From assembly GCA_035235625.1 (NCBI GenBank), contig CP141142.1:18114995-18178994 (forward strand): a DNA stretch of 64,000 nt, given 5' to 3'. This DNA comes from Saururus chinensis (lineage: Eukaryota > Streptophyta > Magnoliopsida > Piperales > Saururaceae). Shown one piece after another: positions 1 to 64,000 of the stretch (within the stretch, counting starts at the first letter, position 1; each line of letters opens with the position of its first letter). The notes below the pieces were generated by a model that saw nothing but the letters and a program-made list of their open reading frames with translations, did not search any database and had not been told where the DNA came from. The position numbers were made by a program, and so were the translations under genes.

Positions 1-600
1 GATATAAGGAGTTTTTTTACATTGTGTGGTTATGCGTTTTGAGCAAGTTAGTTTTAGATTTATGAATATAAAGAAGCGTGTATGTAATTTATATTATAAA
101 AAATCTTAGGTGTATTTGGTGCTAACTAGGCATGCCTTGCTAGAATATAGAGGACAAGTATGGGTGAAAGTATTTTTTATAAGTGTGCTCATTAAGATCT
201 ATTTATCTCATTCCATTTAACCTTGTTGTGATGCATGTGACTTAATTTCTAGCAATGATGACCATATACTGGTGGTATTGGATAACCAGATCTTAATTTT
301 TGGGGCGCAACTATTAGATATATGGAATTTTTTTCATTGTACATTGTGTGGTTATGTGATTTGAGTAAGTTAGGTATATATTTTGGATAATAAAGAACTG
401 TGTACGTAAGTTATATTATAAAAAATACCAAGTGTGGTTGGTACTAAGTATGCATGATGTGCTAGATACAAGGCAAGTATTGGTGAAAGTATTTTTATTA
501 GATATGCTAAGTAAGATCTATTTACCTCTATCTTTTTATTAATGTTGTGATGGATGTCAATTGATTTTCAATAATGAGGACCATATACCTAAGATTAATA
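1..600. repeat. Two tandem copies of a ~320 bp AT-rich unit
   Basis: The run around ACATTGTGTGGTTATG near position 19 recurs near 341. The downstream words follow in the same order in both copies: AAGTTAG, a TTATATTATAAAAAAT stretch, GGTGAAAGTATTTTT, AAGATCTATTTA and ATGACCATATAC. The period is about 320 bp with many differences, so the duplication is old. A third partial copy lies at about 2003-2244. No coding potential is seen, and the family is unknown. Confidence 0.7.
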
Positions 601-631
601 GAGAAAAAGAACTTAACAATAAGGGCCCAAC

Positions 632-1999
632 TGTTTTACGTTACATAGATGATGCACTGAAATAATGTTTAATTAAATATTTTTAAATTTTAAATTACAA
701 TCCTATTTTGTGTTAATTCATTGCTTATTTGGGCTATTTATGTTTTGAATAGGTTATTTAGACCTTAGTTGTTTTTACATGTTTAAATGGGCTTCAATAG
801 GATCTAAGTAGAAGAAGAAGTGAAGCCCAACTACCCAAAGCTATTTAAAAGTCAAGAATAGGTTCTTAATGATCTAAATATGCATGGAATGGTCGAACAC
901 AACCTTTTGCATGAGTTGGATTTGAGATTTGCATCAAGAAAACTAAATTCGGGAAGAAACTAGTTTGGACAGATTGACACAACCTTAGTATTTTGGTCAT
1001 ATCTTACAATATATAATTTAGATTGATATGATGCTCATGGCATTGGAAAGATGACTGTTGTGGCTACAATTAGTATTTCAAGATGAAATTCATAATATTG
1101 AAGATATTTGGGTCAAATCTGATATGCAAAGGGACAACTAGTCAACTTACCCGAGGCCAACACATGGAGAATCTTTTTATTTGTTGTGATTAATACACAT
1201 AAGGAAAGATAATGAGGCTGATTAGATAACTAAAGGAAGACTTAAAGATACTTATTTACTAAATAAATTATTAATTTATTTGATTAATTTAGAATCTAAT
1301 TATTGTTAAAGAAACAACCAATCAAGCAATCAAGGGATATGATTGAATTTTCCCGTTTAAAGCAACCCCTTCTACTCCTATAAATAGAGCGGTGGACGTG
1401 GTAGAGGCATCATTTCGTCTTCTTTGGAGATCTCTTCTCTTATTTTTCTTCTCTTCTTTTGTATTTTATTTTTAGTTTTATTGTAATGACTTTCTAAGCT
1501 TGTACTTGATGTTTAATGGCGACTTTGATTTAAGTAAGTTATTTATCATTTTAAATTGATGTTTCATATTTAAGGAGTTTATAATCTACATAATTATTTG
1601 ATGCGGCATTGAGGAAAGTCACACGAATACTTATGATTCTCTTTGATTTTATACATAATGCTTTCATATAGCAAACAATCAATTACTATTGTTCTATTTC
1701 AAAGTTCTTTAAGAGATAAATTTTCCCATTGAGATGAATTTTTATTTGATCATAATTGACTTATCATTTGAATCAAATATACATTAGAGATTTATTACAA
1801 GTGGATTTTTGATACCTTAACACATTCTCTTTGATTGTCTCTTATTTTCTATTTTACCTTCATTCTCTATTCTATTTTCTTCGTAATAGTTTTCTTTGTC
1901 ACACAAGGCTTTCCTGTGGATCAATCTTGTTTACTGTAGTTGACAAGTAAAAAATAAATCCAAATTAGACTACTTCATAGTGTTAGTTTGGACGTAACA
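632..1999 (+). mobile_element. Probable solo LTR or similar retroelement insertion, unclassified
   Basis: This block separates repeat copy 2 from copy 3 and has no counterpart in copy 1, so it is an insertion. It starts TGTTTTACGT and ends GACGTAACA, a TG...CA pair with a short imperfect inverted match. A promoter-like TATAAATAGA lies at about 1379-1388, followed by a T/C-rich stretch, as expected inside an LTR. No clean target duplication was found and there is no coding sequence. A small non-LTR element is also possible. Confidence 0.4.
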
Positions 2000-2002
2000 A
2001 CA

Positions 2003-2244
2003 ATAGATTAGGTTTTTTTTTCCTAGCATATTGTGTAATTTTGTGATTTGAAAAAGTTTGTTTTATACTTTGCAAGATAAAGTAGCGTGTATATAGTGTG
2101 TTGGCCCCACTTGTGTGTGTTGGGTGTTAATAAGTGCATGACTTTATAGATAGTAATACATGATAGGTATGGTTGAAAATTTTTTTGCTTGCTATGCTAA
2201 GTTATGGCTTTTTACCTTATTGTTTTCATCTAGGTTTGTGGTAT
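2003..2244. repeat. Third, partial copy of the ~320 bp unit
   Basis: It shares with copies 1 and 2 the words ATTGTGTAATTTTGTGATTTG, AAAGTAGCGTGTATAT and GGTTGAAAAT, then stops at the CACTA end at 2245. Sequence just after the other CACTA end (22521 on) can be aligned weakly to the expected rest of the unit, which would make this unit the target of the CACTA insertion. Confidence 0.5.
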
Positions 2245-2257
2245 CACTATAAAAAAT

Positions 2258-2720
2258 GCTCAACAACGATGGACCATTAGTAACAGCCATCACCAATAAT
2301 ATATGTGAATCCTAAAGCATTTAGTTGTCACTATTATACATTATCTAATGAGTGTACTTGGTGCCCTTTTTGCCCAACAACAAATTTTTTTTATGGCTTT
2401 AGCTATCGCTAATGATAACCAATTGCGATGGCTTACATCTTTCGACATTGGTATAAAGCGTCAGTGACGACTCACGACATTGTAGATGATCAACATTAGC
2501 AACGACTAAACAAAGTTGTTGCTGACGATTTCACTCCACCAAATTAATTTCCCTTGCATCTTCTCTCCTGCGACAGATTACTATAGCCATTTCTAATGAT
2601 AACCAATAGTGATAGCTTATAGTTTTAGCCTTATGTAATAAAGCATTTGCAACAGCCCAACCATCATAGATTATAACATTAGTGACTGTTAAACAAAGCC
2701 ATTGCTGATAAATTTGTTCT
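2258..2720. repeat. CACTA left subterminal repeats
   Basis: Many short direct and inverted copies of words such as AACGATGG, GCTATCGCTAATG, TAGTGACTG and CAACAGCC occur here. They match the style of the array at 22040-22520. In CACTA elements such arrays bind the TNP1-type protein. Confidence 0.6.
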
Positions 2721-2749
2721 CACCCAATTAATTTCCCTTCACCTCTTCT

Positions 2750-3318
2750 CTCTCCTAGCCCAAATTTCTCTCCCCCACTTGTCTCCCCTGCCCCAATTTC
2801 ACAGACGGTTTCTCTTCCCTAGACGGTTTCTCTTCCCTGTACTTTTTCCCTCCCCTCCCCTCCTTCCCCCGCCAAAATCTCTTTCATGCAAAAAGGTTCC
2901 ATCCCATCTCCCTCATCTTCTCCTTTCTCCTCCACCTGCCTTTCGACTCCTCATCTTTCAGCTTGGGACCGATTGCAGCAGGGTTCTGGCAGTTGATTCG
3001 GCATAGCAGGGAGGGCTAATCGGGTGGCTCCAGCTCACATGATTTTCCCATGCCCAACTAGAGTTTGTCTATTCATCAACCTCACACAAGTTCTATCCTC
3101 TGTCGTTTGCAAATTCACTGTTTCTTTTGTGATTGTAGTTTTAGATTGTCAAGCTGATTCCTTTTCTTGGCAATCGCAACAATGGTATTGGCGAATAGTG
3201 AGGCTTAAATTGTCGGGGCTGAAATTGTCTTTTGTTTTCCTTGATAAGGTAAAATTGAAACATATCTCACAATTATTTCGATTTGTTTGCTTTCTTCTTG
3301 CGGTCCTCATTTTATAGT
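2750..3318 (+). other. C/T-rich segment inside the CACTA, no recognised gene
   Basis: A pyrimidine-rich stretch (2760-2960) contains a short direct repeat of AGACGGTTTCTCTTCCCT and is followed by ordinary AT-rich sequence. It resembles the 5' leader of a plant gene and could be a captured gene start or part of the CACTA's own leader. Short open frames of 75 and 97 codons match no family I know. Confidence 0.3.
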
Positions 3319-4482
3319 TGATCATTTATAATTAAACCCTTTGTAAGTGTACTAGGTAATTATACTAGGATAAGTATTTAAGGGTTGTCAAACCTTAGGA
3401 ATTGATTCATTAATTACTAAATCTAAGAAAAGAATTTGTTGATTGAAAACTAAAAGAACTTAACCTCAAATTTAACAAAGAAAATAAGCAACTAGACTAA
3501 AAGGAAGAGATCAATATAATAAAAATTACTTAGAAAATTGAATCCACTATATAACTATAACAATTCCTTAACCTTTAATCTAAATCTAGTGTGAATATAA
3601 ACAAGTATTCTCAGCTACAAGCTAGAATTACTTTAGAAAGAATCATTAATTAAATCCACAACATGAAGTATCTTTGACAATCACAAATCTTCTACACTAA
3701 ACTAAACTGTAGGCATGACTCATCTAATCTTAATATAAGTCATCCAATTCATTGATCATATCTATTGTATTAATCTCATCTAAATCACAGAAATAAAAAT
3801 CAATGTAAATATTAAAACCACATCAATCTATCATCTAAAAGATAATAAATCAACATATAATTGAATATACTTGAAAAACTCTTCTATTAAAAAGGAAATC
3901 CTTGTTATAAAATTGTCATTAATCATAAATAAGATTTACATTAAAAAAAAAAAATTTGAAACTTATCTATAGTTTCATCAACTTGTAAGTAAAAAAAATT
4001 CTAGCCTTGCATGGTAAAAGATGGCTCTTAAATCTCTATTGAAAGCTTTGAATGCTCCTCCATCTTCTTCTCCATTTTTTCTTAAGAAAATCTATTGAAA
4101 TTCCACAATTTCAAGCCATATATGGCCTTATAAAGGCATAAGAATCATAAGAGGAAGTCTAATAAGAAAAGAATTCAAAAGTGGCTCAAAATAGGAAACA
4201 CCACATTGAGCCTTTCAAACACCTTGCATGCCCGTTCAAACGGCAAAACTATTTCTAGTTTTTTTTTTCAAAATCATGTTTAGCCGTTCGATCGTCCCTA
4301 CATGTCATTCAAACAGAAATGAAGAAACCGCACAAAAATAACACAAGTTAAACAATTTACTTCAAAGCATTATACAAGTTTTTCCTAACCTAATTCATAA
4401 TATTTAAGCTATATTAACTCTTAAATAAGAAGAGAAAATTGAATAATTAAGGGTAAAACAATGTACAAAAATTTACTTATCA
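3319..4482 (-). repeat. 3' LTR of the Athila-like element
   Basis: On the minus strand it runs TGATAAGTAA...AAATGATCA, 1164 bp. It sits directly beside the polypurine tract. Two relatives of this LTR occur at 23872-28986 and 32048-33489, sharing the word AAACCCTTTGCAAGTGT and the following ~100 bp. Confidence 0.8.
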
Positions 4483-4499
4483 AATTCCCCCAAACCTAT

Positions 4500-6100
4500 A
4501 TTTTGCTAGTCCTCTAGCAAAAGAAAATAAACTAAAACAACTAATATAGAAAAATAAATAAATATCACTTTCGTAGGGAATCACAATTGCATCTTGTGAG
4601 GGTTTGTAGCAATGATACCCACAAACATCTAAGCCTAAAATATAAATAAAACAAAATAAGAAAACAAAAATTTTAAAAATAATATCCTCTTAAAAACACA
4701 TAACTATTTTTAAAAAGAACTTACCATTATTACTTGTCACATGTAAATAATTTTGATTTGATCACTTTCTAGTAATGAATCATCCATTTTATAACCTCAT
4801 CATGGAAATAATTGTGCAACTGCATATATACATTTCAAAAACATCAAGCTTAAAAACTTATAGTCATACAATTTCTTTCTTTATTAACAAGCATATCTTA
4901 TGTGACAATCTTTCATTATTAACATCTCATAATAAAACCTTATGTAATGACCTTCAAATTTCGATTAAATTCATAGAGTAGGAGCACAATATACCTCAAA
5001 ATATAACTCGTGCAATACTTAGTTTTATTAAGCTTTCCAAATAGTCAATGTAATAAACATTAAACAAGTGTCCCCAATCGAATTGGCTCAAGGCACTATG
5101 TGCTGAAACACTCATTCAGCTTAATAACTCGAACTATAAAGGCTATGAACCAAGAAAGTCATAAAAGAATCTATTTCAACTTTTTACCTTTTGATGTGAA
5201 CCACTATACTTACCCAGGTACAAGGCCTGGTTTCTCAGTGCCAAGACAAACATTTTTTTTTCATCATCATTTTTTTTCAATCAATCTATTTTTTCATCAT
5301 TTTTTTATTATACACTTATCCCATTTTTTTAAATAATAGCCGAGCATAAAGAACTATCATAAAACATTAAAAATTACTCAATTGCCATGTTTTCAAAAAT
5401 ATGTTTAGTTAAAGATATCCCACTAAGATTACAAGTAATAAATCATAAAATTATATTCCTACAAGTTGCAAGTGTGTGAAATGTGATTAAAAAATATAAG
5501 CATAATTTTCCAAGATAAAGAAAATAGAACAAAAAGTGTTTCACTCAATTACATGAACTTTCTACGTGAAATTAATCTCTTTAAAAATAGACATTTGCTT
5601 TTATTAAAAAATAAGCAAAAAAAAACAAGATAAAAAAATCTTGATAGAAATATCAAAAAAATACTCTAAAACATCCTAAAAGAAAATTAAGAAATAAAAA
5701 TTTGAAAGAAAATATCGTTCTACACCCCCAAACCTAAATTGAACATTGTCCTCAATGTTAAAGAAAATATATACTACAATGATAAGAATAAGTAAGAGAG
5801 GGAAAGAAAGATATCACTTGAGAGTAAAACTAATCCACTAATTTGAAAGTGAAGTACATAGGAGTGAGAAAGCATGAGAAACATACATGTAAGGAGCATT
5901 TCCCCAAACCTAAAGTACCAAACTCCTAGAAAAAGGATAACAACCACAAACCAAAGAAAATAAAATATAAAAAAAGAGAAAAGTAACCCCTCCATAGCTA
6001 AGCGTCAACATCATCACAATGATCCTTATTAGTAGAACTCCCGTCGCCATCATTAGCAGTTGCTACAGCTGATTGGCCATGAATCAAATCAGCCAATTTC
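4500..6100 (-). other. Athila-like 3' non-coding region
   Basis: This is AT-rich sequence between the polypurine tract and the third ORF region of the fossil. I see no gene in it. Short open frames here (4775-4981, 5100-5336, 5774-5995) look like chance. Confidence 0.5.
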
Positions 6101-9100
6101 TATACAAGTTCCCTGATCTCAGTCACTGAGTGTCTATTGTGCAGTCAGCCACGTCTGAAGTTGTGCCTGAGAAGAATCGATACGTGCTCAAAGGCAATGC
6201 TCCATCTAAAGGAAATAGTCATCAACAAAAGAATGTGGTGGAATGTGTTGCTCAGCTACGATGTCTGGTGCACCCTCTACGGCTGGCTCCTCCTCATCCT
6301 TCTCTTCTAATGCTGGTTGAGGTGGGCAATGCGTGACCATTCGGTTTAGGGTTGCCTGGGGAATGACCCCCTAATATGTAACTCGTGGGTGTATATGAAG
6401 AAAATCCAACCGAATGTAATTAGAAATCTGCTCCAAGATGAACGGATCAGCTAATCAGGTGTCCATTGGTCTAGATACTATATCCGCCATCCGTGCGAAG
6501 ACAAATTAGGGGAAGTCAAAATGAATCTGCTTTGCACGACCTAGAACAAACATAAGGTGGGCTAAGGTGTAATCTACCTTTTCATGACAATAGAACCATA
6601 TGTCATACTCCAATATCATTTATGCAAAATGATAGTCCCGCATCATCAGTTTAGCTAGCAATCTATATGTGAGGGATGGGCCTCGCTCCTGCCCCATAAG
6701 AGTCCCCGGGATAGTAAAATCATCGGGGAACTCAAACTCAGCAAAGGAGGGAAAGGTGAAGATGGAGCGTGTGAGACCCATCACCATAGCTATAAGATCT
6801 AGGGTGATAGTGATTGTAATGGATCCAATGATGCTGATAATATACCCTGCTTATCAAGAAAGGCTGATGCATAAAAAGATTGCACCTACTCATGTGCACG
6901 CAAGTGTCAGGACCTTGATCTGTGAGAAAAAAGGAGTGTCAATCCTCTCGCTCCATAAGCCATGACTAGGCGACAATAATGGTGGGAACAAACTCTACAT
7001 GTCACTCGTAAACAATAGCACAAAGAGTAGATCGGCAGTGGTGGTAGTAGAAGATGAAGTACGTGAGGTAGAAGCGGCGCCCTTCCTCTTCTTTGGGGCT
7101 TTAGAACCAGAACCGCATGCCATGGATCTGCAAAAAGCTTAGAAAGAAGTGCTAAAAGTGTTTTGGTTGTGAATGAAAAAACATAAATATTTTTTGCACT
7201 CCCAATAATGTCAATTTACAAAAATACCCCCAAAAAAAGATGAACAAAAATATCCCAAATCAAAGTATAATATGTACAAGTAAATAATAAAGCATATTTA
7301 ATAAAGCAAGTATAGATAAACTGATTCACTAAAGCCTCAAAAATTGAAATTTTCACAAAAATAATGTGTGATGAAAATTTTTAAATTGACCATGCACAAT
7401 GCATCATTTATTCAATCAAACTAGACTAAATCATAAATATAGAGTACATAAGTCAATTCTAACAAATTTCCACAAAATATTACATCTCATTTGGCTAAAA
7501 ATTAAAAGAGAAATTAATGAAAACAAAATATCGGAGGGGAGGGAGGATTTTGGACATAAAAATCTCGCTGGACAAAGTACGGAACATGGCGGAAAAGAGG
7601 GAGACGGAGCAAAGGAAAATGCGGTTGTCGGCCGAACTAGTTGGTGCACTTGTTTTAACAGATGACCCGACTGTACAAATGGCCCACCGTGTAGTTCGAT
7701 CGGGCTAGTCAACCGATTGAATGACTTAACATGTGTTTTTTTAAGGAATAAATGTTTAGTTAGGTAACTACATCATCTAAATCTAATTAATCAAATACAT
7801 GGAGCAACTAGAGTAAATTGAAACTAAAAAAATAAACACAAGAAAAATAAGGGTTGCCTCTTGAGAAGCGCTAAGTTTAACGTCTTTAGCAAGATGGTGT
7901 GTAGTCCCTTAATGTATTAGTTGATCAATCAAATCAATGGAGTCAATGTCACCCCTTTCGATATCTCTTTTGATGATGAGCTTAAGTCTCTAACCATTAA
8001 CTTTGAAAATCTGATTATCATGTGGTAAGAGATTTCAACAGCTCCATGAGGGAAAGCTTGGGTAACGACATTGAGCCATCCCAGCAAGAGCTAAGCTTAC
8101 CTTGGTAGAGGTGTAATTTAGGATTAAAGACCCAAACATTCTAGTTAGGTTCAAAAACTTTTGATGGATAAAGCAATCATGTAAAGCCTTCATCCTTTGT
8201 TTATATAATTTGCCACTCTCGTAAGCTTCATGGCACATCTCTTCCAATTCATTAAGTTAGAGTTTGTGGTGGGAACCGGCATTGTCCATATTGAAATTAA
8301 ATGATTTAATGGCCCAAAAAGCACAGTGCTACAACTCAATGGGTATGTCACATGCCTTACCGTAAACATGACGATAATGGGACATGCCAATGGGAGCTTT
8401 ATAAGAAGTCCAATATGCCCAAAAGGCATCATTAAGATGCATGAACTAGTCTTTTCTATCTAGGTGCACCGTTTTCTCATAAAATTTCTTAATCTCATGA
8501 TTGGACACCTCTACTTGACCACAAGTCTGAAGATGGTAGTGGTGGCAACTTTATGTCTCAACATATTTTTGAAAAAGAGCTTCAAAAGAACGGTTACAAA
8601 AGAGGCTACCCCATCGCTAATAATTGCACTAGGTGTACCAAACTGACAAAAAATATGTTCCTTAAGAAATTTTGCCACAACCTTATGATCATTGCTTTTC
8701 ATCACTATGGCTTCAATCCATTTGGAGACCTAATCGACGGTGACCAAAATATAAGTGTAGGCAAAGGAGGGTGGAAATGGACCCCAGAAAATGATTCCCA
8801 AACAAAAATTTAAACAATGAGGATGGGTTGGAGAGGCATCATGTATCTCAAAGAAAGAGCCCCTAGACGCTGGCATCAATTGCAAGACTTACAAAACTTA
8901 TGAGCATCCCTAAACAAGGTGGGCCAGTAAAATTCACTTTGATGAATGTTAGCAGTTGTTTTCTTTCCCCAAAAATGATTGTCATAAGCGTGAGAGTGAC
9001 AAAATGTGAGAATATTGTGGAATTCACTATTGGGCACACATTGGCGGATAATTTGGTTAGAACAAAACTTATAAAGATCGGGCTCGTCCCAATAATAGCG

Positions 9101-11539
9101 CTTAACCTGTGAAAAGAATAAATCATTGTCTTGTTTAGTCCAATTAGAGGGAATGCGACCCACGACAATATAATTAACAATGGGGAAACAAGGGGGGTGA
9201 AGTGGTAGAGACAACAAAGAGTTGCTCATCAGGGAAAAAGAATCATGAAGTGGTTTAGGGTTGGAAGGTTCCTCAAGTAAGATCCTAGACAAAAGATCTT
9301 CCACGACATTCTCAAGACACTTCTTGTCCATAATTTCATAGTCGAACTCTTGAAGGAGCATAGTCCAATGGATGAACTTAGGTTTGGTCTCCTTCTTAGA
9401 AAGAAGGTAGTGTAAGGTTGCATGGTCAGAAAAGATAATGAATTTGGACCCTAAAAGGTATGATCAAAATTTATCAAGGGCACAAACAATAGTTACAAGT
9501 TCTTTTCAGTGGTGGTATAGTTCTATTGGGCATTAGAAAGGGTCTTACTAGCATAATAAATGACATGGGAGACTTTGTTCACTCTTTGGCCAAGGACTGC
9601 GCCCACAGCATAGTCAGAGACATCACACATATTCTCAAAGGGTAGGGAGTAGTCCAGGGGCTTAATGATGGGGGTGGTAAAGAGGAGTGTATGAAGTTTG
9701 GTGAACACTTTCATATAGGCATCATTAAAATCAAAAGGTACATCCTAAGTAAAAAAATGACACAATGACCGAGAAATTTTACTAAAGTCCTTAATGAATC
9801 TCCTATAGAAACTACCATTGCCAAGATAGGAATGAACTTATCTTATCATAGTGGGGGGAGACAGGTTAGCTAGAAGGTCAACTTTGGCCTTGTCTACTTC
9901 AATACCACATTTGAAAACAACATGACCTAAAAACAATGCCCTCTTAAACCATAAATGAGTCTTCTCCCAACTAAAAAACCAAATTAGTCTCCTCACAGTG
10001 TTTTTAAGCGCAAGTGATAAATTACGGAGACACTCATCAAACAAAGCACCGAAAATAGAAAAATTGTCCATAAAAACTTCCAAAATTTTATCGAACATAT
10101 CAAAAAATGTGGACATCATGCAACGTTGAAACATAGCAGGAGCATTACACAAAGCAAATGGTATATGGCTATAAGAAAATATACCAAATGGACAAGTGAA
10201 GGGTCTTCTCCTGATCCCTCGAAAATATAGGTACTTGATTATACCCTGAGTAGCCATCTAGAAAACAATAGATGTCTTGACCTGCTAGTTTCTCTATGAT
10301 TTGATTAATGAATTTCAAGGGAAAATGGTCCTTTTGGGTCATGCAAGTCAACTTCCAATAGTCTATACACTCTCTCTACTCAGTGGTTTCCCAAGTAGGG
10401 ATTAACTATTTTGACGAATTTGGCTTAACAGTGATTCCAGACTTCTTGGGAACAACCTAGGTAGGACTCACCCACTTACTATTAGAGGTAGGGCATATGA
10501 TACACGCATCTAAAAGCTTGACCACCTCCTTCATGACTACCTCCCGCATATTAGGGTTCAACCTCTGTTGTTCTTCTCTCGAGGGTTAGGCATTGTCCTC
10601 TAGGTGGATTCTATGCATTCAAATGGATGGGTCACTCCACCTACGGTCAGCTATTATCCATCCTATGGCTCTCCTTTGTGTGACAAGAGTGGTAAGCAGT
10701 TTACTGTCTTGGTCACTAGTCAAGCAAGGGGAAATAATTACTTGGAGATTAACCTTGGGTCTCAAGAGACTATACATGAGAGAGCTGGGTAATTTCTTCA
10801 ACTCAAGCTTAGGCGGAGACTCTATGGAGGGTTTAGGAGGTGGGCTAGCCGAGATAGGCAGGGGCCCGGCCTTGAGCCTCCAAGAAGAAGACTCAATGAC
10901 ACTAACTACTAGTTGGTTGTGGGCCTCTCCTAAAGATGGTACACCAGTGGACTCCTCTAACTAAGGGTTTAGTAAAGTCATTTTAAGCGCATCTCTCATT
11001 AGGGTAAGGTGGAGGGCTTCGTTAACTAAGTCATCTAAATGGTCAACCATTAAACATTCAAAGAGTTACACTCAACAGGTGGTTGGTTAGATGCATGAAA
11101 CACATTAAGCCTCACCTTCTGGTTCCCAAAAGACATCTCCATCACCCGTGTTCAACAATTGATACAAGCATTGGCAATGACAAGGAAGAGGTGACCTAAA
11201 ATGATGGGGATTTGGTGTTTAGAATTGAATACAAGTTCCATATCTAAGACAAAGAAGTCAACATGAAAGAAGAATTAGTCAACATCAACTAAGACATCTT
11301 CAATGACTCCCTTAGATTTACGCACAAAATGGTCGACTAACTAAAAAGTAACTGACATGGACTGCAAATCTCCTAAACCTAATTGCTCATACATCAAGTA
11401 AGGGAGTAGATTAATGCTAGCAACAAGATCAAGGAGGGCTTTATAGATGGGGTGATTGCCTATGACACAAGAAAAAGTGGGCACTCCATGGCCCTTATGC
11501 CACAACCTAGATTTTTTAAAACACATTTTTAAATATAAA

Positions 11540-11990
11540 ACAAACATGTGTTAATTTATGAATTTTTTTTTAAAAATCAAATTAGCCGACTAAATATCTG
11601 GGTCATAATCATTGGGGTTCGTAAATGCGGATAGCAAATCATATCATAAGAGTATCCAAAAATCCACAAATAAGTAAACAATCCAACTAAGTGCAACTCT
11701 TACTTCTGTCTGGAAATAAGCAACTAATCAAAGTTGGCTCTCACACCATTATTACAATCAATTAAAATGTACTAAAATAATGAAACAAAATCCTACTAAA
11801 GCTAAGTGGTCCTCAATCTGAAAGTCGGGTCCCAATCCCGCTAATACTCACCAGAAGATCCTGCAAAACCAGGTCACTGAGTATACTAATACCCAGTAGG
11901 AAAGCTGAATGATATGAATGCAAGAGGTTATAACATTTTATGCAAGTCTGTTAGGTTTCTACTTGAACTAATTATCAAATCAATTCCTAT
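11540..11990 (-). mobile_element. Retroelement fragment inside the Athila-like gag region
   Basis: The segment interrupts the gag/protease region. On the minus strand it has wording typical of the large Ty3-type LTRs in this window, for example ACTCAGTGACCTGGTTTTGC. No terminal repeats or target duplication could be fixed, so the borders are approximate. Confidence 0.4.
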
Positions 11991-12599
11991 TATAATTCCC
12001 CATCACTTTCTAAAGAACTATTCAGTGGGAAGTTGGGAAAAAGTGGTTATGGCCTTTCTCATTTCATTGGTCTTGCCTACGGGGAAGTAGTTTTTAAGGA
12101 ACTCTTGTTGCATTTTGGCCCATGTTGTGATGGTGTCTGGTTCTAATAAGTGGAGTCATTCTTTAGCCTTATATTTAATGTGAAAGGGGAAGTCAAAGTC
12201 TGACAGCCTCATTGGTCAAGTTAGAGTGCTTAAAAGTTGTGAAGAGTTCCAAGAAGTCATCTAGGGACCTATATGGGTTTTCATTGTTCAGCCAAGAGGG
12301 GATTATTTGAATGACATTGAGCTTAATTTCATAATTTTGAGCGGCGACTATTGGCAACCTAATACATGAAGGAGAAGTGTCATGGGAGTGTAATACTCCC
12401 TTAAAGCTTTGAGAGGTGCATCTACTAATTGATGTTCAGCCATGACAATGGGAGTAGTGGTAAAAGTGGTGGAATTGGTCAAAGAGTGTGTAGGGATGAA
12501 AGTTGAGGGCAACTTAGATCTCCTAGGTGTCCGCTAGGGTTTAGAGTCAAGTGATACTAATAGGAGGAGTAAGGAGAGATGACCACGCATACATCACAA

Positions 12600-14800
12600 C
12601 ACACCACACAATATAAAGTGTAAAAAAAAAGTAAGAAAAAGCTAACTAAGAAGCTAAAAATAAAGAGAGAAAATGATCTTACAAACCGAAGAGAAGAACT
12701 ATGCTTGCTGATGTCCACTTATGGCCACAAGTGTAGAGAGCTTGGTCTTCAACACAACCTACAGGATCAAATTAAAAGAAAGTAACAAAGAATTAGTCTA
12801 AAAACTAATGTAAACTGAAACTAAAGTTGAAATGTCCCTAATTGTTTTATGATTTTTTGCAATTTTCTTGCTAGTTTTCTGATCATTTTTTGCGGGAAAA
12901 TGTAATGCTTTGGCATATTTAGCCTCAGTATGTAAACCCATAGAGTCGGGTGTGGGGTCAGTCTTAGGCCGCAGGCCTCAATGCACGCTTACGGCGTGAA
13001 AAATTGAAAAAAGAAAGAATATGGGATAGAGCAAAGGATAAAGAAGAAATGAAAAAAAAAGGAATCCATCAAGCTCGAACGAGCCCACCAGTTCTAGAAA
13101 GAATGAGAACCTGCCCCTCCCTTCTGTGATCTACTCTCCGGCGACAGGAAACCACCAGCTGGACTCCGGGCCACCACTGCTGATTCTGCCTCGGCTGTGT
13201 GACGCTGAGGGGCAACCGTCCCAGGCACCACGACCGTGCCATCCTCCTCCCTGGTTTGCACTCTCCCCTCTCTATTTTGTTTGTGTTGTCGCCACCCTAG
13301 GCCCCCGCTCCCGACCATAGAGGGCATCTCCTCCACTGCCCAGTCGTCTTTCCCCTCTCTGCCCTATTTTCCCTGGTGCATTGTTTTGAGTAAACAGTGG
13401 CCACTGGTGGCGAGATGTGGCCGACTGGACCTCCATCCAGCCCCGCCTTGGTCTGGCAAAGGTAGTGGGCCACCTCACTAGCCTGGTTCCTCTTCCTCCC
13501 CCTCCGTCTCTCCTCTATTCCGAATGGACGTCTGCTATTTTTGGTCTATGTCCGTTTTGGACATTATGATTACTGCCTCCAATCGGACGCTAGACTTGAC
13601 TTAGCGGACCTTCGTCCAGATCTGCCCCAGCCTGGTGACGGTTGAGCCACCCTCCCAACTCAGGTTCACCAGCCCTAGCACTGTCCCACCTCCTTTGCCT
13701 CCACCTCATTCTCACGGCACAGTAAAAAACAACCCCTTATTCTATTTGCTTGTTTTTGGCCCCTTGTAGCTCATAGCTAATCATTCACCGGTTTGCCTTC
13801 ATCGGCGCCGCTATTGACTAGTGACAATATGGAACCACCGCAGCTCTGCTGCGGTATGGTGATAGCGGGAGGCCATTGTTCCGAACTCCTCTTTGCTCAT
13901 CTTTCCGTTTGCACGATCTTCCCCTATTTTTGGTCTCTGTCCGTTTTGGATGTTGTGACTGCCACTATAGATACCGAATGGCCTCTAGCTAGATTTTGTA
14001 TGGCCTACCTTGACTTAAGGTGGATGAGTTCACCTACACTGGCCTTGGCCAGTGACGGCCTTGTGGCCTTTGCTCAAACTTGAACCTTCCTCCTGTCCTC
14101 TGCCATGCAAGATGACTAGCCACCCGCACCATTGATTTTGGTTGTGGGTGGTGATCGGCAATGTCGCCACTTTGATTGACCACCACTAGGGCCTTAGCCC
14201 TGTCGGCCTTTTGTAGTCCTTCGGCCGCCTCCATTCAGCCCTCTCCCCCTCCCCTTTGGCAGCTTGTGCAAGTAGTCACTTGTGTGATTTAGGGTTTAGG
14301 CACTGTATTTGTGCCATATGACCATCGGATGGCTTTGCCCACGAATGGAGTTGACACTAGAGCCATCCACCACCTCACCTCTATCTGTGAGCATTGCCCC
14401 ATGCTCTCTGCCCTTATGTGGGCCCTTGTTGATGCAAAATTGCTTCCATTGGGTGCTGTCCATAGCTGATTTTGAAGTCTTGTGGCCAGCCAAGTACTTC
14501 TCAATAGCCAGCCGACCTTCAGTGAGTACACCACTAACATCTGGTCGCACTGTCACTTATGTTAGCATGACCTTTCTACTGGCTGCCCTGGTGTGTAGCC
14601 ATGGATTGCAACTTTTTTCGTATCGACATCTAACACCCCATTTGGCCATGACTACTTCTGTTGTTTCCTAAACCCTCAGGACAACTCTCTAAACTTGGCA
14701 ATGTTTTTGGTAGCCAACTCCACCGTCGACGCCACCACTGTCATGTGCTCGCCATCAAACATCATGAGGGGAGCTTTGAAGTCATAATTTTATGATAGCA
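12600..14800. other. GC-rich segment with internal duplication, unassigned
   Basis: From about 13080 to 14700 the sequence is far richer in G+C than its surroundings. A phrase around CTATTTTTGGTCTATGTCCG (13535) recurs about 390 bp later (CTATTTTTGGTCTCTGTCCG, 13924) with the flanking words partly conserved, so it holds an old duplication. Open frames exist on both strands (for example 13793-14083 and 14309-14671), but none shows a family motif. It may be a retroelement leader, or captured gene DNA carried by the CACTA element. Confidence 0.35.
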
Positions 14801-14924
14801 TACTTTGAATGAGTAGCAGCATGCTAGGGCTATAGGATTCAATGCTTTGGATGCTGAATCATGATCCGTTTGCATGATGTAAGAGGATAAATTATGCCAT
14901 GTTGAAATGCATATGACATGTACA

Positions 14925-15350
14925 TGGGCTGTATGTATGCATGAAGTATGTTGCTAAGCTATGTGTATGGATTTGTATGTATGTGCTAGTGATGGCTAGC
15001 AAATATATTGGTAAGCTACATGTATGGATGTATATGTATGTGCTAGTGATGGCTAGCTAGCATGTTGGTAAGCTACATGTATGAATGTGCACGTATGTAC
15101 TAGTGATGGCTAGCGAGATGTTGGTAAGCTCTGTGTATGAATTTGTATGTATGTGCTAGTGATGACTAATGAGTATGTTGGTAAGCTCCATGTATGAATG
15201 TGTATGTATGTGCTAGTGATGGCTAGCGAGTATGTTTCTACGCATGTGGATTATGTATGTGCTAGTGATGGCTATTGAGTATGTTGGTAAGCTATGTATG
15301 GAATAATATGTGTATCTTATACGTATGTGTGATGAACATAAATATGTATG
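14925..15350. repeat. Tandem array of ~60 bp units
   Basis: About six to seven units are built on TGCTAGTGATGGCTAGC followed by GAGTATGTTGGTAAGCT and GTATGAATGTGTATGTATG, with point differences and small indels. Arrays of similar unit length lie inside the large solo LTRs elsewhere in this window, so the surrounding 14.8-16.7 kb may be an old LTR of that kind, but I could not find its ends. Confidence 0.75.
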
Positions 15351-17700
15351 ATGGTTATACGCCTATCTGATGGATATGTGTATGCGTGTGGGGTAAAAGT
15401 ATGGGCGATGGGTAGTAAGAGGCGACAAAGGATTTCATTTGGATTTGTTGTGGATGTGTGCTTGTATGATAGAAGACAAAGGATGTAAGTTTGATGTGCG
15501 AGGATTGAAGCGGTTTGTTTGGTTTGGATTAGAGTATATGTTGGGGGATTGTCAGACAGTAAGAGTATTGTACATTTGTATAAGCATAATGTACAAATTA
15601 TGAAGTGAAAAGTAAGCTCAATAAGTGAGGTATTAGTAAGAGCATGATAACTGGGTTTGGCTCTAAAGAGCTTAGTTTGTTCACGTTGGTGTAAGATGTT
15701 TTGGCCATAAGGTGGATGGCTGAGTATGTAAGACCTTAAGGATTTGTGGTACGGTAAGTTATGTTGTGAGATAGATGGGTTAAGTGAAGTTTTATTGCTC
15801 CTACGAACTAGGGTTTTGAATTGGGCTCAGCTTCGGTTTGATCGGTGGAGCATAGTATGTTTGAGAGTTTGTGTGGCATAATTGTACCACATAACTTACT
15901 TAATTCCAACTTGAATTATAAGAAAAGCTAATGATAGAATTGTGAGTTTGAGACTTGAGGGTTCAATAGATTAAGTTCCGTGTTTGAGCTAGCCGATAAT
16001 GAGTCGACTGAGCATTTCTCATGTTTAGCCATAGTGTTTACCCTACGGGATGTTGTATGTGTGCTTAATGAGCCCCAGATGTTTGATGCTCTGTTGAGAG
16101 CGATGTATGTTTTTTATTTGGTTTTTGTTCTATATTAAGCCTAGATGTTTGATGCTCTATTCAAAGCGTTGTATGATTTTGCCTAAGAGTGGCACTGTAT
16201 GATTTTTGCATAAGAGTGGCATTGGCACTATAAGGCCCATCATGGTGAAAAATTGTATGGCATTTATAAGACCCCTAAAGTGTAGACAATTGTATGAACC
16301 CTTATGTGTGGGTGTTTATGTTTGCGTGCTCAGGTAAGTAGTATCATTAAACTACTCTTACCTATTTGATCTTGTGCCCTATGAGCATTGGTATGCCTTG
16401 TCTTCGAAAAAGTTCATTGCATCTAGTCACTCCCCGGAGGTTAAGGTGATGCCCTAGTGGCATTCATTTCTATTTTGATGTTGGAGCTTATTAGTTGTAA
16501 TAAATTTCAGTGGTCGATAGTATGTGTACGATTGTATGAGTGATCTATGCTTTCTTTTCCCATACACACAAGGCTCAAAGAGAAAATGTGCCTTAGTTGG
16601 ATAAGGTACCTTTTTTCTTGAGTGCGTCCTAATTGTTTGGACTCACATGGTTATTTGCATGCTGCAGAGGTGGTATTGGTAGAGGAAAGGTTATGGTGGT
16701 GGCCAAGGTGGGTGGTAAAGGTGGAAATGGATAGTACAATGGCATTATAGGTGAGTTGCCTTCCGAACTTAGTAGTGGCAGTAGAAATGATAACATGCGT
16801 GGATCCACTAGGGGTGGTGGCATTGTAGGCGACCTAATTTTTTGTCCTTAAGTTTTGTTTTGAGCAGAAGTTTATCTTTGAATGTGCTAAACTATAAGTA
16901 ATTTAGGTTAGGCAAATATTTTGTGCTAATAATTGTGGCATTGTGGTAGAATAATTGCTTTAATTAGTCATTTATTTGTTTACACAATTTAAGGATTTTT
17001 TGTGGCGAGTTTTACCATTTTTCATTAGAAAAGAACAGAAATATAGTGTAACATACCTGGGAAAATTTTAATGCATATATCTTTTTGGTGTTAGATCTAG
17101 AGCCCACTTTAGACATGACTATGCTAACATATACATATATCATGTGCCATTCGCAGGTTTGGATATACAAGTTGATTGAATATTAGAGATTGCTTGTATA
17201 AATATGGATGGTAACTTGACCAAATAAATAGACGTGATTGTATGCTACTTGTGATAAGATTTATATTTCACTTTTTTCTCACTTTTTAAAGTTATGGTGT
17301 TATTTGTATTCCTTTTATGCTAATGTTATCTTATTGCTTAGGGTCCAAATCTGATGATTGGTTAAAGCAAGCAAAGCCTGGATAAAATGATTGAATGGTG
17401 CCAAAATCATCATGGAGCAAGTGGTTTGTCTAACCTTTCTTCTAAATATATATGATGGAAGTGTAAAATGGTGTTTCATACTTTGACAATTAGTGCTTCT
17501 ATCATTGCATTCCATCTTTTTTGGTATTTCTTGATAGAACTGTTGTGTAGTTCTTTTTCAGGTTTAACAAAAAAAGCTCTTCAAAGTACAACCATTGAAA
17601 AAGAAGCTGAAATAGTTGGGTCCACCCTTCACACCACCATATATTAGTCCAACGTCCAATGGAGTGAAAATTACGTGAGGCCTCAACTATGCTTCTTTAT
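15350..17700. other. Unassigned DNA inside the CACTA
   Basis: A phrase containing AGATGTTTGATGCTCT recurs at about 16077 and 16143. A short glycine-rich reading frame is visible at about 16660-16840. No gene family can be supported. Part may be introns of the captured ion-channel gene whose exons begin at 17705. Confidence 0.3.
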
Positions 17701-17914
17701 GTAGGTTGTATACAATACAAGTAAACTTGCAAAGTTTGTGGAGAAGAAGAAAAGCTTTCAAAACCAGCTTGTCTACTAATAGAATAAATTTGAAAGGAAA
17801 CCTTTAAAGAAGCCAACTACAAAGGAATTTCTCATGTGCATTGGATTTATTAGTTATTAATGAGATTGAAATCTCCTTTTTCCTATTAGACCATGTTCTT
17901 TTTTATATTGATAC

Positions 17915-20900
17915 TGTCACACCCTGGTACCCGCTCGACACTAGTTGAACCTGGTCCAGGGGATGGTCAAAGAGCACGGGGGTGACAGTTGTTTGTTTAA
18001 AATCATTGTGCAAGACTTTAACCCCTTAATCAGGTGAATTTTATACACGGAGTGCGCACCTTAAATCCTTTGTACAAGAGAAATAAGGAAAATAATAGAG
18101 GATAATAACTCTAAAGTAAATCTTCAATCTCAACCCACGTACATAGAATCCTAGGCCTAAACACATGGCTCGAACCAGAAAATCTTTGACAGATCTAAGA
18201 GCATAAGATATACACGAATCTGAAACAAAAACCACCATATATGGTGTTCTATAAGCATAATAGCATAAATCAAAAGACATAACAATGTATAGAGGCATCC
18301 AAGTCTACTCCCATGCTCTTCCCGACCGTTTCTCATAAAGAGGATCCTAAGCCATACAACCCCACAATAAAACACAGAAAGAGGGGTGAGTAAAACTCAG
18401 TAAGGTTTAAAAAATGGTAACATTAATCAGAAAATAACTACAATACATCTACATGGTAATTCACATCTACATTTCATGAAATATTCCAATTCTCATTAAT
18501 TCCCTTACCATACCCCTACATACCCATAAGTAATTATCCTGCACACAAATACCTCATACATACTAATCATATCATGAATAATCACATTATGATATAACAT
18601 CTATCCTACATAATAAGTGATTCTTACCCAATCACATCATATATAATCATCACATATAGCATGTATGAGAAGTGTCTCTACCACATATTCATATATGCAT
18701 AAGCATCACATATAACCTGCATGAGAAGAGTCTCTACCACACATTTTGATCATGCATAAACATCACATATAACTTGCATGAGAAGTATCTCTACAACACA
18801 ATCATATCATGCATATTCATCATATTTAACTTGCATGAGAAGTGTCTCTAACTACATAATCATATCATGCATAATCATAATCCATCAACCTGCATATCAA
18901 GTATCTCTAACACACAATCATAACCATGTAAGTCAATAAAACAACCCTGCTTAATCGGCCAAAGCATAAACAGTCCCTACGCACTCCAAACAATCCCCAA
19001 CAAAAAAGTTCAAAGGCATTCCGCAATTTGGGTAAATTTGCTTAATTCCGGTGCACTCAGCTACTAGCCTGGATTCTCAAGGTCTAGATAGTCTCAATAG
19101 TTTATCTCCTTATAGCATTGTCACTCTTCTAAACCCATAGAGGAAAACCCATCCTCGAGGGACATAAAACACAATTGTTTTAGACATAAAAACGAATCAA
19201 TAAGCTTCCGATCTATTTGCCCAGGAAGCAATCTCACACAATTGCATCCAATCGACCAACATCAACTAAACTCGGTAAGGTCTCATTCATAAATCCATTT
19301 CATGATAAAAGCAACATGATACATACGTGAGCAATATCTACATTAATTTTAATTCATCGAATGTGTTCCCATTAGTCCCACATGCATCATATCAAATCAT
19401 AAATATAAACAATTACCATGATTACCCCCACATGTGTGTGCTCTAGATAGACCTCTAGATAGAAACATTCATCTTTAAGCATATGAACAAGCATTATAAA
19501 TAACCAAATAACGTCCTACACACATGCTCTTTAATATCTAATCATGGTTCCTTACTGAAAATCATGAGTGAAAAACTATAAAAAACACAAGTCAAATCAA
19601 GTACAACCTCATGCTAGACCTATGTAAGCATATTTCATACCACACTTGAAGCTAGACATAGCACCACCATTCACCGTAATTTAATCATAATAAATAAAGG
19701 TATGGAAATTTATTCTCCTTCTATAACCTTGCTGGAATCATGCTTAAAATATAAGAAATCATTCAACATACATTCAAGATATACACACCCTTCAAGTAGC
19801 TGATCCTAGCACAAATTACTCAGCATGAACATAAGAAATGGTACTTCAAAGTAAAAACTCAAAAATGAGCAAAATAAAAAAAATCCCAAAATCCATTGTG
19901 TTGGAGTTTGAATGCCTTGCAAGGCAGTTCGATCGGTGTGCAGGGCCGTTCAATTGCCATAATTGGAATTTCTAGTTCGTCTTCCCCACTTCGAAATCAA
20001 AATTGAAACTTAACATAAACTTTATAAATCACCAAATGTCATCCCCAAACCTCTTGATAATCAATATTATGCTTAGAGAACAACAAATCTAGCCCTTTCT
20101 AAACAAAAGCCCCTAGAAATCTCATTAAAGATTAAACCTTTCTCAAATCACCATTAAAGCTCATAACCATGTAACCCACTTCGATCAAACTCTATCAAAA
20201 CTCAAATCTAAAATGACAATCATGCTTAGGACCAAAACACTTACCTTTCACCAGCTTCTTGACTCGAAATAGCTCCTCCAACGCCTTCAAATCCTACCCA
20301 GCATATGGTTTTTGTTAATACCTTCATAAATCCAATTTAAAAGACCTAAATCCCTCAAAAACTAGTAGATTTAGGGTTCAATAAGGTCAAAAACAAAATT
20401 CCCATCATTAGGTTGAAATAGAAATTTGCATTAGCAGCTTTTTGAGTAGAAATCGAGATTAAACTATAGCAAAAGAAGAGATTTGGAAGATTTAAGAAAA
20501 ACCATAAGGGATTAGTAAAAGATGAAACAAATCCATACTTTAATCTCTTTTCCCTTTTTGGAAAATGGGGATTCGGCTCCTAAGCTCTTGATCCCAGCCC
20601 TTTCCCAATTGGGAAAGTGGCTAGGCTATTTCTTTTATAGTAAAGGTTGAGGCAAACCTAACGATTTGGTGGGGTATAAATAGGATTTACTACTAAAAAT
20701 GGAAAAACTTGCTTATTTTTAACCAAATTGAAGGAAAAAATTTAAAATAATTATTTTCTATCTTAGGATGTTGTTAGGGTCATTTGGGACTAATAATCCT
20801 AATTTTACACTTGGGTGGGGCCCACAATGGGTCTCACCCCCTTAACTTTTCGGAAAAATAGTGAAAATTCTAAGAATTTCAAAAAAATTCCAAAAGACTT

Positions 20901-21061
20901 ATATTAACATAAAAACCTTTAATGTGAAAATTTTTTGATTAAAACCTTTGTTAACCACTTTAATTTCAAAAATAGTCAAAACTAATCAGAATTAACATTA
21001 AACCATGCAATAACAATTAAAAAGAATAAAAATAAACCAGTTCAAGTTTAGGCATCTTACA
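17915..21061 (-). mobile_element. Solo LTR, large Ty3-type (3.15 kb)
   Basis: On the minus strand it runs TGTAAGATGCC...GGGTGTGACA. It is flanked by GATAC (17910-17914) and GTTAC (21062-21066), a 5 bp target duplication with one difference. It contains no coding sequence. The ends and internal layout resemble the LTRs at 24654-28365 and 50521-54176, typical of Tekay/Del-like Ty3 elements, but the clade call rests on the ends alone. It sits between OSCA-like exon blocks A and B. Confidence 0.8.
18640..18910. repeat. Tandem array in the solo LTR, ~60 bp units
   Basis: Four to five units contain CATATAACCTGCATGAGAAG and GTCTCTACCACA with variations. The position inside the LTR matches the arrays of the other large LTRs. 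Confidence 0.7.
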
Positions 21062-22039
21062 GTTACCTACTAACTTATCGGTCCATGATCTCATACTACT
21101 GTTCAGTACAAAAAGGTTTTTTAGGCATATGGGGAAAGGTTGTGGATGCTATTGACTACTATAGTGATGAGCTTGAGAGATTATTGAAGGAAGTATGTTT
21201 ATTTGATTATTCATTACGTTCACAGTTTTTTTGTGAGCGAGGTTTTACCATGTTCGTCTAATTTTTATCTGAATTTCTTATCCTATGGTACTATGATGTA
21301 CGTTGGGCTAATCCTGCAATCCCTTATTTTGAAATTAATATCTGCAAGTTGATAATGGCTAGTGCCCTATTCTTTCTTACTTTCTTTTACTTTTTTCTTT
21401 ATGATCCCAATTCCATTTGTCCAATCATTAGATAATATTGAAGCGATTGAGAAGGTTGTTCCATTTTTAAGGCCATTGATTGAACTGTAAGTTTATTTAA
21501 TATATAAGGTTAATGGCATGTTTTCTCTTGTTCAAAGTTCATTTTTCATATATTAAACCTATGTTGTAGGAAGGATGTCAAGTTCATAATTCAAGGATTT
21601 CATCTTGGGACTGCACTAAAGATATTCCTTGTTCTTCCCCTGACTATACTAATAACCATGTCCAAATTGAAGGTTACACATCACTCTCTTCTCTAGAGAG
21701 GAGATCTGCCAGAAAATATTATTTGTTTTTAATGTGAGTTGTAATAGACTTGAATTATTTTTTAGAGTGTTTTATGCTTGCGTCATTTGAAGGCTTGCAT
21801 TTGATATATGTTAATAAATGAAGCAGTAGAAAAATCTGAATGATTGTCCCTTTAATAAAAAGAACTTCATGGTTCTATTGGAACTGCACGAACATTCACT
21901 GGTCAATGATATATCTATTTATGTTTTCTTCTTTTCTATCTTATCTCCATGATTTAAGATGTTGTTTTAAACACACTAAGAGATTTATTTTTGTTTGATG
22001 CTGCCTTTGAACAGCATATTGCTGATTAGGATTTAATAA

Positions 22040-22520
22040 AAAAATCAGCGACGGTCTTCACCGTCATTGAAGTCTTTTTCTAATTTGAAATCATTGAGCA
22101 GCGGTCATGACCATCGCTAAAGTCAAAAAGTTGTCACTAAAAACATACTTTCAATGGCGATCATAACATCTATTGCTACACCCCTTTTTCTATGACAGTT
22201 GCAGCCATTGCTAAATCAGCGATGGTCGTGACGGTCGTCGCTATATCCCCATTTTCAGCAATGGTTTTAGCCTATGATCAAAGTACATTTTCAGTGATAG
22301 TCATGAGAGCTGTTGCTATATGTACATTTATCTATGGCTAAAATCATCGCTAAAAGTATTATAGCCATTGCGGAAAATGTTTAGAGGATAGTGAGGTTGT
22401 TTTTTCAGTGACGTACGTATAACAATGACCAGCTAGTTGTCATTAATAACTTTAGCGATGGCTACGGCTATCTTCAACGATGGCTTGTGCCTGTCATTGT
22501 TTCCTAAGTTTTTTGAAGTG
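22040..22520. repeat. CACTA right subterminal repeats
   Basis: Dense short repeats of words such as CAGCGATGGTC, GACCATCGCTAAAG, GTCGTGACGGTCG and CGATGGCTACGGC end at TTTTTTGAAGTG (22520). They mirror the left array at 2258-2720. Confidence 0.65.
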
Positions 22521-24894
22521 TATTGCAATTGAAGGTGCCAAATTAGGAATTTGTTATTTTTGTTTTGGGTGGTAATAACATGTTATGATTATTAAAATTA
22601 TAAACATGTTTCTAATATGCAATTGTCAATCATTGTAGGGTTAAGGGTCCCAGGAAGGAAAATGTTACCTTCCAGACATCATATTCAAACAAGGGTAGAG
22701 CCCATGAGGGAAACCCTCAACCCAAATCCACTTACGCATATATCTGGAGGTTGCAAGATCACGTCTCCAAGCACAAATGACAAGAAAAAATGTTTGATGC
22801 TTCATGTTTTGGGAGATACATGGAGTTGGATATTGAGAATTTTATGTTCCCTTTACAAGCATTGCACCACATAATGAAAATTTGTAAGGGTGAGAATCGG
22901 TTTCAAGTGATGAAAACCAACACGATGAAGATGTCTCATAGAGTTTACACGAGTGGTTTGCAAACGACATATCTGCTCCCACCCATTCCAATTATTCCAA
23001 AGGTGTTGAGAAAGGACTCCCTACTATGTATGTAGGGTGTTCAGCAAGGAGAAGCTTTACATTACAAAGGGGGAAATATACATAAAGATCATAATTTGCA
23101 AAAGTGACAAGGTCGCAGTGAAGCTAGCCCATGTCTTAGTCTTGGCTTCTTTTGTAGTTAGGAGGGGTTAAGTGCACAGGTGGATAGGTACTTCTTTTTA
23201 CTAGTGGATTATGTGGAGGAGTCTGATCCATATCCATGGGGGAACATGGCCTACAAGGACACCCTCAATCGTTTAGTGGAAGCAAGGAAGGCCATGAGCA
23301 AGACCACTTTCAATCATTTTCGTAAGTTGTGTGAGTAGTTTCATTAAGGATTAGATGTAATGTGATTACTATGAGAACATGACATATATTTCATGATTTG
23401 AAAATGCATGTGTTGACAATGGAGAAGATTTCCTCTTTGGGAGACATGTGCGCCCATTGTATACAAGATGTTTTGCCACAGTTGCTTAATTGGGCGACAT
23501 ACAAGAAGCCCACATATGAAGCAATCGACAAAGTCATTTTTAGAGGGAAGAAGGTATTGTACTTAAAATTTTATTCATCCTATGACTTGAAATTTGCACA
23601 CAATAAAAGGCTGATTTATATTGACTTAATATTGGATTACAGGTACTCATTTATAGACTCTTGGTGGAGACCCAAGCGGAGGAGTTAGTCAAATCAGCCA
23701 AGGGGCTCAAGACTTTTTTAAGGCAGATTATCTTTGACAAATTCGATGTACAAAGTATTGGTGCCCTACAAGGGGCAGAGGATGAGGCTAAGATGGAGGA
23801 GGAACCTCCAAGAGCTCCTGCAAAATTTGTTTCATTTGTTGATGATTGACCAAGTGATGAAAGTGGCTACCTGATCGTTTATAATTAAACCCTTTGCAAG
23901 TGTACAAGGTAATTGTACTAAGATAAGTATTTAAGGGTTGTCGAACCTCAGGGACGGATGAATTATTACTAAATCTAAAGAGGAATTTGCTTATTAAAAT
24001 TAGAAAGAACTTAAACTTAAATTAAGCAAAAGAAAGGAATCAACTAGTTTAAAAACAAGAGATTAATATGATGGAAATTACTTAGGAAATTGAATCCACT
24101 ATAAAACCATAACAATTCCTTAACTTTTAATCTAAATCTAGTGTGAATATAAACAAGTATTCTCAGCTACAAGCTAGAATTACTTTAGAAAGAATCATTA
24201 ATTAAATTCCATGGCATGAACTATCTTCGACGATAGCACGAATCATCTACACTAAACTAGCTATAGGCATGACTCGTCTAATCTTATTATAACTCATCCA
24301 AGTTATTAATTATTTGAACATTAAAACTATTGTATGACCGTCTCATCTAAATCACAGAAATTAGAATCGATGAAAATATCAAAACCGCATCAATCTATCA
24401 TCTACAAGACAAAAAATCAACATAGACTTGAATAAACATTAAAAGCTCTTCCATTAAAAAGGAAATCTATATCATACAATTGTCATCATTCACAACTGAG
24501 ATCTATATTAAAAAGAAACTGAAACTTATCTATAGCTTCATCAACTCCTAAGTAAAAGAAAAGTTTAGTCTTCTATTGTAGAAGAAAATACTTGAATCTC
24601 CATTGAAAACTTTGAGTTCTCTTCCTTTTTTCTCTTTAGAAAATCTACTGGAATGTAATATCCCTAATTTTCCTATGTTTCAAAAATTAAATATGTGGAA
24701 AATAGGGTGTTTGACCTATTGACATTCTTAGTAAAATAACTACCTCCCTAGATAGAATTTGTGGCTAAAACTAATTTTATTAGAAAATAGACAGAAAGAG
24801 CTTCGAAACGCCACTAAGAACGTATGAATCGGAGTTCAGATGAGGGTGATACAATTGTTCGAAGTTAAGCTTATTGCATAGGGCCAGTTTACCC

Positions 24895-25310
24895 GAATTG
24901 GATGTCCTGCTTATGCTTAGAGTTAGATATCCTACTTGTGCTTAGAGTTGGATGTTCTACTCATTCTTGGAGTTGGATGTCCTACTCGTGCTTAGAGTTA
25001 CTCGTACTTAGAGTTAGATGTCCTACTCATGCTTAGAGTTAGATATCCTACTCGTGCTTAGAGTTGGATGTTCTACTCGTTCTTGGAGTTGGATGTCCTA
25101 CTCGTGCTTAGAGTTACTCGTACTTAGAGTTAGATGTCCTACTCATGTTTGGAGTTAGATATCCTACTCGCGCTTGGAGTTGGATGTCCTAATCGTGTTA
25201 GGTATTAGGAGTCCTAAATGTGCTATGAGTTAGGAGTCCTAAATATGCTAGGAGTTAGGAGTCTTAAACGTACTAGGAATTAGAAGTCTTAAAAGAACTA
25301 GGATTTTAAA
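24895..25310. repeat. Tandem array of ~30 bp units
   Basis: The units are built on GATGTCCTACTCGTGCTTAG and AGTTAGATATCCTACTCG. A longer period is overlaid: a phrase of about 118 bp from 24960 recurs near 25078. The array then grades into related units with TAGGAGTCCTAAA. Confidence 0.8.
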
Positions 25311-26049
25311 GAGGGAGAGAGTCTTAGCGGGACAAGGACTCCTAGTAAGAATAGGACTTCTAGCCCAAGTAGGAGTCCAAGGAGTGTTAGAAGTGGTGAA
25401 AAAGGTTGAAGGAGGGATCAACCATACATCTAGTTGGGTTAGGACTCTTTTGAGACTGTTTTGAGCATGTATGGGGGTTGGTTTCCTATTGGTAATGGGG
25501 CAGGGATTTTTGATTCCGGGATTGTAACTAAGGATGAGAGAGACCTAGAGGGGGAGGGCACCCAATAGCTTTAAAAGAGGCAACCTCCCTCTTCTCCATC
25601 TCTTCCTTCCTCTTCCTTCTCTCAGCAAGGACCTCCATAACCAGCAATTTCGAAGGCACAAATCAGCCGCCTTTCGATTGAATCAAGGCCTAGAAGCATA
25701 GGAGAAAGGGCTAGGAGCTTTGGGGATGAATTGGTATAAGTAGGTGCTTTCTTTTACACCCTTAGGAATGAGGTTTTGATAGATATAATTTAGCCATAAT
25801 TCAGCCTAATTCTATGGGGGTTTCTGATGTCATGAATCATCCTTTACTTGTTTTGAATGATTGTGATTTTATCGCTTATGTATATGGCTGAATTGTGCAT
25901 ACAATATCCTGATTTTTGTCAAGTAGATTAGTCTTAATTCATGGAAGCATGTTGCTAATTGTTGTTATCTACCATAGCCCTATGTTAGGCATGAATGATT
26001 ATGATTCTAGTCATGTTTATCATCCATAATTTGGGCATAAACTCTGCTG

Positions 26050-26640
26050 AATTTTATCCCTGGTTCGTGGCCTTAGTTTAGGCCTTGCTTTAGCATATTT
26101 TATCCCTGGTTTGTGTCCTTTGTTTAGGCCATACTTTGGCCAATTTATTCCCTGATTCATGGCCTTACATTAGGCCATACTTTGGCTAAGTTAATCTCTG
26201 GTTTGTGGCCTTACTTTAGGCCATATTTTTGGCCAATTTATTCCTTGGTTTGTGGCCTTACTTTAGGCCATACTTTGGCCAACTTATTCCCTGGTTTGTG
26301 GCCTTACTTTAGGCCATACTTTGGCCAACTTATTCCCTGGTTTGTGGCCTTACTTTAGGCCATAGTTTTGGCCAATTTATTCCCTGGTTTGTGGCCTTAC
26401 TTTAAGCCATACTTTGGCCAACTTATTCCCTGGTTTGTGGCCTTACTTTAGGCCATACTTTAGTCAATTTATTCCCTGGTTGGTGGCCTTACTTTAGGCC
26501 ATATTTTGGACAATCAAATCCCTGATTTAAAGCCTTAGTTTAGGCTGCACATTGGTCAAGTAAATCCCTGATTTGAAGCCTTAGTTTAGGCTGCACATTG
26601 GTCAAGTAAATCCCTGATTTGATGTTTATATTTTAGGCTC
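26050..26640. repeat. Tandem array of ~57-60 bp units
   Basis: About ten units read TTTGTGGCCTTACTTTAGGC, then CATACTTTGGCCAA, then TTATTCCCTGG. The units in the middle (26240-26460) are the most alike, and those at the edges are more diverged. Confidence 0.85.
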
Positions 26641-29386
26641 TACTTTGGCCAAATTAATACCAAATTCTTAGCATTGATTTATGCTATAATCATGCTGAGA
26701 GAACACCTAAATCTCAGCCCTAGTTTAGGTTGTATTGTTGCATATCTAATACTTGATTCTCAGCTTTGTTTTAGATTATAATCTTGCTGAATGAATCCTT
26801 AATGTTAGAGCCTTAGTTCATGATTTGTTTCAGCCTATGTTGTCTTTGAATTCCAGCCTTGATTGTGATATACCTTAGGTTGATTATTGATGCTTATTTC
26901 AGCTTGAACTTGTCATGTTAGGTGGTTGACTTGAGCTATGCATCTCAGCCCCAAAATCCTTGTCATTATAATGTTGAATTGGTCAGTTCATCTCAGCATG
27001 AGTCTGAGTTCTTGTCATGTTGATCATTCTGATGGTTGCATTTATTATTGTTGTGTTAAGTTATATAAGTAAATTAAGGTTAATAAAGACTATCAAGAGA
27101 TTTTGGTTATCTTTGGATTGGGGGGAGAACACTTATTCAAGATAATGACTAAATACCCTCTTTAGGGTCGGGACTAGTTCATGAAGTGAACGGGGCACTG
27201 ACATAGAATTTTACCTCGGTTATTGAACCGAGGGTTGTTATGGGATGTTCTTGGAGTCAAAGTTTAAGCTCACAATGATAGCCATGGCGGTAATCTTTCA
27301 GACCCTTGTAGTCTCCGATCCTTTTGGGACGATGGATCCTTGCAAACGCGCAAACTAGGTTTTTGAGCATCATGGAAGGCTCATCTACCTCCGGCCAGTG
27401 TGTCCATGAGCACAGCTAGTACCTACATCTCTAGGCCCATGGCTGATCCAAGTGGATCTCTAGAGATGCTAGGATTTCTATTAGCATACATTTACTCCTT
27501 TGAGCGGGAGTCGGTATTTTCAGGTAACAATTAGTACAGTGTTTCCTGAATGGTTTCCATTGTTTTGTGCATTGTGATGGTCTTCATTGGTTAAAGATCA
27601 GCCCATGTTTTTGAGTTATGTGTTCTATATATTACCCTTATGTGGTACGGTTTGCAGGATGTTAGCATTAATTATTGAACAAGGGTTGTGAGATAATTAA
27701 TAACATTGTTTGATATTGCTTGTTAATTAGACAAGTGGAACGATTAAAAGACTTGCATAAAATGTAGGTTGCTTTAAAATACTTACGCATTGCATGGGTG
27801 ATGCTATGCTTCTTAGTATAGTGTAGTTTTAGGCAGAACTACGTCTGGATCCGATCTTGTTGGAAACATTGGAGATGTTGTCTGATGAGTACGTAGGCAA
27901 CTAACATCGGGTGATGTTGGCCCAATCCAAAAAATAATAATAAAACCTTTTATCCTTTGGAAGCTCTTCTCCTGAAAGTGGAGAGATTCCATTGTTGTTG
28001 TTGTGGTTGTTTTGTTTGCTATGTTGCAGATTCTCCATGCGATGAGAAGTGAGACCAAGGCAGGAGCTCAAGAGGTTTCCGCATTTTTGAAACTCCGACA
28101 CGTAAGTGTACCTTAAGCGTGAGAGTCAACTTGTTATTTATTTCCAGACGGGTGATAGACTTGTACTTAGATGGATGAGCTGGTCTTTATGAATTTTCAG
28201 ACGTTAAATAATATCATATGATTTGATATTCGTATTTGTGAACCCCAGTTATCATGACCTGGATATTTAATCGGATGATTTGTTTTGTGTTTAAACAAAA
28301 TTATTATCGTGATCTATCGTGTGTCCTTTATTGTAACAAGGGTTTTAAAAATCTGGGTCGTGACATGGAATCCCCTGGTTTTAAGCCAAATATGTCTTTT
28401 TATAGGCATAAGATCCGTAGGAAGAAGTCCAATATGAAAATGATTGAAATTGGCTGAAACTAGGAAACTGCACGTTAAGCCGTTCGAACGCCCTGCATGC
28501 CTGTTCGAATGCTTGAACTGAGTTTTGCTTCAAAATCACATTATCCAGATCGAACGGTAAGTGACCCCGTTCGAACAGCTACAGTGTTTCTGCATTCTGG
28601 ACAGTTTTTCTGGACAATCCATATTCTGTTCATTAATCTTTTCTTCATATCCATATTAATTTCTAACTTGTTTATAACTCTCCGAAAAGTTGTCTAAATC
28701 ACTTTAAAGCATGTCAAGACTATTTTGAATTATTCTAAACATCGTCCAAGTACCTCGATAAGCGTACTTTACCTACAAAACATAAAATATCATATTTTAG
28801 ACATGTAGAATATAATTAAAATTCCAACTTGATTTAAATACATATTTAAATTACTAATAACTACAAAATTATTAATAATTAAACTAAAGTACTAATATCT
28901 ATCTTAATCTAAATAAACTATAACTAACTCTAAATTAACCTAATATATACTAGCAACTAAGGTAAAAAGGCATATAAAATAGATATGGGAGAAAGTGTGC
29001 AAGGCTAATTTCAATGGCTCAAAGACACCTTACTTAAGGTGGTTGTCACACTGGATAGAATTGAACACAAGGTGGCCACAATCAAGTGATTGGAGATCAA
29101 GGTCATCAAATTGGCTAAAGATGTTCAAGTATTGTTGTCAAGGCAAGGGAAGGTTGCTAGACCTATCTCAAGGTTGAGATCGATAAGTGTAGTAAGTATG
29201 GTAAGATAATGTTAAGTTATATTATGCATGTTATTATGCCATGATAATCTTTATGTGATTTACATTAATTACTATTGACCAAGATGTGAGGGATATCGGA
29301 GCTTCATCTTTTGAGGAAGAGGATGGCCAACAACCTTTTCACATAGTTCCATAGACATGCTAGTGAATATATATTCAGTTAATAAT

Positions 29387-30415
29387 CACTACAACAAAAA
29401 ACACTATTAGCGATACTTTCATGAGCAACACAATAAAAAGTGTTGCAAAAAATAATTATTTGCGACACTTATATTAAAATAACACAAATAATAGCACTAT
29501 TTGCAACATAAGTTTTTGAAAAAAATACTATTTGCTATGATTATTAATAAAATAAGTTTTTTAAAAGAATTTACTATTTGTGATGCTTAAAAAAGATTTA
29601 AAACTATTTGTGATACTTTTAGAGAAGCTTTACAAATAGTAAATATTTTTCTAAAAAAACTTGTTTTATTTGTGACACTTATGTGTCCCAATTACATTAT
29701 ATTTTCTAAAATATTTATTCTTTCAATATATAGTATAAAATAAATAAATACACAAAAAATTAATTTAATTTTTTCTACTTTCATCCCTCTCATCTTTGAG
29801 CTGGACTCACACTAAATGTGTCAGAGAGGGAAGGAAGAGGGAGAGAGAAAGAGAACAGAAAAGAGAGAGGAGAGAGTGAGTGAGAGAGAGAGAAGATAGA
29901 AAGAGGGACATAGACGAGAGAAAGCAAAGAGAGAGACATACTAGATGCAAATATAAGAAATTTGATAATGACCAAAATAGGGCAAGTGGGAGGGTCATTG
30001 GACTGTGGAGGGAGGAGGAGAGCCGAGGGAGGAGAAGAGCGGAGAGAGTGTGGAATTTAATTTTGATTTGTTTTAATTTTTTATTATATATTATATTTTA
30101 AAAATGATAAAATAAAAATAAAATAAAATTTGTGGAATTTAATTTTAATTTATTTTAAATTTTTATTACATATTATATTTTAAAAATAATAAAATAAAAC
30201 GTATTTAATGATGCATATGCATATGCATCCCAAATACCTAAGGTATTAGAGAGGCATATTCCAAAATGTCAGTTATACATTTTTATTTTTATTTTTTTAT
30301 TTTTAAAGTATAATATATAATAAAAATTTTAAAAAATTAGTATTAAATTCCCCTACTCTCTCACCTCTCGTTCTCATAGCCGTGCTCACGCTAATGTGTG
30401 TGAGAGAGAGGTACA
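29387..30415 (+). mobile_element. CACTA relic, left end only
   Basis: It begins CACTACAACAAAAAACACTA and is followed by subterminal words such as TATTAGCGATAC, TTTGCGACACTT and TTTGTGATGC. A purine-rich GAGAGA tract lies at 29820-30050. This is the same build as the CACTA at 60407-63479. No matching right end (TTGTTGTAGTG) was found, so the right border is approximate and the copy is probably truncated. No transposase is present. Confidence 0.65.
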
Positions 30416-30628
30416 ACCCATAACATTTTTTAGCAATCTAAAGGTATGATGCTAGAGGATGGTCAGTTGACTTCCTTTGGGTTACACACGAATTGTTTGG
30501 TACTAACCTCATGACAGTCATATGCTCTTTTATGTTTGAAGCCCTCATGTATGAGTTACAAGAATGATTAGAGCACTTTGTGGCATAGTATTCCTATATT
30601 CATCCACAACACAGTAAGTAAAATTTGC

Positions 30629-31190
30629 CTGTCACTAAGTCAATCAAAACCCTCTTGAAATGCAACAGATTTGGAAAATGTGCGCCCAATTTGAGGAGCT
30701 TCTGGTAATCCTTTGCTTGCAAACTGCCAGTCATAAGCTCGCCTTTACCAATATTCAATTCCAATAAGTTAATATCATTTACTATCTCCCACTCTGCCTC
30801 GGCCTCGATGCCAATTGTAAAATATAGGTTTTAGGTAATGGTAATAGTGGACAACTTTTGGAATAACAAGTAAAGCCCACTAGAAAATTAATGGAATAGT
30901 CACCGATATGACATTGGTCAAGATGCACTGTAGCTGCTCATGAGAGAAAAAAATCGTGTAAAAAAAAATAGAAACTCCCATACGGCTCTAATCTTCTTCC
31001 ATCAACATATGCTAAAACAAAAACATCATCACTATTGTCTTTGAGGACAAAGTTGACAACTTTCATCCCATTTAACAAAGACTGGTGTCTCAGTTTCAGG
31101 CGACAATAGTTGAATCTGTTGGTGATAGTAGCTGCAAACACTTACTAATGATGATGCAGGCACAAATTCAAGTCTTGTTTGAGCCTCCAT
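30629..31190 (-). pseudogene. MULE transposase fragment of the second MULE
   Basis: On the minus strand, 30825-30629 reads GELMTGSLQAKDYQKLLKLG followed by AHFPNLLHFKRVLIDL. This matches 46815-46950 of the large MULE (GQLMTSSLQAKDY, then KLLELGAHFLNLFRFKRVLI). It is the acidic linker and the first residues of the MuDR-type DNA-binding domain. The stretch up to about 31190 on the same strand is less clear. With the plus-strand DUF1985/Ulp1 relic to its left, it makes a mirror-image copy of the layout at 45353-60210. Confidence 0.7.
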
Positions 31191-31199
31191 CATCAAACC

Positions 31200-32047
31200 C
31201 CTGATTCAAAAAGGTAATTAATACTTAATTCAACTTGGATATATTATTGGGGAATTGCAATTGGTTCTCTACATGCAAGACAAGAGAAAAGATCGGATTA
31301 TCCCTTCTTTGCAAGAGATAGTGAAAAAACTTTTTTTTGTGTGATGACCCTCTCTTGGTCTATCACTACTACTTCTTGAAATTTGGGATAGAGTAGTGGT
31401 GATTCACCAATTTCTCAAGCCCTTCAATTAAATGAAAAAAAATAAAGACAAATTGAAAGTAGAGAAAAGATAATAAAATTAAAATTGTCAAAAGATATCC
31501 ACAAGTATTAAAAAGAAAGAACATGAGGAAAATAAAAATATCACATACAAAGATGCCTCCTTTCCATGTTTTCTTGTCTTCAAGGTTGAGAATCTTCATT
31601 CCTTTGTCTCAAACGACTTCTCCTACTTCAAACTCCTCGCAAACTCTTTAGGATTGGAAGAATGTTTTTTTTAACTCCTTAGATTTGAAAGGACATTTAA
31701 AAAATCTTTATACGACTTAGAGGATGAAGTTTCTTCTTGGAATCTTCTTCTTTCCTTGATGGAAGGTTTTGCTTTTGTTGTTGATTTTGAATAGAGAGTT
31801 TTGGACTTTGTGAATGCTGCTTAGACTTGATTAAAAATCCCTCTCTATAAAAATGGGGGGGTATTTATAACATTAGGGTTGTACAGTTAAGTAAATGGGT
31901 GGTGAGTTGGCAGGGTAGTACGTGGGAAGTGGAGAACAAGTTAGTGGGATGGTTGGTTGGAATCAAATTAGTGTGGAGTGAGTTAGTGGGAGGTTGGGAG
32001 TGTGATGCAGGCAGTTTTAAAAGTAGTGGGAGAAATTCTAGGATTAT
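31200..32047. other. Unassigned AT-rich DNA
   Basis: There is no recognisable gene. A word TCTCTATAAAAATGG on the plus strand at about 31842 and a purine/pyrimidine imbalance are the only features seen. Confidence 0.3.
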
Positions 32048-33489
32048 TGATAAATATGAAATATATATATATATCTATTTTATATATTTTTTTACCTTAT
32101 TTGCTAATATAGATTAGGTTAATTTAGTGTTAGTTATGGTTTATTTATATTAAGATAGTTATTAATATTTTAATTTGATTATTAATTAATTTTAGAAGTT
32201 ATTAGTAGTTTAGGCATGTATTTAAATTATATTGGGATTTTAATTACATTCTACATGTCTAAAATATAATATTTTATATTTTGTAGGCAAAGTGCACTTA
32301 TTGAGGTACTTGGACGATGTTTGAAATAATTCAAAATAGTCTTGACATGCTTTAAAGTGATTTGGATAACTTTTCGGAGTTATAACAAGTTAAAAACTAA
32401 CATGTACATGAAAGAAAGAGCCTAATGAACAGAAATTGGACATAATATTGTCCAGAAAAACTGTCCAAATTGCATAAACAATGTAGCCGATCGAATGGGG
32501 CATTTTAAGTATCAAATGGCTAAATGTAATTTTGAAGAAAAATTCCATGTCTACGATCAAACGGGCATGCAGGGCGATCCAAAGAGATAATTCGCAGTTT
32601 TCTAGTTCAAGCCAATTTTGATTCCTTTTCATATTGGACTCCTTCCTACGGCTCTTATGTCTATGTAAAGACATATTTGGCTTGAAATTGGAGGATTTCA
32701 ATAGATTTTCTAAAGAGAAAAAGGAAGAAGAAGATGAAAGAGAACTCAAAGCTTTTAATGGAGATTGAAGAGCTTCCTTCTACAATGGAAGGCTAGACTT
32801 TTCTTTTACTTAGGAGTTGATGAAGCTATAGATAAGTTTCAGTTCTTTTTATTTTTAATTTAGATCTCAGTTGTAAATGATGATAATTATATGATAAAGA
32901 TTTCCTTTTTAATGGAATAGCTTTTAATGTTTATTAAAGTCTATGTTGATTTATTATCTTGTAGATGATAGATTAATGTGGTTTTGATATTTTTATCAAT
33001 TCTAATTTCTGTGATTTAGATGAGATGGTTATGCAATAGTTTTAATGTTCAGATAATTAATGAATTGGATGAGTTATACTAAGATTAGACGAGTCATGCC
33101 TATAGCTAGTTTAGTGTAGATGACTCATGCTATTGTCGAAGATAATTCATGAATTTAATTAATGATTATTTCTGAAGTAATTCTAGCTTATAGCTAAGAA
33201 TACTTGTTCATATTCACATTATATTTAGATTAAAAGTTAAGGAATTGTTATGGTTCTATAGTGGATTCAATTTTCTAAGTAAATTCCATCATATTAATCT
33301 CTTGCTTTTAATTGTGTGATTATTTCTTTTGTTTAATTTTAGTTTTAAGTTTTTTTTAGTTTTTAATCAATAAATTCCTCTCTTATATTTAGTAATAATT
33401 CATTCATCCTTGAGGTTCGACAACCCTTAAATACTTATCCTAGTACAATTACCTTATACACTTGCAAAGGGTTTAATTAAAAACGATCA
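32048..33489 (+). mobile_element. Solo LTR, Athila-like (1.44 kb)
   Basis: It runs TGATAAATATG...AAAACGATCA and is flanked by a perfect 5 bp duplication ATTAT (32043-32047 and 33490-33494). It is the inverted relative of the LTR at 23872-28986. There is no coding sequence. Confidence 0.9.
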
Positions 33490-33499
33490 ATTATACCTT

Positions 33500-36400
33500 T
33501 GATTTTGTCTTCCCCCACTCCATTACTCTCTTATGCATTCTTCCTCCACATCCTTAATCGTATGCTCAGAAAGGTCATCCAACGGACACTTTATGATTTA
33601 TGGACAAGTTGACGACCAAAACGTAAGGCATCTTAGAGTGTGGGATTCTAGGGCACACGTGAAGATGCCTAACCAACATAGGTCTAAGCTGGACCCTAAA
33701 CCATAAAGTGTAACATTATTTATTACTGTGATTACTTTAAGGGGTACAAATTTGTAGTTGACCACATGGATAGGACAGAGGGGATAATTGACTCTAGAGA
33801 CGCCTATTTCTTAGAAGAAGAATTGAACCTCAAAATACCTAATAAAAGAGTAGATTTATTTATTATTGTAAAGGAGATTAGTCATAATACTACCCTAGAG
33901 GAAGTAATTGGATTAGGTTAAAACCAAACCGAACAAGAACCTATGACATTGAGGGAAAAAAGGCCTTCAACATAGTTGAGGGACTTCTATACAATGCTAG
34001 GGAAGACAACACCACGTTAGATGAACCTGTTCTAGATGACCCAATTACCCTTGAGTAAACTTTAAGTCTTCTAGATGCTCAAAAATGGTAGAATGTTATT
34101 CAAGAGGAGATGAATTATATCCTAAGGAACAAGGTCTGGGAGATCACGGATCCACTTGAAGGGCGAAAGCCTATAGGGTGTAAATCGATCTTCAAAAAGA
34201 AGCTTATGGAAGATGGGGTAACAAATAAGTACAAAGCAAGATTAGTGGCCAAAGGGTTCATCCAGGTGTATGGGATGGACTTTAAAGAGACATGCTGGCC
34301 TACGTCAAGATTTGACTCAATCAAATATCTTTTGGCATGTGTTGCTTACTTTGATTTAGAGCTACACCAGATGGATATAAAGACTACCTTCCTAAATAGA
34401 GATTTAGAAGAGATTTATATGGAACAACTTGAGGACTTTTTAGTTCCTCAAGAGAAATATAAGGTGTGCAAGCTGATAAAATCATTGTATGGTCTAAAAC
34501 AATATTTAGGGCAATGGTACTTCACTTTTCACAAGGTGATTAGTGAGTATGGGTTCATAGTGAATGAGCACGATCATTGTGTTTATACCTTCCGGGATGG
34601 GACTATGTATATGATGTTATCATTGTATGTAGATGACATAATTTTGATGGAAAATCATTTAAGTATGATTGTCAGTCTAAAGGAATGACTCAAAACCCAG
34701 TTTAAGATGAAAGACATGGATGAGGCATCCTACATCTTTGGGATAAAAATTGACAAAGATAGAAAGGCTAGAAAACTTAGTATATCTCAAGAATCATACA
34801 TAGAGAGTGTTTCCAAATGCTTCAATGTCATTGGTTAGAAGACCATTAACTCCCCTATATACATAAGTAGTGTGTTGTCTAAGAATATGACTCCTCAGAC
34901 TAAGGAAGACAGACTTTGGATGGAGTTAATGCCATATGCATAGGCTATTGGTAGGTTGATATATGCAATGACCAGTACAAGACTTGATTTGCGTTTTGTG
35001 GTAGGCTTGCTGAGCCATTACCAAGTAAACCCAGGACTTCAACACTCGCAAGTAGTGAAGAGGGTATTTAGGTACCTTTTAGGGTCAAAAAGCTTAAAAC
35101 TCACTTATTTCATAGGGAGTATATCATTTACTGGATATAGTGATTCAGACTATGTAGGGGATCCAGATGACAGGAAATTCACTACCAGATTTGTCTTCAT
35201 GTTTGGAGGTGGGGCTATATCGTGGGTAAGTAAGAAACAAATTAGTATTTCTAAGTCTATAATAGAAGCTAAGTTTTATGCATGCAGTATTGTAGCTTCT
35301 GAGGTAGTATGGATAAAGTAATTTATAGCAAGATTAGGGCTTGAAAACTGGAATGATCCTTCTGTCCAAATTTATTGTGATAATCTGGCAACTGTGTCAA
35401 CACTTAAGAATAAGGAGATCAATGTAAGGGATAAGCACATCAAGGTGCATTACTATTACATTTTCGACATGCTATAGAGGGGAAAAGTAGTTGTGACTCA
35501 TATTCCTACTACTGAGATGTTGGCGAATCTGTTCACTAAGACCTTAACGACATATCTATTTTCAAAGCATGCTCATAGTATTGGTCTTTGACAAATTTAG
35601 TACAAGTCGTTGGTGGACTATATGAGTCATTCACCCATAGCGGGGGATGTTGAACTAAGGTATAGGCTCAGGCCCATTTTGGTCCACATTGTTTGCAGTT
35701 TAGGTGAGGCAGTACAAGCCATGGGGTCCCAGGTTAGTGGGGTTAGTCGTGTCGACCACACAAGAGCCATCTTGACACTAATTCTAATTGGACTCACATT
35801 TGTCACACAGACACACTATGCTTATGACTAGGATGTGCATTAAAATATTGTGGGGCCCGACTTATGAATTAGGTGTCGATGGTTGGACCCATTGTTAGCG
35901 AAGAGTCGACCCTATCGCAGGCTTAGCCATGTGGAGGGGTTCTAAGTCCCCACAAGCTCTGAGAAGTAGAGGTCGCTCCTATTGTGTTAGGTCCTCTAAG
36001 AAAAATAGAAGTTCATTTAATTAAGCCCACTTATGAAACCTAATTAATAGAGGACTAAGAGGGGTATTTAAGGGAGATTAAAAGAGGAGAAGCCCTAAGC
36101 CGCCCCCCTCTCTTCTCCTCTCTCCCAATTCCGCCCCCTTCATCTCCCTCTTGGTGCAGCCTCCCTAGGATTCGGAGCAAAAACCTGTTGGCCGCCTCAT
36201 CTCCTCTCTTCCAATCTTGGATGTGGCAATTGAAGGAGATCTCTCTCCTTTCTGGTTGGGGCTTCGACAAGGTGGAGGATGTCCTATTTGTTGAGATTTC
36301 AAGCAAGAAAAAGGGTTAAGAAGGATCTACACATAATAGGTGACAACCCCATCCCTTGCTTATTCAATTGTGCTCAATTGTAATCGGACAATCGTGTGAT

Positions 36401-36615
36401 GGCTTGAGGACATCCAAGGGGCTGATCAGCCCAAGGTCATTGCATTGTTGCTCCATTATTTCAGTTTAATTATATGTATACTCTTGATTGAATGGATTAT
36501 TACTTATGTAAGTGTTTATCCATGCTTTTGTGTAGTTAATCAATTTAAAGAAGTAATTTTTATGCTCTGAGCCTCCCCCTTGGCCCAAGGACCGTCACGT
36601 TTCCGCTGGCCAACA
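33500..36615 (+). mobile_element. Ty1/copia retroelement fossil, 3' half
   Basis: The order is: integrase C-terminal tail (about 33560-33830, ending DSRDAYFLEEEL); reverse transcriptase (34110-34690, with KARLVAKGF, LHQMDIKTTFLN, SLYGLKQ and SLYVDDIIL); RNase H (34956-35590, with GYSDSDYVGDPDDRK); a purine tract GCGGGGGA; and a 3' LTR (35648-36615). The 5' LTR, gag, protease and most of the integrase are not present in the window. It is broken, with several breaks, and not recent. Confidence 0.85.
35648..36615 (+). repeat. 3' LTR of the copia fossil
   Basis: It starts TGTTGAACTAAGG directly after the purine tract and ends GGCCAACA, giving TGTTG/CAACA ends and a length of 968 bp. No partner LTR lies in the window, so age cannot be estimated. 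Confidence 0.65.
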
Positions 36616-37624
36616 ACTCTACAGTCTACATCTCTCACTAGCCTTTGCCAAGTATGCCTCGGATGTTGAAGGACATCGTGCCAATGCAATTTCAAAACCT
36701 AAGTGGGAAGAAACTACTAGTGGAGACCAAGACGCACTAGTGCTCCTAATGCCATCCTTCGACGTGGATATGATGGCCACCCGCTACAACAAGTGTGATA
36801 AGAGCCAATTTTGCGTACTTTTTTGGGCATGGGAAAGGCAAGCATGAAGCTGCTTTAAAGGTTGTCAAGAAGGTAGAAGCATGGACCGCATAGAAACCTC
36901 CCCCTTTCTCTCCATAGATGCGTGGAGGCAGTCAGGTTTACCATCTCGGTTGGGAGTTTTGTTATTCAAAATGGTTTGTCATTGAGTTTTATCATTGCAA
37001 ATGATGAAGGAAAGCTTACATTCCAATACTTTCTCTGCTCAATAAGCCTTACACCATTACACTATTTATGTTTGGATAAGTGAAACCCACCTTCCTTATC
37101 AAATTAAAAATGGTGTAATGTGTAAGGTGCAAAAAAAATGGCGTATGAATAGAGTTTCGTCATTGCAAATGATGAAATAAGGCAAGAAAAATCATATTAA
37201 AAAAGCTACATTAGCACCAAACATGTTGACGCCTACACTGCATGTCAAAATATCATTTTTCTCTCTGATATCTTAATAAATATTTTTTGATAATATTATT
37301 TTAATAAATTTCCCTTATGTTAGGTTCATTCTCGACAACATGGAAACATGGCACAGAAACCCTAACAAAATATAAATAGAATCACACAGGAACGCTGACA
37401 GCATGCTGGTACGATGTGCAGGCCCATGTGTGAAGCCCATGCTTCGCTGCGAGTTTGGTGCAAGTATTGCCTGAGCTAAGAACATGACGCATATGAAGCG
37501 CTAATTTATTTTTAGTGAGCTGAGATTATCTTTCGCTTAATTTGAAGTGATTACATTTTTAAGGTCAAACATGTGAAACACTTCAATTAACACAATACCA
37601 CTTAGCTTAATACATACAACTGCA
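36616..37624. other. Intergenic DNA downstream of the NAT gene, with a small hairpin
   Basis: Arms CCTTACACCATTACAC (37047-37062) and GGTGTAATGTGTAAGG (37112-37127) are inverted copies with a small offset. The phrase TCATTGCAAATGATGA occurs on either side (about 36990 and 37155). This could be a small MITE. No gene is seen. The sequence probably also holds the 3' UTR of the NAT gene. Confidence 0.4.
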
Positions 37625-40600
37625 TCATCTAAGAAACCTGGTTGGTATGTGTTCATGTATTCTGAGAGGAAGACTGTAGAACTCCTCATTTCTAACATCT
37701 CCTTTTCTATTTAGGAAAGGCACCCACCATGGCAGACCTCTATCAATGCTAGCACGAGCGACATCAAGAGTGTTATCAAGCACTGTTGCAACAACAAGGG
37801 CCACTGTCGGAGCAGATGAGAAGATTGTGTTCAATATGTCATCAAACTGCAATAAATGGAGCAGTGAGTTCGCTGTATTTCCAATCATCAAATGATGCCA
37901 AGTCACTACCATTTCTCTTGTTCTTTATTAGGAGCTTGTTCCAAGCATATACAATATTATGAGGAAGATGGAAAGATTGATCTATAAGCTGCTGACAAGC
38001 ATATTACGTTGAGGCAGATAATAACCATTGATTTACAGCACACAAACATATCTTTTATATGCATAGAACAAGAAAATTCATTAACCCCAACATTAACAAA
38101 TTAATATAAAACGTGAAAACTACGTTTACTCACCCATCCTGCATTTGTTTTGACAGGTCCATTGCCAGCTGAGGCTGTAAATTCACTAAAATATTGAGGT
38201 ACTGAAATTCCTAAGAAGAGAGAGATGCCCAAGACATACAGATTTCGCATGGAATTGCTATTTGCGAATTGAATGAATGAAATTCCTACCGCAGCTAACA
38301 AAGAGAAAAATTTTCGGTAGTAAGAACACATTAAAGATATATCAGCAAGAAAGTAAAACATTTTACAAATTACTAATTGAAAACATACAAGATCAACATA
38401 CCAACTAGTCCAAGAAGGATGCAGTATATTGCAGCAAATATTGGAAATGGTATAGAGGCAAAAAATGCTCCAAATTTTCCTGTAAGGAATAGCATTCATT
38501 CAGAAGAAAGCAGCTTCAGATATTGTTTTGGGGGTATTCTTTTAGATTGGTATCAAGGATTTTGGACTGACCAAATATAGCGAAGAATATCATGAAACCT
38601 GCAGAGAGTTGGACCACTCTTCTGCTGCCTACTCGTGTCAATCCAAGAAGTCCTACATTTTCACTGCAAGATAGAAAACTTCAAGTTTTTCATCCCCAAA
38701 ATATTATATTTAAGCAGCATTCTGTCAATTTATATGTATGCTGCAAGTAAAGCAAATCTATCTTCTGTTTTCTTACACAGATGCAGTGGAAGCAACTACT
38801 GTGCCAAATATCCCTTCAAGGAGCATTCCCACACCCTGCAGTGCCAAATGAAACATGGTCAAATGGTCTTCCTATTTTTTCATATTTTCATTTTTTGAAT
38901 GTTGATCTTCCCCATTGAATTTGATACAAGATTCATTAAAGTTATAGATACGTCTTATTTGTTGATTTTCATATTAAGTCTGAAATACATTCTATTAACA
39001 CAGCCACTTCTTTTCAAACTGCAGTTCAATATGAAATATACATTAAGCTGGGAGAATTGGTTGTCAAGAACATCAAGCAACCAATGAATTCATGGGGATA
39101 TGATGTTTAACCATTTTGATAATTAACATTGTTCAGTTGGACGTCTCTTCCTATTTGACAATTTTTGTGTGAAGTGCTCATGCACATAAGGAGATAAATT
39201 AGAAATCCTTCTTTAAAATTATGAAATTAACAGGGAAACAGACTTTAGATTCTCGTGTTATTTATGCTACGACAGATGACCAGTATGAGCTTACTATTGT
39301 AATAGATAAATTAGAAATCCTTCTTCAAAATTATGAAATTAACAGGGAAACAGACTTTAGATTCTCGTGTTATTTATGCTACGACAGATGACCAGTATGA
39401 GCTTACTATTGTAATTGATAATAGTGTACAAAAAAAGAAAAAGGTGAAAAACATTGTGCAGCTTGTCTTTAATAAAAAGAAGAAATCGAAGACGAAGAAG
39501 AAGATGATGATGGTGGTTTCATTCAATTAACCTGAAGGCCAATACTACGAGAGAACACATGTGGTGGAGGAGGAGTTGCACCGGCATACCTCGCAGCAGC
39601 AAAATATGTTCCAGTAGACTGCAGGAAACAAATGGCAAAACCATCTGAGACTTATGCTTCTTATGCAACATTTGGCATAACAAATTTTGTAAATTTTCAG
39701 TTAAGTAAACAAATTATTAGTGCCTAATTTCATCAAGTCTGCTACCAAGAATGACTTTAGCATCTGATACTATTATGGGGAACTGTTTTATTCCGATAAA
39801 TATGACTTTATACAATGTATTGCCCTTTTTAACTATATGAAATTATGCTAACCTCTGCACTTGCAACCAGAGCTGCACCCAACATTCCAAACACATGACT
39901 GGCACCAAAGATAGGTGCACCATATTGAAACGGATATGGTATCTTGATCCTGAAAGCATAAGAGATTTGTAATGTCCAGTTTATCTATTCTTAACCAATA
40001 AAATGAGTGGTTCATGTTAGAAGGGTAAACTACGTGATCTATGTTGTACCATGGAGCAGAAGACATAAGATAGGATCGATCTGTTCGGCAATGTTGCTTA
40101 GTCTTCTCAGGAACATTGTTGTATGCTCCAGCAGCAGTGAGAATGGCAGCAAATGACCAAATTATGGCAATACAAATGAGCAAAGCAAACCTCTCTATTG
40201 AGGAGTGTGCTCTCTCGTGCAGATTCTTTAAATACTGTCAACACAAGGAACAAAACACAAAGCATTCACGCAAAGTGAACATTTCCTTTCAGAAAAAAAG
40301 AGGTAAATTGAAGCAAATGGAACCAAAAGATATGTGATTACTTGCTGGCAGACCACCATTAAGATAAGCATGGGCATGCCGATTTCCACACATTTGCAAA
40401 GCTGAAGTGACCAAGGATCAAATTAATATCAGAACACACCTCAAAGATTTCACCAGTTAATCATTTTAAGCCCACTGGATAAGAAGTTTCAATTGATCTA
40501 CCTGAGGGAAACCTCTCTCAAATAGACCAAGTCCAACCACAGAAACCACTGGGACTATAGAAACAGGGCTAAAGAATCTGCAATATTCAATAAAAACACA

Positions 40601-41829
40601 AAGGAAGAAGAATATTGTTCCGTAGGAAGCCAGAAAGAACAAACTTCAAATGCAGCAATTCATAAATCCCTTTATAGAATTTAGGCAAATGTCAAACCTT
40701 GAATAATTTCCCCATAGTTTGCTATAACCAATGATAATGTTCAGAAATGAGGAAACAATCAAAGCTCCTTGAATAGACCTGATCGTGTGGACGAATCTCT
40801 GAAAAGTCGATCAGAGTTTTATCAGCAGACCAGTTGATGTAACAAATCCTGATACATAAACATATGGAATCTATCTTCCTAAAACTTCTAATTAACCTCA
40901 TGCTCATCTTTAAATGCCCGAAACCGATAGTCACTGATTATAGACATAACAGGGATAACAAATGCGAAAGAAGCATTCATCACTGTGGGAAGGCGGGTGC
41001 CGAGGAGTGTTTGAAGAAGAGTGTTAATACCACTCATAAACAGCAATGTCTGGATAACCCTTGCCTTATCCCCCTGAAACAAAGCCAGTGACCGCAAATC
41101 ATTTATTATGTTATTTTTTTTTAAAATAAATGGTCAGTAAAAAGCAATTACTAATGGATTGAAAAGAGAATATCTTACACTGTCACCACCCATTAGAGGA
41201 ACTAGAAAGCTAGAAATCATGACAGTTGTTCCTAGCATCACGATGTAATGTTGGAAAGCTAGCAATACAGTTTCCGCTGTAGAATAAAACAAACTAAATT
41301 CGATTAGCTGCTTACCATAGACATACTGTAATGTGTTCATGGTTTAAAATCACTAATAAAAGAAAACATCAACTGGAAAATATTCCAAATGCAATATACA
41401 TACAAACAGGATCAAACGTCAGTCAAAAGGGAAACTAAGAGGAAAAAACAGAGTATGATGGAAAGCCCATTTGGCAAACCAAATTCAATGAACCACCCAG
41501 GGCCAAATTATAAGATAAAGTTGCATAAGTCAGACATCTCGATACATGCATGAAGAACAAAATAAGGGAGCTGTAGACCACAATCCCCATCAGGGTTCAG
41601 AAACCTTTGCAAGTGAACATCAAGAAGATACAAGCATACAGAGTGGAAACGAAGAGGAGAGAAAGCAGAAGAGAAGGAAAAATGACTGACGCCACGAAGG
41701 GTGGGTGTGGATGCAAAAGTTCATCTGATGAAGCTGCTCAGATGGAGGCGGCGCGGGCGGTCTTGAAGCTATCGGTGGTGGTGGCGGCACTGAAACTGTT
41801 GGTACATGAGGAGGATTCGTCTCCACCAT
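37625..41829 (-). CDS. Nucleobase-ascorbate transporter (NAT/NCS2 family), intact 14-exon gene
   Basis: This is a multi-pass membrane permease of the NAT (xanthine/uracil permease) family; plant members move purines and uracil across membranes. Exons in transcript order (plus coordinates): 41691-41829, 41179-41276, 40897-41073, 40698-40798, 40502-40577, 40342-40401, 40050-40234, 39853-39949, 39532-39618, 38777-38835, 38572-38663, 38402-38479, 38134-38294, 37625-37846. All introns are GT-AG. The exons sum to 1632 bp, 543 residues plus TGA, with all phases consistent and the usual plant NAT length. Visible motifs are the FQHYIVML segment (QH motif), SAESTG, and the NAT signature ENVGLLGLTR (exon 11). 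The start is the ATG opening MVETNPPHVP; the N-terminus is proline-rich, then HPSWPE leads into the first membrane segment. Substrate cannot be told from sequence. No defect is visible. It lies in DNA poor in recognisable transposons. Confidence 0.93.
39193..39416. repeat. Tandem duplication (112 bp x 2) inside NAT intron 9
   Basis: The 112 bp unit beginning GATAAATTAGAAATCC is repeated directly with one or two differences, so the duplication is recent. It lies between exons 10 and 9 of the NAT gene and does not touch splice sites. Confidence 0.95.
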
Positions 41830-43860
41830 TTTCTTCTCGTCCTTCCTCCTCTTCTCCCCTTACTGAGCTTCTTCCCCACCCAGAAGACGATCCGCTACTT
41901 CTTCTAAAAGGTTTCTACACGCCTTTCTTAATCCTGTTTCTTTAAGGGAAAGGCAAAGAGCAGCAAAAACGAGACGGGGGAAATAGCAAACAAACAAACA
42001 AAGATGGGGTCTCTTCATTGGAAATGAGAAAGAAATGACCCAGAAAATGCACTAGGAGTTAAGAAAGTATGGGGGAGGAGGAAGATTCAGTTATTAAGGT
42101 GGCAGCGTACATCGAAGTGTGGGACAAGGCTGTCTACGGCATGGGGGAGTACTTTCACCTAGAGATCCACGAACTTGCGGCATCACATCAGCCTGCTATT
42201 TTGCAATGCAGAAAGGGTGACTTTTAGACGTTCCAATATAACTCATCTCGTTTACGTGGATAATTACGACGCTACCACCACTCGTTCATTTGTTTTTTCC
42301 AATGCAAAGTACGAAGTTTTTTCTTTTGGACGAGCTGAATTAGGTAGAATACAACCCAAATTAGTAAGTTTCGTTTGGTTATTCAGTTCTAATTCATTTC
42401 CAAGAGTTAAACAACCAACTCAAACTTGGTTCCGATCCAGTTTCTTCGATGAAAGACCAAAAATCGAACCGGAATAGGATATTTTACTTTTTTAATTAAA
42501 AAATATGTTATTGGCCGTTCATTTAAATGAACAGCCAAGATTAACCATATCCTACCCCTTGACCAAATTAGCTAGACTTCTAATTTGGCTATATATCTAA
42601 ATTATTAGTAACTTTTTACTATTTATCTAACTAGATTTAAAAACATGTGAAGTAAGAAACATGCGACTAGAAATGGCATGAGTACCCTCTCTGCTTAGTT
42701 TATCATTGATTAAGAGGGAAATGCATGCGAGAAGAGTAAAAGCTCTTGTGTCTCCCCTACATCCCAGTAACATCATCCCCGACTTCGTCTTCCTTGGTGG
42801 TTTTCTTTTCCTGTGTGGCTTCCTCTTCTTGTGTGGCTTCCTCTTCCCCGGCAGTTTCCTCTTCCTGAGTAGTTTCTTCTCCCCAACGGCTTGTGCTACC
42901 TATTTAGATTTTTTGGGTAAATAGAAAACTAAAAAACCTAGATAACTAGAAAACTAAAATGTTAGAAAGCTAAAAAATTAATAAACTAGATAACTGGAAA
43001 GTTGTATTATTAGATGTCAGAAGAGCATGGAAAGGAACAAAAGTTTTGTTATGTATTTGGACATTTATTGGGATACAAATGGTACAAAATATAATTACGA
43101 AATTGCAATAACAAAAGTCACTGAAGTTTCATGCAAAGTCACCTATGATGCCCGCTCCCATGAAGTTTACATGGTTAAAGAAAAAATACTCATTAAAGTT
43201 AAGTTTAACATATCATATAGCAGTTTCAATTGACCTTCTACCTTCTAAAAATCATGATATTGAAACTCTCCAGTGTTTCCTTCAAGAGAATAAGCTTAGG
43301 TCAAATGGAATACCACTGATGATAACTAAAGCAATAAAAGAAGATATCACCAATGGGAATATCAATGTCAATGTACTGAAGTGGGACGAGGAGATGGGAA
43401 GAAAATGAGCAAAGTGGGAGGAGAAAATAGGAAGAAAGAGAGCAAAGTGGGAGGAGAAGAGTACTTGTTATATTGTTCTATAAAACATAACTATAAATCT
43501 CAGTTGTGGCAAGGATAAACTCCAATTAGATGAGTTATTTCATTTAGAAGAGAAGAGTAGGATAAAGAAAACAGATATATCTTGTAAGAACATAAGTGTC
43601 ATTATGTCATGATTGGCTTATTTATGTGATCAAAATAATGTCATGAATTTGTATAATTTTGAGTCAGTTTATGTGTAAAGATTGAAATTTGAAGATGGAG
43701 TATAAGGAAGGATTAAATCCATATTTCATTAGGGTAAAACAAGCACACACATCACATTAACATACTTTAGGGTACAAGAAACCTTAGGTGAAAGAAAGGT
43801 GAGAGTTAGAGTTTATTTTGAATAAAAATAAAAAATTTGTTTATAGTGACAATCATTAAA
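41830..43860. other. Upstream region of NAT and unassigned DNA
   Basis: The first few hundred bases presumably hold the NAT promoter and 5' UTR; I could not fix a TATA box with confidence. A near-perfect 28 bp palindrome lies at 42511-42538 (core GTTCATTTAAATGAAC). An 18 bp tandem repeat (GTGTGGCTTCCTCTTC-like, about four units) lies at 42795-42885. Open frames at 42175-42477 and 43027-43408 match nothing I recognise. Confidence 0.35.
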
Positions 43861-45340
43861 CAATATCGATCGATCGATTTTGAACTGCAGCAAAGCTCTC
43901 CCGAATATTGTTGATAGATTGATTTCTTCATTAAAATGATCGATCAACACTTGAAACAACCTTTGTTAAATTAAGCCAAGATTTTGTAGATCTATTGCTT
44001 TGTCAATCGATTAATTGATATGAGGAGTCATTAGAAGGAATCAACTAACCGTTCGATCGCCCTGTGGAATGATTGATTGGTGGAACTAAGAGTTGCCTGA
44101 ATTAACTTTTCTGGTTTGTTTCTTAATTAATTGTATATTCCTTTTGAGACTTAGGGAGTATAAAAGGCTTGGAATGTGAAGATAAAGGGAGATGAGGCAT
44201 AGAGAACTTGTGTAGAGTTGCTCTAATAGTTTCTAAAGAAAATTAGTCTTCTAGGTTCTGATTTTGTCTACCTTAATGAAAAAAGTGATTAGAGATGAGA
44301 TGACCTCACAAAAATACATGTGAAGCATGGTGTTTGATGGAGATTATTATTGAGAAGATCAAGGAGAAAGAATATTGTTGCGGAATTGCCTAAATTAGAC
44401 TTTTTGGGTTTAATTTATCTTCCTAGTTGAATACATATTCCTTTTGAGACTTGGGGAATCTATAAAAAGGGTTGGGAATGTGAGGAGAAAGGGAGAGAAG
44501 GCTTTGAAAACTTAGAGAGCTTGTATGAGGTTGCTCTAATGAATTTAACTTTTAAGAGAGAACTAGTCTTCTATGTTGTGATTTTGTCTACCTTAATAAA
44601 AAAAGTGATTAGTGGTGAGATGTGTGCACAAAAATACATGTGAAACATGGTGTTCGGTGAAGATTTTTGCTAAGAAGATCAAGGAGAAAGAAAATTCGTT
44701 CCAAATGAGGAGATAAAAGCTCTACATTGATCAAAAGCACAAAGAGAAGAAGATGATCAAACTAATACCGGTAAACAATCAAGGAGTAGTTGATTCAGAT
44801 CAAAGTGGTGTGAAGAACCAACCAATAAAAAAAAGAGTATTTGTTCTTTATAATCGGTAATTTTATAATCTAAAATTTACATAGTGCATAATTGATTTGG
44901 ATAGTGTGCCCCGTGATTTTTTCCTAGTTAGGTTTCCACAAAAAAATTCTTCTGTATTTTGCTTAGTAATTTGATTGCAATTTTTTGTTAAAACATATAG
45001 GGATTAGGCACATTGAATTAGATAAAGTCTGTGTTTATTTTATTTAAAAAGGGAAGATAAATCTTGTAAATAGATTACAAGTTAGTGACACTTTATTTTT
45101 CTTGGTTTGTGTATATTACACATTGATCACAAACCAACACATCTCGCATTAACATTGATTAAGAATTATCAGATGATGAACTAGCAAGTGTAAAACAAGA
45201 GTGTGAGATTTATATAAACATAAATAATTGTCACTAGCACACTTATAAATGACTTTGGATTAGACGTGAGATGAGTAGAAGAAGATTGGAAAATTAATTA
45301 TGTGCAAGATATTCAATATGCCTTACCATCAACACATGGA
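43860..45340. other. Unassigned DNA with GATC-rich words, possible LTR
   Basis: It carries repeated ATCGATCGAT-type words (43866-44090) like those in the LTRs of this window, then a promoter-like tandem duplication at 44090-44700. It could be part of a retroelement LTR, but no TG...CA ends with target duplication were found. Confidence 0.35.
44090..44700 (+). repeat. Tandem duplication (~300 bp x 2) of a promoter-like segment
   Basis: Each unit has ATATTCCTTTTGAGACTT, a TATA-like word (GTATAAAAGG near 44159; CTATAAAAAGG near 44460), TTGCTCTAAT, GATTTTGTCTACCTTAAT and AAAATACATGTGAA in the same order. Divergence between the units is moderate, so the duplication is not recent. Confidence 0.75.
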
Positions 45341-45352
45341 GATTAGGATTTT

Positions 45353-45480
45353 GAGTTTTTTCCATATTGCCTGGCCAAAGAATGAAATATTCCATATTCC
45401 CTAGATTTTAAACAGAAATGCCTTATGCCCTATTTGTGGACCAAAATGCCCTTAGATTTCCACTATATCAGGTTTTTATG
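45353..45480 (+). repeat. MULE left terminal inverted repeat
   Basis: It starts GAGTTTTTTCCATATT and includes CATATTCCCTAGATTTTAAA and AAAATGCCCTTAG. It matches the reverse complement of 60095-60210 with several indels. Confidence 0.8.
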
Positions 45481-45641
45481 TAGAGAGTAATATATGAACA
45501 CCGGAGCAATGCCACGCCGTTCTGGTGTGTTGGTAGTCATCAGCAGTGAATGGAACTCGCCGGTGGGAGCTAACCAATGGTGACTCACCAGCAAGAGTCG
45601 ATGATCAAGAAAAAAATATTTTTTGATACTGCACACACTGT

Positions 45642-48480
45642 GTGAGTACTCCAAAGGCTTCATTTTGTAGAAACGATCCTTCTTTCATACCGATCATGGA
45701 TAGGATTTGTATTTGCATCCATTATAATGGAGAGGTAGGCAATGATAGCATGTATATTGGTGGAATGGCACGGTTGATGAACATTTATCTGTCAGTGAAC
45801 TTTGACGAGCTGCTGGGACAAGTCAAAGCATGACTTTCTGTCAATGGTAATGTCAGTTTAAAGTATTTAATTTCATCCTCCCAATCATTCATGATATATG
45901 AATTACAAGACGATTAGGACCTCCAATCAGTGTTCTCTATTCATAAGAAGGCAAAGAAGGAGGTGTTATCATTGTATGCCAAGATGAAACAGCCTGATAA
46001 TAGTGATAAATCAATATCACCCTCCGTAGAAAGGAACCAGACAATCAATAGTGCTAAATCACCCATCATAATGCTCATCCTAGCTCTAAAGTCGGATTTC
46101 ATTTTGGATTCAATGAAACTTGGTTCACCTTTGAAACTGTCAGGTAACAATGAATCTTTAGATTATACGCAATTGGAATATTTCGTGTACTCGAGACCAT
46201 GATATTTAACATATTGTGTTAAGGGTAAATCATATCGTGTGAAGTAATAAACATGACGCGTAATATATCGCATTAGTAATTACACGATATACACATGCTA
46301 TATAGCAATTATGAGTTGTAATGTAGATATAATAACACAACATGCATTCATGTCGTAGTTTCGATAACAAGTTTTGAAATGTAAGCATGTTAACAGAATA
46401 CATGATGTTGACTAACTTCACATTTTTTAAACACAATAATGTGCAATGCAGATTGGGAGAAGCGGGAAACTTGCCCGTAACAAATCCATGTCAATCATTT
46501 TTCACCAATCCAACAAGTACAGAACCTGAAATAGAAGTAAATCAGAATAGATCAGAGGAATGGCCGCCAATGATGGGTGGGACAAGGACTTCATTTGATA
46601 ACTATGAACCTCCATACAACCATTGTAATTACGACAGTGGACAAGGCAAAGAAGTTGAAAATATGTGTGGTGAGGATATGTGGTGCGATAATGATATAGA
46701 TGACATGGAAAGTATGTCCGACCATGAAGAATTTGGAAGTAGCGAGGTTCCCAATAACGTCGACGTTGAGGCAGAGGCGAATTGGGATACAGTCGATGAT
46801 TTAAATATGTTGGAACCGAATATTGGTGAAGGCCAGCTAATGACGAGCAGTTTGCAAGCTAAGGATTACTAGAAGCTCCTCGAATTGGGTGCACATTTTC
46901 TAAACCTATTTCGTTTCAAGAGGGTCCTGATTGACTTAGCAATAAAGGAAATTTTCAGATATCATGTTGTGGATGAAAGCCAGAATACGTACACCGCAAA
47001 GTGCTCCAATGATTCTTGTAACTGGTACATAAGGGCTTCAAATATAGGAGATCATGTGACTGTCACGAGGTTAGTGCCAACTCATTCATGTGGAATCCAA
47101 AGGGAAGTCAACTAACCATCCCCTAGCATCGCACTTATGGATAGTGAGAAAATCTTATGACCTCTTTAAAGACTCAATGGACATTACACCTAAGAGCATA
47201 GCAAGTTATATATCGAAGCACTGAGGCATAATATGTTGTGAGTTGCATTTGCAGTGGTTGAGAGCAAGTGCGAGAAAACTTGGTGCTGGTTTCTTGAGTT
47301 GTTTAGAAATCATCTAAGTCTCTGATCCTCCAGCCGAGTTGGATACAATCGTTTCTGATAGACAGAAGGGATTAGCAAATGCTGTGAAGAAGTTTTTCCC
47401 ATCTACACACTATAGATATTGCATCCATCACATGGCAGCAAATATGCTGGACATATTCAAGGCCAACTACCTAAAGAATCAGCTCCATGTTGTAGCCAAA
47501 ACAGTCAGACAGAATGTGTATGATGAAACAATGAACAAGAAAAGATATTGGACCCTCAACTCAAATAGGTCTGAAAGTACAAATGCAATGTTCAAAAAAG
47601 CCAGATTGATGCCTATAACTCGTTTAATTGAGCACACAAGGGAGCACACAATAGCATTATTTGAAATACGTCGGATGGATGGTCAGGATATGATGGAAGA
47701 GTTAACTCTATTTGCCCGAAAACACATTCAAAACAGGGGAGAAGAAGCCAGGAATGTGATTGTATTGCATGTGTCAATGTATGAAGTTTAGGTTAACTTG
47801 CTATATCACCAGGTACATTGCATTCATACGGCGATGTACAAAGGGTGTGTTCGTTTATGCATGAGGGCTTCATATCATGTTAGTTTAAACATGTTAGTTT
47901 CATTCATCATGTAAGTAGATACAATTTTACTTAACGATTGTATGACACGTCGTGTAATCAAGAACACAAGAAATTCATTTATCATGCGCTCATACACAAT
48001 ATTTTCTTCATAGGTTGTGGTTAACCTGAATGATTGTACATGCACATGTGGAAGGTTTCAACATCTGGGTCTACCATGTAAGCATGCAATCACAACAATC
48101 GATAATAGACACTTCTATGTGTCTGAGTACTACAAAAGATGGTACTCTATTAAAATGCATAAACTAACCTATCGAGAGCCCTTACACCCAACGAAGGATC
48201 AGCACCAGTGGGCACCGACTGGAGTTATGCCTACATTCAGTCCACTATCCCTCAAAAGCAGCAGGGGCGTCCACGGAAAAATCATATAGAGTCACAACCG
48301 CCTCTCAAAGCCCCACGAAAATGTGGAACATGCGGTTAATTGGGTCACAACTACAAATGATGTACCAGCGCACAAGGGCACCCCCCAATGTGGCGGATGT
48401 CCCATCGACAAGCCGAAGGAGGTCAAATAATAGCGTATGCAAATGGCGTAAGGAAGGGGAGCATCGATCAGGCTTACCTT
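45642..48480 (+). pseudogene. mudrA-like MULE transposase, degenerate
   Basis: Pieces in order: an acidic N-terminal region (46450-46870, rich in D/E); a MuDR DNA-binding domain (46895-47115: KRVLIDLAIKEIFRYHVV and CSNDSCNWYIRASN, ending in a THSC zinc-binding tail); the transposase core (47250-47560: FAVVE-like ESKCEKTWCWFLELF, then TIVSDRQKGLANAVKKFFP and YCIHHMAANM); and a SWIM zinc finger (48040-48090: CTCTCGRFQHLGLPCKHA). A CCHC-like knuckle follows at 48318-48350 (KCGTCG, LGHNY). The usual region between the MuDR domain and ESKC, which carries the first catalytic Asp, is missing. Stops and an intron-like gap (47792-48016) separate pieces. In an intact copy it would bind the terminal repeats and cut DNA with a DDE active site; this copy cannot. 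Confidence 0.85.
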
Positions 48481-48836
48481 TTCCACCCCCATTCTTTAGC
48501 TAAATTTTTTTGTATATGCATCATGTTATGAACAACACGAAATATGTAATTAACATGTTCCTAAAAACACGAAATGTTGTACATAAGGTATACTCTTTAG
48601 TTGTATCGTGTAATCACCAACACAACCAAAAGGGGATTACGTGTTACTAATGACATGATAATATCAATCGATTATTAATTATTTTGTCAAGGGTGTCCAT
48701 GTCTTACACGAGATTGGTCATATTGTATGTTCTAACCCACAATAATTCCATTATTGTAATGACCCAATTCCTGAGGCATTATTCCAGAAGCATCAATACC
48801 TTCAATAACTTGGCAGTCCGTAACTATCTCACCCTA

Positions 48837-48838
<2 letters not shown>

Positions 48839-48903
<65 letters not shown>
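48839..48903. repeat. (TA)n microsatellite
   Basis: About 32 TA dinucleotides. The other copy of the duplicated unit has much shorter TA runs at the matching place (about 50031-50043) and at 49866-49882. Confidence 0.95.
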
Positions 48904-48906
<3 letters not shown>

Positions 48907-50520
48907 GGTTAGGGTTTGCATATCGCTAACTTACTAGTTGTTCGCGGAGACAGGTCATTCAGGAGATCGCTTAAGTGGCGGCTGGTGAATCGGCCCCCCA
49001 TTGGATATGGTCATCACCTCTATCCGATTGTGGGCATGATTCACTAGATGGAGATATATCGAGGTCTTCAATGATCCATCGCTTTTGCGCCCTATTTGAT
49101 AGATGGTGATTTAGCAATGACTTTTTCACGATTCCGATAATGAATATTTTTGAAGTATATCTGAGAAGGTTGTTGGGAGATCGCTCGCACAAAGATGTTC
49201 TTTGTGGAGACGTATCATTTGGGAGATTGTTGTAGTGGCGGCTAGTGAATTGGCCTTCCTTTGGATACAGTCCTCACCTAAATTCGATGGCGGGCATGGT
49301 TCGCTAGACGGTGATATATCAATGTCTCTAATGATCCGAAACATTCACGCCCTATTCGCTAAACGACACCCTATTCTTGAAATGATGGGTTTGAGAATTT
49401 GCAAGAAGATCGCACTCCAACTTATGGCTAGCGACGAGACAAATTGTTATTTTCTTTGTATTTTTAAAGTTCTGTAAAGATTAGTTTTTTGGATGTAATA
49501 AATTAATAATAGTTATATCTTTCTTCCCATTGAAAGTTTTCTTTCCCATATATTGAGAGTAATAATGTGACGATTTTTTGCTTACTAACACGCTCTCAAA
49601 ATTGGTCCCAAAGACAAGCTGACGGAGGTCGAATAATCGCGTACGCAAACGGTGTAAGGAAGGGGGGCATCAATCAGGCTTACCTTTTCAACCACCGTTC
49701 TTCAGCTAATTTTTTTTATATGCATCATATTATCAATAACACAAAATATGTAATTAACGTGTTCCTAAAAAACATGACATGTTGTACATAGGGTATATTG
49801 TATATGTGTCTTGTGTAAGCGACAACATGACCAAAAGGGTTTACGTGTTACTAATTACATGATAATATATATATATATATATTGATTATTAATTCTTATG
49901 TCAAAGTGTCCTTTGCTTACACTATATTGGTCATATCGTGTGTTCGAACCCACGACAATTCCATGTTTGTAATTTTCCAATTCCCGAGGGGTTATTCCCG
50001 AGGCATCAATACCTTCAATAACCTTGCGGCCTATATATATATATAGGGTTAGGGTTTGCATATTGCTAACTTACTGGTTCTTTGCGCAGACAGGTCATTC
50101 GGGAGATTACTTAAGCAGTGGCTGGTGAATCGGCCCACCATCGGATATGGTGATCACCCATATCCGATCGTGGGCATGATTCACTAGACGGCGATATATC
50201 AATGTCTCTAATGATCCATCGCATTCGTGCCTTATTTGATAGACTCTGATAATGAATATTTTTGCAGTATATCCAAGAAGATTGCAGGGAGATCGCTCAC
50301 ACAATGATGTTCTTCACGGAGACGTATCATTCGGGAGATTGCTGTAGCGGTGGCTGCTGAATCGGCCCTCCTACAAATACGGTCGTCACTTATATCTAAT
50401 GGTGGGCACATTTCACTAGAAGGCGATATATCAATGTCTCTAATGATCCGTCGCATTCACACCCTATTCGCTAGACGCCCTATTCTTCAATTGATAGGTC
50501 TGTGATTCTGGAAGGAGATC

Positions 50521-53500
50521 TGTAAGGACCCTCACTTTTAAACCGGGTTTTGGTTTTCTTTAATTATGGGTTATCGTGAGATTAACGTGTTTTCTGATCT
50601 TATTCGGTGATTTTGTAAATAAATAGAGTTTGTGATGGTTTTAACCAAAATCAACTTCAACATTAGTGGTTTTAAGTGATTTTAGACCAAATGTGAATTT
50701 TTAGAATTTTTCAAAATTTTTACTATTTTCCCAAAAATTAGGGTTTTGGCAGGACCCCTGTGGGCCCCACCATCAAAAATTTTATTTTTGGGTCAAATGA
50801 ACCTAGAAATATACTTAAGGTCACACAAAAATTTTCAGAATTTTATTAGGCTTAATTTGTGCTTAAATTTGTAAAATAACCACTTTTAGCCTACTTTTCA
50901 TATTTACACCCCAAAACTTACCTATGCATACCCCAACCCTTACTATAAAAGGGCAAACCTAAGCCATTTCCATTTTTAGGAATAGGCTAAGGAAGGAGGG
51001 CTTGCCTAATCCCCACTTAGGCCCGAATTAGAAGCCGATTAAGGTAAGCTTACTCTAATTAAGCACTAATCCATGACTTTCTTCTAAATTTCTTCCAAAT
51101 CTACTATTTTCCCCTTGATTCAATTCGTTTTTGACCATCAAAAGCTCCTGATTTGTGTTTTACTACAAACCCTAACATTCAAAATTCAATTTTTACTACC
51201 AACAAGCATTTCTTGAGTAAATCGATTTCTATTAGGGTTTAATTCAAACTCATTGTGTTTTCAAGGAATTCAAGAAAGGTGACTCTTCAATCCGAGCTTA
51301 ATCAAGTGCTGAGGTAATGGGTCTTCGAAATCTCTGTTTATCCATGGTAAAACTTTCTATTTTTGGCTTATTTCAAAATAGTTTGCTTGATTTAGTGTGT
51401 TAATGGTAAGATTAGAAAATGAAATTATTTAATCTTGATTTCTTAGGGTTTTGCATTATTATGGTTTGGTTTGATATTTTGGAAGTCAAGGAGGACTTTT
51501 GATGATGATTAAGGTGTTAGATGTGAATTTGAAGTGTTATCTATGGTGTTTCGGTTTGGATTTGCGAAAGGAAGAAGATGACTGTTCTGCCGTGTTGGCG
51601 ATCGATCGGCCCTATAGAGCGATCGATCGGCAACGGCCTGAAGGGCGATCGATCAGCTACACAAGAAATTGTATGTTGTGCATATGATGTCTATTTTGAT
51701 GATTCCACTTTAGCTTGCCAATTTTATATAAATGTGGAGTATTTTAAGCTATGTTAGGCTACTGGAAATACATGCTATTGAGTTTATGGAGTTGAGATAT
51801 ATGCTTAGAGATGGTGGAATGACTTATGTTTTGTGGCATGATGTTGGAATCGTTATCTTGAAATTATGAATAGTTGTTTCCCTTTGGTTAAGCATATTCT
51901 CAGTAGGACTACAATCATTGTTGAACTGATTTGTCATGATGGATTGTGGTTAATGGTGTGTGAATGTTGGTGAATGCCATGACTCAATGATGAAATGAGT
52001 GATGTTATATGTGTTTAGCCTTTGTGGTTGAGTTTTGAATCTAGCTATGATTTCAACGATTCTTCTCCTATGATTTCCGCTGGAATTCATGTTTAGATGG
52101 AAATTCACATGTGTAGTGTGGTAGTGAGTTTAATTTCAAGCATGATGGCATGTATTATGTGAAATGCTTCTACTAGATACACACACATGTGGGGTTAAAT
52201 GATGATGTTGAAGCTTAATATTGTGATTATGAATGATGCATTAGGGGCTGGTGAGAGCACTTATCATGGATTAGGATTCATGTATGCTTTGCCCACGCAT
52301 GTACCATGCTGCACGCATCATGAAAATGGATTTCCAATTGAGGCTTCATCGTGATTAATCGAATTTGACTGATTGGATGCAATGTGATGGAATTGTGTGC
52401 CGGGTTTATTGATCATAGATTAATCTCAAGTTGATTGGTCTGAAAGGACATATTTTGATTTGAAGTTCCTGTGTGGAACGATTTGAAGTTCTTGTATGGA
52501 ACGATTTGAAGTTCTTGTGTGGAACGAGTGCACTCCCCGGGTTGAGTCTTGTTAAATGGAATGAAGTGGGGACGAGTTGTGTACTTGTCTTGCGGATTGT
52601 GAGAATGTTATTATGTGTGTCATCTGGACCCTGAGAATCCAATGTGGTATGCCATGTGCACCCCGCTACCATGTGTTCTAGGGTTCTCTGTGTGAGAACT
52701 CGGGCTCTTCCCTCCGCAGAAGATGTCCCTGGGTGAACACCCCTGGTCTAGATTCTCTGTGTGAGAATGGGACATCCTTGGCTAGGATTGTCCAGGGCGA
52801 GCAGTATTAGGGATTGACAACCCCGATCTTTCTTTAATTCTTGTGTAGAATTTTGGACCATGACACGCCTTCGTGGCCTTGTCTATGCTCCCGTCTATGT
52901 GACGTTAATGTGTGATTACTCCTTGATGGAGGTTGATTTTGATGTTATGCATGTGGAATATGTATGTTAGAGATACATCCATGCAGGTTGATGTTGATAT
53001 AATGCATGTGGAATATGTATGTTAGAGATACATCCATGCATGTTGATTTTGATGTTATGCATGTGGAATATGTATGTTAGAGATACATCCATGCATGTTG
53101 ATTTTGATGTTATGCACGTGGAATATGTATGTTAGAGATACATCCATGTAGGTTGTTGTTGATGTTATGCATGTGGAATATGTATGTTAGAGATACATCC
53201 ATGCAGGTTGATGTTGATGTTATGCATGTGGGAATATGTATGTTAGAGATACATCCATGCAGGTTGATGTTAATATAATGCATGTGGAATATGTATGTTA
53301 GAGATACATCCATGCATGTTGATTTTGATGTTATGCATGTGGAATATGTATGTTAGAGATACATCCATGCAGGTTGTTGTTGATGTTATGCATGTGGAAT
53401 ATGTATGTTAGAGATACATCCATGCATGTTGAATTGTGAAATAATGCATGTGGGAATATGTATGTTTGAGATACATCTATGCAGTTTGATTTAATACTAT

Positions 53501-54176
53501 GCATGTGGGAATATGTATGTTACAGATACATCCATGCAGGCTGAATTATGCATTATGATGCAGTTTTTAAGTGATGTGAATATGTGATCAGAAAATGATA
53601 CACCTTGTACATCGTTGATTTGAAAGATTATATCGCCATGTTATCGTATTTTCAATGTTGTTAGTGATATTAAAACCATTGCTGAGTTTGTTAAACTCAC
53701 CCCTCTTTTTGTGTTTTGATTTGGGGCTGCGTGGTACGACACACAGACGGACAGGATTGCCTCTTTGAGGAAAGGTCAGAGATAGCTTGGGTGTGATGAT
53801 GGAGATCGTTGTGTGACTTACTTTCGTTTGTTTCATGCTTTATGTTAGAACCTTTGTGTAGGGTTCTTGTTTTGGATTTATGTCATATTTTACAGTTGTG
53901 ATGCTTATGACTTATTTTGAGCCAGTGTGGGCTTTACTTAGCTAAGCTTGTGGGTTTGAGATTGTTGTTTACTTTGTGATAAACAACACTTTTTCCTTCC
54001 CTTTTATTTACTCTTGCTCAAAGGATTGTGCGCACTCCGTGTTGTTGTTAATCGCCCGTGGTTAGGGTTAAGTCTTCCGCTAGAATTGTTTCTCAATTTT
54101 CACTTCGTTGCCCCCGTGCGCTTGACCGGCCCCTGGACCGGGTTCGGCTCGGGTCGGGCATCGCCAGGGTGTGACA
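50521..54176 (+). mobile_element. Solo LTR, large Ty3-type (3.66 kb), inserted in the MULE
   Basis: It runs TGTAAGGACCCTCAC...CCAGGGTGTGACA and is flanked by a perfect 5 bp duplication AGATC (50516-50520 and 54177-54181). The other tandem unit (about 49411-49421, GCAAGAAGATCGCA) shows the same site without the insertion, which proves it. A promoter-like CTATAAAAGG lies at about 50943. There is no coding sequence. It is the same broad type as 17915-21061. Confidence 0.95.
52930..53560. repeat. Tandem array of ~60 bp units in the solo LTR
   Basis: About ten units read GTTATGCATGTGGAATATG, then TATGTTAGAGATACATCCAT, then GCAGGTTGATGTTGAT. The central units are nearly identical, and the last ones carry a GGGAATATG variant and drift. 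Confidence 0.9.
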
Positions 54177-54319
54177 AGATCGCATGCCAACTGATTGCTG
54201 GTGTCGAGATGGATTGTTATTTTCTTTGTATTTTTTAAAGTTCTGTAAAGATTAGTTTTTTGGATGTAATGAATTAATAATAGTTATATCTTTCTTCCCA
54301 TTGAAAGTTGTCTTTCCTA

Positions 54320-55416
54320 TATAGTGGATGTAATGATACTTGTTGAAGCGTGTATTCCTTAACACGATATGTTCGTATATCGTGTTACTTACCACATGAC
54401 AATAATACACTCACACTTTGTTCTCACACGACTTTCGTAAATATCGTGTTCACATGAACACGATGAGTTATCAGTCCGTTTTACTAGCTCAGGACTACAA
54501 TGATGAATATTTATGCTAGATGTGTAATCAATTACACAATATTGGTCATGTCGAGCACACAACAACTGCATTAATTTAAACACCCAATTCCCGAAGCGTC
54601 ACCACAATTTTTAGGATTTCAATTAAATTAGAATCACCAATTCACGTGTAGTCATTTCCAATTTCCAATTACACTATATATGGAATAATTTCCATATATA
54701 TATTTAACTGTTTGTATCCCTCGCATCCTGCCTATATATATCAAAGAGACCTATGGGCTCAATTCGCGAAGAGCACAAGACAGAGCCTTTGGGACAGTGA
54801 TATAGTGCCAGATGGTAATTTGTCCCCTTCAGTGGCGCGGTCCTAACCAGCCTCTGAAGGGGGGCGATTTACTACCCAGCGTTATTTCAATGTCGCGAAT
54901 GTTCCTTCACAAATGAACTTTATATGTAGATCAATCATATAACACGACCTACACTATTATGATATGTCGCTTTCGCGACAACATCCTCTAAAGTGGTCAT
55001 CCATAAACATATTTGATTTCAGTTAACGTTTGAAACTTTCCTATGATCATCCTCGTTTGAGAACGTTTGGTCGTCGGTTATGATCAACGACATGCGTCTT
55101 TTTCGTTTGTTTGATTACACGACATCAAAAAGTCCTAATACGAGATGTCTTTTCCACGATAACACAACCTAATATGATGTGGCATGTATGTGATAGCACG
55201 ACCTAATAAGTGATTGTGAGAACTATAATACGATTGGATATATGTGTACTTCCGTTTCACGCTATCTAATACACGATATTGGTGCAAATCGTTTGATCGA
55301 TTATACACCATTTGACATTGGTACATGTATTTCTATTCCATTAGTTAATTACAAAATAATTAGTCAAACATTGAATTAGTTAGTTAATCGAAGCGTGAAA
55401 GAAGTCTATTTTCTTT
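54320..55416. other. MULE non-coding DNA between the two genes, with a hairpin
   Basis: An imperfect inverted repeat has arms 54814-54832 (GGTAATTTGTCCCCTTCAG) and 54854-54876 (CTGAAGGGG...TTTACTACC) around a 21 bp loop. The rest holds many ACACGA/TCGTGT words. It is the space between two converging genes, so it may carry their 3' ends. No gene is seen. Confidence 0.5.
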
Positions 55417-58400
55417 TTACAATTCACCTATTTCCGGATCATATTCCTCTTCGATTCGGGCCCAAAGTATAGCAGCATAGATTATCGGCCTGACCAAGCT
55501 TGTTATCTCTAGTTGTCTAAAATCTGGCTAAATGACGCCTCTTGCTAGTTTCACTACGTAGTACATGACGAACAAACCACAATCTTCGTTTGTTTCTTGG
55601 TACGGGCATTTGTTGATCTTAGTCATTGGCCACAGTCAAGCACCTTTTATCTTCAGTGCCTTCTCCATTCCATTAGAAACATGTTTCCTTACACTGCCAC
55701 CTTGGCGAAGTGGTGAATGTGTTCACCCTTTAGAGAATTGTACCAACTAAATCACTTCTCCCTGCAGCGGACAAAAAGCAAGAGAAAGTGGCCCTTGACG
55801 TAGATAGGAATGAAACTGCTCTTCGTGTTTTCATTCATGCCTCTCAACAATATGCCAGAGAGTTTGCCCTCCTTCTCCACCAGCCCTTCTGCTGTGCCAA
55901 CATTAAAGTAGTGGTGAATAGCGAACTTGCAAAAAAAATAGTTGGGGTACCTGCTTGGATTTCTCAAATTTTGTTCATCAAGAAGTTGGAAGAAGACGTC
56001 GATGACCTACACAAAACCATACGTGTAAGTAATGACACAATAGTCGACCGATCGTGATTTCATTTACACGATAAGTGATTATAACGAATTAACGATAACA
56101 TAACGCATTTGCAAGTCATGTATGAATTAACATGCTAGTTTTACTTTAGCAATTACAGTCAAAACTCAGCGTATAAGGAAAACAATGATATGATCCTAGG
56201 TTGTGTAATCGATAAAATGATAATTAATTGTAATATGCTTCAGTTATTCAATTGTTCGATTGATAGCATGATAGATGTTCAAACGTATGAGAAATGAAAT
56301 GATATTACCTCATTCGTTATGCACTTTTGCTTTAACAGAGATAGGTAGTCAGTGTAGAGGAGTGTCTCTATAGGCCACGACTTGTATGGGTTCGATAGAA
56401 ATTTGGAGATAATTTCCTTATCTGCCTCCATCTAAACCTCTATGTGGAACACCAACTCTGTGTCAAGATAGTCATTTGGCCGCAGACTACGTTCCTCCTT
56501 ATTCGTCTTAGTCGCAATATCATCTTCGACATCTACAACATTGTGAATACTCTCCATTACTTTCGCATCTACTGGAAGAGTATCCAATAAAGTGCCTTCA
56601 CTAGAAACTGTGATTAAGGTTGCTGGTTCCGGGGTGGGAGACTTTGGATGTGTTGGACAGATAATGCTTGGGCCAAGGACCGATGCCAAAGGTACTTCAT
56701 CACCAGGCTTTCCAGGCTGGGCAATATGTCCACATTTTGCTAACTTCTCATCAATGTAGCTGTTGAAATGCTTCGACTTCTTCGAGCCCTGAATTGAGAC
56801 TTTCTTCAGAGGCTCCTCACCTTTAGCAGGTTGTTCAACTACAGTGTACCTCAAATTCTGTAGCACAAGAGGTAAGAAGGAAGCGTGAGGATTAGCTTTC
56901 CGCTTCAATCTGATTTTTATTGCTTGTTTCGAGACAACTCTTTTATTTGCTTCCTGGGGTGCTTCCGGTCCCTCCATGGGTTATTTTGAAATCTCTAGTT
57001 GTTATGCCAGTCCCTCACGGGATTGTTCTAGTCTATCATGGACTTGAGCCACAAGCTCCTAGGGAAGGTCCAGTTCCTCTACATACTGGGGTTGTTCTTT
57101 GACATCCCGGGGGTTGTTCTTCTACCTCCTAGGTGGTTCCATGACCTCCTATGGTTGTTCCATGAATCCTGCATTTATTTTCGTCAAAAATCTAGTTATT
57201 ACGATCCTTTGCAACTTTGGACCAATCTTCTTCTTCAGTTTAGTGGCAGCTTGCAGTTTCTATTTCTTTGTATATAAGAAGTAAGTCATCATGTTAGTAA
57301 ACACATGATATGCACGCTAGTCATCTTTTACCAAACACGATGAAACTACATATCGTATTGTTGGAAAAATGAAAAGTGGACTAATTGTGCTCACGATCAC
57401 ACGACCACGCAAAGATTGTTTTCAGAAGTAACTACTGCTTCAATGATCGTGTGATCGATTATATGACAATACCAAAATCGTCTTTCTTAATAAACAACAT
57501 GATCCCCTATTGTGTACTCGACTACATGAAGATCCCCTAATGAAACACAAAACATTAAAATGTCGTACTTACTCAAAATGAATCCCTCTTCCATCAGCTG
57601 AGGGACATGTACTGGTTGATCTTCAGGAGCAGATGGTTGGCGATCTTCTTTGGATTTTAAATCTCTTATCTTTAAGCAAACCGACATCGATCCTTTGTTT
57701 CATGACAGAGGGGTTGATGCTTGGGCGACCTCTGGCTGAGTGGGTTCAAACGGTTGTTCTGTCTCTGGTTCCTCAGGGGTTTGCATCTGTTCTATGAGGC
57801 TAGTTGCTACCTCGAGATCATTCTTAACACGCTAGAGTGCAGCTTCAACTCACTCCATGTTCCATCCCCGCTCACCGTAGAGCACAACCTTCTCCAAAAC
57901 AACTTCACATATTCCTTCCATGACATCAATTGGCATGATGAATGATTCAATGACGTCATGGCCAAAATGTACATGCCCCGACGTCTCGCCGTGGAGGGCG
58001 TGGCCGAGTCTCATTGGCCAAAAAGTTTGTGTACCCGCCTTCTTAGCTTTCGGGGTCGACCTTTCAACATCCATCAAGTGCGCCTCTTTGGGAATTGGTG
58101 TGATGCACATACCAATTTGGGAGTCTGGATTCAGCCTCATGAAGGCAACCTCGTACCACTTCCTCACCCAGTGATGAGCTAGAATCTTCTTCCTCCCATT
58201 TTCGTCGGCCAAGTCAAGTTTATCGGCCTTCTTCATGTTGCTCAAAAGTTGCATAAATCTAGGCCACCTCTTGCACCTCGGGCTGCATGGAGGACCATTG
58301 GGAGCCCATATGGACGTATGCTCATAAAACCATACCTGGTGAACAATACATAAGAATATAGTCATTAGTGCAAATGGTTAACAAATTAGTCGTGTTACGG

Positions 58401-59369
58401 ATAACACGCTTTCTGGCCCATCGTGTTTTCTGTAACACGATATGTTCTGATTGTCTAATGTCATATCCATGATATTATACTTAGTCGTGTTACCAAGAAC
58501 ATGATATGTCTACATGCAAGTTATATGTCATATGTCTGATAACACGATTTAGTTCATTTTGTGTGACCGATACGGCGATATTCAAATGTCTGTAAGCATA
58601 TTATGTCATTAGGCGATAGGATATTAGAATTCGTGTGGTCCTTACCTGGAGCACTAATGAAGCCCCAATGAGAATTTCGGCAGTGGCGGAATGCTCATCC
58701 TGTTTGCTTATGACGTTCCGGTGGGCTGCCGATATGCCTCTCATTAGCATATCATGTACAACGCCTACCCAATTGTAGCTCCCCACGACGGACATGTCAT
58801 CTAAGTAATCACACAAAGCTGGGGATACAGGTCTGTTGCTCTGTGTGAACAACACAAGGACACCCATGTGCACGATCACCAATCGTGCTAAGTCCTTGTT
58901 TGAAATAGTCCTTGTTTTGTCAGCCACTTCTTTCAACATTTCTTCAAGTCCTACGGTCTCCGGCCGCTTCCCTTGGAAGAATTCTTGTAGAATTGCCCCT
59001 TGCCTTGGGCAGCCTTCCCCTCGCTACTTTCCAATTTACACAGGTTCCCTTTTCCACTCAAACCCGTGATCATAGCCACTTCAGCCATAGTAAGGGGTAG
59101 TCTTTTGCCCCTTATGTTGAAGACCTCTAGTGAGTCATCCCAATAATTACCAATGAGTACATCCAACAATGGCCGAGAGATGATGATGGGCTCGCAATAA
59201 TATATTGGGTAGAACCTAGTCTCCACTAATATGACCTTGCATCCTAGATGTGATCTACAAGGTCTTTTGATAGACGCAGTCCAGTAGGGAAACTATTCGT
59301 TCCCATACCCGGTCTTCTCCCGTAGATTCTCTTCTTCTTCTCTTCTGCAACCTTCACTGACTCCGCCAT
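55417..59369 (-). pseudogene. DUF1985-Ulp1-type cysteine protease gene of the MULE, degenerate
   Basis: It opens with MAESVKVAEEKKKRIYGRR at 59369. A DUF1985-like region follows (59230-58600: FNIRGKRLPLTMAEVAMITG, then DYLDDMSVVGSYNWVGVVHD), then 58350-57850 (QVWFYEHTSIWAP), a linker rich in charged residues (57690-56430), and a C48/Ulp1 peptidase domain at the C-terminus. In that domain, IPIYVKGHFLLLF (about 55765-55810) is the His block, with GHF where GHW is usual, and CPYQETNEDCGLFVMYYV (about 55555-55610) carries the catalytic Cys (codon 55579-55581) and the oxyanion Gln. It ends with TAA at 55417-55419. Ulp1 proteases remove SUMO from proteins; what the MULE-borne forms cleave is not established. 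Several stops and unresolved introns make this copy a relic. Confidence 0.8.
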
Positions 59370-59399
59370 TTGATGTAATACTCTAACTTTACATCAGCA

Positions 59400-60100
59400 A
59401 AATTGGATAAATATATGTCAATCAACAATAAGTCGTGACCATAATCAATAGCCATGTCGATTCACATTATATAGCTAACTTGTATTTATACGATAAGTAT
59501 ATTTATCGTGTGCTCAAATATACGCTACGAGAAAGTCGCATGCACGATATCAAAATGGTTGAACATCGTGTTTCCAACGTCTTATTGAACACATGATATA
59601 TGCCTTATCGTCTGACCCAACGATAGTCTGCTTTGACTACCTTTGTCGTGTGCTCTAATACATGCTAAATAAAAATTTGTGCATACAAAGATATGAAATG
59701 CCTTACCATGAAACCACTGCTGCTATTCCCCAAGCCGGATTAACCACTCGTTCGGCTGCTGCTTTTCTACAAAGTTTACTCCTTTACCCAAATCGTTGCA
59801 AACCCGAACCGCTCCTACAAAGAAGAACCACCTTTGGGGCATACAGTTTCAAAACTCAACTTCGCAAACTCGTTCCAAAACTTGTTCTTCGCAAACTCAT
59901 TCCAGAACAAAAAAACCCTAGTCTTCCATGTTTGGTCAGATAGGTCTCAAAATCTTCTCCCACATCGCATGAACGGTGCTAAACCAGAGCACTTTGCAAT
60001 CGGAATGGAGTTTTGAATCGGAACGGGTCAATCAGAGGAATCACCGGCATCTGAAGTTGTATGCCAATGAATGCGACTTCGTGAGGGTTTTACACGATAT
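59400..60100. other. MULE right-hand non-coding region
   Basis: This is sequence upstream of the Ulp1-type gene and inside the right terminal repeat. It probably holds that gene's promoter. ACACGAT/ATCGTGT words occur at about 59503, 59542, 59564, 59644 and 60092. The open frame at 59662-59943 on the plus strand has no recognisable motif. Confidence 0.4.
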
Positions 60101-60210
60101 AAAACCCTACCTCCGGTCAAGGGTATTTTAGTCCCAAATTTACCTTATATCGTATTATTCCAAGTTTTTTGGCATTTCCATTTAAAATCTAGGGAATATA
60201 GAAAAAACTC
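60095..60210 (-). repeat. MULE right terminal inverted repeat
   Basis: Read on the minus strand from 60210 it gives GAGTTTTTTCTATATTCCCT, then AGATTTTAAATGGAAATGCC, matching the left end at 45353. The flanking TAAGATTTT is the target duplication. Confidence 0.8.
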
Positions 60211-61140
60211 TAAGATTTTTATGGCAATCTCATTTTAAATCTTATATGAGGGGTGAATCATGGTGCAAAAAAATTGTGGCTAATTCTTCAAATCTTCAAG
60301 ATCAACTTCAGCCGAATGATAAAGGGTATGAAAAAAAGAATATTAAAATTCACACACCGAATCTACCTAACAAAAACTCACTTGGGTTTTAATGGGACAA
60401 AACATTACTACAACAAAATGGAGTATTAGCGACCCATATATTTGCGACGCTTAGCTAAGCATCGCTAATAATAACTATTTGCGACATATAAAAAAGCATC
60501 GCAAAAAATTAAACTATTAGCATTTTCAAATGCGACCCTAATAGTTATATATTAGTGACACTTAGCTTAAAGCATCGCTAATACTAATCATATTAGCGAC
60601 GCTTTATTATACGCGTCGTTAATAGTTCCTCTATTTGAGATGCTTTATATAACCATTGCTAAAGGTACATATTTTAAATAACAAAAGAAAAAAATACAAC
60701 TATTAGTGACGCTTTTCATAAGCATTGCTAATAGCTTTCTCAATAGCGACGCATATACACAAGCGTCGCTAATAGTGCTACTATTAGCGCCGCTTACAAA
60801 AGTGTCACTAATAGTATTGAATTAAAAATAAAAAAATACAAATTTTAAATTAGTAGTGACGCTTGTAAATAAGCATTACAAATACTATTTCTAATAGCGA
60901 CATTTGTTAACAAGCGTCGCTAATTGCTTTATTAATTGATTTTTTTTAAAAAAATAAATATTAAAAAAATTATAATAAACTTTTTAAATATAATATATTT
61001 TATTTAATATTTACTATTTGTATATTCTATAAATAAATATTAAATTTTTAATAAAAACTAGTGTTAATAATTCACTATTTATATGTAATATATTTTATTT
61101 GTTAAATTTTATTATTAATTTTAAAATATAATTTGTTATA

Positions 61141-61350
61141 AAAGAGAGAGTGAAGAGAGTGCATTGATAGAGAGAGTGAGAGTGAGGAGAGAGAGACAAA
61201 GAGGGAGGAGAGTGAGAAGGAGGAGAGAGGAGAGAGATAGGGAGAGGGAGAGAGGGTAGAGAGAGAGGTGAGAGAGAGAAGAAGGTGGAGAGAGGGAGGA
61301 GAGATATGGAGTGGGAGAGAGGGTACAGAGATAGAGTGGGAGGGAGAAAA
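61141..61350 (+). repeat. GA-rich tract in the CACTA element
   Basis: Purine-rich sequence of GAGAGAGGGAG type on the plus strand. It gives no believable protein. Confidence 0.9.
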
Positions 61351-61582
61351 AAAATTTAATTAAAAATTATTTTTTAAAAAATAAAATTTTTTTAAAAATA
61401 GGTAATAGCGACACATAGCTTTATGCGTCTCTACTACTTAATAGTAGTAGTGACGCATAGAACTATGCGTCGTTACTACCTAATAGTTGTTGTGACGCAT
61501 GATAATATGCGTCGCTACTACCCTTAATAGTAGCGACACATATGGCTATGCATCTCTACTATCTATTTTTTAAATAAAAAAT

Positions 61583-62062
61583 TGAATGAAAGAGAGAGGG
61601 GAAGGGGAGAGAGAGAGAGGAGAGAGAGGAGAAAGAGAGAGGGGAAGAGGAGAGAGAGGAGAAAGAGAGAGGGGAAGGGGAGAGAGAGAGAGGAGAAAGA
61701 GAGAGGGGAAGGGAAGAGAGAGAGGAGAGAGGGAGAGAGAGAGGAGAGAGGGAGAGAGAGAGAGAGAGGAGAAAGAGAGAGGGAAAGGGAAAGGGGAGAG
61801 AGAGAGGGAGGGAGGGAGGAGAGAGAGAAAGGAGATAGAGGGGAAGGGGAGAGAGAGGGAAGGGAGGGGAGAGAGAAAGAGAGAGGGAAGGGAGGAGAGA
61901 GGGAGGGAGGGTGGATAGAGAGTTAGAGAGAGAGGAGGGTGGAGAGAGAGGGAAGGAGGAGAGAGAGCCAAGAGGGAGGAGAGAAAGGGGAGAGAGAGAT
62001 ATAGGGTGAGAGGGTACATAGAGAGAGAGAAGAGGGTGGAGAGAGGAAGGAGAGAGAGGCAA
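61583..62062 (+). repeat. Long GA-rich tract in the CACTA element
   Basis: Almost 480 bp of G and A only, with loose units such as GAGAGAGAGGAGAAAGAGAG. Long open frames on both strands (Glu/Arg-rich or Ser/Leu/Pro-rich) are a by-product of the composition. Confidence 0.95.
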
Positions 62063-62289
62063 TTTTTTTATTTCGTTTATTTTATATTTTTTACTTAAAA
62101 ATTAATTAAAAATAGAAAAAGAATCATGTATTAGCGATGTATAGGAATATACGTCGCTAATACTAGGTATTATCGACTAGCGACATATAGGCCTATACGT
62201 TGCTAATACTCAAAGGTAGTAGCAATGTATATGCCTATACATCGCTAATATATGTTTATTTTTTATTAATTTTTTTAAAAAATATATAA

Positions 62290-62620
62290 AATAGAGAGAG
62301 GGAGAGAGAGAGAAAGAGGGAGGAAAGAGAGAGGGAGGAGAGAGAGGGAGAGCGAAGAGGGAGGAGAGAGAGGGAGAGCGCTAGAAGAGGGAGAGAGAGA
62401 TAAGGAGGAGAGAGAGAGGAGAGGGTGAAGAGAGAGGGAGGTGAGAGGGAGGAGAGAGAGGGAGAGAGGGAGGGTGGAGAGAGAGAAGAGGGAGAGAGGG
62501 AGGGTGGAGAGAGAGAAGAGGGAGGAGAGAGAGAGGAGAGAGGGAGGAGAGAGAGAGGAGAGAGGGAGGAGAGAGAGAGGACAGAGAAAGGAGAGAGGGA
62601 GGAGAGAGAAGGGGTAATAC
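62290..62620 (+). repeat. Third GA-rich tract in the CACTA element
   Basis: Same character as the two tracts before it, with a clearer period (GAGAGAGAGGAGAGAGGGAG) near 62520-62580. Confidence 0.9.
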
Positions 62621-63569
62621 GGTGTTTACGATGCTTATTTATAAGTGTTGCCAATGAAAACTTATTATGACATATTGTAAAAGTCACTAAAATTTAATGT
62701 TTGAGACGCTTAGAGGAACGTTGCAAATGACTTTCATTTGTGAGGCTCTCTAAGCGTCGATAGAAAACATTGTCTGTGTACAAAAAATTTGCGTGCGCAC
62801 AATTCAAAAATATTACGCCGGGGCAAAGCTTTTGCCCCGCCGGGCGAATTTATATCACTCGCATGGGCGATTTATATCACCCCACCTCCTCCCTCTCCCT
62901 TTCTCGCAGTCACTACACCCCCCCCTCTGTGCACCAACCTCCCACCGGCGTTGGATCCGGCACTTCCGCCGGATTCTGATGCCATTTTTTTAATTTTTTC
63001 TAAAGTTTATAGCAATGCTTATAAAAGTGTCACTAACGGTTTTTTAAATGTTTTTAAAATTTTACTAAGTATTAGCGACGCTTTCATAAGCATCGCTAAT
63101 ACACAATTTTTTTAAAAAATATGATTTTAATTAACCACGCTTTAAAAAAAATTTATTATTTTCTAAATTAATTTTTATTAGTGACACATAAACAAGTGTC
63201 GTTGAAAATCAATTATTAGCGACACTTAAGTATTATGCATCGTTAATAATTTAATATCAGCGACGCTTTACTGTACATCGCTAATACTAAAATTATTAGT
63301 GACGTAAGAATAAACGTCGCTAATGTGCACTATTAGCAACGCTTTTTGTAAGCGTCGCTAATGAGCAAATGCGACTCATGTTTTAGCGACGTAAGTAGCG
63401 ATGCTCTAGTCATTAGCGATGCTTTTACTATTATTAGCGACGCTTATAAGTGTCGCTAATTGTCTTCTTTGTTGTAGTGTGTAGGCCTCACACAAAGTTT
63501 ACTTGGGCTCACTTGTTTTATCAAAATAAAAACCCAAGTGTGAGTTTTTGTTGGGTAGATTTTGTGTGT

Positions 63570-64000
63570 AAATATTATTTTCCGTAAATATAAATGAATA
63601 TAATTTATCTTTTATTATTATGTATATATATGAATGAGACTATTGATACAAAATATATTAAGCTGGAATGTGCAAACATGTTACACTAGTGTCAAATTCT
63701 GAATTAGGTAGAACAGATGGAAGCAATTATAGTCAACTGAAGGGTGTAAGTAATTAAAATATCATAAATTTCGCAATTTTGTAGTTTGGCAATTTTCGAT
63801 TTCATATACATCAATTTTACTGTTCCTCATTGTGAAAAAAGAAACACTTTGTGGCATTTCTTACAAGTTTGATTATAATAATGTGTATGCTTTTGTTATT
63901 AAGAAATTTTCTCGTTTAAACTTTTTATATAAAGTGAAAGCACCTATCGATGCAACCTTGAGGGTAAGTAATACTTTGTACTTCTACCTCCAATATACAG
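63570..64000. other. Right edge, unassigned, with one exon-like block
   Basis: At 63901-63961 an open stretch reads KFSRLNFLYKVKAPIDATLR and is followed by a GTAAGT donor, preceded by a weak acceptor-like TTATTAAG. It could be an exon of a gene running off the window, but 20 residues are too few to assign a family. Confidence 0.25.

What the first reader, a model, noticed from the sequence alone, without database searches (positions are those of the whole stretch)
45353..60210. Full-length MULE pairing a mudrA-like transposase with a converging Ulp1-type protease gene
Seen: inverted ends GAGTTTTTTCCATATT / GAGTTTTTTCTATATT, 9 bp flanks TAGGATTTT / TAAGATTTT, MuDR and SWIM domains on the plus strand, and the CPYQETNEDCGLFVMYYV peptidase block on the minus strand. 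Known: some plant MULEs (Kaonashi type) carry Ulp1-like genes, usually described as lacking long terminal repeats. Inference: this family kept recognisable ends and a stable two-gene convergent plan, with the protease perhaps counteracting SUMO-dependent silencing or acting on the transposase.
Basis: partly seen in the sequence, partly recalled or inferred. Interest (0 to 1): 0.75.

Follow-up and report, generated by a model that had tools for sequence, protein, structure and literature searches.

The report
Jumping gene with self-protecting binding sites
A plant jumping gene carries, next to its own transposase gene, a second gene of the kind that undoes DNA silencing in thale cress, and its non-coding DNA is studded with one short word set out in step with the turns of the helix, which makes a testable prediction of how it may escape being silenced.

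Summary
The element is real, but the window copy is an old wreck. It belongs to a large MULE family: 699 TIR-core matches, 0 for the reversed pattern. Better copies have ~75-bp TIRs, perfect 9-bp TSDs and a convergent plan (Ulp1 opposite and downstream in 55 of 55 mudrA loci with a listed Ulp1 neighbour). The window's right TIR has an internal gap and its mudrA lacks 575 bp. The second gene is DUF1985 plus Ulp1, the domain pair of VANC/KIU anti-silencing proteins. New: TATCGTGT occurs 12-20 times per copy (0.3-0.5 expected), 2 of 53 sites in coding DNA, 0 in 60 kb of other MULE/DUF1985 loci; sites share one helical face (10.5-bp phase) although their flanks are unrelated. Another DUF1985 family in the genome has a different array, GAAAACTATAAAACTG. 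Best reading: a VANC-type, sequence-specific anti-silencing system. Binding and demethylation are inferred. The Ulp1 site has Asn for Asp in 12 of 12 copies. The mechanism class is known, and TIR-bearing VANDAL-group elements too; the motif, its phased layout and the altered protease site are the variant.

The parts
45353..60210 (+). whole MULE copy, TIR to TIR
   Evidence: ends unique in window; main colinear blocks 82-91% identical to copies A, C and X
45353..45427 (+). left TIR, ~75 bp
   Evidence: 96% identity to the family TIR probe, positions 1-75; alignment of 30 5'-end loci
60170..60210 (-). right TIR, shortened: outer ~11 bp plus positions 42-71 of the family TIR; ~37 bp missing inside
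45344..45352 (.). left target-site duplication TAGGATTTT
   Evidence: 8 of 9 with 60211-60219
60211..60219 (.). right target-site duplication TAAGATTTT
45696..46199 (+). mudrA N-terminal PB1-like exon, decayed
   Evidence: homologous exon of copy A hits Pfam PB1 exactly at its cut-off (23.6 bits); window pieces
46873..47115 (+). mudrA MuDR DNA-binding domain
   Evidence: PF03108, 41 bits
47228..47231 (+). junction of a 575-bp deletion (copy A 1879-2452); in copy A this DNA encodes VDSTFLKGKY
47318..47791 (+). mudrA, C-terminal part of the MULE transposase domain (82-bp deletion at 47538)
   Evidence: PF10551 positions 66-99, PF00872
48014..48289 (+). mudrA SWIM zinc finger
   Evidence: PF04434, 42.5 bits
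48399..50040 (.). internal ~1.2-kb duplication of intergenic DNA
   Evidence: repeat families D6, D7, D9, D10, D12 spaced 1204-1213; both copies match copy A ~3.7-4.6 kb
50521..54176 (.). insertion absent from copies A, C and X; holds a 55-bp x 11 tandem array at 52926-53544
58601..59292 (-). DUF1985 domain of the second gene, in two overlapping frames
   Evidence: window piece weak (14.9 bits, cut-off 35.1); copy A homologue over cut-off (35.9; 37.4)
56282..58377 (-). middle part of the DUF1985-Ulp1 gene, variable; 21-bp repeats near 57073-57170
   Evidence: open pieces; tandem repeats
55420..56006 (-). Ulp1/C48 catalytic exon, in pieces of two frames; Q and C kept
46200..60130 (.). dispersed TATCGTGT/ACACGATA sites (12 exact); putative binding sites
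   Evidence: 12 inside vs 1 in the remaining 49 kb of the window; shuffle mean 0.45, max 2

Best explanation
A TIR-bearing MULE family with a VANC-type anti-silencing system. mudrA (+) makes the transposase. The converging gene (-) makes a protein with an N-terminal DUF1985 domain, a variable middle and a C-terminal Ulp1-like domain. This protein, made by intact copies, is proposed to bind TATCGTGT sites in introns, intergenic and subterminal DNA of its own family. The sites lie on one face of the helix, so several protein molecules can line up side by side; chromatin marks and DNA methylation are then removed from the whole element and mudrA can be expressed. The Ulp1 part may trim SUMO from silencing factors or may only bind SUMO. 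Shown: anatomy, family structure, domains, motif enrichment, noncoding bias, helical phasing, family specificity. Inferred: that the DUF1985-Ulp1 protein (not the transposase or a host factor) reads the motif, and that reading it removes silencing.
For: DUF1985 over Pfam cut-off in copy A and other family members; C48 over cut-off with SENP alignment. Motif: 20, 20, 13, 12 sites in copies A, C, X, window vs shuffle means 0.3-0.5, max 3; the top 8-mer apart from TA repeats in the three fetched copies, 53 vs 1.5 expected. 2 of 53 sites in hand-set coding intervals that make 52% of those copies, p 1.7e-14. Zero in 26.3 kb (8 top-scoring MULE-domain loci) and 33.8 kb (10 top-scoring DUF1985 loci). 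Helical phase: adjacent-site mean cos 0.60-0.73 against jitter maxima 0.45-0.64, p 2e-4 in each of 4 copies; period scan of adjacent same-strand gaps (A and C) peaks at 10.5 (0.57; 10.0 gives -0.14, 11.0 gives 0.03); flanks of near sites are not duplicates (identity 0.34-0.37 vs 0.30-0.34 far). Another DUF1985 family has its own, different tandem array next to its DUF1985 gene, as VANC21 and VANC6 targets differ. In Arabidopsis VANC21 sits in introns, intergenic and terminal noncoding regions with a short family-specific motif (PMC5735166, passages); VANC genes with Ulp1 (KIU) are reported to act likewise (review passage PMC13317346).
Against: No binding, methylation or expression data. The young family F3 (L085, 7 kb) shows no enriched word. 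Family-2 arrays have an 8-bp, not a 10.5-bp, step. Motif CpGs decay like other CpGs (0.51 vs 0.48, p 0.46; 0.59 vs 0.54, p 0.36), so present copies show no protection. DUF1985 dN/dS 0.55 is no lower than its best frame control (0.56). The four copies are homologous, so sites are not independent; the centre offset for opposite-strand pairs was fitted to the same data (same-strand gaps need none). The best-repeated-8-mer score is not specific: four of 14 window tiles outside the element score 17 or more, as high as tiles of A, C and X (12-22), two of them far higher.
Confidence: 0.68

Rival explanations
1. The motif is a binding site of the MURA transposase (or a second transposition protein), used for transposition or for control of the element's own promoters.
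For: Dispersed, family-specific motif; the transposase carries a MuDR DNA-binding domain; sites occur near both ends.
Against: The sites are not in the TIRs but spread through presumed introns and intergenic DNA over ~10 kb, coding DNA being avoided; transposase sites are expected in or next to the TIRs (general knowledge).
Confidence: 0.15
2. The motif is a host transcription-factor or architectural-protein site that the family accumulated.
For: Helical phasing would also suit cooperative host factors.
Against: Absent from the other MULE and DUF1985 loci examined and nearly absent from the rest of the window; another DUF1985 family has a different array.
Confidence: 0.1
3. An ordinary Kaonashi-type MULE whose Ulp1 works as an active SUMO protease against SUMO-dependent silencing; the motif is incidental.
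For: Convergent layout as described for KI-MULEs (PMC2528002); Ulp1 exon dN/dS 0.31 vs frame controls 0.80 and 0.88 in 12 sequences, ten of them chosen for open frames.
Against: Catalytic Asp is Asn in 12 of 12; long TIRs; the motif's phasing and noncoding bias are not incidental.
Confidence: 0.05
4. The phasing and enrichment are a by-product of old tandem duplication of intron DNA.
For: Hosaka et al. describe tandem-repeat growth of VANC targets; family 2 shows it.
Against: Flanks of neighbouring sites are barely more alike than those of distant ones; opposite-strand pairs are phased too.
Confidence: 0.05

Closest known systems
VANDAL21 / VANDAL6 with VANC21 / VANC6 (Arabidopsis; PMC5735166, passages read)
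   Same: MULE; DUF1985 protein; short family-specific motif accumulated in introns, intergenic and terminal noncoding DNA; related families with different motifs
   Different: motif TATCGTGT instead of YAGTATTAY or AGTTGTCC/AC; sites dispersed and phased rather than in tandem repeats; DUF1985 and Ulp1 in one gene; long TIRs, where VANDAL TIRs are called degenerate (PMC10398659 passage), although a MULE survey lists a VANDAL group with 46-174-bp TIRs and says that some members have TIRs (PMC6446971 passages)
KIU-carrying VANDALs and anti-silencing systems of eudicots (Sasaki et al. 2022, PMC9016345, not held; known to me from recall and from a review passage in PMC13317346)
   Same: VANC protein with Ulp1; motif-specific; eudicots. 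I recall that its abstract names DUF1985, DUF287, Ulp1 and motif sequence, density and helical periodicity as determinants (recall, no call)
   Different: this motif and this family could not be compared with theirs
Kaonashi KI-MULEs (Hoen et al. 2006, not held; via PMC2528002 and PMC13317346 passages)
   Same: Ulp1 gene opposite to mudrA
   Different: KI-MULEs are described as non-TIR; this family has ~75-bp TIRs
ULP1-bearing MULEs of melon, rice and grapevine (van Leeuwen 2007, not looked up; Benjak 2008 passages)
   Same: Ulp1 in MULEs, in melon also in TIR-MULEs
   Different: no DUF1985 or motif array mentioned in the passages I saw

Membership tests
Mutator-like element (MULE) | mudrA transposase with MULE/MuDR/SWIM domains | tested here: met
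Mutator-like element (MULE) | 9-bp target-site duplication | tested here: met
   perfect in 3 of 3 fetched copies, 8 of 9 bases in the window
Mutator-like element (MULE) | terminal inverted repeats | tested here: met
   70-79 bp at 91-97% to the probe at both ends of A, C and X
VANC-type anti-silencing system | DUF1985 protein encoded by the element | tested here: met
   copy A over PF09331 cut-off; window piece itself below it
VANC-type anti-silencing system | family-specific short motif concentrated in noncoding DNA | tested here: met
VANC-type anti-silencing system | protein binds the motif and removes methylation | not testable with these tools
   no binding or methylation data
VANDAL family | degenerate or absent TIRs (typical, but not general) | tested here: not met
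   long conserved TIRs
VANDAL family | transposase groups with VANDAL transposases in a tree | not tested
   no VANDAL sequence at hand
VANDAL family | three genes VANA, VANB, VANC | tested here: inconclusive
   two genes seen; a third was not sought systematically
Kaonashi KI-MULE | Ulp1 gene in reverse orientation to mudrA | tested here: met
   55 of 55 loci
Kaonashi KI-MULE | non-TIR element | tested here: not met
Ulp1/SENP peptidase (C48) | His-Asp-Gln-Cys active site | tested here: not met
   His 13 of 13, Cys 13 of 13, Gln 10 of 13, but Asn for Asp in 12 of 12 (SENP alignment); domain over Pfam cut-off

The most novel reading that the evidence does not exclude
A methylation-gated, helically indexed anti-silencing code: the element's DUF1985-Ulp1 protein reads a CpG-containing word (TATCGTGT) only as a face-aligned array in introns and intergenic DNA, so the array both marks 'self' and senses the silencing mark itself, in a MULE that keeps the long TIRs thought to feed RdDM; several such codes with different words and different steps (10.5 bp here, 8 bp in family 2) coexist in one genome.
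Probability: 0.25. Interest if true: 0.85.

Novelty: new variant of a known kind. Interest (0 to 1): 0.6.

Why it matters
Sequence-specific anti-silencing has been worked out in Arabidopsis VANDALs, where degenerate TIRs and VANC genes are said to be commonly seen together (PMC10398659 passage; but for TIR-bearing members). A high-copy MULE family with long TIRs, a DUF1985-Ulp1 gene and a helically phased motif array gives a precise word and spacing rule to test, asks whether TIR loss is needed for such a system, and offers another genome in which at least two different motif systems lie side by side.

Tried and rejected
Pattern search for a fused palindrome used 13-bp spacing by mistake (observed 14): 44/40 hits vs 14/14 control, not used. 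CpG-retention test of the motif: no difference. dN/dS of DUF1985 (0.55; frame controls 0.56, 0.82) and of the mudrA PB1 exon (0.42; 0.50, 1.06) are weak because frame controls are also low; part of mudrA exon 2 gave 0.50 without a frame control. AlphaFold of the DUF1985 exon (mean pLDDT 54) and of the Ulp1 exon (38) were too poor for a fold search; none was run. A weak Plant-mobile-domain hit of DUF1985 (18.2 bits, cut-off 34.9) was not pursued. Rfam: nothing at gathering score in 44000-61500. The best-repeated-8-mer score alone is not specific: four of 14 window tiles outside the element score 17 or more; the case rests on location, family specificity and phase. Papers sought but not held.
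Full report
What is in the window. Pfam finds MuDR, MULE (part) and SWIM domains on +; the Ulp1 block lies on - within 55531-55635. DUF1985 lies upstream of it on the same strand: weak in the window piece (14.9 bits) but over the curated cut-off in copy A (35.9; 37.4). That DUF1985 and Ulp1 belong to one gene is inferred from strand and order; no transcript was seen.

The family. Ends and genes were searched in it. Aligning 30 loci for each end gives a ~75-bp TIR shared by both ends: the window's right end has lost ~37 bp inside it. A 26-bp TIR core with up to 3 mismatches has 699 hits, 0 for the reversed pattern. The searches list only the best rows (150 each for the proteins, 40 for each end). 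The 150 mudrA rows are 140 loci; 55 have a listed Ulp1 match downstream within 20 kb, all 55 on the opposite strand, none has one upstream; for DUF1985 it is 41 of 41 downstream (1 lies upstream). DUF1985 is followed by Ulp1 in 62 loci, 61 on the same strand. Fourteen of 40 5' ends have a downstream mudrA, all on the same strand; 14 of 40 3' ends have DUF1985, all as expected. Of 158 merged ends, 14 inward pairs lie 3-20 kb apart against 1 outward and 1 same-strand; 12 of 14 hold a listed gene. Absence from a list is not absence from the genome.

Three full copies were fetched: A 10,762, C 9,331 and X 9,504 bp, each with a perfect 9-bp duplication. Against copy A the window copy lacks 575 bp of mudrA, including the segment that in copy A encodes VDSTFLKGKY (probably around the first catalytic Asp, by recall of the family), and 82 bp more; it has a ~3.66-kb insertion and a duplication. 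Copy X lacks the Ulp1 exon (no match to window 55.0-56.4 kb). The fetched copies are 84-86% alike, i.e. old; in the translations I found none with both genes uninterrupted (by inspection).

The motif. A k-mer comparison of the element with the rest of the window put TATCGTGT/ACACGATA among the top words beside simple and tandem repeats (12 inside vs 1 outside). In A, C, X and the window copy there are 20, 20, 13 and 12 sites; dinucleotide shuffles give 0.3-0.5, maximum 3. By approximate, hand-set exon intervals, 2 of 53 sites in A, C and X fall in coding DNA, which is 52% of their length (p 1.7e-14); of the shorter core TCGTGT, 13 of 125 do (same call). With a looser pattern, sites in copy A cluster in the gaps between mudrA open segments, presumed introns (860-1077, 2025-2104, 3204), in the intergenic region, between segments of the second gene and in subterminal DNA. 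The word is absent from 26.3 kb around the 8 best MULE-domain hits and 33.8 kb around the 10 best DUF1985 hits; the MULE loci look mostly coding (open frames) and so are a lenient control.

Helical phase. Same-strand gaps between neighbouring sites are mostly 21, 31-32, 52-53, 63-65, 74-75, 84-85, 95-96 and 105, with exceptions (12, 25, 27, 29, 30, 37, 45, 46, 58-61, 80, 107). The mean cosine at 10.5 bp for adjacent sites of either orientation is 0.655, 0.599, 0.733 and 0.706 in A, C, X and the window; 5000 jitters of +-10 bp never reach these (p 2e-4 each). The period scan peaks at 10.5. Opposite-strand pairs prefer 14 (convergent) and 17-18 (divergent), which fits the same face (offset fitted on these data). 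Flanks of neighbouring sites are hardly more alike than those of distant ones (0.364 vs 0.326, 0.372 vs 0.343, 0.340 vs 0.300), so recent tandem copying does not explain it. The copies share ancestry, so the four tests are not independent.

Other DUF1985 families. Most of the loci L075-L084 carry a different repeated word, AAACTAT/AAACTGG in 8- and 16-bp steps (5 to 30 per 3.4-kb locus); in L082 (C11:20520434) about 30 units lie largely within ~170-200-bp tandem repeats next to the DUF1985 match. A young family (F3; e.g. C6:17363228 MULE + and C6:17378832 DUF1985 -) has the same convergent plan, but 7 kb around its DUF1985 gene show no such word.

The protease part. In 12 relatives plus the window piece His is kept in 13 of 13, Cys in 13 of 13, Gln in 10 of 13 (R in A, K in C, a stop in L095), and the position of the catalytic Asp is Asn in 12 of 12 (the window piece has no data there). 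SENP alignments put this Asn on the D of YD. The His-Asn and Gln-Cys spacings (17 and 6) equal those of SENP1 (recall). The Ulp1 exon has dN/dS 0.31 against 0.80 and 0.88 in wrong frames, but ten of its 12 sequences were picked for open frames. The exon thus seems maintained, with an altered active site.

Interpretation. In Arabidopsis, VANC21 binds YAGTATTAY in introns, intergenic and terminal noncoding regions and induces methylation loss throughout the element; VANC6 does so with another motif (PMC5735166, passages; PMC10398659, introduction read, and passages). A review states that VANC genes with Ulp1 (KIU) act likewise and that the Ulp1 domain is strongly conserved in eudicots, its function in these TEs unknown (PMC13317346 passages). 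The primary paper (PMC9016345) is not held; I recall from its abstract that motif sequence, density and helical periodicity set specificity. The family here meets the tested marks of a VANC-type system and adds its own word. Its TIRs are unlike those ascribed to VANDAL and KI elements, though a MULE survey (PMC6446971 passages) lists a VANDAL group with 46-174-bp TIRs; without a transposase tree I do not file it as VANDAL, and the non-TIR mark of KI-MULEs is not met. Binding and anti-silencing remain to be shown.

Novelty. Searches for DUF1985 (5 papers), for at least three of VANDAL, anti-silencing, MULE, Ulp1, DUF1985 (6 papers) and for at least four of VANC, VANDAL, DNA-binding, motif, helical periodicity (3 papers) showed no description of this motif or of a TIR-bearing DUF1985-Ulp1 MULE in the listings and passages I saw; many papers of subscription journals, and the 2022 paper, are not in that library.

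Noticed in passing
window 60410-63465: Next to the element: ATTAGCGA-type word ~18 times in 3 kb between inverted ACTACAACAAA-like ends, with long GA arrays inside; looks like another DNA transposon with subterminal repeats.
   Followed up: partly
window 26053-26656: 13 copies of a 46-bp tandem repeat containing TTGGCCAA.
   Followed up: no
window 14945-15302 and 18629-18922: Two 57-bp tandem arrays of 5-6 copies with different units.
   Followed up: no
window 42918-43000: Degenerate AAAACTA-type repeats (24-bp unit) resembling the family-2 motif, 2.3 kb left of the element.
   Followed up: no
L085:175-640 (-): Mitochondrial carrier-like reading frames (by eye) near the DUF1985 gene of the young family F3; possibly a captured host gene.
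   Followed up: no
C2:398799/410943, C2:48194576/48209578, C3:50979850/50964357, C6:17378832/17363228: Convergent MULE and DUF1985 matches 12-16 kb apart with long open frames and equal or nearly equal scores: a probably young family of the same plan.
   Followed up: partly
copy A 7776-7887, copy C 6180-6289, window 57073-57170: 21-bp tandem repeats between DUF1985 and Ulp1, perhaps 7-residue peptide repeats; VANC proteins are reported to have tandem peptide repeats in variable regions.
   Followed up: no
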